From Ligustrum vulgare (taxonomy: Eukaryota; Streptophyta; Magnoliopsida; Lamiales; Oleaceae), in the NCBI GenBank assembly GCA_963555705.1, contig OY743176.1, positions 38,858,497 through 38,922,496 of the forward strand: 64,000 nt of DNA, in the 5' to 3' direction. The notes beneath the pieces are model-generated. The model was given only the letters and a program-made list of their open reading frames with translations. It was not told the origin of the DNA and searched no databases. Both the position numbers and the translations under genes were made by a program. The number at the start of each line of letters is the position of its first letter. The first letter of the stretch is position 1. Shown one piece after another: positions 1-64,000 of this stretch.

Positions 1-3000
1 TATAATGAAAAATAAACACAGTGACCAATTTAAATTTCATGTTTCGAAGTTAGGAAACGGACAATTTCTGTTAATTCTACTAATAAAATCTTTGAGAAGT
101 TAAGGTTCTCGATTTGTGATGGAAAATCCTTCCCCGGTAATACTCGAGGTAACCTCCGACGAAGAGGCCTGTTTTTGGAGACACTAGAAAAGATGGCTGT
201 GACAGCGGCTGAGATGTTGAAGATAATTGTTTGTTATCGAAGTTATTGGCTGATGTGGAGGCAAATGCAGATGATTCCGACGAAATACTGGATGTGACAC
301 ATGGTATTCAAAACACTGAAGAATGACACATTCCCCGTTCGAACCCGTTTTGAAAATTCCGTCGACGATGATTGTATAATTTTGGATGGGAGCACGGATA
401 AGCTGTTGGCAGTTGAAGCACATCATCTGTTAGTAGTCAAGTGCCTATTTATCATTCCATGGTTTAGAATGTTACATAACGTTTCAGAAACTACAAATTC
501 AAAAGAAAATATTTTAAAACAAGCAGTTATAAACTCGTGTTATGAACAATCGTGCAATTTCTTGTTATTTTTGTAGAGGCCAATATATATATAGAGAATC
601 TTACATATATGTTAAGAAGTAGATTAGATTGAAAATGTGGCTTTGTAGTTGCAACTATAATAAAAAATAGTAATTAAAAAGGAGAATCTCTCAGAATTTT
701 TACCAATAAGATATATTTAAGAGCATTACACAAAACTCATATCCATGATGATTCGGTAATTATTATTAAGGTTGTATCAACTCATTGAATTTTAGTTTTG
801 CATATACTTTGATGAGTGTTAGTTTGATAGCGTGGGGTCAAATGAGTGACTTCGTGATGGCAATTTTTGAAAATATTATACCGGTATTTAAATTTAACCA
901 CGGAAGTTATTTGCATAGGAGGAAAGTCGAAATTACACAAAGTTACCAGGTTTTGTTAGACGTGTTGGATATATGACAGTAATTAAATAAAATTCAATAG
1001 TTTTAGGTGTAATCTTAAAAAATTAAGATACATAGTGAGTTTAAATAATTATTTTTCTTTTTCTTTTCTGTTCGCAACTGAAAAATACATTACTGATTAG
1101 ATAATTAAAACAGTATAACCGGGTTTAATTTTTATAAGTTCTCGGATTAAGTCGATTATGTATATATTAAATTTTCCTCTAAGCGTCGAAATTCAAAATT
1201 CGTAAGAGGTTGACATGTACGGGATTCGCACATTGCATTAGCGTTCTTTGGAATTGTTTCTCTCTTAATAAATTCTAGTCTTTGCATAACTTTTTGCATT
1301 TCAAGTTCACGGTAATCAATCATCTAAATTTTGTAATTTTATATTTTAACATTTTTTTCTTTGTTTTTAAAGCAATTTAAGAATTTTCCAGGGAAATCTT
1401 GAAACGGATAAACCCTGAACTTTCTTTGTTATTTTCCATCAGTTTTCTTTTATGAATGATCATTTACTATTTTTTTTTTTTATACAAAAATACCACTATT
1501 GCTGTTAATTTTCTATAATGAAAAATAAACACAGTGACCAATTTAAATTTCATGTTTCGAAGTTAGGAAACCGACAATTTCTGTTAATTCTACTAATAAA
1601 ATCTTTGAGAAGTTAAGGTTCTCGATTTGTGATGGAAAATCCTTCCCCGGTAATACTCGAGGTAACCTCCGACGAAGAGGCCTGTTTTAGGAGACACTAG
1701 AAAAGATGGCTGTGCCAGCGGCTGAGATGTTGAAGATAATTGTTTGTTATCGAAGTTATTGGCTGATGTGGAGGCAAATGCAGATGATTCTGACGAAATA
1801 CTGGATGTGACACATGGTATTCAAAACACTGAAGAATGACACATTCCCCGTTCGAACCCGTTTTGAAAATTCCGTCGACGATGATTGTATAATTTTGGAT
1901 GGGAGCACGGATAAGCTGTTGGCAGTTGAAGCACATCATCTGTTAGTAGTCAAGTGCCTATTTATCATTCCATGGTTTAGAATGTTACATAACGTTTCAG
2001 AAACTACAAATTCAAAAGAAAATATTTTAAAACAAGCAGTTATAAACTCGTGTTATGAACAATCGTGCAATTTCTTGTTATTTTTGCAGAGGCCAATATA
2101 TATATAGAGAATCTTACATATATGTTAAGAAGTAGATTAGATTGAAAACGTGGCTTTGTAGTTGCAACTATAATAAAAAATAGTAATTAAAAAGGAGAAT
2201 CTCTCAGAATTTTTACCAATAAGATATATTTAAGAGCATTACACAAAACTCATATCCATGATGATTCGGTAATTATTATTAAGGTTGTATCAACTCATTG
2301 AATTTTAGTTTTGCATATACTTTGATGAGTGTTAGTTTGATAGCGTGGGGTCAAATGAGTGACTTCGTGATGGCAATTTTTGAAAATATTATACCGGTAT
2401 TTAAATTTAACCACGGAAGTTATTTGCATAGGAGGAAAGTCGAAATTACACAAAGTTACCAGGTTTTGTTAGACGTGTTTGATATATGACAGTAATTAAA
2501 TAAAATTCAATGGTTTTAGGTGTAATCTTAAAAAATTAAGATACATAGTGAGTTTAAATAATTATTTTTCTTTTTCTTTTCTGTTCGCAACTGAAAAATA
2601 CATTACTGATTAGATAATTAATTCAGTATAACCGGGTTTAATTTTTATAAGTTCTCGGATTAAGTCGATTATGTATATATTAACGTTTCCTCTAAGTGTC
2701 GAAATTCGAAATTCGTAAGAGGTTGACATGTACGGGATTCGCACATTGCATTAGCGTTCTTTGGAATTGTTTCTCTCTTAATAAATTCTAGTCTTTGCAT
2801 AACTTTTTGCATTTCAAGTTCACGGTAATCAATCATCTAAATTTTGTTAATTTTATATTTTAACATTTTTTTTCTTTGTTTTTAAAGCAATTTAAGAATT
2901 TTCCAGGGAAGTCTTGAAACGGATAAACCCTGAACTTTCTTTATTATTTGCCATCAGTTTTCTTTTATGAATGATCATTTACTATTTTTTTTTTTTATAC

Positions 3001-6000
3001 AAAAATACCACTATTGCTGTTAATTTTCTCTAATGAAAAGTAAACACAGTGACCAATTTAAATTTCATGTTTCGAAGTTAGGAAACTGACAATTTCTGTT
3101 AATTCTACTAATAAAATCTTTGAGAAGTTAAGGTTCTCGATTTGTGATGGAAAATCCTTCCCCGGTAATACTCGAGGTAACCTCCGACGAAGAGGCCTGT
3201 TTTAGGAGACACTAGAAAAGATGGCTGTGACAGCGGCTGAGATGTTGAAGATAATTGTTTGTTATCGAAGTTATTGGCTGATGTGGAGGCAAATGCAGAT
3301 GATTCCGACGAAATACTGGATGTGACACATGGTATTCAAAACACTGAAGAATGACACATTCCCCGTTCGAACCCGTTTTGAAAATTCCGTCGACGATGAT
3401 TGTATAATTTTGGATGGGAGCACGGATAAGCTGTTGGCAGTTGAAGCACATCATCTGTTAGTAGTCAAGTGCCTATTTATCATTCCATGGTTTAGAATGT
3501 TACATAACGTTTCAGAAACTACAAATTCAAAAGAAAATATTTTAAAACAAGCAGTTATAAACTCGTGTTATGAACAATCGTGCAATTTCTTGTTATTTTT
3601 GCAGAGGCCAATATATATATAGAGAATCTTACATATATGTTAAGAAGTAGATTAGATTGAAAACGTGGCTTTGTAGTTGCAACTATAATAAAAAATAGTA
3701 ATTAAAAAGGAGAATCTCTCAGAATTTTTACCAATAAGATATATTTAAGAGCATTACACAAAACTCATATCCATGATGATTCGGTAATTATTATTAAGGT
3801 TGTATCAACTCATTGAATTTTAGTTTTGCATATACTTTGATGAGTGTTAGTTTGATAGCGTGGGGTCAAATGAGTGACTTCGTGATGGCAATTTTTGAAA
3901 ATATTATACCGGTATTTAAATTTAACCACGGAAGTTATTTGCATAGGAGGAAAGTCGAAATTACACAAAGTTACCAGGTTTTGTTAGACGTGTTTTATAT
4001 ATGACAGTAATTAAAATTCAATAGTTTTAGGTGTAATCTTAAAAAATTAAGATACATAGTGAGTTTAAATAATTATTTTTCTTTTTCTTTTCTGTTCGCA
4101 ACTGAAAAATACATTACTGATTAGATAATTAAAACAGTATAACCGGGTTTAATTTTTATAAGTTCTCGGATTAAGTCGATTATGTATATATTAAATTTTC
4201 CTCTAAGCGTCGAAATTCAAAATTCGTAAGAGGTTGACATGTACGGGATTCGCACATTGCATTAGCGTTCTTTGGAATTGTTTCTCTCTTAATAAATTCT
4301 AGTCTTTGCATAACTTTTTGCATTTCAAGTTCACGGTAATCAATCATCTAAATTTTGTAATTTTATATTTTAACATTTTTTTCTTTGTTTTTAAAGCAAT
4401 TTAAGAATTTTCCAGGGAAATCTTGAAACGGATAAACCCTGAACTTTCTTTGTTATTTGCCATCAGTTTTCTTTTATGAATGATCATTTACTATTTTTTT
4501 TTTTTTATACAAAAATACCACTATTGCTGTTAATTTTCTATAATGAAAAATAAACACAGTGACCAATTTAAATTTCATGTTTCGAAGTTAGGAAACCGAC
4601 AATTTCTGTTAATTCTACTAATAAAATCTTTGAGAAGTTAAGGTTCTCGATTTGTGATGGAAAATCCTTCCCCGGTAATACTCGAGGTAACCTCCGACGA
4701 AGAGGCCTGTTTTAGGAGACACTAGAAAAGATGGCTGTGCCAGCGGCTGAGATGTTGAAGATAATTGTTTGTTATCGAAGTTATTGGCTGATGTGGAGGC
4801 AAATGCAGATGATTTTGACGAAATACTGGATGTGACACATGGTATTCAAAACACTGAAGAATGACACATTCCCCGTTCGAACCCGTTTTGAAAATTCCGT
4901 CGACGATGATTGTATAATTTTGGATGGGAGCACGGATAAGCTGTTGGCAGTTGAAGCACATCATCTGTTAGTAGTCAAGTGCCTATTTATCATTCCATGG
5001 TTTAGAATGTTACATAACGTTTCAGAAACTACAAATTCAAAAGAAAATATTTTAAAACAAGCAGTTATAAACTCGTGTTATGAACAATCGTGCAATTTCT
5101 TGTTATTTTTGCAGAGGCCAATATATATATAGAGAATCTTACATATATGTTAAGAAGTAGATTAGATTGAAAACGTGGCTTTGTAGTTGCAACTATAATA
5201 AAAAATAGTAATTAAAAAGGAGAATCTCTCAGAATTTTTACCAATAAGATATATTTAAGAGCATTACACAAAACTCATATCCATGATGATTCGGTAATTA
5301 TTATTAAGGTTGTATCAACTCATTGAATTTTAGTTTTGCATATACTTTGATGAGTGTTAGTTTGATAGCGTGGGGTCAAATGAGTGACTTCGTGATGGCA
5401 ATTTTTGAAAATATTATACCGGTATTTAAATTTAACCACGGAAGTTATTTGCATAGGAGGAAAGTCGAAATTACACAAAGTTACCAGGTTTTGTTAGACG
5501 TGTTTGATATATGACAGTAATTAAATAAAATTCAATGGTTTTAGGTGTAATCTTAAAAAATTAAGATACATAGTGAGTTTAAATAATTATTTTTCTTTTT
5601 CTTTTCTGTTCGCAACTGAAAAATACATTACTGATTAGATAATTAATTCAGTATAACCGGGTTTAATTTTTATAAGTTCTCGGATTAAGTCGATTATGTA
5701 TATATTAACGTTTCCTCTAAGTGTCGAAATTCGAAATTCGTAAGAGGTTGACATGTACGGGATTCGCACATTGCATTAGCGTTCTTTGGAATTGTTTCTC
5801 TCTTAATAAATTCTAGTCTTTGCATAACTTTTTGCATTTCAAGTTCACGGTAATCAATCATCTAAATTTTGTTAATTTTATATTTTAACATTTTTTTTCT
5901 TTGTTTTTAAAGCAATTTAAGAATTTTCCAGGGAAGTCTTGAAACGGATAAACCCTGAACTTTCTTTATTATTTGCCATCAGTTTTCTTTTATGAATGAT

Positions 6001-9000
6001 CATTTACTATTTTTTTTTTTTATACAAAAATACCACTATTGCTGTTAATTTTCTCTAATGAAAAGTAAACACAGTGACCAATTTAAATTTTATGTTTCGA
6101 AGTTAGGAAACTGACAATTTCTGTTAATTCTACTAATAAAATCTTTGAGAAGTTAAGGTTCTCGATTTGTGATGGAAAATCCTTCCCCGGTAATACTCGA
6201 GGTAACCTCCGACGAAGAGGCCTGTTTTAGGAGACACTAGAAAAGATGGCTGTGCCAGCGGCTGAGATGTTGAAGATAATTGTTTGTTATCGAAGTTATT
6301 GGCTGATGTGGAGGCAAATGCAGATGATTCTGACGAAATACTGGATGTGACACATGGTATTCAAAACACTGAAGAATGACACATTCCCCGTTCGAACCCG
6401 TTTTGAAAATTCCGTCGACGATGATTGTATAATTTTGGATGGGAGCACGGATAAGCTGTTGGCAGTTGAAGCACATCATCTGTTAGTAGTCAAGTGCCTA
6501 TTTATCATTCCATGGTTTAGAATGTTACATAACGTTTCAGAAACTACAAATTCAAAAGAAAATATTTTAAAACAAGCAGTTATAAACTCGTGTTATGAAC
6601 AATCGTGCAATTTCTTGTTATTTTTGCAGAGGCCAATATATATATAGAGAATCTTACATATATGTTAAGAAGTAGATTAGATTGAAAACGTGGCTTTGTA
6701 GTTGCAACTATAATAAAAAATAGTAATTAAAAAGGAGAATCTCTCAGAATTTTTACCAATAAGATATATTTAAGAGCATTACACAAAACTCATATCCATG
6801 ATGATTCGGTAATTATTATTAAGGTTGTATCAACTCATTGAATTTTAGTTTTGCATATACTTTGATGAGTGTTAGTTTGATAGCGTGGGGTCAAATGAGT
6901 GACTTCGTGATGGCAATTTTTGAAAATATTATACCGGTATTTAAATTTAACCACGGAAGTTATTTGCATAGGAGGAAAGTCGAAATTACACAAAGTTACC
7001 AGGTTTTGTTAGACGTGTTTGATATATGACAGTAATTAAATAAAATTCAATGGTTTTAGGTGTAATCTTAAAAAATTAAGATACATAGTGAGTTTAAATA
7101 ATTATTTTTCTTTTTCTTTTCTGTTCGCAACTGAAAAATACATTACTGATTAGATAATTAATTCAGTATAACCGGGTTTAATTTTTATAAGTTCTCGGAT
7201 TAAGTCGATTATGTATATATTAACGTTTCCTCTAAGTGTCGAAATTCGAAATTCGTAAGAGGTTGACATGTACGGGATTCGCACATTGCATTAGCGTTCT
7301 TTGGAATTGTTTCTCTCTTAATAAATTCTAGTCTTTGCATAACTTTTTGCATTTCAAGTTCACGGTAATCAATCATCTAAATTTTGTTAATTTTATATTT
7401 TAACATTTTTTTTCTTTGTTTTTAAAGCAATTTAAGAATTTTCCAGGGAAGTCTTGAAACGGATAAACCCTGAACTTTCTTTATTATTTGCCATCAGTTT
7501 TCTTTTATGAATGATCATTTACTATTTTTTTTTTTTATACAAAAATACCACTATTGCTGTTAATTTTCTCTAATGAAAAGTAAACACAGTGACCAATTTA
7601 AATTTTATGTTTCGAAGTTAGGAAACTGACAATTTCTGTTAATTCTACTAATAAAATCTTTGAGAAGTTAAGGTTCTCGATTTGTGATGGAAAATCCTTC
7701 CCCGGTAATACTCGAGGTAACCTCCGACGAAGAGGCCTGTTTTAGGAGACACTAGAAAAGATGGCTGTGCCAGCGGCTGAGATGTTGAAGATAATTGTTT
7801 GTTATCGAAGTTATTGGCTGATGTGGAGGCAAATGCAGATGATTCTGACGAAATACTGGATGTGACACATGGTATTCAAAACACTGAAGAATGACACATT
7901 CCCCGTTCGAACCCGTTTTGAAAATTCCGTCGACGATGATTGTATAATTTTGGATGGGAGCACGGATAAGCTGTTGGCAGTTGAAGCACATCATCTGTTA
8001 GTAGTCAAGTGCCTATTTATCATTCCATGGTTTAGAATGTTACATAACGTTTCAGAAACTACAAATTCAAAAGAAAATATTTTAAAACAAGCAGTTATAA
8101 ACTCGTGTTATGAACAATCGTGCAATTTCTTGTTATTTTTGCAGAGGCCAATATATATATAGAGAATCTTACATATATGTTAAGAAGTAGATTAGATTGA
8201 AAACGTGGCTTTGTAGTTGCAACTATAATAAAAAATAGTAATTAAAAAGGAGAATCTCTCAGAATTTTTACCAATAAGATATATTTAAGAGCATTACACA
8301 AAACTCATATCCATGATGATTCGGTAATTATTATTAAGGTTGTATCAACTCATTGAATTTTAGTTTTGCATATACTTTGATGAGTGTTAGTTTGATAGCG
8401 TGGGGTCAAATGAGTGACTTCGTGATGGCAATTTTTGAAAATATTATACCGGTATTTAAATTTAACCACGGAAGTTATTTGCATAGGAGGAAAGTCGAAA
8501 TTACACAAAGTTACCAGGTTTTGTTAGACGTGTTTGATATATGACAGTAATTAAATAAAATTCAATGGTTTTAGGTGTAATCTTAAAAAATTAAGATACA
8601 TAGTGAGTTTAAATAATTATTTTTCTTTTTCTTTTCTGTTCGCAACTGAAAAATACATTACTGATTAGATAATTAATTCAGTATAACCGGGTTTAATTTT
8701 TATAAGTTCTCGGATTAAGTCGATTATGTATATATTAACGTTTCCTCTAAGTGTCGAAATTCGAAATTCGTAAGAGGTTGACATGTACGGGATTCGCACA
8801 TTGCATTAGCGTTCTTTGGAATTGTTTCTCTCTTAATAAATTCTAGTCTTTGCATAACTTTTTGCATTTCAAGTTCACGGTAATCAATCATCTAAATTTT
8901 GTTAATTTTATATTTTAACATTTTTTTTCTTTGTTTTTAAAGCAATTTAAGAATTTTCCAGGGAAGTCTTGAAACGGATAAACCCTGAACTTTCTTTATT

Positions 9001-10599
9001 ATTTGCCATCAGTTTTCTTTTATGAATGATCATTTACTATTTTTTTTTTTTATACAAAAATACCACTATTGCTGTTAATTTTCTCTAATGAAAAGTAAAC
9101 ACAGTGACCAATTTAAATTTTATGTTTCGAAGTTAGGAAACTGACAATTTCTGTTAATTCTACTAATAAAATCTTTGAGAAGTTAAGGTTCTCGATTTGT
9201 GATGGAAAATCCTTCCCCGGTAATACTCGAGGTAACCTCCGACGAAGAGGCCTGTTTTAGGAGACACTAGAAAAGATGGCTGTGACAGCGGCTGAGATGT
9301 TGAAGATAATTGTTTGTTATCGAAGTTATTGGCTGATGTGGAGGCAAATGCAGATGATTCCGACGAAATACTGGATGTGACACATGGTATTCAAAACACT
9401 GAAGAATGACACATTCCCCGTTCGAACCCGTTTTGAAAATTCCGTCGACGATGATTGTATAATTTTGGATGGGAGCACGGATAAGCTGTTGGCAGTTGAA
9501 GCACATCATCTGTTAGTAGTCAAGTGCCTATTTATCATTCCATGGTTTAGAATGTTACATAACGTTTCAGAAACTACAAATTCAAAAGAAAATATTTTAA
9601 AACAAGCAGTTATAAACTCGTGTTATGAACAATCGTGCAATTTCTTGTTATTTTTGCAGAGGCCAATATATATATATAGAGAATCTTACATATATGTTAA
9701 GAAGTAGATTAGATTGAAAACGTGGCTTTGTAGTTGCAACTATAATAAAAAATAGTAATTAAAAAGGAGAATCTCTCAGAATTTTTACCAATAAGATATA
9801 TTTAAGAGCATTACACAAAACTCATATCCATGATGATTCGGTAATTATTATTAAGGTTGTATCAACTCATTGAATTTTAGTTTTGCATATACTTTGATGA
9901 GTGTTAGTTTGATAGCGTGGGGTCAAATGAGTGACTTCGTGATGGCAATTTTTGAAAATATTATACCGGTATTTAAATTTAACCACGGAAGTTATTTGCA
10001 TAGGAGGAAAGTCGAAATTACACAAAGTTACCAGGTTTTGTTAGACGTGTTTGATATATGACAGTAATTAAATAAAATTCAATAGTTTTAGGTGTAATCT
10101 TAAAAAATTAAGATACATAGTGAGTTTAAATAATTATTTTTCTTTTTCTTTTCTGTTCGCAACTGAAAAATACATTACTGATTAGATAATTAATTCAGTA
10201 TAACCGGGTTTAATTTTTATAAGTTCTCGGATTAAGTCGATTATGTATATATTAACGTTTCCTCTAAGTGTCGAAATTCGAAATTCGTAAGAGGTTGACA
10301 TGTACGGGATTCGCACATTGCATTAGCGTTCTTTGGAATTGTTTCTCTCTTAATAAATTCTAGTCTTTGCATAACTTTTTGCATTTCAAGTTCACGGTAA
10401 TCAATCATCTAAATTTTGTTAATTTTATATTTTAACATTTTTTTTCTTTGTTTTTAAAGCAATTTAAGAATTTTCCAGGGAAGTCTTGAAACGGATAAAC
10501 CCTGAACTTTCTTTATTATTTGCCATCAGTTTTCTTTTATGAATGATCATTTACTATTTTTTTTTTTATACAAAAATACCACTATTGCTGTTAATTTTC

Positions 10600-13500
10600 T
10601 CTAATGAAAAGTAAACACAGTGACCAATTTAAATTTCATGTTTCGAAGTTAGGAAACTGACAATTTCTGTTAATTCTACTAATAAAATCTTTGAGAAGTT
10701 AAGGTTCTCGATTTGTGATGGAAAATCCTTCCCCGGTAATACTCGAGGTAACCTCCGACGAAGAGGCCTGTTTTAGGAGACACTAGAAAAGATGGCTGTG
10801 ACAGCGGCTGAGATGTTGAAGATAATTGTTTGTTATCGAAGTTATTGGCTGATGTGGAGGCAAATGCAGATGATTCCGACGAAATACTGGATGTGACACA
10901 TGGTATTCAAAACACTGAAGAATGACACATTCCCCGTTCGAACCCGTTTTGAAAATTTCGTCGACGATGATTGTATAATTTTGGATGGGAGCACGGATAA
11001 GCTGTTGGCAGTTGAAGCACATCATCTGTTAGTAGTCAAGTGCCTATTTATCATTCCATGGTTTAGAATGTTACATAACGTTTCAGAAACTACAAATTCA
11101 AAAGAAAATATTTTAAAACAAGCAGTTATAAACTCGTGTTATGAACAATCGTGCAATTTCTTGTTATTTTTGCAGAGGCCAATATATATATATAGAGAAT
11201 CTTACATATATGTTAAGAAGTAGATTAGATTGAAAACGTGGCTTTGTAGTTGCAACTATAATAAAAAATAGTAATTAAAAAGGAGAATCTCTCAGAATTT
11301 TTACCAATAAGATATATTTAAGAGCATTACACAAAACTCATATCCATGATGATTCGGTAATTATTATTAAGGTTGTATCAACTCATTGAATTTTAGTTTT
11401 GCATATACTTTGATGAGTGTTAGTTTGATAGCGTGGGGTCAAATGAGTGACTTCGTGATGGCAATTTTTGAAAATATTATACCGGTATTTAAATTTAACC
11501 ACGGAAGTTATTTGCATAGGAGGAAAGTCGAAATTACACAAAGTTACCAGGTTTTGTTAGACGTGTTTGATATATGACAGTAATTAAATAAAATTCAATA
11601 GTTTTAGGTGTAATCTTAAAAAATTAAGATACATAGTGAGTTTAAATAATTATTTTTCTTTTTCTTTTCTGTTCGCAACTGAAAAATACATTACTGATTA
11701 GATAATTAATTCAGTATAACCGGGTTTAATTTTTATAAGTTCTCGGATTAAGTCGATTATGTATATATTAACGTTTCCTCTAAGTGTCGAAATTCGAAAT
11801 TCGTAAGAGGTTGACATGTACGGGATTCGCACATTGCATTAGCGTTCTTTGGAATTGTTTCTCTCTTAATAAATTCTAGTCTTTGCATAACTTTTTGCAT
11901 TTCAAGTTCACGGTAATCAATCATCTAAATTTTGTTAATTTTATATTTTAACATTTTTTTTCTTTGTTTTTAAAGCAATTTAAGAATTTTCCAGGGAAGT
12001 CTTGAAACGGATAAACCCTGAACTTTCTTTATTATTTGCCATCAGTTTTCTTTTATGAATGATCATTTACTATTTTTTTTTTTTATACAAAAATACCACT
12101 ATTGCTGTTAATTTTCTCTAATGAAAAGTAAACACAGTGACCAATTTAAATTTCATGTTTCGAAGTTAGGAAACTGACAATTTCTGTTAATTCTACTAAT
12201 AAAATCTTTGAGAAGTTAAGGTTCTCGATTTTTGATGGAAAATCCTTCCCCGGTAATACTCGAGGTAACCTCCGACGAAGAGGCCTGTTTTAGGAGACAC
12301 TAGAAAAGATGGCTGTGACAGCGGCTGAGATGTTGAAGATAATTGTTTGTTATCGAAGTTATTGGCTGATGTGGAGGCAAATGCAGATGATTCCGACGAA
12401 ATACTGGATGTGACACATGGTATTCAAAACACTGAAGAATGACACATTCCCCGTTCGAACCCGTTTTGAAAATTCCGTCGACGATGATTGTATAATTTTG
12501 GATGGGAGCACGGATAAGCTGTTGGCAGTTGAAGCACATCATCTGTTAGTAGTCAAGTGCCTATTTATCATTCCATGGTTTAGAATGATACATAACGTTT
12601 CAGAAACTACAAATTCAAAAGAAAATATTTTAAAACAAGCAGTTATAAACTCGTGTTATGAACAATCGTGCAATTTCTTGTTATTTTTGCAGAGGCCAAT
12701 ATATATATAGAGAATCTTACATATATGTTAAGAAGTAGATTAGATTGAAAATGTGGCTTTGTAGTTGCAACTATAATAAAAAATAGTAATTAAAAAGGAG
12801 AATCTCTCAGAATTTTTACCAATAAGATATATTTAAGAGCATTACACAAAACTCATATCCATGATGATTCGGTAATTATTATTAAGGTTGTATCAACTCA
12901 TTGAATTTTAGTTTTGCATATACTTTGATGAGTGTTAGTTTGATAGCGTGGGGTCAAATGAGTGACTTCGTGATGGCAATTTTTGAAAATATTATACCGG
13001 TATTTAAATTTAACCACGGAAGTTATTTGCATAGGAGGAAAGTCGAAATTACACAAAGTTACCAGGTTTTGTTAGACGTGTTTGATATATGACAGTAATT
13101 AAATAAAATTCAATGGTTTTAGGTGTAATCTTAAAAAATTAAGATACATAGTGAGTTTAAATAATTATTTTTCTTTTTCTTTTCTGTTCGCAACTGAAAA
13201 ATACATTACTGATTAGATAATTAATTCAGTATAACCGGGTTTAATTTTTATAAGTTCTCGGATTAAGTCGATTATGTATATATTAACGTTTCCTCTAAGT
13301 GTCGAAATTCGAAATTCGTAAGAGGTTGACATGTACGGGATTCGCACATTGCATTAGCGTTCTTTGGAATTGTTTCTCTCTTAATAAATTCTAGTCTTTG
13401 CATAACTTTTTGCATTTCAAGTTCACGGTAATCAATCATCTAAATTTTGTTAATTTTATATTTTAACATTTTTTTTCTTTGTTTTTAAAGCAATTTAAGA

Positions 13501-16140
13501 ATTTTCCAGGGAAGTCTTGAAACGGATAAACCCTGAACTTTCTTTATTATTTGCCATCAGTTTTCTTTTATGAATGATCATTTACTATTTTTTTTTTTTA
13601 TACAAAAATACCACTATTGCTGTTAATTTTCTCTAATGAAAAGTAAACACAGTGACCAATTTAAATTTCATGTTTCGAAGTTAGGAAACTGACAATTTCT
13701 GTTAATTCTACTAATAAAATCTTTGAGAAGTTAAGGTTCTCGATTTGTGATGGAAAATCCTTCCCCGGTAATACTCGAGGTAACCTCCGACGAAGAGGCC
13801 TGTTTTAGGAGACACTAGAAAAGATGGCTGTGACAGCGGCTGAGATGTTGAAGATAATTGTTTGTTATCGAAGTTATTGGCTGATGTGGAGGCAAATGCA
13901 GATGATTCCGACGAAATACTGGATGTGACACATGGTATTCAAAACACTGAAGAATGACACATTCCCCGTTCGAACCCGTTTTGAAAATTTCGTCGACGAT
14001 GATTGTATAATTTTGGATGGGAGCACGGATAAGCTGTTGGCAGTTGAAGCACATCATCTGTTAGTAGTCAAGTGCCTATTTATCATTCCATGGTTTAGAA
14101 TGTTACATAACGTTTCAGAAACTACAAATTCAAAAGAAAATATTTTAAAACAAGCAGTTATAAACTCGTGTTATGAACAATCGTGCAATTTCTTGTTATT
14201 TTTGCAGAGGCCAATATATATATATAGAGAATCTTACATATATGTTAAGAAGTAGATTAGATTGAAAACGTGGCTTTGTAGTTGCAACTATAATAAAAAA
14301 TAGTAATTAAAAAGGAGAATCTCTCAGAATTTTTACCAATAAGATATATTTAAGAGCATTACACAAAACTCATATCCATGATGATTCGGTAATTATTATT
14401 AAGGTTGTATCAACTCATTGAATTTTAGTTTTGCATATACTTTGATGAGTGTTAGTTTGATAGCGTGGGGTCAAATGAGTGACTTCGTGATGGCAATTTT
14501 TGAAAATATTATACCGGTATTTAAATTTAACCACGGAAGTTATTTGCATAGGAGGAAAGTCGAAATTACACAAAGTTACCAGGTTTTGTTAGACGTGTTT
14601 GATATATGACAGTAATTAAATAAAATTCAATAGTTTTAGGTGTAATCTTAAAAAATTAAGATATATAGTGAGTTTAAATAATTATTTTTCTTTTTCTTTT
14701 CTGTTCGCAACTGAAAAATACATTACTGATTAGATAATTAATTCAGTATAACCGGGTTTAATTTTTATAAGTTCTCGGATTAAGTCGATTATGTATATAT
14801 TAACGTTTCCTCTAAGTGTCGAAATTCGAAATTCGTAAGAGGTTGACATGTACGGGATTCGCACATTGCATTAGCGTTCTTTGGAATTGTTTCTCTCTTA
14901 ATAAATTCTAGTCTTTGCATAACTTTTTGCATTTCAAGTTCACGGTAATCAATCATCTAAATTTTGTTAATTTTATATTTTAACATTTTTTTTCTTTGTT
15001 TTTAAAGCAATTTAAGAATTTTCCAGGGAAGTCTTGAAACGGATAAACCCTGAACTTTCTTTATTATTTGCCATCAGTTTTCTTTTATGAATGATCATTT
15101 ACTATTTTTTTTTTTATACAAAAATACCACTATTGCTGTTAATTTTCTCTAATGAAAAGTAAACACAGTGACCAATTTAAATTTCATGTTTCGAAGTTAG
15201 GAAACTGACAATTTCTGTTAATTCTACTAATAAAATCTTTGAGAAGTTAAGGTTCTCGATTTTTGATGGAAAATCCTTCCCCGGTAATACTCGAGGTAAC
15301 CTCCGACGAAGAGGCCTGTTTTAGGAGACACTAGAAAAGATGGCTGTGACAGCGGCTGAGATGTTGAAGATAATTGTTTGTTATCGAAGTTATTGGCTGA
15401 TGTGGAGGCAAATGCAGATGATTCCGACGAAATACTGGATGTGACACATGGTATTCAAAACACTGAAGAATGACACATTCCCCGTTCGAACCCGTTTTGA
15501 AAATTCCGTCGACGATGATTGTATAATTTTGGATGGGAGCACGGATAAGCTGTTGGCAGTTGAAGCACATCATCTGTTAGTAGTCAAGTGCCTATTTATC
15601 ATTCCATGGTTTAGAATGATACATAACGTTTCAGAAACTACAAATTCAAAAGAAAATATTTTAAAACAAGCAGTTATAAACTCGTGTTATGAACAATCGT
15701 GCAATTTCTTGTTATTTTTGCAGAGGCCAATATATATATAGAGAATCTTACATATATGTTAAGAAGTAGATTAGATTGAAAATGTGGCTTTGTAGTTGCA
15801 ACTATAATAAAAAATAGTAATTAAAAAGGAGAATCTCTCAGAATTTTTACCAATAAGATATATTTAAGAGCATTACACAAAACTCATATCCATGATGATT
15901 CGGTAATTATTATTAAGGTTGTATCAACTCATTGAATTTTAGTTTTGCATATACTTTGATGAGTGTTAGTTTGATAGCGTGGGGTCAAATGAGTGACTTC
16001 GTGATGGCAATTTTTGAAAATATTATACCGGTATTTAAATTTAACCACGGAAGTTATTTGCATAGGAGGAAAGTCGAAATTACACAAAGTTACCAGGTTT
16101 TGTTAGACGTGTTTGATATATGACAGTAATTAAATAAAAT
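10600..16140 (+). repeat. Duplicated two-unit block inside the left array
   Basis: Units with landmarks at 10900 and 12417 share private variants with units at 13932 and 15448 respectively. AAAATTTCGTCGAC occurs only near 10953 and 13985. CGATTTTTGATGG occurs only near 12228 and 15259. GAATGATACATAAC occurs near 12586 and 15617. The spacing between paired variants is 3031-3032 bp, two monomers. The similarity stops near 16140, where the later copy takes on variants seen in the units at 301 and 3329. This fits a recent unequal exchange of a two-monomer block. Confidence 0.7.
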
Positions 16141-18572
16141 TCAATAGTTTTAGGTGTAATCTTAAAAAATTAAGATACATAGTGAGTTTAAATAATTATT
16201 TTTCTTTTTCTTTTCTGTTCGCAACTGAAAAATACATTACTGATTAGATAATTAAAACAGTATAACCGGGTTTAATTTTTATAAGTTCTCGGATTAAGTC
16301 GATTATGTATATATTAAATTTTCCTCTAAGCGTCGAAATTCAAAATTCGTAAGAGGTTGACATGTACGGGATTCGCACATTGCATTAGCGTTCTTTGGAA
16401 TTGTTTCTCTCTTAATAAATTCTAGTCTTTGCATAACTTTTTGCATTTCAAGTTCACGGTAATCAATCATCTAAATTTTGTAATTTTATATTTTAACATT
16501 TTTTTCTTTGTTTTTAAAGCAATTTAAGAATTTTCCAGGGAAATCTTGAAACGGATAAACCCTGAACTTTCTTTGTTATTTGCCATCAGTTTTCTTTTAT
16601 GAATGATCATTTACTATTTTTTTTTTTCTATACAAAAATACCACTATTGCTGTTAATTTTCTATAATGAAAAATAAACACAGTGACCAATTTAAATTTCA
16701 TGTTTCGAAGTTAGGAAACCGACAATTTCTGTTAATTCTACTAATAAAATCTTTGAGAAGTTAAGGTTCTCGATTTGTGATGGAAAATCCTTCCCCGGTA
16801 ATACTCGAGGTAACCTCCGACGAAGAGGCCTGTTTTAGGAGACACTAGAAAAGATGGCTGTGCCAGCGGCTGAGATGTTGAAGATAATTGTTTGTTATCG
16901 AAGTTATTGGCTGATGTGGAGGCAAATGCAGATGATTCCGACGAAATACTGGATGTGACACATGGTATTCAAAACACTGAAGAATGACACATTCCCCGTT
17001 CGAACCCGTTTTGAAAATTCCGTCGACGATGATTGTATAATTTTGGATGGGAGCACGGATAAGCTGTTGGCAGTTGAAGCACATCATCTGTTAGTAGTCA
17101 AGTGCCTATTTATCATTCCATGGTTTAGAATGTTACATAACGTTTCAGAAACTACAAATTCAAAAGAAAATATTTTAAAACAAGCAGTTATAAACTCGTG
17201 TTATGAACAATCGTGCAATTTCTTGTTATTTTTGCAGAGGCCAATATATATATAGAGAATCTTACATATATGTTAAGAAGTAGATTAGATTGAAAACGTG
17301 GCTTTGTAGTTGCAACTATAATAAAAAATAGTAATTAAAAAGGAGAATCTCTCAGAATTTTTACCAATAAGATATATTTAAGAGCATTACACAAAACTCA
17401 TATCCATGATGATTCGGTAATTATTATTAAGGTTGTATCAACTCATTGAATTTTAGTTTTGCATATACTTTGATGAGTGTTAGTTTGATAGCGTGGGGTC
17501 AAATGAGTGACTTCGTGATGGCAATTTTTGAAAATATTATACCGGTATTTAAATTTAACCACGGAAGTTATTTGCATAGGAGGAAAGTCGAAATTACACA
17601 AAGTTACCAGGTTTTGTTAGACGTGTTTGATATATGACAGTAATTAAATAAAATTCAATAGTTTTAGGTGTAATCTTAAAAAATTAAGATACATAGTGAG
17701 TTTAAATAATTATTTTTCTTTTTCTTTTCTGTTCGCAACTGAAAAATACATTACTGATTAGATAATTAATTCAGTATAACCGGGTTTAATTTTTATAAGT
17801 TCTCGGATTAAGTCGATTATGTATATATTAAATTTTCCTCTAAGCGTCGAAATTCAAAATTCGTAAGAGGTTGACATGTACGGGATTCGCACATTGCATT
17901 AGCGTTCTTTGGAATTGTTTCTCTCTTAATAAATTCTAGTCTTTGCATAACTTTTTGCATTTCAAGTTCACGGTAATCAATCATCTAAATTTTGTTAATT
18001 TTATATTTTAACATTTTTTTTCTTTGTTTTTAAAGCAATTTAAGAATTTTCCAGGGAAGTCTTGAAACGGATAAACCCTGAACTTTCTTTATTATTTGCC
18101 ATCAGTTTTCTTTTATGAATGATCGTTTACTATTTTTTTTTTATACAAAAATACCACTATTGCTGTTAATTTTCTATAATGAAAAATAAACACAGTGACC
18201 AATTTAAATTTCGTGTTTCGAAGTTAGGAAACTGACAATTTCTGTTAATTCTACTAATAAAATCTTTGAGAAGTTAAGGTTCTCGATTTGTGATGGAAAA
18301 TCCTTCCCCGGTAATACTCGAGGTAACCTCCGACGAAGAGGCCTGTTTTTGGAGACACTAGAAAAGATGGCTGTGACAGCGGCTGAGATGTTGAAGATAA
18401 TTGTTTGTTATCGAAGTTATTGGCTGATGTGGAGGCAAATGCAGATGATTCCGACGAAATACTGGATGTGACACATGGTATTCAAAACACTGAAGAATGA
18501 CACATTCCCCGTTCGAACCCGTTTTGAAAATTCCGTCGACGATGATTGTATAATTTTGGATGGGAGCACGGA

Positions 18573-18577
18573 TAAGC
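18573..18577. repeat. Left target-site duplication TAAGC of the solo LTR
   Basis: TAAGC flanks the solo LTR on both sides (here and at 20815-20819). Removing the LTR and one copy restores the normal satellite sequence GGATAAGCTGTTGGCAG, and restores a unit length of 1514 bp. Confidence 0.93.
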
Positions 18578-19394
18578 TGTAACGCCCCGAGTTTCGAGAA
18601 ACGCGAGAACGTCACTTTTCTAAATTCTGGAATAAATTTTATTGCGGAAAATGACTAAATATTAAATATCACATTTAATAAATCAAAGTTTAGCGATAAT
18701 TCCAAATTAAATAGAATGATTCTTACAAACTTATTAAAAATAAGAATTCTTGATAAAATGAAATTGTTTATTTCGAAATCCACGACTTTCAAAAATAATA
18801 TCCAAATTATATTCTTCGCCATTGCCCATCACTCGCCTCCGTCACCGAAATCTGCAAATTTGTTAAAACAACGGGGTGAGCATTTCAAAATGAAATACTC
18901 AGTAGACTCATCGCCAATAATTAATCTACAAGATAATTGAACAAGAAATTATGCAAATAATGTATTGACATTCTTTTCTTATTCATAGGCATCACATAGT
19001 GAACACAAATGAACCATTCTTTTCTTAAATCATGCTAGCAGATAAGTTATGACGTACATAACACAAATTCTCAAATTTATCTCATACGAGATATTCTTTT
19101 CTTTTCTCATGCAATTAAGCATATAACAATCACACAAATCCACATAATCACGTGCAATTATAATATAAATCAATTAGTGGGGGCGAGTCTACCTTTAACG
19201 TTACGAGTTCTCAAAAATTGGAGCGGGAAGTACGTCAATCTCTAAATTCTCCAAATGATTCGTCTAGCCAAGAAAATTAATTAAATTAGTATTTTTGAAA
19301 CTTGAATTTAAAGTAACCAAAAATAAAATAAAATGATCTAAATGAAATTTGAAAATAAAATTTAGGGACTGCAGTAGACTTTACAAAAAAATAT

Positions 19395-19510
19395 ATAGGG
19401 CTGATTCGTTATTTATAAAACTGTGGGGCTGAAACAGATATTTATCAAACTGGGGGGCTGAAACGGATGTTTATCAAACTGTAGGGGCTGAAACGGGTAT
19501 TTGAAAACTT
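19395..19510 (+). repeat. Tandem ~35-bp repeats upstream of an antisense TATA box in the solo LTR
   Basis: Three to four degenerate copies built around GGGGCTGAAACGG(A/G)T and TATTTATCAAACTG lie directly upstream of a TATA box on the plus strand. The outer LTR has a similar set at 23900-24090, built around AGGGACTGAATTGAAT. Repeats like these just upstream of a TATA box can act as enhancer elements in plant LTRs; that role is inference here. Confidence 0.6.
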
Positions 19511-19517
19511 AATTTTT

Positions 19518-19802
19518 TATAAAAACGTTTTATTTCTCTCTCTTTCTCAATTCAGACAAGAGAGAGAGAGGTGCAGGGAGTTGCGAGAGGGAGGGACAGC
19601 GAGGTCGCGGGCGACGGCAAGGAGGGTTCCGCCTCTCCGTTCCGGCGCTGGGGCCGCCGTGCAGGGGTGGCGGTGTGGGCATGTGAATGTCTGAAGAGAA
19701 GAGATTTTTGGGGTCGTTTTGGATGCGAAACATGGAGGTATCCGAGGCTATGGGGATCGATTTCATGGCTGTCCGGCGAAGGAAACCCCGGTGCGGCGGA
19801 GG
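19518..19802 (+). promoter_or_regulatory. Predicted antisense promoter, leader and 5' splice site in the solo LTR
   Basis: On the plus strand, antisense to the LTR, a TATA box (TATAAAAA, 19518-19525) is followed by a CT-rich initiator-like stretch (about 19533-19550). A GA- and GC-rich leader follows, then a good 5' splice site GGAG|GTGAGT with the cut after 19801. The outer LTR has the same order: TATA-like box, CT-rich stretch, GA-rich leader, GAG|GTAAGT. Conservation between two diverged LTRs supports a functional unit. No transcript evidence is available. Confidence 0.45.
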
Positions 19803-20814
19803 TGAGTTATAGTATTGTTTAAATCTTGGGTTTTGGGTTTGATTTTTGGGGAAAAATGATGTGGGCTGGGGTTGGGCATGGTGGTGCCGTCTTGCGAGCG
19901 GGGATGGAGGAGGTTTGTGTGCATTGAATTTCGAGGTAGTTGTTTGGGGTGGTAATTTCTTGGTGGTTGGCCACGGAATGATTGTTGTGACTGCAGATTG
20001 ATTGGGGGGGGTTGATGATGTGAATGTAGGGGGGCCAGTGGCGGTGCAGCCGTTCGATGGTGTTTCAGGTTCTGCCGGTTCTGGTTCGACTGATTGCGGA
20101 TTTGCAATGGTGCTTTTGGGAAATTGATGGCAGCTTGGAATTGAGTTGGTGGTGTTTGTGCAGGTTTCCAGCCATTGCTGATTTCGTGCAGTAGGGATAG
20201 GGGTGAGGTTTGAACAATGGAGGTCCGGTGGTTGATTTGGAAATTGTGGAATTTGTGTGCAGCTGCTGTGAGGGTCGAGAGCTTACCCAAAAGCTGAAGC
20301 CTTGCGTGGTTTCTCAGTTGTGTGGAGGATTGGAAGAAATAAACCTAGGTTGCTTGATTAATTTTGGTAGATTAGGGTAAAATTTGTGATTTTTTTGGAA
20401 AGATCTTGATATCCCTGCTGTATGGAATGAGGAGGTAAAATTTGGAAGGAAATCTGTGATTCAGTTAAATCTTGCTGAATGATGAAATTATGCAAAGTGA
20501 GGGAGAATCATGAAAGGATTGTGAAATTGGGCTTGATCAAAAATAAATAAAATTTCTATTAAAAATTTTGGATTTAAAATATTTAAGACTTGGACTTTAA
20601 AATCATTAAATTTTGAATTTAGATTTTAAAATAGCGACATTGGTATATTTTAAATAAACTTCAGAAATTTAATTACGATGAAGATCCATTTAATTTCATT
20701 TATAATTTGGCTAGACGAATACTTCTTTAAATTAAATGGAAAAAGCCGTAGCGACGCGCCCTAAAAGTTCTAAATATTTTATTTAGAAAGAAATGGAAAT
20801 TTCCGGTCGCTACA

Positions 20815-22704
20815 TAAGCTGTTGGCAGTTGAAGCACATCATCTGTTAGTAGTCAAGTGCCTATTTATCATTCCATGGTTTAGAATGTTACATAACGTTT
20901 CAGAAACTACAAATTCAAAAGAAAATATTTTAAAACAAGCAGTTATAAACTCGTGTTATGAACAATCGTGCAATTTCTTGTTATTTTTGCAGAGGCCAAT
21001 ATATATATAGAGAATCTTACATATATGTTAAGAAGTAGATTAGATTGAAAACGTGGCTTTGTAGTTGCAACTATAATAAAAAATAGTAATTAAAAAGGAG
21101 AATCTCTCAGAATTTTTTCCAATAAGATATATTTAAGAGCATTACACAAAACTCATATCCATGATGATTCGGTAATTATTATTAAGGTTGTATCAACTCA
21201 TCGAATTTTAGTTTTGCATATACTTTGATGAGTGTTAGTTTGATAGCGTGGGGTCAAATGAGTGACTTCGTGATGGCAATTTTTGAAAATATTATTCCGG
21301 TATTTAAATTTAACCACAGAAGTTATTTGCATAGGAGGAAAGTCGAAATTACACAAAGTTACCAGGTTTTGTTAGACGTGTTTGATATATGACAGTAATT
21401 AAATAAAATTCAATAGTTTTAGGCGTAATCTTAAAAAATCAAGATACATAGTGAGTTTAAATAATTCTTTTTCTTTTTCTTTTCAGTTCACAACTGAAAA
21501 GTACATTACTGATTAGATAATTAATTCAGTATAACCGGGTTTAATTTTTATAAGTTCTCGGATTAAGTAGATTATGTATATATTAACGTTTCCTCTAAGT
21601 GTCGAAATTCGAAATTCGTAAGAGGTTGACATGTACGGGATTTGCACGTTGCGTTACCGTTCTTTGGAATTGTTTCTCTCTTAATAAATTCTAGTCTTTG
21701 CATAACTTTTTGCTTTTCAAGTTCAAGGTAATCAATCATCTAAATTTTGTTAATTTTATTTTTTAACATTTTTTTCTTTGTTTTTAAAGCAATTTAAGAA
21801 TTTTCCACGGAAATCTTGAAACTGATAAACCCTGAACTTTCTTTGTTATTTGCCATCAGTTTTCTTTTATGAATGATCATTTACTATTTTTTTTTTCTAT
21901 ACAAAAATACCACTATTGCTGTTAATTTTCTATAATGAAAAATAAACACAGTGACCAATTTAAATTTCATGTTTCGAAGTTAGGAAACTGACAATTTCTG
22001 TTAATTCTACTAATAAAATCTTTGAGAAGTTAAGGTTCTCGATTTGTGATGGAAAATCCTTCCCCGGTAATACTCGAGGTAACCTCCGACGAAGAGGCCT
22101 GTTTTTGGAGACACTAGAAAAGATGGCTGTGACAGCGGCTGAGATGTTGAAGATAATTGTTTGTTATCGAAGTTATTGGCTGATGTGGAGGCAAATGCAG
22201 ATGATTCCGACGAAATACTGGATGTGACACATGGTATTCAAAACACTGAAGAATGACACATTCCCCGTTCGAACCCGTTTTGAAAATTCCGTCGACGATG
22301 ATTGTATAATTTTGGATGGGAGCACGGATAAGCTGTTGGCAGTTGAAGCACATCATCTGTTAGTAGTCAAGTGCCTACTTATCATTCTATGGTTTAGAAT
22401 GTTACATAACGTTTCAGAAACTACAAATTCAAAAGAAAATATTTTAAAACAAGCAGTTATAAACTCGTGTTATGAACAATCGTGCAATTTCTTGTTATTT
22501 TTGCAGAGGCCAATATATATATATAGAGAATCTTACATATATGTTAAGAAGTAGATTAGATTGAAAACGTGGCTTTGTAGTTGCAACTATAATAAAAAAT
22601 AGTAATTAAAAAGGAGAATCTCTCAGAATTTTTTCCAATAAGATATATTTATGAGCATTACACAAAACTCATATCCATGATGATTCGGTAATTATTATTA
22701 AGGT
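20815..22704 (+). repeat. Satellite segment between the two insertions (subtype B)
   Basis: This holds the second part of the unit cut by the solo LTR, starting with the duplicated TAAGC, and the first part of the next unit (landmark 22231), cut at AAGGT by the outer element. It carries B-type variants (GAATTTTTTCC, TATTCCGG, CCACAGAAG), unlike the array to its left. No gene seen. Confidence 0.93.
22700..22704. repeat. Left target-site duplication AAGGT of the outer retrotransposon
   Basis: AAGGT occurs here and at 40140-40144. Joining the flanks gives the satellite sequence TTAAGGT(T)GTATCAACTC seen in other units, apart from one G-to-T change at the right side. This defines a 5-bp duplication and the element's ends. 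Confidence 0.93.
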
Positions 22705-25374
22705 TGTGGCGCCCCGAGTTCCGTATACCCGGTTAACCACGTCATTTCCTTGTCTAAAATTTTCGAATAATATTTTTGCGGAAGAAATAATTGAAATTCA
22801 TTTTTGGCAACATTAAATAAACTGTAATGACCGATAAAATTGAAAACATTTATGAAATCATTTGAAATAGTAAATCGAACCATTAATTTTGTAAAGAAAT
22901 TGACAATGTCATAATTTCTCAAATAAATGAACTTCTCTAATTATTCGATTGTTTGGAAAATACGGAAATCATTTATGTCAAACTTTCAACCGTTTAACAA
23001 TTATTGCCACCATCATTCATCGCTCGCCACCGTCTCCGAAATCTGCAAAACTGTTAAAAAGTAGGGTGAGCATTTCATGGGGGGAAATACTCAGTAGACT
23101 CATCACAAATTAATTAATTTATAAGATGATTAAACACATAAATCCCGGCTCTTTATAAAACGGGCATTGATAGGGCTTCTTTATAAAACGGCTCTTGATA
23201 AAACTCATATTGTGCATTACAGCACGGGACATATTTTGAAAATCATAAGCTCTTTGAAAACAGTTCTTTGAAAATAGCTCTTTGAAAACGTAGGGATCAT
23301 TTTCATCATAACATAGGATATGATCCAAATCCTCATAAACATATCATAAAAATATCAGTAAGTATACCAAGCATAAATTTCGAAATTCATAGGGATCATT
23401 TCCACCATAACATAGGGTAGGATGGAAATCCTCATAAACATGGATATGATCGAAATCCTCATAAACATATGGATACACAAGAATTTTACCGAACTTAGGT
23501 GGCAAGAATTCTTATTCCATCATAACATAGCAATCTTGGGAGATTGATTTCATAGCAATCATGGGAGATTGATGTCAATCTTGGGAGATTGAAAACATAG
23601 CAATCTGGGGAGATTGATTTCATAGAAATGATCCAAAACATATAAAATATTTTCGTAAAAACATAGGGTATACTTACTTTTCATAAAAATGACTTTCACA
23701 AGTCACATGACATTTATATGAAATCATAATTTAAATCAATTAATAAGTGCGAGTCTACCTCAAATCCGACGAGTACAAAGTTGAGCGGGAATGACTTCAA
23801 TTTCTTTAAATTCTCCGTAAGCTTCGTCTTAGCCAATAAGTCACTTTAGTCTATCGAATATATAGTTCAAAATGATAAATTATAATTTGAGGACTTAAAT
23901 TGATGTTTTGAAAGTTGAGGGACTAAAATGAATACTTTTAAAAGTTGAGTCGGAAACTCAAAACAATAGAGTTGAAATAATATATTTTAAAAATGAAGGC
24001 TGAATAAAATCATTTAAAACTTAAGGGACTGAAGTGAATTGTTTTAAAACCATAGGGACTGAATTGAATAACTTTTCAAACTTGGGGCTAATTTGCAAAT
24101 TCTGAAAATTGAATATATTATCTATTCTTTACTCCTCTCTCTCATTCTTCGCAAATCAGAGCATTAGAGAGAGACAGGTGAAAGAGGCGAGAGACGGAGT
24201 TGCGAGGGTTGCGAAATCCGGTCTTTCACCGGGGATTTTCCGGCGCTACGCCGGCACAAGGTGGCGGTGACAAGGAAAAGGTATTGGTAGTAGGAAGGCA
24301 CGATTTGGATGTTGATTCGAAGTGAAACCGTAGCTCTAGGTCTCGGAAAATTCGTGGTTTTCCGGCTAGGAAATCAACGATCGAGGTAAGTATTTGGGTA
24401 TTCTTGGGTTTTGGGTTTTGAGTTTGATTTGGGTTCTGATTTTGATTTGAGTCGAAACCGAGGGTAGATGTTGGCTGCAAATTAGAGATCCAAGTTTGTG
24501 GCTTGGACGAAAAATACTTTTCTGTGAATCAAAGTGTGAATTTGGGATTAGCAGTTGGTTTTAGGTGGTGAAGTTGCAGTCGATGAGTGCAGACAGTGGT
24601 GGCTGGATTGCAATGTGATGGTTCGGACTGTGAGTTGGAGGTGGTAACTTGGCAGTGATGATACTGATTGCAGTGTAAATGGTTTGTGCAGTAGTTGCTA
24701 AGATGGAGATGATAATGGTGATATAGTGGGTTGAATTTGATTTCTGAATGGTGATGAAGATGTATGCTTTCGGCTATTAAGGTGATGAAAATGATGATGT
24801 TGGAGAATATTAGATGTAAAGGTGGAATAAAATGTGGGTTGCTATGTGTGTGATGAATGATGAAGATTCTAATGGTATAAAGAGAGAATTGTGGTGGTGT
24901 TCAACCGAGATGGTAGTGATGATGAATGGAGAATATAATAAAAGATGGTGGAGAATTGGTAGGAAAAGAGTGATAAAGAAAATGTTTTAAAGTGTGGGTT
25001 GGTTTTCATGATGAGTGTACAAAGTGATGAAAATGGAGAAGGAAAATAATTTAAAAAGAAAAAGAAAGAATAAAAATAATTAATGGGATACTAGCATAAT
25101 TAGGCTAATGTTTAATTTAAGATAATTAATTAGATATCTTTAATAATTTGGAATTTAAAATGATTTTGAAAATAATACTTTGAATAAATAATTAAAATAA
25201 CATAATTTTAGAAATTCGGATTTTAATTTAAAATCGAACAAATTCGATATTTCTTGACTTGGTTAGACGAACACGTCGCGGTGTTAACTTCAAAACAATA
25301 GGTGAAATAGTAGCGACACAATTTTCTAAATATTAAAAATAATTATTATTGCGTAAAAATTCTGGGTCGCTACA
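22705..25374 (-). mobile_element. 3' LTR of the outer element (2670 bp)
   Basis: The plus strand reads TGTGGCGCCCCGAG at the left and GGGTCGCTACA at the right. It contains short internal repeats: three TCTTTGAAAA units at 23251-23288, GATCATTT...CATAAACATAT blocks at 23306-23470, and CAATCTTGGGAGATTG units at 23529-23616. It has about 50 bp more of the last repeat than the 5' LTR, and about 54 bp less of the CTTTTCATAAAAACATA repeat. About the first 250 bp of the U3 end (25374 back to about 25130) match the start of the inner element's LTR, so the two are subfamilies of one lineage. Small frames on both strands are not supported as genes. Confidence 0.93.
24114..24386 (+). promoter_or_regulatory. 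Predicted antisense LTR promoter with leader and 5' splice site
   Basis: On the plus strand there is a TATA-like TATATTA (24114-24120) and a CT-rich stretch TCCTCTCTCTCATTCTTC. A GA-rich leader (about 24160-24215) is followed by a strong 5' splice site GAG|GTAAGT with the cut after 24385. It points into the internal region and toward the two cargo genes, which are on the same strand. It would let the 3' LTR drive the cargo as a spliced antisense transcript. An identical copy lies in the 5' LTR (donor at about 30904). Function is inferred from layout and from the matching arrangement in the solo LTR. Confidence 0.45.
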
Positions 25375-25380
25375 ATCTTA

Positions 25381-25391
25381 CCCCCTTAAAA
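25381..25391 (-). other. Polypurine tract of the outer element
   Basis: The minus strand reads TTTTAAGGGGG, 6 bp from the 3' LTR boundary and just after the pol remnant. It is the expected primer for plus-strand DNA synthesis and fixes the element's direction together with the primer binding site. Confidence 0.75.
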
Positions 25392-25448
25392 TAATTTCGT
25401 CCTCGAAATTAAACTTACTTGATGTTATGATTTCTGAATACTTAATCA

Positions 25449-25475
25449 GAATCTCTTCTTCTTTCTCTTATGTAG
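25449..25475 (+). promoter_or_regulatory. Candidate 3' splice site upstream of the cargo genes
   Basis: A long pyrimidine tract (TCTCTTCTTCTTTCTCTTA) runs into TGTAG, with the cut after 25475. It lies on the antisense strand of the pol remnant, about 790 bp before the first cargo gene. With the donor at 24385 it would define an intron of 1090 bp. The inner element keeps the tract and the TGTAG at 37416-37443 on its minus strand. Prediction only. Confidence 0.35.
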
Positions 25476-25512
25476 CATCATCGCTACCATATTTAACCCA
25501 CTGGACTTTGAC

Positions 25513-26220
25513 TAAATGCATCACTTTGTTTTCTTAAGAACATGGACTTTTCTATAGACATATGTGTCTACTCATAAATTCTTCTGAATCAAAATGAAAA
25601 TTCCCAATCGTATGTGATATTTCATCATATCTTGTAGTATTCATGTAACTTGTCACTTATCATCGTATCACGTGACCTCAAATATTCGTATATATCTCTA
25701 AAATTTCAACAATTCTTTACTGATATATCATATCATAATAATTTTTCCTTTCTTCTTATCATCGAATATTCCCAAAATAATCAAAGAATTACCTGAATAT
25801 TCTCTCTACGTAATATACCCAAACATATCAACATAATATCATCAACTTATCTTTCCAATATTTGTAACCCAAAAATTCAGTAAACAAATATCTCCCAAAT
25901 AACTAAGATTCTTTACTTAAATGTCATCACATTTCCTGCAAAGTATTTCTTTCACTTATACATACTTATGAATTCTGATTCAATACGGTCCTTATTTCTC
26001 TTTCACGTATTCCCGTATCATCTCTATACCTTGATTATTATATCAAAATATCAGTACCAAAATCCAAGAAAATATTCCATATCTCAAATCCCATCATCAA
26101 ATCTTTCTTTTATCAAGAAAGTAAACGGCGCATAAACTCTGTCTCCTCTTTTCATTAAAATAATCCTGCGCTTTCTTGCTGGACACAACATCACGCGGAT
26201 TCACTCAGATCCTTAATGCT
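25513..26220. other. Gene-free internal spacer of the outer element
   Basis: An AT-rich stretch colinear with 36630-37360 of the inner element (reverse complement). The minus strand may hold further degenerate pol codons just past 25512, shifted by one base relative to the remnant. Nothing else recognisable is present. Confidence 0.6.
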
Positions 26221-26229
26221 TTTAAATAG
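26221..26229 (+). promoter_or_regulatory. TATA-like box of the cysteine-cluster gene
   Basis: TTTAAATAG lies 33 bp before the chosen start codon and is kept in the inner copy (36620-36628, minus strand). The same nonamer precedes the LOG gene. The spacing would leave a leader of only a few bases, so translation may instead rely on a longer transcript from the LTR. Confidence 0.45.
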
Positions 26230-26261
26230 TTCATACTGGGAAGAGGTTGAATCATCAAACA

Positions 26262-26813
26262 ATGGATATCATCCTTACAAACATCCGCAAGTATTATTCC
26301 AGTCTTCCTATGAATGATCTGAGAAAAATCTATAGAATAAGGCTCGAAAGATTGAGGTTGCTGATGGCTCATGATATTCCAGAAGATGTTCGCTGGTTGA
26401 TAGAAGCAAAGGTTCGACTATCTGGTGAATTACCATCAACATTTCCTAAACACATGCGTGGTTTAGGCAAAAGCACTTTTGCAAATAAACGAAGAGCAAA
26501 AAGACTGGGTGGTTGCTACAAATGTGCTCGTTGGAACTGTAATACTCATTGCAAAACAGTAGGATATTCTTCTACTAATCGGGATGATAAAATCGAATTC
26601 ATAAAGGGTGGACTGAGTAAGGAGTCTTTGGATGATATCCGACTGACTCTTGAGACGCACCCAAGTGGTTATGTGCAACGTGAACTTCTCTCCTTATACG
26701 CTCAGTTTAACGAGGACAAAAATCGTTATAGTCTCCAAAATATAATATCGAAAGATCCTGTTTGCCAGTCTGTTTTACAAAATGAGGCTTCTGGCAGTTC
26801 AGCAATGATATAA
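26262..26813 (+). CDS. Basic cysteine-cluster protein, resembling plant-virus nucleic-acid-binding proteins (outer copy)
   Basis: An intact 183-residue protein. The N-terminal half (1-65) is rich in Arg, Leu and charged residues and probably helical. A basic stretch KRRAKR (76-81) is followed at once by a cysteine cluster C85-x2-C88-x4-C93-x3-C97, a likely zinc site. The C-terminal part has no recognised motif. The order of a GKS/TFA-type turn, an Arg/Lys block and then CYKC is like the nucleic-acid-binding (cysteine-rich) proteins of carla- and vitivirus-type flexiviruses. Those proteins bind nucleic acid, and several suppress RNA silencing. The resemblance is by eye and the function here is inferred. 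I start at the ATG of MDIIL because the ATG 15 bp upstream is absent from the inner copy. The two copies differ at 14 residues, but all four cysteines of the cluster and the basic block are kept. The LOG gene follows 286 bp downstream on the same strand. Confidence 0.8.
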   Translation: MDIILTNIRKYYSSLPMNDLRKIYRIRLERLRLLMAHDIPEDVRWLIEAKVRLSGELPSTFPKHMRGLGKSTFANKRRAKRLGGCYKCARWNCNTHCKTVGYSSTNRDDKIEFIKGGLSKESLDDIRLTLETHPSGYVQRELLSLYAQFNEDKNRYSLQNIISKDPVCQSVLQNEASGSSAMI

Positions 26814-26908
26814 GGTAAATCTTTTAAAATATTTTGCTGCTTTCTTTCAAGTATTTTGGAAATAAAATATATTTTCCTTTCTCGAGTGTTGAAAAAAACT
26901 GGAAATAA

Positions 26909-26924
26909 ATCACCGAAAGGTGAT
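26909..26924 (+). other. Conserved GAAA-tetraloop hairpin between the cargo genes
   Basis: ATCACC-GAAA-GGTGAT forms a perfect 6-bp stem with a GNRA-type loop, 95 bp after the stop of the cysteine-cluster gene. It is kept exactly in the inner element (about 35874-35889, opposite strand), although the sequence around it differs by a 45-bp duplication. It may be a 3' end or stability element of the first transcript; role unknown. Confidence 0.5.
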
Positions 26925-26939
26925 ATCTTTGGTAAAACA

Positions 26940-27025
26940 GTCAAAAGTTGGCCGATTTTGTCAAAAGTAAATCTTTACTTTTTCAGAATCAATCAAAAAC
27001 AGTAAATTTTTCCGGCTTTAAATAG
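26940..27025 (+). promoter_or_regulatory. LOG promoter: two GTCAAAAGT boxes and a TATA-like box in a dyad
   Basis: GTCAAAAGT occurs at 26940-26948 and 26960-26968. Read on the other strand each contains TTGAC, the core of the plant W-box bound by WRKY factors. TTTAAATAG at 27017-27025 lies 75 bp before the LOG start, inside the inverted repeat GGCTTTAAATAGCC. The inner element has the same pieces with the same 75-bp spacing (TATA-like box at 35772-35780). A private promoter makes sense because the gene is antisense to the element. Confidence 0.5.
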
Positions 27026-27099
27026 CCAAACATATTTCATAGTTCAGGCATCCCAAAATCACATCTTCTTCGTAAGTTTTCCCTTCTTGACTATCAAAG

Positions 27100-27753
27100 A
27101 TGGAAGCACCAAAACTTCGACAGATCAAAAATATTTGTGTATTTTGTGGATCAAAAGCGGGGAAAGGCTTCGGTTATCTAGAAGCGGCTGTAGATCTTGG
27201 AAAGAAACTGGGGGAAAAAGGTATCACTCTTGTATATGGGGGTGGTAGCAGTGGTCTAATGGGTTGTGTTTCCCAATCTGCTCTTGCAGAGAAATCAAAA
27301 GTAATCGGTGTCATACCTGTCCCTTTGGTAGATGTTGCAGGCAAAACACGAGGGCATGAAGTTCAAACCTTATCCATCCATGAACGCATAACTTGTATGC
27401 TATATGGTTCTGATGCCTTTATAGCCCTGCCCGGAGGTTTTGGTACCTTAGAAGAAATCTTTAACATTACCTCGTGGGCTCAACTAGATCTCCATACTAA
27501 GCCTATTGGGCTTCTGAATGTTAACAATTTCTTTGATGGTTTGTTAACTTTTCTTAATTATGCTGTGGAACAGGGATTCATCTCTCCATTTTCCAGAAGG
27601 CTTCTTATTTCTGCTCCTACTATTGATGAACTACTGGATAAGCTGCAGTCATATATCTCAATACAAGATCCAGCAGGAGTTAAGATAGATTGGTCGCAAG
27701 GAAGGGGAATCAAGCGAAAATGGAGTCCGGTTAATGTAAACTTAACTCTGTGA
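27100..27753 (+). CDS. LOG-like: LOG-family cytokinin riboside 5'-monophosphate phosphoribohydrolase (outer copy)
   Basis: An intact 217-residue protein of the usual LOG length. LOG enzymes act in the cytosol, cutting ribose 5-phosphate from cytokinin nucleotides to release the active base in one step. The N-terminal strand ICVFCGSK (12-19), the nucleotide-fold loop YGGGSSGLMG (46-55) and GVIP (70-73) are in place. The signature PGGFGTLEE (111-119) includes its catalytic Glu119. The Arg of the upstream catalytic motif is kept (Arg96 in IHERITCM), but the Lys that normally follows it in plant LOGs is Ile97. The C-terminal tail after about 187 (QDPAGVKIDWSQGRGIKRKW) is more basic than I expect for the family. 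The gene has no introns, whereas plant LOG genes normally have several, so it was probably captured as a spliced RNA. It lies in the element's internal region, antisense, with its own TATA-like box. The inner copy differs at four residues. Confidence 0.93.
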   Translation: MEAPKLRQIKNICVFCGSKAGKGFGYLEAAVDLGKKLGEKGITLVYGGGSSGLMGCVSQSALAEKSKVIGVIPVPLVDVAGKTRGHEVQTLSIHERITCMLYGSDAFIALPGGFGTLEEIFNITSWAQLDLHTKPIGLLNVNNFFDGLLTFLNYAVEQGFISPFSRRLLISAPTIDELLDKLQSYISIQDPAGVKIDWSQGRGIKRKWSPVNVNLTL

Positions 27754-27762
27754 ATCTTAGAA

Positions 27763-27985
27763 TAGGTGGGGGTAGAGTACGGAGTATTCTCACTCTCGAG
27801 ACACCCCTCCATTTACTAGGATTTCCTTAATGTTTAAATCTTGTGTGTACTTCAAAGATCCAAGGTGGTAGATTACGGAGTATTCTTACTCTCGAAACAC
27901 ACCTCTTTGAAGGTTTTCTCTTTATATCCTCAAAAGATCAGAGGTGGTAGGATACGGCTACTCCGGAAACATATCTCTCATTCTG
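27763..27985 (+). repeat. Three hairpin-forming repeats behind the LOG gene
   Basis: Three imperfect copies lie at about 27763-27810, 27863-27905 and 27941-27980. The second reads AGGTGGTAGATTACGGAGTA then TTCT then TACTC and ends ACACACCT. GAGTA pairs with TACTC around a TTCT loop, and the outer AGGTG pairs with CACCT. The third copy has lost the inner stem. All three are kept in the inner element (34821-35032, opposite strand). They would lie in the LOG 3' untranslated region. A poly(A) signal AATAAA follows at 28077-28082. Role unknown. Confidence 0.6.
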
Positions 27986-28105
27986 AGGATCTTTCCATGT
28001 TTTTCTCTTATGCTTTCATGTGTTTCATGTATTTCCTTTCCAGTGTGACTCTTGTGTGTTCTCCTTATGAGAAAATAATAAAATCTCTGCTATCATCTAC
28101 TAAAT

Positions 28106-29204
28106 CTCGTTTGTGATGTAAATGAACTTGCATGTCTAACCTTAATTCCTTTAGTGGATGCTTATCATATCATGCTCTTAATTCCAAATGATAAAATTCT
28201 GGACAGAGTCTCCCTTGTAATTTGGACTTATCCAAACCATAAGCATACTTCATAACCAACAATAATAATTAACTCCACATTTGATCACAACGATCTAAAA
28301 TTGACAATAATTCCATCACTTCAATATCATAAAAATATCCCATAATTCATTCATAATTCCTCAACATAACAATTTCAAATCATATTTTCAATATCACAAT
28401 ATCACTTCCTTCCATACCTTAATTGGCTCAAAAGATTACTCATACTTATAAATATATGCCATAAATCATATTCCCAAAATTTATTCACAAGGCCAAACTT
28501 CATAATAAATTTCTTTTCAACATAGAGGCATAATTCATTTACTTAACATAATATCCATTACTTAAATACCAAAAACTAAGAACCAAATCTTTAAATCTCT
28601 AACTTCATAATGCTTCTCATAAAAGTCTCAATAAAATCATATCACTTATAATCTTAACATCTTATCACAACTTCATAACTGGCTTGCTATTTCTCGTTTA
28701 ATCTAAACGATAGATAATCTGAACATATAATCAAATCCTTTCTGTTGACTTCTCATACTTAGTGCCATGTCTAAAATCAATTATGCAAAGTCCATTTAGG
28801 GTTCATCATTTCTAACTCGAGGACAAAAATTATTAAAAATCATTCTTAAATCATATTATTCCCATTATGCTCAACACTCGTTTTCTTTCTGAAAAATTTC
28901 TTATAGTCATGCATTAAAGCATATAAGTTATGACAAAGCATAACAACATCATTATTTCCGAAGAAATACATTCTCATTTCTCATAAATCATAAGTATCCG
29001 AAATACTCTTCATTCTTTCTCATAAATCAATAAAATGAGTATTCGAAATACTGAAATAGCTTTAAACATCATAAACTTCTTTACCTCGGAGTTGGTGGAA
29101 CGAATGATGGCAGTGGCAATCTTCATCAATAAAAATCTTATAATGGAAAATATTTCTTGAAAATTCTTTTTGAGAATTTTACCAGTCTACAGAAACGCAG
29201 ACTA
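28106..29204. other. Gene-free internal spacer of the outer element
   Basis: An AT-rich stretch with stops in all frames. The part around 28690-28810 is colinear with 34150-34290 of the inner element. The part from about 28830 to the primer site has no counterpart there, because the inner leader has been replaced. No gene or RNA seen. Confidence 0.6.
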
Positions 29205-29216
29205 GCTCTGATACCA
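29205..29216 (-). other. Primer binding site for initiator Met-tRNA (outer element)
   Basis: The minus strand reads TGGTATCAGAGC, complementary to the 3' end of plant initiator Met-tRNA, 3 bp from the LTR end at 29220. It fixes the outer element on the minus strand. Confidence 0.92.
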
Positions 29217-29219
29217 ACT

Positions 29220-31125
29220 TGTGGCGCCCCGAGTTCCGTATACCCGGTTAACTACGTCATTTCCTTGTCTAAGATTTTCGAATAATATTTTTGCGGAAGA
29301 AATAATTGAAATTCATTTTTGGCAACATTAAATAAACTGTAATGGCCGATAAAATTGAAAACATTTATGAAGTCATTTGAAATAGTAAATCGAACCATTA
29401 ATTTTGTAAAGAAATTGACAATGTCATAATTTCTCAAATAAATGAACTTCTCTAAATTATTCGATTGTTTGGAAAATACGGAAATCATTTATGTCAAACT
29501 TTCAACCGTTTAAAAATTATTGCCACCATCATTCATCGCTCGCCACCGTCTCCGAAATCTGCAAAACTGTTAAAAAGTAGGGTGAGCATTTCATGGGGGA
29601 AATACTCAGTAGACTCATCGCAAATTAATTAATTTATAAGATGATTAAACACATAAATCCCGGCTCTTTATAAAACGGGCATTGATAGGGCTTCTTTATA
29701 AAACGACTCTTGATAAAACTCATATTGTGCATTACAGCACGGGACATATTTTCAAAAGCATAAGCTCTTTGAAAACAGTTCTTTGAAAATAGCTCTTTGA
29801 AAACATAGGGATCATTTTCATCATAACATAGGATATGATCCAAATCCTCATAAACATATCATAAAAATATCAGTAAGTATACCAAGCATAAATTTCGAAA
29901 TTCATAGGGATCATTTCCATCATAACATAGGGTAGGATCGAAATCCTCATAAACATGGATAGGATCGAAATCCTCATAAACATATGGATACACAAGAATT
30001 TTACCGAACTTAGGTGGCATGAATTCTTATTCCATCATAACATAGCAATCTTGGGAGATTGAAAACATAGCAATCTGGGGAGATTGATTTCATAGAAATG
30101 ATCCAAAACATATAAAACATTTTCGTAAAAATATAGGGTATACTTACTTTTCATAAAAACATAAAGTATATTTTCTTTTCATAAAAACATACTTACTTTT
30201 CATAAAAATGACTTTCACAAGTCACATGACATTTATATGAAATCATAATTTAAATCAATTAATAAGTGCGAGTCTACCTCAAATCCGACGAGTGCAAAGT
30301 TGAGCGGGAATGACTTCAATTTCTTTAAATTCTCCGTACGCTTCGTCTTAGCCAATAAGTCACTTTAGTCTATCGAATATATAGTTCAAAATGATAAATT
30401 ATAATTTGAGGACTTAAATTGATGTTTTGAAAGTTGAGGGACTAAAATGAATACTTTTAAAAGTTGAGTCGGAAACTCAAAACAATAGAGTTGAAATAAT
30501 ATATTTTAAAAATGAAGGCTGAATAAAATCATTTAAAACTTAAGGGACTGAATTGAATTGTTTTAAAACCATAGGGACTGAATTGAATAACTTTTCAAAC
30601 TTGGGGCTAATTTGCAAATTCTGGAAATTGAATATATTATCTATTCTTTACTCCTCTCTCTCATTCTTCGCAAATCAGAGCATTAGAGAGAGACAGGTGA
30701 AAGAGGCGAGAGACGGAGTTGCGAGGGTTGCGAAATCCGGTCTTTCAACGAGGATTTTCCGGCGCTACGCCGGCACAAGGTGGCGGTGACAAGGAAAAGG
30801 TATTGGTAGTAGGAAGGCACGATTTGGATGTTGATTCGAAGTGAAACCGTAGCTCTAGGTCTCGGAAAATTCGTGGTTTTCCGGCTAGGAAATCAACGAT
30901 CGAGGTAAGTATTTGGGTATTCTTGGGTTTTGGGTTTTGAGTTTGATTTGGGTTCTGATTTTGATTTGAGTCGAAACCGAGGGTAGATGTTGGCTGCAAA
31001 TTAGAGATCCAAGTTTGTGGCTTGGACGAAAAATACTTTTCTGTGAATCAAAGTGTGAATTTGGGATTAGCAGTTGGTTTTAGGTGGTGAAGTTGCAGTC
31101 GATGAGTGCAGACAGTGGTGGCTGG
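29220..31125 (-). mobile_element. 5' LTR of the outer element, U5-side part
   Basis: The first 1906 bp (plus-strand order) of the 5' LTR, homologous to 22705-24617, up to the GCTGG where the inner element is inserted. It includes the second copy of the antisense promoter block (donor near 30904). It has an extra CTTTTCATAAAAACATA repeat at 30150-30210 and lacks one CAATC...GATTG repeat present in the other LTR. Confidence 0.93.
31121..31125. repeat. Left target-site duplication GCTGG of the inner element
   Basis: GCTGG flanks the inner element here and at 39367-39371. The empty site is seen intact in the other LTR of the outer element (GGTGGCTGGATTGCAATG, about 24599-24616), which proves the junction. 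Confidence 0.96.
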
Positions 31126-31460
31126 TGTAGCGACCAAGAATTTTTACGCGATTAATAATTATTTTAATAGAAAATCGTGTCGCTACTATTTCACCCATTT
31201 TTATTAAGTTAACGCCACGACGTATTCGTATAGCCAAGTCAAGAAATAATCGAGATCGTTCGATTTTAAATTAAATTCCGAATTTCTAAAAATATCTCCA
31301 TTCTCTTGATTTAAAGTATATTAAGTCCAAGTACTTAATTCAATGTTATCCCAATATTTATTTACACAAAAATTATTTTTATTATTGAAATTAAGAAAAT
31401 ATATGCAAGCATGAGAGGTTCCATTATATATAATAATTATGAGAATCTTAATTTAATAAA

Positions 31461-31840
31461 TATGGAAAAGTATATGAATGAATTATATACTCCATTATAT
31501 GTAATCATGAAGAGCATAATATTTGTATAAATATGGAAAAGTATATGAATGAATTATATACTCCATTATATGTAATCATGAAGAGCATAATATTTGTATA
31601 AATATGGAAAAGTATATGAATGAATTATAGACTCCATTATATGTAATCATGAAGAGCATAATATTTGTATAAATATGGAAAAGTATATGAATGGTTGATA
31701 AGACTCCATTATATGTAATCATGAAGAGCATAATATTTGTATAAATATGGAAAAGTATATGAATGGTTGATAAGACTCCATTATATGTAATCATGAAGAG
31801 CATAATATTTGTATAAATATGGAAAAGTATATGAATGGTG
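31461..31840 (+). repeat. Six 71-72-bp tandem repeats in the 5' LTR
   Basis: TATGGAAAAGTATATGAATG recurs at 31461, 31532, 31603, 31674, 31746 and 31818 (spacing 71, 71, 71, 72, 72). The later units have GGTTGATAAGACTCC in place of AATTATATACTCC. The same array is in the 3' LTR at 37852-38231. The minus-strand frame across it only reflects the repeat. Confidence 0.95.
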
Positions 31841-32059
31841 CTTTACTTTAAGAAAAGGATGTGTTAAAATTAATAGAATTGAATGATTATATTTACAATA
31901 TGCCAACTTTATACATCTATTTAAACTCATCTCTTTTACACACAACTCTACACATATACACTTATTTCCAATCTCTTGACAAAATCCACAAGTAAGAGAA
32001 ATTCAAGGTGGTCAAGAAAGTTTTGGTCCATTTACTACTACACTTCATTTTAATCTTTT

Positions 32060-32463
32060 AACAAGTAAGTATATCTTATGTTTTTATGAAAAGTAAGTAT
32101 GTTTTTATGAAAGGTAAATACACCTTATGTTTTTATGAAAAGTAAGTATGTTTTTATGACAAGTAAGTATATCTTATGTTTTTATGAAAAGTAAGTATGT
32201 TTTTATGAAAGGTAAATACACCTTATGTTTTTATGAAAAGTAAGTATGTTTTTATGACAAGTAAGTATATCTTATGTTTTTATGAAAAGTAAGTATGTTT
32301 TTATGAAAGGTAAATACACCTTATGTTTTTATGAAAAGTAAGTATGTTTTTATGACAAGTAAATATATCTTATGTTTTTATGAAAAGTAAGTATGTTTTT
32401 ATGAAAGGTAAATACACCTTATGTTTTTATGAAAAGTAAGTATATCTTATGTTTTTATGAAAA
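32060..32463 (+). repeat. Minisatellite with a 98-bp higher-order period in the 5' LTR
   Basis: Short units of about 24-25 bp (ATGTTTTTATGAAAAGTAAGT and variants) are arranged in a 98-bp pattern. The ACAAGTAAGTATATC variant recurs at 32060, 32158, 32256 and 32354. The outer LTRs hold only one to three units of the same motif near 23660 and 30150, so it has expanded in this subfamily. The identical array is in the 3' LTR at 38451-38854. Confidence 0.92.
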
Positions 32464-32977
32464 TGTTTGGATCATTGCTATGAAATCAATCTCACAAGAT
32501 TGTTATGGGTTCCATATGATATGTTTATGATTATGCTAAGGGGACCGGAGTTTAGTAGCGCTACACATAAGAATTCTTGCCATTTAAGTTCAGTAAAATT
32601 CTTGTGTCTCCCTATGTTTATGAGTATTTCGATCCTATCCTATGTTATGATGAAAATGATCCATATGCTTTCAAAAGAAAATTTATGCTTGGTATACTTA
32701 CTGAGATTTTATAAATCTCACTCCACGATATTTACCATTTTCAGATAATTGAAGGTTCGAGGCGGTCAACATGGAAGTGGCAAAAGTGGTTAAGATTGAT
32801 GAGATAATTATGTTGAACTTTATGAAAGAAAATTATGTTCTATTTTTATTCACAAATAAAATTATGGGATTCTAATTATTCTTTTGAATAATTTTACATT
32901 TCTATTTAAGTCTCGATAATATGATATGAGTCACTTTTAGTGGCACTCGAATGGTCGAGAATTCGGGTCGTCACAGT

Positions 32978-32990
32978 TGGTATCAGAGAC
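32978..32990 (+). other. Primer binding site for initiator Met-tRNA (inner element)
   Basis: TGGTATCAGAGAC begins 2 bp after the 5' LTR. It matches the usual plant initiator Met-tRNA primer site over 11 bases, with one A inserted before the final C. Confidence 0.88.
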
Positions 32991-33032
32991 AAGAGTTTTA
33001 AAAACGATTCTGTAGATTTTTGAAATTTTATT

Positions 33033-33036
<4 letters not shown>

Positions 33037-33077
<41 letters not shown>
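33037..33077 (+). repeat. 41-bp poly-A tract in the leader
   Basis: An uninterrupted A run 46 bp after the primer site, absent from the outer element. It is followed by CACTATTCACGTGAACAGT, which holds the perfect palindrome TTCACGTGAA, and by further CTATTCA...TGAACAG half-sites up to 33142. The run length may be unreliable because of slippage. Confidence 0.85.
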
Positions 33078-33078
<1 letters not shown>

Positions 33079-33079
33079 A

Positions 33080-33142
33080 CTATTCACGTGAACAGTAAAA
33101 CGACGTGCTATTCATGATGAACAGTGAACGAAATCACTATTC
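33080..33142 (+). other. Palindrome cluster in the leader (possible RNA dimer/packaging signal)
   Basis: TTCACGTGAA (palindrome), TTCATGATGAA and repeated ACTATTCA / TGAACAGTGA half-sites can form small hairpins just downstream of the primer site. That is the position where retroviral and retrotransposon RNAs carry dimer-linkage and packaging signals. The role is inferred from position only. Confidence 0.35.
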
Positions 33143-33209
33143 AATTAAAAAAAAAATTTGAATTTTCACATGTCAAGTATGGTTATGATTTTGAAAAGTA
33201 TGATGAAAT

Positions 33210-33803
33210 TTGATGTGCGAATTTCAAGGACAAAATTCATTTTAAGCAAGGGAGTTTGTAATGTTCTGAAAATTTTATGGAATATAATTAGTTAGTGATA
33301 TGATTTTTATATTGATGTCTTTGATAAATTTCTAGAAGTTCGGGGACTAAAGGAAAATAAGATTTGACGATAAAATTTTATTTGGGTTAATTAGGCCCAA
33401 TCTTATGTAAAGATGCGAAATGATTAATAATAATTTTTTTTTAAATATTTTAACTCATCACTCTACTATGTCACTCTCCACGTATTGACTCCTCGAACCA
33501 GGTATGTTATATGCTTTGCAAGTCATTTACGATTTTATTAAGACATGTTAAGTATGAAATATTCATATGTTATGAATCTTTAAGTGAAATATACATGTTG
33601 AGTATGATATGAATTGATAGAAGCCTAAATTTTAATTTATTCATTTTAATGTAGAATCATGAGACATAGAGGATATTGATATGAATTTTGGTTCATATTA
33701 AGCTTAGTAAGATTGACTCAATTAGAAATTAAGTTGGGTTGTAACTTTGGCCCAAAATATATGGAATAATATATTAAACAAACAAAATTGATAATGAATT
33801 GTA
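33210..33803 (+). mobile_element. Relic of another LTR element: pol/polypurine-like end and LTR start
   Basis: At about 33217-33262 the sequence TTTCAAGGACAAAATTCATT then TTAAGCAAGGGAGTTTGTAA mirrors the element's own 3' junction (TTTCGAGGACGAAATTATTT, TTAAGGGGGTAAGTTTGTAG). It looks like a decayed polypurine tract plus the start of a foreign LTR beginning TGTAATGTTCTG. The region up to about 33500 has LTR-like content, including GGGGACTAAAGG and an AG|GTATGT splice-donor-like site near 33502. It is missing from the outer element, so the inner leader is a chimera. Confidence 0.45.
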
Positions 33804-34083
33804 CAATAATTTATCCCTTTATCACTACCTTTGTGTAAAAACAAGGGAAAAACTGTGGATGGTTATTAGTACTTCCTCTTCAAGTTTCAATTTTCGGTTC
33901 AATAATTTATCCCTTTATCACTACCTTTGCTTAAAAGCAAGGAAAAACTGTGGATGATTATTGGTACCACTCTTCAAGTTTCAATTTTCGGTTCAATAAT
34001 TTATCCCTTTATCACTACCTTTGCTTAAAAGCAAGGAAAAACTGTGGATGATTATTGGTACCACTCTTCAAGTTTCAATTTTG
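33804..34083 (+). repeat. Three ~94-bp tandem repeats in the internal region
   Basis: CAATAATTTATCCCTTTATC starts copies at 33804, 33900 and 33994. Each ends CAAGTTTCAATTTT. Copies two and three are nearly identical and copy one is more diverged. The array ends in an A run of about 18 bases (34084-34101). No counterpart in the outer element. Confidence 0.9.
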
Positions 34084-34101
34084 AAAAAAAAAAAAAAAAA
34101 A

Positions 34102-34815
34102 TATGATTTACGAATGATTTTCAAAATAATCTTTGTCGTCAAGTTTAGAAATGATGAGCCCTAAATGGACTTTGCATAATTGATTTTAGACATGGCACTA
34201 AGTATGAGAAGTCAACAGAAAGGACTAGATAATATTTTCGAATTATTCATCGTTTAGATTAAACGAGAAATAGAAAGTCAGTTTTATGAAGTTATGAAGA
34301 GATGTTGAGATTATAAGTGATATGATTTTATTGAGATTTTTATGAGAAGAATTATGAAGTTGGAGATTTAAAGTTTAGGCTCTTAATTATTGAGAAATAA
34401 GGACTTGATATGGTGATATTAGAAATTATGATTTGAAATTTCTATGTTGAGGAATTATGAATTGATTTTCTGGAATATTTATGATGATATTGAAGTTTGA
34501 TGAAATTGTGATCAAATGTACAATTAGTTATTATTGTGAGTTATGAAGTATGCTCACGATTTGGATAAGTCCAAATTTCAAAGGAAAACTCTGCCTAGAA
34601 TTTTATCGTTTGGAGTTAAGAGCATAGTATGGTATGCAATCACTAAGAGAATTGAAGTTAGACATACAAGTTCATTTACATCACAAACGAGATTTAGTAG
34701 ATGATAACAGAGATATTATTATTTTCTCATAAGGAGAACACACAAGAGTCACCCTAGAAAGGAAATACATGAAAACACGCAAAAGCAAAAGAAAGCAACA
34801 TGGGAAATTCCTCAA
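34102..34815. other. Gene-free internal spacer of the inner element
   Basis: AT-rich and colinear with about 28110-28830 of the outer element (opposite strand), though with many differences. No open frame of interest on either strand. Confidence 0.6.
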
Positions 34816-34820
34816 ATTGA

Positions 34821-35032
34821 GAGATGTGTTTCCGGAGTAGCCGTATCCTACCACCTCTGACCTTTTGAGGAAATAAAGAAACCTTCAAAAAGGTGTGTTT
34901 CGAGAGTAAGAATACTCCGTAATCTACCACCTGGAACCTTTGAGGTACACACAAGATTTAAACATTAAGGAAAATCCTAGGAAATTAGAGGGGTGTCTCG
35001 AGAGTAAGAATACTCCGTACTCTACCCCCACC
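34821..35032 (-). repeat. Three hairpin repeats behind the inner LOG gene
   Basis: Copies at 34821-34857, 34891-34931 and 34989-35032, counterparts of those at 27763-27985. Copy 34989-35032 keeps a perfect GAGTA-AGAA-TACTC stem, which the outer counterpart has partly lost. Their survival in both elements argues for a role in the LOG transcript's 3' region. The AATAAA of the outer element reads AATAAT here. Confidence 0.6.
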
Positions 35033-35043
35033 TATTCTAAGAT

Positions 35044-35697
35044 TCATAAAGTTAAGTTTACATTAACCGGACTCCATTTTCGCTTGATTCCCCTTCCTTG
35101 CGACCAATCTATCTTAACCCCTGCTGGATCTTGTATTGAGATATATGACTGCAGCTTATCCAGTAGTTCATCAATAGTAGGAGCAGAAATAAGGAGTCTT
35201 CTGGAAAATGGAGAGATGAATCCCTGTTCCACAGCATAATCAAGAAAGGTTAACAAGCCATCAAAGAAATTGTTAACATTCAGAAGCCCAATAGGCTTAG
35301 TATGGAGATCTAGTTGAGCCCACGAGGTAATGTTAAAGATTTCTTCTAAGGTACCAAAACCTCCGGGCAGGGCTATAAAGGCATCAGAACCATATAGCAT
35401 ACAAGTTATGCGTTCATGGATGGATAAGGTTTGAACTTCATGCCCTCGTGTTTTTCCTGCAACATCTACCAAAGGGACAGGTATGACACCGATTACTTTT
35501 GATTTCTCTGCAAGAGCAGATTGGGAAACACAACCCATTAGACCACTGCTACCACCCCCATACACAAGAGTGATACCTTTTTCCCCCAGTTTCTTTCCAA
35601 GATCTACGGCCGCTTCTAGATAACTGAAGCCTTTCCCCACTTTTGATCCACAAAATACACAAATAGTTTTGATCTGTCGAAGTTTTGGTGCTTCCAT
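35044..35697 (-). CDS. LOG-like: LOG-family cytokinin riboside 5'-monophosphate phosphoribohydrolase (inner copy)
   Basis: An intact 217-residue protein, antisense to the inner element. It differs from the outer copy at four residues (N11T, A20V, G25S, N153D). None of these is in YGGGSSGLMG (46-55), the Arg96 motif or PGGFGTLEE (111-119). At the DNA level I count 14 differences in 654 bp: 10 silent and 4 replacement. Random change would give about three replacements per silent change, so the protein looks selected. It starts 75 bp after the TATA-like box at 35772-35780 and ends about 10 bp before the first hairpin repeat. As in the outer copy there are no introns. Family membership is secure; enzyme activity is inferred from the kept catalytic Arg and Glu. 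Confidence 0.93.
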   Translation of the reverse strand: MEAPKLRQIKTICVFCGSKVGKGFSYLEAAVDLGKKLGEKGITLVYGGGSSGLMGCVSQSALAEKSKVIGVIPVPLVDVAGKTRGHEVQTLSIHERITCMLYGSDAFIALPGGFGTLEEIFNITSWAQLDLHTKPIGLLNVNNFFDGLLTFLDYAVEQGFISPFSRRLLISAPTIDELLDKLQSYISIQDPAGVKIDWSQGRGIKRKWSPVNVNLTL

Positions 35698-35771
35698 CTT
35701 TGATAGTATAGAAGAGAAAACTTACGAAGAAGATGTGATTTTGGGATGCCTGAACTATGAAATATGTTTGG

Positions 35772-35780
35772 CTATTTAAA
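35772..35780 (-). promoter_or_regulatory. TATA-like box of the inner LOG gene
   Basis: The minus strand reads TTTAAATAG inside the inverted repeat GGCTTTAAATAGCC, 75 bp before the start codon as in the outer copy. Two TTTTGAC (W-box core) sites lie upstream, near 35831-35855. Confidence 0.5.
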
Positions 35781-35886
35781 GCCGGAAAAACTTACTGTTT
35801 TTCATTGATTCTGAAAAAGTAAAGATTTACTTTTGACAAAATCGGCCAACTTTTGACTGTTTTACCAAAGATATCACCTTTCGGTG

Positions 35887-35980
35887 ATTTATTTCCAGCT
35901 TTATCAAACCTCGAGAAAGGAAAATATATTTATTTCCAGCTTTATCAAAACTCGAGAAAGGAAAATATATTTTATTTCCA
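35887..35980 (-). repeat. 45-bp tandem duplication between the inner cargo genes
   Basis: TTTATTTCCAGCTTTATCAA followed by a CTCGAGAAAGGAAAATATAT segment is present twice here and once in the outer element. It accounts for most of the length difference between the two intergenic regions. Confidence 0.8.
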
Positions 35981-36034
35981 AAACGCGTGAAAGAAAACAG
36001 CAAAATATTTTAAATGTGTATCAAGAGATTTACC

Positions 36035-36586
36035 TTATATCATTGATGAACTGCCAGAAGCCTCATTTTGTAAAACAGACTGGCAAACAGGATCTTTTGC
36101 TATTATATTTTGGAGACTATAACGATTTTTGTCCCCGTTAAACTGAGCGTATAAGGAGAAAAGTTCACGTTGCACATAACCACTTGGGTGCGTCTCAAGA
36201 GTCAGTCGAATATCATCCAAAGACTCCTTACTCAGTCCACCCTTTATGAATTTGATTTTATCATCCCGATTAGTAGAAGAATATCCTACTGTTTTGCAAC
36301 GAGTATCACAGTTCCAACGAGCACATTTGTAGCAACCATTCAGCCTTTTTGCTCTTCGTTTCTTTGCGAAGGTGCTTTTGCCTAAACCAGGCATGTGCTT
36401 TGGAAATGTCATAGGTAATTCACCAGATAGTCGAACCTTTGCTTCGATCAACCAGCGAACATCTTCTGAAACACCATGAGCCATCAGCAACCTCAATCTT
36501 TCTAGTCTTATTCGATAAATTTTCCTCAGATCATTCATTGGAAGACTGGAATAATACTTGCGAATGTTTGTAAGAATGATATCCAT
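36035..36586 (-). CDS. Basic cysteine-cluster protein, resembling plant-virus nucleic-acid-binding proteins (inner copy)
   Basis: An intact 183-residue protein starting MDIILTNIRK, antisense to the inner element and upstream of its LOG gene. It differs from the outer copy at 14 residues, for example D38G, I39V, P40S, S59M, R66P, N75K, G84N, N94D and H96R. It keeps the basic block (76-81) and all of C85, C88, C93 and C97. I count 16 silently changed codons against 14 replaced ones, again an excess of silent change but with weaker constraint than LOG. The base just upstream of the start differs so that the outer copy's earlier ATG is missing, which supports the MDIIL start in both. Virus-like origin and nucleic-acid binding are inferred from the motif order only. 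Confidence 0.8.
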   Translation of the reverse strand: MDIILTNIRKYYSSLPMNDLRKIYRIRLERLRLLMAHGVSEDVRWLIEAKVRLSGELPMTFPKHMPGLGKSTFAKKRRAKRLNGCYKCARWNCDTRCKTVGYSSTNRDDKIKFIKGGLSKESLDDIRLTLETHPSGYVQRELFSLYAQFNGDKNRYSLQNIIAKDPVCQSVLQNEASGSSSMI

Positions 36587-36619
36587 GTTTTGATGGATCT
36601 AACCTCTTCCCAGCATGAA

Positions 36620-36628
36620 CTATTTAAA
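36620..36628 (-). promoter_or_regulatory. TATA-like box of the inner cysteine-cluster gene
   Basis: The minus strand reads TTTAAATAG, 33 bp before the start codon, as in the outer copy. The distance implies a very short leader unless transcription starts further upstream. Confidence 0.4.
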
Positions 36629-36629
36629 A

Positions 36630-37279
36630 GCATTAAGGATCGGAGGAAATCCGCGTGATATTGATTCCAGCAAGAAAGCGCGGAATAGAATAATGGAAAA
36701 GAGGGAACAAGAGTTATGCGCCGTTTACTTTCTTGATAAAAGGAAGATTTGATGATGACGGGATTTGAGATATGGAATATTTTCTTGGATTTTGGGTACT
36801 GATATTTTGATATAATAATCAAGGTATAGAAATAATACGGGGATACGTGAAAGTGAAATAAGGACTGTATTGAATCAGGATTAATAAGTTTGTGCAAGTG
36901 AAAGGAATACCTTACGGGAAATGTTATGATATTTGAGTTAAGAATTTTAATTATTTGGGAGATATTTGTTTATTGAATTTTGCAGAAATTTTGGGTTACA
37001 AATATTGGAAAGATAAACTGATGATTATGTTGATATGTGAATAACATGTTTGGGTATATTACATAGAGAATATTCAGGTAATCGTTTTAATTATTTTGGG
37101 ATATTTGGTGATAAGAAGAAATGACAAATTATTATGGTATGATATGTTAGTAAAGATTTATTGAAATTTTAGAGATATTAATACGAATATTTGAGGTTAC
37201 ATGATACGATGATAAGTGACAGGTTACATGAGTACTACAAGATATGATGAAATATCACATACGATTGGGAATTTTCATT
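36630..37279. other. Gene-free internal spacer of the inner element
   Basis: AT-rich and colinear with about 25560-26220 of the outer element. An open frame of 120 codons on the minus strand (36535-36897) runs into the cysteine-cluster gene in another frame and is not kept in the outer element. Nothing else recognisable. Confidence 0.6.
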
Positions 37280-37513
37280 TTGATTCAGAAGAATTTATGA
37301 GTAGACATATGTCTATTATTGATAGAAAAGTTCATGTCTTAAGAAAACAAATTGATGCATTTAGTCAAAGTCCAGTGGGTTAAATATGGTTGGGTTAAAT
37401 ATGGTAGCGATGATGCTACATAAGAAGAAGAAGAAGAGATTCTGATTAAGTGTTCAGAAATCATAAGATCAAGTAAGTTTAATTTCGAGGACGAAATTAT
37501 TTTAAGGGGGTAA
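37280..37513 (+). pseudogene. C-terminal remnant of Ty3/gypsy pol (inner element)
   Basis: Two overlapping frames give a recognisable end of pol. IIDRKVHVLRKQI (about 37309-37350) is followed, one frame over, by VKVQWVKYG (from 37364). A 15-bp in-frame duplication, a stop at 37421-37423 where the family has W, and then ILIKCSEIIRSSKFNFEDEI to the stop at 37511-37513 complete it. The same stop is in the outer element, which lacks the 15-bp duplication. This places both elements in Ty3/gypsy. Confidence 0.72.
37504..37510 (+). other. Polypurine tract of the inner element
   Basis: AAGGGGG followed by TAAGTT and then the 3' LTR at 37517. It is the expected plus-strand primer site and agrees with the primer binding site on direction. 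Confidence 0.75.
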
Positions 37514-37516
37514 GTT

Positions 37517-39366
37517 TGTAGCGACCAAGAATTTTTACGCGATTAATAATTATTTTAATAGAAAATCGTGTCGCTACTATTTCACCCATTTTTATTAAGT
37601 TAACGCCACGACGTATTCGTATAGCCAAGTCAAGAAATAATCGAGATCGTTCGATTTTAAATTAAATTCCGAATTTCTAAAAATATCTCCATTCTCTTGA
37701 TTTAAAGTATATTAAGTCCAAGTACTTAATTCAATGTTATCCCAATATTTATTTACACAAAAATTATTTTTATTATTGAAATTAAGAAAATATATGCAAG
37801 CATGAGAGGTTCCATTATATATAATAATTATGAGAATCTTAATTTAATAAATATGGAAAAGTATATGAATGAATTATATACTCCATTATATGTAATCATG
37901 AAGAGCATAATATTTGTATAAATATGGAAAAGTATATGAATGAATTATATACTCCATTATATGTAATCATGAAGAGCATAATATTTGTATAAATATGGAA
38001 AAGTATATGAATGAATTATAGACTCCATTATATGTAATCATGAAGAGCATAATATTTGTATAAATATGGAAAAGTATATGAATGGTTGATAAGACTCCAT
38101 TATATGTAATCATGAAGAGCATAATATTTGTATAAATATGGAAAAGTATATGAATGGTTGATAAGACTCCATTATATGTAATCATGAAGAGCATAATATT
38201 TGTATAAATATGGAAAAGTATATGAATGGTGCTTTACTTTAAGAAAAGGATGTGTTAAAATTAATAGAATTGAATGATTATATTTACAATATGCCAACTT
38301 TATACATCTATTTAAACTCATCTCTTTTACACACAACTCTACACATATACACTTATTTCCAATCTCTTGACAAAATCCACAAGTAAGAGAAATTCAAGGT
38401 GGTCAAGAAAGTTTTGGTCCATTTACTACTACACTTCATTTTAATCTTTTAACAAGTAAGTATATCTTATGTTTTTATGAAAAGTAAGTATGTTTTTATG
38501 AAAGGTAAATACACCTTATGTTTTTATGAAAAGTAAGTATGTTTTTATGACAAGTAAGTATATCTTATGTTTTTATGAAAAGTAAGTATGTTTTTATGAA
38601 AGGTAAATACACCTTATGTTTTTATGAAAAGTAAGTATGTTTTTATGACAAGTAAGTATATCTTATGTTTTTATGAAAAGTAAGTATGTTTTTATGAAAG
38701 GTAAATACACCTTATGTTTTTATGAAAAGTAAGTATGTTTTTATGACAAGTAAATATATCTTATGTTTTTATGAAAAGTAAGTATGTTTTTATGAAAGGT
38801 AAATACACCTTATGTTTTTATGAAAAGTAAGTATATCTTATGTTTTTATGAAAATGTTTGGATCATTGCTATGAAATCAATCTCACAAGATTGTTATGGG
38901 TTCCATATGATATGTTTATGATTATGCTAAGGGGACCGGAGTTTAGTAGCGCTACACATAAGAATTCTTGCCATTTAAGTTCAGTAAAATTCTTGTGTCT
39001 CCCTATGTTTATGAGTATTTCGATCCTATCCTATGTTATGATGAAAATGATCCATATGCTTTCAAAAGAAAATTTATGCTTGGTATACTTACTGAGATTT
39101 TATAAATCTCACTCCACGATATTTACCATTTTCAGATAATTGAAGGTTCGAGGCGGTCAACATGGAAGTGGCAAAAGTGGTTAAGATTGATGAGATAATT
39201 ATGTTGAACTTTATGAAAGAAAATTATGTTCTATTTTTATTCACAAATAAAATTATGGGATTCTAATTATTCTTTTGAATAATTTTACATTTCTATTTAA
39301 GTCTCGATAATATGATATGAGTCACTTTTAGTGGCACTCGAATGGTCGAGAATTCGGGTCGTCACA
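37517..39366 (+). mobile_element. 3' LTR of the inner element (1850 bp)
   Basis: The same sequence as 31126-32975, base for base as far as I can read, including both tandem-repeat arrays (37852-38231 and 38451-38854). It is followed by the target duplication GCTGG at 39367-39371. Confidence 0.95.
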
Positions 39367-39371
39367 GCTGG

Positions 39372-40139
39372 ATTGCAATGTGATGGTTCGGACTGTGAGT
39401 TGGAGGTGGTAACTTGGCAGTGATGATACTGATTGCAGTGTAAATGGTTTGTGCAGTAGTTGCTAAGATGGAGATGATAATGGTGATATAGTGGGTTGAA
39501 TTTGATTTCTGAATGGTGATGAAGATGTATGCTTTCGGCTATTAAGGTGATGAAAATGATGATGTTGGAGAATATTAGATGTAAAGGTGGAATAAAATGT
39601 GGGTTGCCATGTGTGTGATGAATGATGAAGATTCTAATGGTATAAAGAGAGAATTGTGGTGGTGTTCAACCGAGATGGTAGTGATGATGAATGGAGAATA
39701 TAATAAAAGATGGTGGAGAATTGGTAGGAAAAGAGTGATAAAGAAAATGTTTTAAAGTGTGGGTTGGTTTTCATGATGAGTGTACAAAGTGATGAAAATG
39801 GAGAAGGAAAATAATTTAAAAAGAAAAAGAAAGAATAAAAATAATTAATGGGATACTAGCATAATTAGGCTAATGTTTAATTTAAGATAATTAATTAGAT
39901 ATCTTTAATAATTTGGAATTTGAAATGATTTTGAAAATAATACTTTGAATAAATAATTAAAATAACATAATTTTAGAAATTCGGATTTTAATTTAAAATC
40001 GAACAAATTCGATATTTCTTGACTTGGCTAGACGAACACGTCGCGGTGTTAACTTCAAAACAATAGGTGAAATAGTAGCGACACAATTTTCTAAATATTA
40101 AAAATAATTATTATTGCGTAAAAATTCTGGGTCGCTACA
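39372..40139 (-). mobile_element. 5' LTR of the outer element, U3-side part
   Basis: The last 768 bp (plus-strand order) of the split 5' LTR, continuing from GCTGG to GGGTCGCTACA. It matches 24618-25374 with about three substitutions. Confidence 0.94.
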
Positions 40140-42920
40140 AAGGTTTTATCAACTCATTGAATTTTAGTTTTGCATATACTTTGATGAGTGTTAGTTTGAT
40201 AGCGTGGGGTCAAATGAGTGACTTCGTGATGGCAATTTTTGAAAATATTATTCCGGTATTTAAATTTAACCACAGAACTTATTTGCATAGGAGGAAAGTC
40301 AAAATTACACAAAGTTACTAGGTTTTGTTAGACGTGTTTGATATATGACAGTAATTAAATAAAATTCAATAGTTTTAGGTGTAATCTTAAAAAATCAAGA
40401 TACATAGTGAGTTTAAATAATTATTTTTCTTTTTCTTTTCAGTTCGCAACTGAAAAATATATTACTGATTAGATAATTAATTCAGTATAACCGGGTTTAA
40501 TTTTTATAAGTTCTCGGATTAGGTCGATTATGTATATATTAACATTTCCTCTAAGCATCGAAATTCGTAATTCGTAAGAAGTTGACATGTACGGGATTTG
40601 CACGTTGTGTTAGCGTTCTTTGGAATTGTTTCTCTCTTAATAAATTCTAGTCTTTGCATAACTTTTTGCTTTTCAAGTTCAAGGTAATCAATCATCTAAA
40701 TTTTGTTAATTTTATTTTTTAACATTTTTTTCGTTGTTTTTAAAGCAATTTAAGAATTTTCCACGTAAATCTTGAAACTGATAAACCCAGAACTTTCTTT
40801 GTTATTTGCCATCAGTTTTCTATACAAAAATACCACTATTGCTGTTAATTTTCTATAATGAAAAATAAACACAGTGACCAATTTAAATTTCATGTTTCGA
40901 AGTTAGGAAACTGACAATTTCTGTTAATTCTACTAATAAAATCTTTGAGAAGTTAAGGTTCTCGATTTGTGATGGAAAATCCATCCCCGGTAATACTCGA
41001 GGTAACCTCCGACGAACAGGCCTGTTTTTGGAGACACTAGAAAAGATGGCTGTGACAGCGGCTGAGATGTTGAAGATAATTGTTTGTTGTCGACGTTATC
41101 GGCTGATGTGGAGGCAAATGCAGATGATTCCGACGAAATACTGGATGTGACACATGGTATTCAAAACACTGAAGAATGACACATTCCCCGTTCGAACCCG
41201 TTTTGAAAATTCCGTCGACGATGATTGTATAATTTTGGATGGGAGCACGGATAAGCTGTTGGCGATTGAAGCACATCATCTGTTAGTAGTCAAGTGCGTA
41301 TTTATCATTCCATGGTTTAGAATGTTACATAACGTTTCAGAAACTACAAATTCAAAAGAAAATATTTTAAAACAAGCAGTTATAAACTCGTGTTATGAAC
41401 AATCGTGCAATTTCTTATTATTTTTGCAGAGGCCAATATATATATAGAGAATCTTACATATATGTTAAGAAGTAGATTAGATTGAAAACGTGGCTTTGTA
41501 GTTGCAACTACAATAAAAAATAGTAATTAAAAAGGAGAATCTCTCAGAATTTTTTCCAATAAGATATATTTAAGAGCATTACACAAAACTCATATCCATG
41601 ATGATTCGGTAATTATTATTAAGGTTGTATCAACTCATTGAATTTTAGTTTTGCATATACTTTGATGAGTGTTAGTTTGATAGCGTGGGGTCAAATGAGT
41701 GACTTCGTGATGGCAATTTTTGAAAATATTATTCCGGTATTTAAATTTAACCACAGAAGTTATTTGCATAGGAGGAAAGTCGATATTACACAAAGTTACC
41801 AGGTTTTGTTAGACGTGTTTGATATATGACAGTAATTAAATAAAATTCAATAGTTTTAGGTGTAATCTTAAAAAATGAAGATACATAGTGAGTTTAAATA
41901 ATTATTTTTCTCTTTCTTTTCTGTTCGCAACTGAAAAATACATTACTGATTAGATAATTAATTCAGTATAACCGGGTTTAATTTTTATAATTTCTCGGAT
42001 TAAGTCGATTATGTATATATTAACGTTTCCTCTAAGCGTCGAAATTCGAAATTCGTAAGAGGTTGACATGTACGGGATTCGCACATTGCATTAGCGTTCT
42101 TTGGAATTGTTTCTCTCTTAATAAATTCTAGTCTTTGCATAACTTTTTGCATTTCAAGTTCACGGTAATCAATCATCTAAATTTTGTTAATTTTATATTT
42201 TAACATTTTTTTCTTTATTTTTAAAGCAATTTAAGAATTTTCCAGGTAAATCTTGAAACGGATAAACCCTGAACTTTCTTTGTTATTTGCCATCAGTTTT
42301 CTTTTATGAATGATCATTTACTATTTTTTTTTTCTATACAAAAATACCACTATTGCTGTTAATTTTCTATAATGAAAAATATACAGAATGACCAATTTAA
42401 ATTTCATGTTTCGAAGTTAGGAAACTGACAATTTCTGTTAATTCTACTAATAAAATCTTTGAGAAGTTAAGGTTCTCGATTTGTGATGGAAAATCCATCC
42501 CCGGTAATACTCGAGGTAACCTCCGACGAACAGGCCTGTTTTTGGAGACACTAGAAAAGATGGCTGTGACAGCGGCTGAGATGTTGAAGATAATTGTTTG
42601 TTGTCGACGTTATTGGCTGATGTGGAGGCAAATGCAGATGATTCCGACGAAATACTGGATGTGACACATGGTATTCAAAACACTGAAGAATGACACATTC
42701 CCCGTTTGAACCCGTTTTGAAAATTCCGTCGACGATGATTGTATAATTTTGGATGGGAGCACGGATAAGCTGTTGGCAGTTGAAGCACATCATCTGTTAG
42801 TAGTCAAGTGCCTATTTATCATTCCATGGTTTAGAATGTTACATAACGTTTCAGAAACTACAAATTCAAAAGAAAATATTTTAAAACAAGCAGTTATAAA
42901 CTCGTGTTATGAACAATCGT

Positions 42921-45900
42921 GCAATTTTTGAAAATACTATTCCGGTATTTAAATTTAACCACAGAAGTTATTTGCATAGGAGGAAAGTCGAAATTACACA
43001 AAGTTACCAGGTTTTGTTAGACGTGTTTGATATATGACAGTAATTAAATAAAATTCAATAGTTTTAGGTGTAATCTTAAAAAATGAAGATACATAGTGAG
43101 TTTAAATAATTATTTTTCTCTTTCTTTTCTGTTGGCAACTGAAAATTACATTACTGATTAGATAATTAATTCAGTATAACCGGGTTTAATTTTTATAACT
43201 TCTCGGATTAAGTCTATTATGTATATATTAACGTTTCCTCTAAGCGTCGAAATTCGAAATTCGTAAGAGGTTGACATGTACGGGATTCGCACATTGCATT
43301 AGCGTTCTTTGGAATTGTTTCTCTCTTAATAAATTCTAGTCTTTGCATAACTTTTTGCATTTCAAGTTCACGGTAATCAATCATCTAAATTTTGTTAATT
43401 TTATATTTTAACATTTTTTTCTTTGTTTTTAAAGCAATTAAAGAATTTTCCAGGGAAATCTTGAAACGGATAAACCCTGAACTTTCTTTGTTATTTGCCA
43501 TCAGTTTTCTTTTATGAATGATCATTTACTATTTTTTTTTTTATACAAAAATACCACTATTGCTGTTAATTTTCTATAATGAAAAATAAACACAGTGACC
43601 AATTTAAATTTCATGTTTCGAAGTTAGGAAACTGACAATTTCTGTTAATTCTACTAATAAAATCTTTGAGAAGTTAAGGTTCTCGATTTGTGATGGAAAA
43701 TCCATCCCCGGTAATACTCGAGGTAACCTCCGACGAACAGGCCTGTTTTTGGAGACACTAGAAAAGATGGCTGTGACAGCGGCTGAGATGTTGAAGATAA
43801 TTGTTTGTTGTCGACGTTATTGGCTGATGTGGAGGCAAATGCAGATGATTCCGACGAAATACTGGATGTGACACATGGTATTCAAAACACTGAAGAATGA
43901 CACATTCCCCGTTCGAACCCGTTTTGAAAATTCCGTCGACGATGATTGTATAATTTTGGATGGGAGCACGGATAAGCTGTTGGCAGTTGAAGCACATCAT
44001 CTGTTAGTAGTCAAGTGCCTATTTATCATTCCATGGTTTAGAATGTTACATAACGTTTCAGAAACTACAAATTCAAAAGAAAATATTTTAAAACAAGCAG
44101 TTATAAACTCGTGTTATGAACAATCGTGCAATTTTTGAAAATACTATTCCGGTATTTAAATTTAACCACAGAAGTTATTTGCATAGGAGGAAAGTCGAAA
44201 TTACACAAAGTTACCAGGTTTTGTTAGACGTGTTTGATATATGACAGTAATTAAATAAAATTCAATAGTTTTAGGTGTAATCTTAAAAAATGAAGATACA
44301 TAGTGAGTTTAAATAATTATTTTTCTCTTTCTTTTCTGTTCGCAACTGAAAATTACATTACTGATTAGATAATTAATTCAGTATAACCGGGTTTAATTTT
44401 TATAACTTCTCGGATTAAGTCTATTATGTATATATTAACGTTTCCTCTAAGCGTCGAAATTCGAAATTCGTAAGAGGTTGACATGTACGGGATTCGCACA
44501 TTGCATTAGCGTTCTTTGGAATTGTTTCTCTCTTAATAAATTCTAGTCTTTGCATAACTTTTTGCATTTCAAGTTCACGGTAATCAATCATCTAAATTTT
44601 GTTAATTTTATATTTTAACATTTTTTTCTTTGTTTTTAAAGCAATTAAAGAATTTTCCAGGGAAATCTTGAAACGGATAAACCCTGAACTTTCTTTGTTA
44701 TTTGCCATCAGTTTTCTTTTATGAATGATCATTTACTATTTTTTTTTTATACAAAAATACCACTATTGCTGTTAATTTTCTATAATGAAAAATAAACACA
44801 GTGACCAATTTAAATTTCATGTTTCGAAGTTAGGAAACTGACAATTTCTGTTAATTCTACTAATAAAATCTTTGAGAAGTTAAGGTTCTCGATTTGTGAT
44901 GGAAAATCCATCCCCGGTAATACTCGAGGTAACCTCCGACGAACAGGCCTGTTTTTGGAGACACTAGAAAAGATGGCTGTGACAGCGGCTGAGATGTTGA
45001 AGATAATTGTTTGTTGTCCACGTTATTGGCTGTTGTGGAGGCAAATGCAGATGATTCCGACGAAATACTGGATGTGACACATGGTATTCAAAACACTGAA
45101 GAATGACACATTCCCCGTTCGAACCCGTTTTGAAAATTCCGTCGACGATGATTGTATAATTTTGGATGGGAGCACGGATAAGCTGTTGGCAGTTGAAGCA
45201 CATCATCTGTTAGTAGTCAAGTGCCTATTTATCATTCCATGGTTTAGAATGTTACATAACGTTTCAGAAACTACAAATTCAAAAGAAAATATTTTAAAAC
45301 AAGCAGTTATAAACTCGTGTTATGAACAATCGTGCAATTTCTTGTTATTTTTGCAGAGGCCAATATATATATAGAGAATCTTACATATATGTTAAGAAGT
45401 AGATTAGATTGAAAACGTGGCTTTGTAGTTGCAACTACAATAAAAAATAGTAATTAAAAAGGAGAATCTCTCAGAATTTTTTCCAATAAGATATATTTAA
45501 GAGCATTACACAAAACTCATATCCATGATGATTCGGTAATTATTATTAAGGTTGTATCAACTCATTGAATTTTAGTTTTGCATATACTTTGATGAGTGTT
45601 AGTTTGATAGCGTGGGGTCAAATGAGTGACTTCGTGATGGCAATTTTTGAAAATATTATTCCGGTATTTAAATTTAACCACAGAAGTTATTTGCATAGGA
45701 GGAAAGTCAAAATTACACAAAGTTACCAGGTTTTGTTAGACGTGTTTGATATATGACAGTAATTAAATAAAATTCAATAGTTTTAGGTGTAATCTTAAAA
45801 AATGAAGATACATAGTGAGTTTAAATAATTATTTTTCTCTTTCTTTTCTGTTCGCAACTGAAAAATACATTACTGATTAGATAATTAATTCAGTATAACC

Positions 45901-48900
45901 TGGTTTAATTTTTATAATTTCTCGGATTAAGTCGATTATGTATATATTAACGTTTCCTCTAAGCGTCGAAATTCGAAATTCGTAAGAGGTTGACATGTAC
46001 GGGATTCGCACATTGCATTAGCGTTCTTTGGAATTGTTTCTCTCTTAATAAATTCTAGTCTTTGCATAACTTTTTGCATTTCAAGTTCACGGTAATCAAT
46101 CATCTAAATTTTGTTAATTTTATATTTTAACATTTTTTTCTTTATTTTTAAAGCAATTTAAGAATTTTCCAGGTAAATCTTGAAACGGATAAACCCTGAA
46201 CTTTCTTTGTTATTTGCCATCAGTTTTCTTTTATGAATGATCATTTACTATTTTTTTTTCTATACAAAAATACCACTATTGCTGTTAATTTTCTATAATG
46301 AAAAATATACACAATGACCAATTTAAATTTCATGTTTCGAAGTTAGGAAACTGACAATTTCTGTTAATTCTACTAATAAAATCTTTGAGAAGTTAAGGTT
46401 CTCGATTTGTGATGGAAAATCCATCCCCGGTAATACTCGAGGTAACCTCCGACGAACAGGCCTGTTTTTGGAGACACTAGAAAAGATGGCTGTGACAGCG
46501 GCTGAGATGTTGAAGATAATTGTTTGTTGTCGACGTTATTGGCTGTTGTGGAGGCAAATGCAGATGATTCCGACGAAATACTGGATGTGACACATGGTAT
46601 TCAAAACACTGAAGAATGACACATTCCCCGTTCGAACCCGTTTTGAAAATTCCGTCGACGATGATTGTATAATTTTGGATGGGAGCACGGATAAGCTGTT
46701 GGCAGTTGAAGCACATCATCTGTTAGTAGTCAAGTGCCTATTTATCATTCCATGGTTTAGAATGTTACATAACGTTTCAGAAACTACAAATTCAAAAGAA
46801 AATATTTTAAAACAAGCAGTTATAAACTCGTGTTATGAACAATCGTGCAATTTTTGAAAATACTATTCCGGTATTTAAATTTAACCACAGAAGTTATTTG
46901 CATAGGAGGAAAGTCGAAATTACACAAAGTTACCAGGTTTTGTTAGACGTGTTTGATATATGACAGTAATTAAATAAAATTCAATAGTTTTAGGTGTAAT
47001 CTTAAAAAATGAAGATACATAGTGAGTTTAAATAATTATTTTTCTCTTTCTTTTCTGTTCGCAACTGAAAATTACATTACTGATTAGATAATTAATTCAG
47101 TATAACCGGGTTTAATTTTTATAACTTCTCGGATTAAGTCTATTATGTATATATTAACGTTTCCTCTAAGCGTCGAAATTCGAAATTCGTAAGAGGTTGA
47201 CATGTACGGGATTCGCACATTGCATTAGCGTTCTTTGGAATTGTTTCTCTCTTAATAAATTCTAGTCTTTGCATAACTTTTTGCATTTCAAGTTCACGGT
47301 AATCAATCATCTAAATTTTGTTAATTTTATATTTTAACATTTTTTTCTTTGTTTTTAAAGCAATTAAAGAATTTTCCAGGGAAATCTTGAAACGGATAAA
47401 CCCTGAACTTTCTTTGTTATTTGCCATCAGTTTTCTTTTATGAATGATCATTTACTATTTTTTTTTTTATACAAAAATACCACTATTGCTGTTAATTTTC
47501 TATAATGAAAAATAAACACAGTGACCAATTTAAATTTCATGTTTCGAAGTTAGGAAACTGACAATTTCTGTTAATTCTACTAATAAAATCTTTGAGAAGT
47601 TAAGGTTCTCGATTTGTGATGGAAAATCCATCCCCGGTAATACTCGAGGTAACCTCCGACGAACAGGCCTGTTTTTGGAGACACTAGAAAAGATGGCTGT
47701 GACAGCGGCTGAGATGTTGAAGATAATTGTTTGTTGTCCACGTTATTGGCTGTTGTGGAGGCAAATGCAGATGATTCCGACGAAATACTGGATGTGACAC
47801 ATGGTATTCAAAACACTGAAGAATGACACATTCCCCGTTCGAACCCGTTTTGAAAATTCCGTCGACGATGATTGTATAATTTTGGATGGGAGCACGGATA
47901 AGCTGTTGGCAGTTGAAGCACATCATCTGTTAGTAGTCAAGTGCCTATTTATCATTCCATGGTTTAGAATGTTACATAACGTTTCAGAAACTACAAATTC
48001 AAAAGAAAATATTTTAAAACAAGCAGTTATAAACTCGTGTTATGAACAATCGTGCAATTTCTTGTTATTTTTGCAGAGGCCAATATATATATAGAGAATC
48101 TTACATATATGTTAAGAAGTAGATTAGATTGAAAACGTGGCTTTGTAGTTGCAACTACAATAAAAAATAGTAATTAAAAAGGAGAATCTCTCAGAATTTT
48201 TTCCAATAAGATATATTTAAGAGCATTACACAAAACTCATATCCATGATGATTCGGTAATTATTATTAAGGTTGTATCAACTCATTGAATTTTAGTTTTG
48301 CATATACTTTGATGAGTGTTAGTTTGATAGCGTGGGGTCAAATGAGTGACTTCGTGATGGCAATTTTTGAAAATATTATTCCGGTATTTAAATTTAACCA
48401 CAGAAGTTATTTGCATAGGAGGAAAGTCAAAATTACACAAAGTTACCAGGTTTTGTTAGACGTGTTTGATATATGACAGTAATTAAATAAAATTCAATAG
48501 TTTTAGGTGTAATCTTAAAAAATGAAGATACATAGTGAGTTTAAATAATTATTTTTCTCTTTCTTTTCTGTTCGCAACTGAAAAATACATTACTGATTAG
48601 ATAATTAATTCAGTATAACCTGGTTTAATTTTTATAATTTCTCGGATTAAGTCGATTATGTATATATTAACGTTTCCTCTAAGCGTCGAAATTCGAAATT
48701 CGTAAGAGGTTGACATGTACGGGATTCGCACATTGCATTAGCGTTCTTTGGAATTGTTTCTCTCTTAATAAATTCTAGTCTTTGCATAACTTTTTGCATT
48801 TCAAGTTCACGGTAATCAATCATCTAAATTTTGTTAATTTTATATTTTAACATTTTTTTCTTTATTTTTAAAGCAATTTAAGAATTTTCCAGGTAAATCT

Positions 48901-51900
48901 TGAAACGGATAAACCCTGAACTTTCTTTGTTATTTGCCATCAGTTTTCTTTTATGAATGATCATTTACTATTTTTTTTTTCTATACAAAAATACCACTAT
49001 TGCTGTTAATTTTCTATAATGAAAAATATACACAATGACCAATTTAAATTTCATGTTTCGAAGTTAGGAAACTGACAATTTCTGTTAATTCTACTAATAA
49101 AATCTTTGAGAAGTTAAGGTTCTCGATTTGTGATGGAAAATCCATCCCCGGTAATACTCGAGGTAACCTCCGACGAACAGGCCTGTTTTTGGAGACACTA
49201 GAAAAGATGGCTGTGACAGCGGCTGAGATGTTGAAGATAATTGTTTGTTGTCGACGTTATTGGCTGTTGTGGAGGCAAATGCAGATGATTCCGACGAAAT
49301 ACTGGATGTGACACATGGTATTCAAAACACTGAAGAATGACACATTCCCCGTTCGAACCCGTTTTGAAAATTCCGTCGACGATGATTGTATAATTTTGGA
49401 TGGGAGCACGGATAAGCTGTTGGCAGTTGAAGCACATCATCTGTTAGTAGTCAAGTGCCTATTTATCATTCCATGGTTTAGAATGTTACATAACGTTTCA
49501 GAAACTACAAATTCAAAAGAAAATATTTTAAAACAAGCAGTTATAAACTCGTGTTATGAACAATCGTGCAATTTTTGAAAATACTATTCCGGTATTTAAA
49601 TTTAACCACAGAAGTTATTTGCATAGGAGGAAAGTCGAAATTACACAAAGTTACCAGGTTTTGTTAGACGTGTTTGATATATGACAGTAATTAAATAAAA
49701 TTCAATAGTTTTAGGTGTAATCTTAAAAAATGAAGATACATAGTGAGTTTAAATAATTATTTTTCTCTTTCTTTTCTGTTCGCAACTGAAAATTACATTA
49801 CTGATTAGATAATTAATTCAGTATAACCGGGTTTAATTTTTATAACTTCTCGGATTAAGTCTATTATGTATATATTAACGTTTCCTCTAAGCGTCGAAAT
49901 TCGAAATTCGTAAGAGGTTGACATGTACGGGATTCGCACATTGCATTAGCGTTCTTTGGAATTGTTTCTCTCTTAATAAATTCTAGTCTTTGCATAACTT
50001 TTTGCATTTCAAGTTCACGGTAATCAATCATCTAAATTTTGTTAATTTTATATTTTAACATTTTTTTCTTTGTTTTTAAAGCAATTAAAGAATTTTCCAG
50101 GGAAATCTTGAAACGGATAAACCCTGAACTTTCTTTGTTATTTGCCATCAGTTTTCTTTTATGAATGATCATTTACTATTTTTTTTTTTTATACAAAAAT
50201 ACCACTATTGCTGTTAATTTTCTATAATGAAAAATAAACACAGTGACCAATTTAAATTTCATGTTTCGAAGTTAGGAAACTGACAATTTCTGTTAATTCT
50301 ACTAATAAAATCTTTGAGAAGTTAAGGTTCTCGATTTGTGATGGAAAATCCATCCCCGGTAATACTCGAGGTAACCTCCGACGAACAGGCCTGTTTTTGG
50401 AGACACTAGAAAAGATGGCTGTGACAGCGGCTGAGATGTTGAAGATAATTGTTTGTTGTCCACGTTATTGGCTGTTGTGGAGGCAAATGCAGATGATTCC
50501 GACGAAATACTGGATGTGACACATGGTATTCAAAACACTGAAGAATGACACATTCCCCGTTCGAACCCGTTTTGAAAATTCCGTCGACGATGATTGTATA
50601 ATTTTGGATGGGAGCACGGATAAGCTGTTGGCAGTTGAAGCACATCATCTGTTAGTAGTCAAGTGCCTATTTATCATTCCATGGTTTAGAATGTTACATA
50701 ACGTTTCAGAAACTACAAATTCAAAAGAAAATATTTTAAAACAAGCAGTTATAAACTCGTGTTATGAACAATCGTGCAATTTCTTGTTATTTTTGCAGAG
50801 GCCAATATATATATAGAGAATCTTACATATATGTTAAGAAGTAGATTAGATTGAAAACGTGGCTTTGTAGTTGCAACTACAATAAAAAATAGTAATTAAA
50901 AAGGAGAATCTCTCAGAATTTTTTCCAATAAGATATATTTAAGAGCATTACACAAAACTCATATCCATGATGATTCGGTAATTATTATTAAGGTTGTATC
51001 AACTCATTGAATTTTAGTTTTGCATATACTTTGATGAGTGTTAGTTTGATAGCGTGGGGTCAAATGAGTGACTTCGTGATGGCAATTTTTGAAAATATTA
51101 TTCCGGTATTTAAATTTAACCACAGAAGTTATTTGCATAGGAGGAAAGTCAAAATTACACAAAGTTACCAGGTTTTGTTAGACGTGTTTGATATATGACA
51201 GTAATTAAATAAAATTCAATAGTTTTAGGTGTAATCTTAAAAAATGAAGATACATAGTGAGTTTAAATAATTATTTTTCTCTTTCTTTTCTGTTCGCAAC
51301 TGAAAAATACATTACTGATTAGATAATTAATTCAGTATAACCTGGTTTAATTTTTATAATTTCTCGGATTAAGTCGATTATGTATATATTAACGTTTCCT
51401 CTAAGCGTCGAAATTCGAAATTCGTAAGAGGTTGACATGTACGGGATTCGCACATTGCATTAGCGTTCTTTGGAATTGTTTCTCTCTTAATAAATTCTAG
51501 TCTTTGCATAACTTTTTGCATTTCAAGTTCACGGTAATCAATCATCTAAATTTTGTTAATTTTATATTTTAACATTTTTTTCTTTATTTTTAAAGCAATT
51601 TAAGAATTTTCCAGGTAAATCTTGAAACGGATAAACCCTGAACTTTCTTTGTTATTTGCCATCAGTTTTCTTTTATGAATGATCATTTACTATTTTTTTT
51701 TTCTATACAAAAATACCACTATTGCTGTTAATTTTCTATAATGAAAAATATACACAATGACCAATTTAAATTTCATGTTTCGAAGTTAGGAAACTGACAA
51801 TTTCTGTTAATTCTACTAATAAAATCTTTGAGAAGTTAAGGTTCTCGACTTGTGATGGAAAATCCATCCCCGGTAATACTCGAGGTAACCTCCGACGAAC

Positions 51901-54900
51901 AGGCCTGTTTTTGGAGACACTAGAAAAGATGGCTGTGACAGCGGCTGAGATGTTGAAGATAATTGTTTGTTGTCGACGTTATTGGCTGTTGTGGAGGCAA
52001 ATGCAGATGATTCCGACGAAATACTGGATGTGACACATGGTATTCAAAACACTGAAGAATGACACATTCCCCGTTCGAACCCGTTTTGAAAATTCCGTCG
52101 ACGATGATTGTATAATTTTGGATGGGAGCACGGATAAGCTGTTGGCAGTTGAAGCACATCATCTGTTAGTAGTCAAGTGCCTATTTATCATTCCATGGTT
52201 TAGAATGTTACATAACGTTTCAGAAACTACAAATTCAAAAGAAAATATTTTAAAACAAGCAGTTATAAACTCGTGTTATGAACAATCGTGCAATTTTTGA
52301 AAATACTATTCCGGTATTTAAATTTAACCACAGAAGTTATTTGCATAGGAGGAAAGTCGAAATTACACAAAGTTACCAGGTTTTGTTAGACGTGTTTGAT
52401 ATATGACAGTAATTAAATAAAATTCAATAGTTTTAGGTGTAATCTTAAAAAATGAAGATACATAGTGAGTTTAAATAATTATTTTTCTCTTTCTTTTCTG
52501 TTCGCAACTGAAAATTACATTACTGATTAGATAATTAATTCAGTATAACCGGGTTTAATTTTTATAACTTCTCGGATTAAGTCTATTATGTATATATTAA
52601 CGTTTCCTCTAAGCGTCGAAATTCGAAATTCGTAAGAGGTTGACATGTACGGGATTCGCACATTGCATTAGCGTTCTTTGGAATTGTTTCTCTCTTAATA
52701 AATTCTAGTCTTTGCATAACTTTTTGCATTTCAAGTTCACGGTAATCAATCATCTAAATTTTGTTAATTTTATATTTTAACATTTTTTTCTTTGTTTTTA
52801 AAGCAATTAAAGAATTTTCCAGGGAAATCTTGAAACGGATAAACCCTGAACTTTCTTTGTTATTTGCCATCAGTTTTCTTTTATGAATGATCATTTACTA
52901 TTTTTTTTTTATACAAAAATACCACTATTGCTGTTAATTTTCTATAATGAAAAATAAACACAGTGACCAATTTAAATTTCATGTTTCGAAGTTAGGAAAC
53001 TGACAATTTCTGTTAATTCTACTAATAAAATCTTTGAGAAGTTAAGGTTCTCGATTTGTGATGGAAAATCCATCCCCGGTAATACTCGAGGTAACCTCCG
53101 ACGAACAGGCCTGTTTTTGGAGACACTAGAAAAGATGGCTGTGACAGCGGCTGAGATGTTGAAGATAATTGTTTGTTGTCGACGTTATTGGCTGTTGTGG
53201 AGGCAAATGCAGATGATTCCGACGAAATACTGGATGTGACACATGGTATTCAAAACACTGAAGAATGACACATTCCCCGTTCGAACCCGTTTTGAAAATT
53301 CCGTCGACGATGATTGTATAATTTTGGATGGGAGCACGGATAAGCTGTTGGCAGTTGAAGCACATCATCTGTTAGTAGTCAAGTGCCTATTTATCATTCC
53401 ATGGTTTAGAATGTTACATAACGTTTCAGAAACTACAAATTCAAAAGAAAATATTTTAAAACAAGCAGTTATAAACTCGTGTTATGAACAATCGTGCAAT
53501 TTCTTGTTATTTTTGCAGAGGCCAATATATATATAGAGAATCTTACATATATGTTAAGAAGTAGATTAGATTGAAAACGTGGCTTTGTAGTTGCAACTAC
53601 AATAAAAAATAGTAATTAAAAAGGAGAATCTCTCAGAATTTTTTCCAATAAGATATATTTAAGAGCATTACACAAAACTCATATCCATGATGATTCGGTA
53701 ATTATTATTAAGGTTGTATCAACTCATTGAATTTTAGTTTTGCATATACTTTGATGAGTGTTAGTTTGATAGCGTGGGGTCAAATGAGTGACTTCGTGAT
53801 GGCAATTTTTGAAAATATTATTCCGGTATATAAATTTAACCACAGAAGTTATTTGTATAGTAGGAAAGTCGAAATTACACAAAGTTACCAGGTTTTGTTA
53901 GACGTGTTTGATATATGACAGTAATTAAATAAAATTCAATAGTTTTAGGTGTAATCTTAAAAAATGAAGATACATAGTGAGTTTAAATAATTATTTTTCT
54001 CTTTCTTTTCTGTTCGCAACTGAAAAATACATTACTGATTAGATAATTAATTCAGTATAACCGGGTTTAATTTTTATAATTTCTCGGATTAAGTCGATTA
54101 TGTATATATTAACGTTTCCTCTAAGCGTCGAAATTCGAAATTCGTAAGAGGTTGACATGTACGGGATTCGCACATTGCATTAGCGTTCTTTGGAATTGTT
54201 TCTCTCTTAATAAATTCTAGTCTTTGCATAACTTTTTGCATTTCAAGTTCACGGTAATCAATCATCTAAATTTTGTTAATTTTATATTTTAACATTTTTT
54301 TCTTTGTTTTTAAAGCAATTAAAGAATTTTCCAGGGAAATCTTGAAACGGATAAACCCTGAACTTTCTTTGTTATTTGCCATCAGTTTTCTTTTATGAAT
54401 GATCATTTACTATTTTTTTTTTTATACAAAAATACCACTATTGCTGTTAATTTTCTATAATGAAAAATAAACACAGTGACCAATTTAAATTTCATGTTTC
54501 GAAGTTAGGAAACTGACAATTTCTGTTAATTCTACTAATAAAATCTTTGAGAAGTTAAGGTTCTCGATTTGTGATGGAAAATCCATCCCCGGTAATACTC
54601 GAGGTAACCTCCGACGAACAGGCCTGTTTTTGGAGACACTAGAAAAGATGGCTGTGACAGCGGCTGAGATGTTGAAGATAATTGTTTGTTGTCGACGTTA
54701 TTGGCTGTTGTGGAGGCAAATGCAGATGATTCCGACGAAATACTGGATGTGACACATGGTATTCAAAACACTGAAGAATGACACATTCCCCGTTCGAACC
54801 CGTTTTGAAAATTCCGTCGACGATGATTGTATAATTTTGGATGGGAGCACGGATAAGCTGTTGGCAGTTGAAGCACATCATCTGTTAGTAGTCAAGTGCC

Positions 54901-57900
54901 TATTTATCATTCCATGGTTTAGAATGTTACATAACGTTTCAGAAACTACAAATTCAAAAGAAAATATTTTAAAACAAGCAGTTATAAACTCGTGTTATGA
55001 ACAATCGTGCAATTTCTTGTTATTTTTGCAGAGGCCAATATATATATAGAGAATCTTACATATATGTTAAGAAGTAGATTAGATTGAAAACGTGGCTTTG
55101 TAGTTGCAACTACAATAAAAAATAGTAATTAAAAAGGAGAATCTCTCAGAATTTTTTCCAATAAGATATATTTAAGAGCATTACACAAAACTCATATCCA
55201 TGATGATTCGGTAATTATTATTAAGGTTGTATCAACTCATTGAATTTTAGTTTTGCATATACTTTGATGAGTGTTAGTTTGATAGCGTGGGGTCAAATGA
55301 GTGACTTCGTGATGGCAATTTTTGAAAATATTATTCCGGTATATAAATTTAACCACAGAAGTTATTTGCATAGGAGGAAAGTCGAAATTACACAAAGTTA
55401 CCAGGTTTTGTTAGACGTGTTTGATATATGACAGTAATTAAATAAAATTCAATAGTTTTAGGTGTAATCTTAAAAAATGAAGATACATAGTGAGTTTAAA
55501 TAATTATTTTTCTCTTTCTTTTCTGTTCGCAACTGAAAATTACATTACTGATTAGATAATTAATTCAGTATAACCGGGTTTAATTTTTATAACTTCTCGG
55601 ATTAAGTCGATTATGTATATATTAACGTTTCCTCTAAGCGTCGAAATTCGAAATTCGTAAGAGGTTGACATGTACGGGATTCGCACATTGCATTAGCGTT
55701 CTTTGGAATTGTTTCTCTCTTAATAAATTCTAGTCTTTGCATAACTTTTTGCATTTCAAGTTCACGGTAATCAATCATCTAAATTTTTTTAATTTTATGT
55801 TTTAACATTTTTTTCTTTGTTTTTAAAGCAATTAAAGAATTTTCCAGGGAAATCTTGAAACGGATAAACCCTGAACTTTCTTTGTTATTTGCCATCAGTT
55901 TTCTTTTATGAATGATCATTTACTATTTTTTTTTTTATACAAAAATACCACTATTGCTGTTAATTTTCTATAATGAAAAATAAACACAGTGACCAATTTA
56001 AATTTCATGTTTCGAAGTTAGGAAACTGACAATTTCTGTTAATTCTACTAATAAAATCTTTGAGAAGTTAAGGTTCTCGATTTGTGATGGAAAATCCATC
56101 CCCGGTAATACTCGAGGTAACCTCCGACGAACAGGCCTGTTTTTGGAGACACTAGAAAAGATGGCTGTGACAGCGGCTGAGATGTTGAAGATAATTGTTT
56201 GTTGTCGACGTTATTGGCTGTTGTGGAGGCAAATGCAGATGATTCCGACGAAATACTGGATGTGACACATGGTATTCAAAACACTGAAGAATGACACATT
56301 CCCCGTTCGAACCCGTTTTGAAAATTCCGTCGACGATGATTGTATAATTTTGGATGGGAGCACGGATAAGCTGTTGGCAGTTGAAGCACATCATCTGTTA
56401 GTAGTCAAGTGCCTATTTATCATTCCATGGTTTAGAATGTTACATAACGTTTCAGAAACTACAAATTCATAAGAAAATATTTTAAAACAAGCAGTTATAA
56501 ACTCGTGTTATGAACAATCGTGCAATTTCTTGTTATTTTTGCAGAGGCCAATATATATATAGAGAATCTTACATATATGTTAAGAAGTAGATTAGATTGA
56601 AAACGTGGCTTTGTAGTTGCAACTACAATAAAAAATAGTAATTAAAAAGGAGAATCTCTCAGAATTTTTTCCAATAAGATATATTTAAGAGCATTACACA
56701 AAACTCATATCCATGATGATTCGGTAATTATTATTAAGGTTGTATCAACTCATTGAATTTTAGTTTTGCATATACTTTGATGAGTGTTAGTTTGATAGCG
56801 TGGGGTCAAATGAGTGACTTCGTGATGGCAATTTTTGAAAATATTATTCCGGTATATAAATTTAACCACAGAAGTTATTTGCATAGGAGGAAAGTCGAAA
56901 TTACACAAAGTTACCAGGTTTTGTTAGACGTGTTTGATATATGACAGTAATTAAATAAAATTCAATAGTTTTAGGTGTAATCTTAAAAAATGAAGATACA
57001 TAGTGAGTTTAAATAATTATTTTTCTCTTTCTTTTCTGTTCGCAACTGAAAAATACATTACTGATTAGATAATTAATTCAGTATAACCGGGTTTAATTTT
57101 TATAATTTCTCGGATTAAGTCGATTATGTTTATATTAACGTTTCCTCTAAGCGTCGAAATTCGAAATTCGTAAGAGGTTGACATGTACGGGATTCGCACA
57201 TTGCATTAGCGTTCTTTGGAATTGTTTCTCTCTTAATAAATTCTAGTCTTTGCATAACTTTTTGCATTTCAAGTTCACGGTAATCAATCATCTAAATTTT
57301 GTTAATTTTATATTTTAACATTTTTTTCTTTATTTTTAAAGCAATTTAAGAATTTTCCAGGTAAATCTTGAAACGGATAAACCCTGAACTTTCTTTGTTA
57401 TTTGCCATCAGTTTTCTTTTATGAATGATCATTTACTATTTTTTTTTTCTATACAAAAATACCACTATTGCTGTTAATTTTCTATAATGAAAAATATACA
57501 CAATGACCAATTTAAATTTCATGTTTCGAAGTTAGGAAACTGACAATTTCTGTTAATTCTACTAATAAAATCTTTGAGAAGTTAAGGTTCTCGATTTGTG
57601 ATGGAAAATCCATCCCCGGTAATACTCGAGGTAACCTCCGACGAACAGGCCTGTTTTTGGAGACACTAGAAAAGATGGCTGTGACAGCGGCTGAGATGTT
57701 GAAGATAATTGTTTGTTGTCGACGTTATTGGCTGTTGTGGAGGCAAATGCAGATGATTCCGACGAAATACTGGATGTGACACATGGTATTCAAAACACTG
57801 AAGAATGACACATTCCCCGTTCGAACCCGTTTTGAAAATTCCGTCGACGATGATTGTATAATTTTGGATGGGAGCACGGATAAGCTGTTGGCAGTTGAAG

Positions 57901-60762
57901 CACATCATCTGTTAGTAGTCAAGTGCCTATTTATCATTCCATGGTTTAGAATGTTACATAACGTTTCAGAAACTACAAATTCAAAAGAAAATATTTTAAA
58001 ACAAGCAGTTATAAACTCGTGTTATGAACAATCGTGCAATTTTTGAAAATACTATTCCGATATTTAAATTTAACCACAGAAGTTATTTGCATAGGAGGAA
58101 AGTCGAAATTACACAAAGTTACCAGGTTTTGTTAGACGTGTTTGATATATGACAGTAATTAAATAAAATTCAATAGTTTTAGGTGTAATCTTAAAAAATG
58201 AAGATACATAGTGAGTTTAAATAATTATTTTTCTCTTTCTTTTCTGTTCGCAACTGAAAATTACATTACTGATTAGATAATTAATTCAGTATAACCGGGT
58301 TTAATTTTTATAACTTCTCGGATTAAGTCTATTATGTATATATTAACGTTTCCTCTAAGCGTCGAAATTCGAAATTCGTAAGAGGTTGACATGTACGGGA
58401 TTCGCACTTTGCATTAGCGTTCTTTGGAATTGTTTCTCTCTTAATAAATTCTAGTCTTTGCATAACTTTTTGCATTTCAAGTTCACGGTAATCAATCATC
58501 TAAATTTTGTTAATTTTATATTTTAACATTTTTTTCTTTGTTTTTAAAGCAATTAAAGAATTTTCCAGGGAAATCTTGAAACGGATAAACCCTGAACTTT
58601 CTTTGTTATTTGCCATCAGTTTTCTTTTATGAATGATCATTTACTATTTTTTTTTTTATACAAAAATACCACTATTGCTGTTAATTTTCTATAATGAAAA
58701 ATAAACACGGTGACCAATTTAAATTTCATGTTTCGAAGTTAGGAAACTGACAATTTCTGTTAATTCTACTAATAAAATCTTTGAGAAGTTAAGGTTCTCG
58801 ATTTGTGATGGAAAATCCATCCCCGGTAATACTCGAGGTAACCTCCGACGAACAGGCCTGTTTTTGGAGACACTAGAAAAGATGGCTGTGACAGCGGCTG
58901 AGATGTTGAAGATAATTGTTTGTTGTCGACGTTATTGGCTGTTGTGGAGGCAAATGCAGATGATTCCGACGAAATACTGGATGTGACACATGGTATTCAA
59001 AACACTGAAGAATGACACATTCCCCGTTCGAACCCGTTTTGAAAATTCCGTCGACGATGATTGTATAATTTTGGATGGGAGCACGGATAAGCTGTTGGCA
59101 GTTGAAGCACATCATCTGTTAGTAGTCAAGTGCCTATTTATCATTCCATGGTTTAGAATGTTACATAACGTTTCAGAAACTACAAATTCAAAAGAAAATA
59201 TTTTAAAACAAGCAGTTATAAACTCGTGTTATGAACAATCGTGCAATTTCTTGTTATTTTTGCAGAGGCCAATATATATATAGAGAATCTTACATATATG
59301 TTAAGAAGTAGATTAGATTGAAAACGTGGCTTTGTAGTTGCAACTACAATAAAAAATAGTAATTAAAAAGGAAAATCTCTCAGAATTTTTTCCAATAAGA
59401 TATATTTAAGAGCATTACACAAAACTCATATCCATGATGATTCGGTAATTATTATTAAGGTTGTATCAACTCATTGAATTTTAGTTTTGCATATACTTTG
59501 ATGAGTGTTAGTTTGATAGCGTGGGGTCAAATGAGTGACTTCGTGATGGCAATTTTTGAAAATATTATTCCGGTATTTAAATTTAACCACAGAAGTTATT
59601 TGCATAGGAGGAAAGTCGAAATTACACAAAGTTACCAGGTTTTGTTAGACGTGTTTGATATATGACAGTAATTAAATAAAATTCAATAGTTTTAGGTGTA
59701 ATCTTAAAAAATGAAGATACATAGTGAGTTTAAATAATTATTTTTCTCTTTCTTTTCTGTTCGCAACTGAAAATTACATTACTGATTAGATAATTAATTC
59801 AGTATAACCGGGTTTAATTTTTATAACTTCTCGGATTAAGTCTATTATGTATATATTAACGTTTCCTCTAAGCGTCGAAATTCGAAATTCGTAAGAGGTT
59901 GACATGTACGGGATTCGCACATTGCATTAGCGTTCTTTGGAATTGTTTCTCTCTTAATAAATTCTAGTCTTTGCATAACTTTTTGCATTTCAAGTTCACG
60001 GTAATCAATCATCTAAATTTTGTTAATTTTATATTTTAACATTTTTTTCTTTGTTTTTAAAGCAATTAAAGAATTTTCCAGGGAAATCTTGAAACGGATA
60101 AACCCTGAACTTTCTTTGTTATTTGCCATCAGTTTTCTTTTATGAATGATCATTTACTATTTTTTTTTTTATACAAAAATACCACTATTGCTGTTAAATT
60201 TCTATAATGAAAAATAAACACAGTGACCAATTTAAATTTCATGTTTCGAAGTTAGGAAACTGACAATTTCTGTTAATTCTACTAATAAAATCTTTGAGAA
60301 GTTAAGGTTCTCGATTTGTGATGGAAAATCCATCCCCGGTAATACTCGAGGTAACCTCCGACGAACAGGCCTGTTTTTGGAGACACTAGAAAAGATGGCT
60401 GTGACAGCGGCTGAGATGTTGAAGATAATTGTTTGTTGTCGACGTTATTGGCTGTTGTGGAGGCAAATGCAGATGATTCCGACGAAATACTGGATGTGAC
60501 ACATGGTATTCAAAACACTGAAGAATGACACATTCCCCGTTCGAACCCGTTTTGAAAATTCCGTCGACGATGATTGTATAATTTTGGATGGGAGCACGGA
60601 TAAGCTGTTGGCAGTTGAAGCACATCATCTGTTAGTAGTCAAGTGCCTATTTATCATTCCATGGTTTAGAATGTTACATAACGTTTCAGAAACTACAAAT
60701 TCAAAAGAAAATATTTTAAAACAAGCAGTTATAAACTCGTGTTATGAACAATCGTGCAATTT
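42921..60762 (+). repeat. Seven short monomers sharing one 306-bp deletion
   Basis: In short units GTGCAATTT joins directly to TTGAAAATACTATTCC. In long units the 7-mer GCAATTT occurs twice, 306 bp apart (for example 45334 and 45640), and the deletion runs exactly from one to the other. Junctions lie at 42921, 44128, 46847, 49568, 52290, 58036 and 60756. All short units also have C in ATACTATTCC where long units have T, so the deletion arose once and was copied. Confidence 0.93.
45081..53242 (+). repeat. Higher-order repeat: three copies of a 2.72-kb long+short dimer
   Basis: Dimers begin at landmarks 45081, 47801 and 50523 (periods 2720, 2722 and 2720). Each long unit has private bases (TTGTCCACGTTATTGG and ATAACCTGGTTT). 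Each short unit has TTGTCGACG and ATAACCGGGTTT. Poly-T tails differ consistently too (TTTCTATAC after long, TTTTATAC after short), as do AATATACACAATG and AATAAACACAGTG. Matching positions in successive dimers agree better than neighbouring monomers do, which is the definition of a higher-order repeat. Confidence 0.88.
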
Positions 60763-61526
60763 TTGAAAATACTATTCCGGTATTTAAATTTAACCACAGA
60801 AGTTATTTGCATAGGAGGAAAGTCGAAATTACACAAAGTTACCAGGTTTTGTTAGACGTGTTTGATATATGACAGTAATTAAATAAAATTCAATAGTTTT
60901 AGGTGTAATCTTAAAAAATGAAGATACATAGTGAGTTTAAATAATTATTTTTCTCTTTCTTTTCTGTTCGCAACTGAAAATTACATTACTGATTAGATAA
61001 TTAATTCAGTATAACCGGGTTTAATTTTTATAACTTCTCGGATTAAGTCTATTATGTATATATTAACGTTTCCTCTAAGCGTCGAAATTCGAAATTCGTA
61101 AGAGGTTGACATGTACAGGATTCGCACATTGCATTAGCGTTCTTTGGAATTGTTTCTCTCTTAATAAATTCTAGTCTTTGCATAACTTTTTGCATTTCAA
61201 GTTCACGGTAATCAATCATCTAAATTTTGTTAATTTTATATTTTAACATTTTTTTCTTTGTTTTTAAAGCAATTAAAGAATTTTCCAGGGAAATCTTGAA
61301 ACGGATAAACGCTGAACTTACTTTGTTATTTGCCATCAGTTTTCTTTTATGAATGATCATTTACTATTTTTTTTTTATACAAAAATACCACTATTGCTGT
61401 TAATTTTCTATAATGAAAAATAAACACAGTGACCAATTTAAATTTCATGTTTCGAAGTTAGGAAACTGAAAATTTCTGTTAATTCTACTAATAAAATCTT
61501 TGAGAAGTTAAGGTTCTCGATTTGTG

Positions 61527-61830
61527 ATGGAAAATCCTTCCCCGGTAATACTCAAGGTAACCTCCGACGAAGAGGCCTGTTTTGGAGACACTAGAAAAGA
61601 TGGCTGTGACAGCGGCTGAGATGTTGAAGATAATTGTTTGTTATCGATTTTATTGGCTGATGTGGAGGCAAATGCAGATGATTCCGACGAAATACTGGAT
61701 GTGACACATGGTATTCAAAACACTGAAGAATGACACATTCCCCGTTCGAACCCGTTTTGAAAATTCGGTCGACGATGATTGTATAATTTTGGATGGGAGC
61801 ACGGATAAGCTGTTGGCAGTTGAAGCACAT
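61527..61830 (+). pseudogene. Decayed protein-coding exon inside the satellite monomer (best-preserved unit)
   Basis: In this unit the plus strand reads an acidic N-terminus-like frame from ATG 61527: MENPSPVILKVTSDEEACFG, then DTRKDGCDSG and a stop at 61617-61619. The same frame goes on past the stop with NCLLSKLLADVEANADDSDE to about 61730. One frame over, RFENSVDDDCIILDG continues to about 61825. Other units have an extra T or an A in the TGTTTTGGAGAC stretch that breaks the frame earlier. Base composition here is nearer coding DNA than in the rest of the unit. I do not recognise the parent gene. Confidence 0.45.
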
Positions 61831-64000
61831 CATCTGTTAGTAGTCAAGTGCCTATTTATCATTCCATGGTTTAGAATGTTACATAACGTTTCAGAAACTA
61901 CAAATTCAAAAGAAAATATTTTAAAACAATCAGTTATAAACACGTGTTATGAACAATCGTGCAATTTCTTGTTATTTTTGCAGAGGACAATATATATATA
62001 GAGAATCTTACATATATGTTAAGAAGTAGATTAGATTGAAAACGTGGCTTTGTAGTTGCAACTATAATAAAAAATAGTAATTAAAAAGGAGAATCTCTCA
62101 GAATTTTTTCCAATAAGATATATTTAAGAGCATTACACAAAACTCATATCCATGATGATTCGGTAATTATTATTAAGGTTGTATCAACTCATTGAATTTT
62201 AGTTTTGCATATACTTTGATGAGTGTTAGTTTGATAGTGTGGGGTCAAATGAGTGACTTCGTGATGGCAATTTTTGAAAATATTATTCCGGTATTTAAAT
62301 TTAACCACAGAAGTTATTTGCATAGGAGGAAAGTCGAAATTACACAAAGTTACCAGGTTTTGTTAGACGTGTTTGATATATGACAGTAATTAAATAAAAT
62401 TCAATAGTTTTAGGTGTAATCTTAAAAAATGAAGAAACATAGTGAGTTTAAATAATTATTTTTCTCTTTCTTTTCTGTTCGCAACTGAAAAATACATTAC
62501 TGATTAGATAATTAATTCAGTATAACCGGGTTTAATTTTTATAACTTCTCGGATTAAGTCTATTATGTATATATTAACGTTTCCTCTAAGCGTCGAAATT
62601 CGAAATTCGTAAGAGGTTGACATGTACGGGATTCGCACATTGCATTAGCGTTCTTTGGAATTGTTTCTCTCTTAATAAATTCTAGTCTTTGCATAACTTT
62701 TTGCATTTCAAGTTCACGGTAATCAATCATCTAAATTTTGTTAATTTTATATTTTAACATTTTTTTCTTTGTTTTTAAAGCAATTTAAGAATTTTCCAGG
62801 GAAATCTTGAAACGGATAAACCCTGAACTTTCTTTGTTATTTGCCATCAGTTTTCTTTTATGAATGATCATTTACTATTTTTTTTTTCTATACAAAAATA
62901 CCACTATTGCTGTTAATTTTCTATAATGAAAAATATACACAGTGACCAATTTAAATTTCATGTTTCGAAGTTAGGAAACTGACAATTTCTGTTAATTCTA
63001 CTAATAAAATCTTTGAGAAGTTAAGGTTCTCGATTTGTGATGGAAAATCCATCCCCGGTAATACTCGAGGTAACCTCCGACGAACAGGCCTGTTTTTGGA
63101 GACACTAGAAAAGATGGTTGTGACAGCGGCTGAGATGTTGAAGATAATTGTTTGTTGTCGACGTTATTGGATAATGTGGAGGCAAATGCAGATGATTCCG
63201 ACGAAATACTGGATGTGACACATGGTATTCAAAACACTGAAGAATGACACATTCCCCGTTCGAACCCGTTTTGAAAATTCCGTCGACGATGATTGTATAA
63301 TTTTGGATGGGAGAACGGATAAGCTGTTGGCAGTTGAAGCACATCATCTGTTAGTAGTCAAGTGCCTATTTATCATTCCATGGTTTAGAATGTTACATAA
63401 CGTTTCAGAAACTACAAATTCAAAAGAAAATATTTTAAAACAAGCAGTTATAAACTCGTGTTATGAACAATCGTGCAATTTCTTGTTATTTTGGCAGAGG
63501 CCAATATATATATAGAGAATCTTACATATATGTTAAGAAGTAGATTAGATTGAAAACGTGGCTTTGTAGTTGCAACTACAATAAAAATTAGTAATTAAAA
63601 AGGAGAATCTCTAAGAATTTTTTCCAATAAGATATATTTAAGAGCATTACACAAAACTCATATCCATGATGATTCGGTAATTATTATTAAGGTTGTATCA
63701 ACTCATTGAATTTTAGTTTTGCATATACTTTGATGAGTGTTAGTTTGATAGCGTGGGGTCAAATGAGTGACTTCGTGATGGCAATTTTTGAAAATATTAT
63801 TCCGGTATTTAAATTTAACCACAGAAGTTATTTGCATATGAGGAAAGTCGAAATTACACAAAGTTACCAGGTTTTGTTAGACGTGTTTGATCTATGACAG
63901 TAATTAAATAAAATTCAATAGTTTTAGGTGTAATCTTAAAAAATGAAGAAACATAGTGAGTTTAAATAATTATTTTTCTCTTTCTTTTCTGTTCGCAACT

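What the first reader, a model, noticed from the sequence alone, without database searches (positions are those of the whole stretch)
25375..37516. Two retrotransposons carry the same two-gene cargo: a virus-like nucleic-acid-binding protein and a cytokinin-activating LOG enzyme
Seen: the outer (minus) and inner (plus) elements each hold intact genes for a 183-residue basic cysteine-cluster protein (26262-26813; 36035-36586) and a 217-residue LOG protein (27100-27753; 35044-35697). Order and orientation relative to the element are the same, and no gag-pol genes are present. Known: LOG releases active cytokinin, and flexivirus cysteine-rich proteins bind nucleic acid and can suppress silencing. 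Inferred: a non-autonomous element that may counter host silencing and push cell division, or alter cytokinin, to favour its own spread. I am not aware of a description of this pair in a retrotransposon.
Basis: partly seen in the sequence, partly recalled or inferred. Interest (0 to 1): 0.93.

Follow-up and report, generated by a model that had tools for sequence, protein, structure and literature searches.

The report
Retrotransposons carrying a two-gene nuclear toolkit
Two plant jumping elements, one nested in the other, each carry back-to-front the same pair of uninterrupted genes, one resembling a plant-virus nucleic-acid-binding protein and one from a distinct branch of a hormone-activating enzyme family with an altered pocket and a tail predicted to recruit gene-silencing helpers, so the pair would likely act on host gene activity in the nucleus rather than simply make the growth hormone.

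Summary
Two LTR elements (outer, minus strand, 22705-40139; inner, plus strand, 31126-39366) each hold the same open NABP and LOG genes, antisense to the element. Both have perfect 5-bp TSDs, a tRNA-Met-type primer site, a shared polypurine tract and no detectable gag-pol. Inner LTRs are identical over 1850 bp; outer LTRs differ at 25 of 2624 aligned sites. The gene pair diverged earlier (dS 0.07-0.16) under purifying selection (dN/dS 0.12, 0.24).

It is no local accident: relatives occur in several rosid and asterid plants, the two genes diverge in step, and one NABP lies in sense 3' of a Gypsy-type integrase.

The interpretation needs changing. LOG-like ORFs in Gypsy elements are already in print (PMC9289625). 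The element-type LOGs keep the catalytic Arg/Glu but mostly lost the pocket Lys (kept in 8 of 122; host list 120 of 120) and Glu, and most gained a C-terminal LxLxL (EAR-like) tail (92 of 120; host list 0 of 120). The window copies end VNVNLTL, one step off. I favour a nuclear co-repressor-recruiting module over cytokinin production. Copy number in this genome is untested: the genome search did not complete.

The parts
22705..25374 (-). outer element, 3' LTR (2670 bp)
   Evidence: LTR pair, 25 mismatches of 2624 aligned sites plus 96 gap columns; TSD AAGGT outside it
29220..31125 (-). outer element, 5' LTR, first piece (interrupted by the inner element)
   Evidence: PBS AGTTGGTATCAGAGC follows it on the minus strand
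39372..40139 (-). outer element, 5' LTR, second piece
   Evidence: TSD AAGGT follows at 40140-40144
25375..29219 (-). outer element interior, no gag-pol found; PPT next to 25375, PBS next to 29219
26262..26813 (+). outer NABP gene, 183 aa, antisense to the element
   Evidence: PF05515 and PF01623 above cut-off
27100..27753 (+). outer LOG gene, 217 aa, one open frame without introns, antisense to the element
   Evidence: PF03641 E 1.9e-33
31126..32975 (+). inner element 5' LTR (1850 bp), preceded by TSD GCTGG
   Evidence: identical to the 3' LTR
32976..37516 (+). inner element interior: PBS GTTGGTATCAGAG at its start, PPT TTTAAGGGGGTAAG at its end, no gag-pol found
35044..35697 (-). inner LOG gene, 217 aa, antisense; catalytic R96 and E119 kept, pocket Lys is I97 and pocket Glu is N122; C-terminus VNVNLTL
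36035..36586 (-). inner NABP gene, 183 aa, antisense; basic KKRRAKR then CxxCxxxxCxxxC
37517..39366 (+). inner element 3' LTR, followed by TSD GCTGG

Best explanation
Two non-autonomous LTR retrotransposons carry, antisense to themselves, the same two open genes, one for a flexivirus-type cysteine-cluster protein (NABP) and one for a LOG-fold protein of a separate clade, and the two proteins are predicted to act together in the host nucleus, where the NABP would bind nucleic acid and the LOG protein would recruit TOPLESS-type co-repressors through its C-terminal tail, likely easing host silencing or defence against the element. Shown: the elements, the open genes, purifying selection between the two copies, the altered LOG pocket, and the conserved tail in most listed relatives. 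Supported but partly inferred: linkage of the two genes in other plants. Inferred: antisense expression from a promoter in or next to the 3' LTR, nuclear entry through the basic clusters, co-repressor binding, and benefit to the element. The kept catalytic Arg/Glu pair suggests that the LOG protein still hydrolyses a nucleotide, probably not the usual cytokinin precursor. Lacking gag-pol, the elements would be copied by the proteins of an autonomous relative.
For: Purifying selection between the two copies: LOG 10 synonymous against 4 replacement changes, dN/dS 0.12; NABP 17.7 against 16.3, dN/dS 0.24; Fisher tests on rounded counts 2e-4 and 4e-5. Cargo dS 0.07-0.16 is far above LTR divergence (0 of 1850; 25 of 2624), so the frames stayed open since well before both insertions. 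Relatives: 343 NABP hits at E<=1 and 6971 LOG hits at E<=1e-20, 120 of each listed; 38 of the 120 listed LOG rows come from Reevesia pubescens, on 16 contigs told apart by length. Pairing: Orobanche minor and O. gracilis gene models join NABP and LOG (P0018, P0019); 4 contig-length coincidences between the lists against 0.37 expected; NABP and LOG distances correlate, r 0.73, p 0.0014 over 7 pairs. Tail: LxLxL in the last 12 residues in 92 of 120 element-type rows and 0 of 120 host-list rows; basic cluster in 105 and 1. Pocket Lys: 8 of 122 against 120 of 120. Element-type LOGs (55 rows of 122 used) form one side of a branch, SH-aLRT 94, with tail and Lys column left out. [quoted passage not shown]
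Against: Both window LOG copies end VNVNLTL, which misses strict LxLxL by Val for Leu. No expression, localisation, binding or enzyme data. Not every element-type row is shown to lie in an element. The host list is the best 120 of 7863 hits to an AtLOG3 fragment, so other host LOG branches, apart from a fragment of AtLOG8 whose tail was not seen, are unsampled. The tree is a quick one with open forks, and its 94 is below the tool's star. LxLxL needs 11 changes on it, partly through truncated rows. The Orobanche models have a degenerate or cut PGG motif (PGGYDTLNE in P0018). AlphaFold gave no usable NABP model (mean pLDDT 52), and the LOG tail is low-confidence. Non-coding DNA between the genes is also well kept (95.8%), more than NABP itself (93.8%). 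In L002 NABP stands without LOG.
Confidence: 0.4

Rival explanations
1. Cytokinin cargo, the first reader's idea: the LOG protein makes active cytokinin and pushes division of cells that will form the germ line, while NABP suppresses silencing.
For: LOG fold (Foldseek best hits AtLOG3 2a33 and AtLOG8 1ydh); PGGxGTxxE in 107 of 120 element-type rows, much as in the host list (108 of 120); catalytic Arg 114 of 122 and Glu 120 of 122 kept.
Against: Pocket Lys kept in only 8 of 122 rows and pocket Glu in 7 of 122, in both cases 120 of 120 in the host list. PMC4979012 (passages) lists these positions in the adenine and prenyl sites and reports almost complete loss of activity when the AMP-binding and catalytic residues it lists were changed to alanine, S19A excepted. 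Caveat: the same paper notes that MmLOG differs in this pocket and might make other cytokinins, so a changed pocket need not mean no cytokinin.
Confidence: 0.22
2. Passenger or RNA function: the region is copied because it sits between working LTR, PBS and PPT ends, and the useful product, if any, is antisense RNA rather than protein.
For: Genes are antisense; antisense RNA effects are discussed for other plant LTR elements (PMC7264820, passages). The intergenic stretch is 95.8% alike between copies.
Against: dN/dS 0.12 and 0.24 with Fisher p 2e-4 and 4e-5; open frames among relatives at about 50-60% identity; a conserved tail at the very C-terminus.
Confidence: 0.2
3. Packaging helper: NABP works as a nucleocapsid-like RNA chaperone that gets the non-autonomous RNA into a partner's particles, and LOG is secondary.
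For: Basic cysteine-cluster protein, present without a LOG match in the same contig next to a Gypsy-type integrase in L002.
Against: The motif CxxCxxxxCxxxC (106 of 120) is not the CCHC knuckle of gag nucleocapsids (recalled), and the idea does not explain the linked LOG.
Confidence: 0.1
4. Host-gene origin: the tailed LOG clade is an ordinary host LOG subfamily that elements captured more than once.
For: Automatic names such as LOGL10 in Populus and Diospyros; host sampling here is narrow.
Against: One side of a branch in the tree; 38 clusters on 16 contigs in one species; many full-length single frames called on short metagenome contigs, which suggests intronless genes (inference).
Confidence: 0.08

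Closest known systems
LOG/YgdH (LOGL4-like) extra ORFs in plant Gypsy elements (Steinbauerova 2011: abstract recalled, paper not held; PMC9289625 section 12 read)
   Same: LOG-fold ORF inside plant Gypsy elements (Citrus, Populus)
   Different: No NABP, pairing, pocket loss or EAR-like tail in what I could read; recalled as Athila-like elements, whereas these LTRs use a tRNA-Met-type primer site
Antisense additional ORFs (aORF-3R) of Grande, RIRE2, Retand, PvRetro13 (PMC7264820, passages)
   Same: Antisense ORFs in the 3' part of the element, possibly with their own antisense promoter
   Different: The review finds no clear relatives for those proteins (PvRetro13 has an SMC domain); here both proteins have recognisable relatives, and gag-pol is missing
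Flexivirus cysteine-rich / nucleic-acid-binding proteins (PF01623, PF05515)
   Same: Basic stretch followed by a cysteine cluster, above Pfam cut-offs in both window copies
   Different: Conserved parts beyond the stretch matched by the Pfam profiles; carried by retrotransposons. No viral protein was compared directly
Host LOG1/LOG3 enzymes (AtLOG3, 2a33)
   Same: Fold, PGGxGTxxE, catalytic Arg/Glu
   Different: Pocket Lys and Glu replaced, extra basic and amphipathic tail in most relatives, multicopy

Membership tests
Non-autonomous LTR retrotransposon | Two LTRs, TSD, PBS, PPT | tested here: met
   both elements
Non-autonomous LTR retrotransposon | No gag-pol | tested here: met
   20 of 20 non-cargo ORFs of 60 aa or more without a Pfam hit above cut-off
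[quoted passage not shown]
   PBS TTGGTATCAGAG in both; calling it tRNA-Met is from knowledge of plant PBS sequences. The same paper leaves chromovirus and Ty1/copia open
Cytokinin-activating LOG | LOG fold and PGGxGTxxE | tested here: met
Cytokinin-activating LOG | Catalytic Arg and Glu (CgLOG R99, E122) | tested here: met
   window R96, E119
Cytokinin-activating LOG | Adenine/prenyl pocket Lys100 and Glu125 (CgLOG) | tested here: not met
   window I97, N122 (PMC4979012)
Cytokinin-activating LOG | Hydrolysis of cytokinin riboside monophosphates | not testable with these tools
   needs assay
Flexivirus NABP/CRP | Pfam profile above cut-off | tested here: met
   both window copies. Relatives: 21 of 22 (PF05515) and 20 of 22 (PF01623) of A1 at E<=1e-3; single profiles fall just below cut-off in L002 (PF01623) and P0060 (PF05515)
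Flexivirus NABP/CRP | Basic motif next to a Cys cluster | tested here: met
   window copies; relatives: basic motif 99 of 120, Cys motif 106 of 120
Flexivirus NABP/CRP | Nucleic-acid binding, silencing suppression | not testable with these tools
   needs assay
EAR-motif repressor | LxLxL or DLNxxP | tested here: inconclusive
   92 of 120 relatives have LxLxL, but the window copies end VNVNLTL
EAR-motif repressor | TOPLESS/TPR binding | not testable with these tools
   needs assay

The most novel reading that the evidence does not exclude
Plant retrotransposons built a two-protein nuclear effector system: a virus-like DNA/RNA-binding protein plus a hormone enzyme converted into a TOPLESS recruiter with a new nucleotide substrate. 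The module has been kept across eudicots and moved between element lineages, and it reprograms host transcription to permit transposition.
Probability: 0.33. Interest if true: 0.9.

Novelty: new variant of a known kind. Interest (0 to 1): 0.72.

Why it matters
What antisense extra genes in plant retrotransposons do is an open question: a review finds no clear relatives for their proteins (PMC7264820, passages). Here both proteins have recognisable relatives and a clear, testable change (lost pocket Lys/Glu, gained basic plus LxLxL tail), so a role in host transcription or nucleotide metabolism can be tested directly. A large published survey called eORFs only from 250 codons (PMC6317226, passages) and would miss genes of 183 and 217 codons, so such modules may be more common than thought.

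Tried and rejected
Copy number in the window's own genome: the genome search was asked 13 times, always answered 'busy'; untested. Related loci in viral contigs: none for NABP; one 29% LOG match, L001, not followed. NABP structure: mean pLDDT 52, so no fold search was run with it. NABP profile against PDB sequences: one weak zinc-finger hit, E 0.33. A decayed endogenous flexivirus: no other viral gene showed up among the ORFs scanned, and the endogenous flexivirus sequence in PMC3136472 (passages) is replicase-like; rejected. Nested Athila-like remnant around the genes: L002's integrase and flanks give no convincing match in the window beyond NABP; no support. Contig-length coincidences at 1558 and 2128 bases are weaker than those at 4511 and 8723.
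Full report
WHAT IS THERE. Exact ends: inner element 31126-39366 (8241 bp, plus strand), LTRs 1850 bp with no difference, TSD GCTGG; outer element 22705-40139 (minus strand), LTRs 2670 and 2674 bp, 25 mismatches in 2624 aligned sites plus 96 gap columns, TSD AAGGT. The inner element inserted into the outer one's 5' LTR, and the outer one into a tandem satellite with 1.2/1.5-kb spacing. Both carry TTGGTATCAGAG straight after the 5' LTR and TTTAAGGGGGTAAG before the 3' LTR. By these signs the elements read inner plus, outer minus, and the genes run the other way: both genes are antisense in both elements. None of the 20 non-cargo stop-to-stop ORFs of 60 aa or more reaches a Pfam cut-off. That the window is plant DNA is inferred from its relatives.

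TWO SUBFAMILIES, ONE CARGO. The two LTR types are 86% alike over the first 170 bp and otherwise share patches of 30-349 columns at 67-90%, so the elements are not simple copies of each other. Their interiors align at 89.7% identity upstream of NABP, 93.8% in NABP, 95.8% between the genes, 97.9% in LOG and 75.1% downstream, gaps left out (962 gap columns downstream). Synonymous divergence of the genes is 0.164 (NABP) and 0.067 (LOG), while LTR divergence within each element is about 1% or nil. The genes therefore separated long before either insertion and stayed open. dN/dS is 0.24 and 0.12; Fisher tests on changed against unchanged sites give 4e-5 and 2e-4. These rest on small counts and one pair of copies. 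Against the more distant NABP of L002, dN is 0.31 and dS 1.43, near saturation.

NOT LOCAL. Protein searches report 343 NABP relatives (E<=1) and 6971 LOG relatives (E<=1e-20), of which 120 each were shown. Named hosts in the shown rows include Orobanche, Populus, Acer and Xanthoceras for NABP, and Reevesia, Diplodiscus, Populus, Diospyros, Parasponia, Primulina and Xanthoceras for LOG; placing these among rosids and asterids is from my own knowledge. 38 of the 120 LOG rows are Reevesia pubescens, on 16 contigs told apart by length. Linkage: gene models P0018 (O. minor) and P0019 (O. gracilis) run NABP into LOG. Among 46 NABP and 32 LOG rows with a single contig of 1.3-100 kb (rows on several contigs left out), four contig lengths coincide (8723, 4511, 2128, 1558; 0.37 expected, p 0.0006); that they are the same contigs is inferred. 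Over seven such pairs (window, two Orobanche, four by length) NABP and LOG distances correlate, Mantel r 0.73, p 0.0014; leaving out O. minor, r 0.64, p 0.025.

A SENSE RELATIVE BESIDE A GYPSY-TYPE INTEGRASE. L002, a 3330-base contig filed under a bacterial MAG, encodes an integrase (rve, Integrase_H2C2) followed in the same direction by an NABP 64% identical to the window's, then a polypurine-like tract. The frame just upstream of the integrase ORF holds a stop, so this copy need not be intact. It looks Athila-like to me by recall only. No LOG match lies in the contig, which ends 983 bases after NABP. So NABP can be an accessory gene 3' of pol. PMC6317226 (passages) states that tRNA-Met primers are found in Ty1/copia lineages and most chromoviruses and are not used by non-chromoviruses, so the window LTRs are not of Athila type, and the cargo has probably passed between element lineages (inference).

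THE LOG PROTEIN IS RE-TOOLED. [quoted passage not shown] In my alignment of 122 element-type rows (120, 2 from the window) and 120 host-list rows, the element-type rows keep Arg in 114, Glu122 in 120, Trp in 121, Met in 103 and His in 74 of 122; but Lys100 in only 8 and Glu125 in only 7, against 120 of 120 for both in the host list. The window copies have Ile and Asn there. At the C-terminus, 92 of 120 element-type rows have LxLxL within the last 12 residues and 105 a basic cluster in the last 28; in the host list 0 and 1. LxLxL is the EAR consensus (PMC6283911 and PMC9956375, abstracts in the search listing). In a quick 72-row tree (55 element-type rows, 14 host-list rows, 3 others) built without the tail and the Lys column, element-type LOGs are one side of a branch (SH-aLRT 94); the Lys state needs two changes and the LxLxL state eleven, partly from truncated rows. 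The five Xanthoceras rows of that tree lie at the base and keep Lys; three of them have a basic tail, none LxLxL. P0161, on the next branch, has both Lys and LxLxL. This suggests that the tail came before the pocket change.

LIMITS. The window copies end VNVNLTL, close to but not LxLxL. The label 'element-type' is by kinship, not by seeing each row in an element. The host list is biased to LOG1/LOG3. Function is untested. The structure model of LOG is good except the tail (mean pLDDT 79.5; residues 195-217 under 50) and matches AtLOG3 and AtLOG8 best; the NABP model is unusable.

MECHANISM. I favour a nuclear accessory module expressed antisense from the 3' LTR side: NABP, like carlavirus relatives that bind nucleic acid, suppress silencing and in one case act as a plant transcription factor (PMC9650830, PMC12172455, passages), together with a LOG-fold partner that would recruit TOPLESS-type co-repressors and may sense or hydrolyse a nucleotide. 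A role in easing silencing or defence is inference. Cytokinin release is the main rival.

IN PRINT. Searches: each seen as a listing of titles and abstract openings. All 23 held papers with both 'lonely guy' and 'retrotransposon' were listed; by titles and counts only PMC9289625 appears to bear on LOG in elements. In the rows listed I saw no report of NABP in a retrotransposon, of the pair, or of the tail. Most subscription papers are not held.

Noticed in passing
18577-20814 (-): A solo LTR with TSD TAAGC, related in two short patches (74% and 82%) to the outer element's LTR.
   Followed up: partly
1-18580 and 40140-64000: Long tandem satellite with 1.2-kb and 1.5-kb spacings, about 94-98% alike, into which the elements inserted.
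   Followed up: no
31420-31837, 32061-32443 and the same in the 3' LTR; 33804-34082: Tandem repeats of 71, 49/98 and 94 bp inside the inner element's LTRs and interior.
   Followed up: no
L002 1799-2347: An apparently plant Gypsy-type element fragment with NABP filed in a public bacterial MAG (Candidatus Nomurabacteria), probably contamination.
   Followed up: partly
P0018 (Orobanche minor gene model): Fused NABP-LOG model whose PGG motif reads PGGYDTLNE, so some copies may have lost catalysis or be decaying.
   Followed up: no
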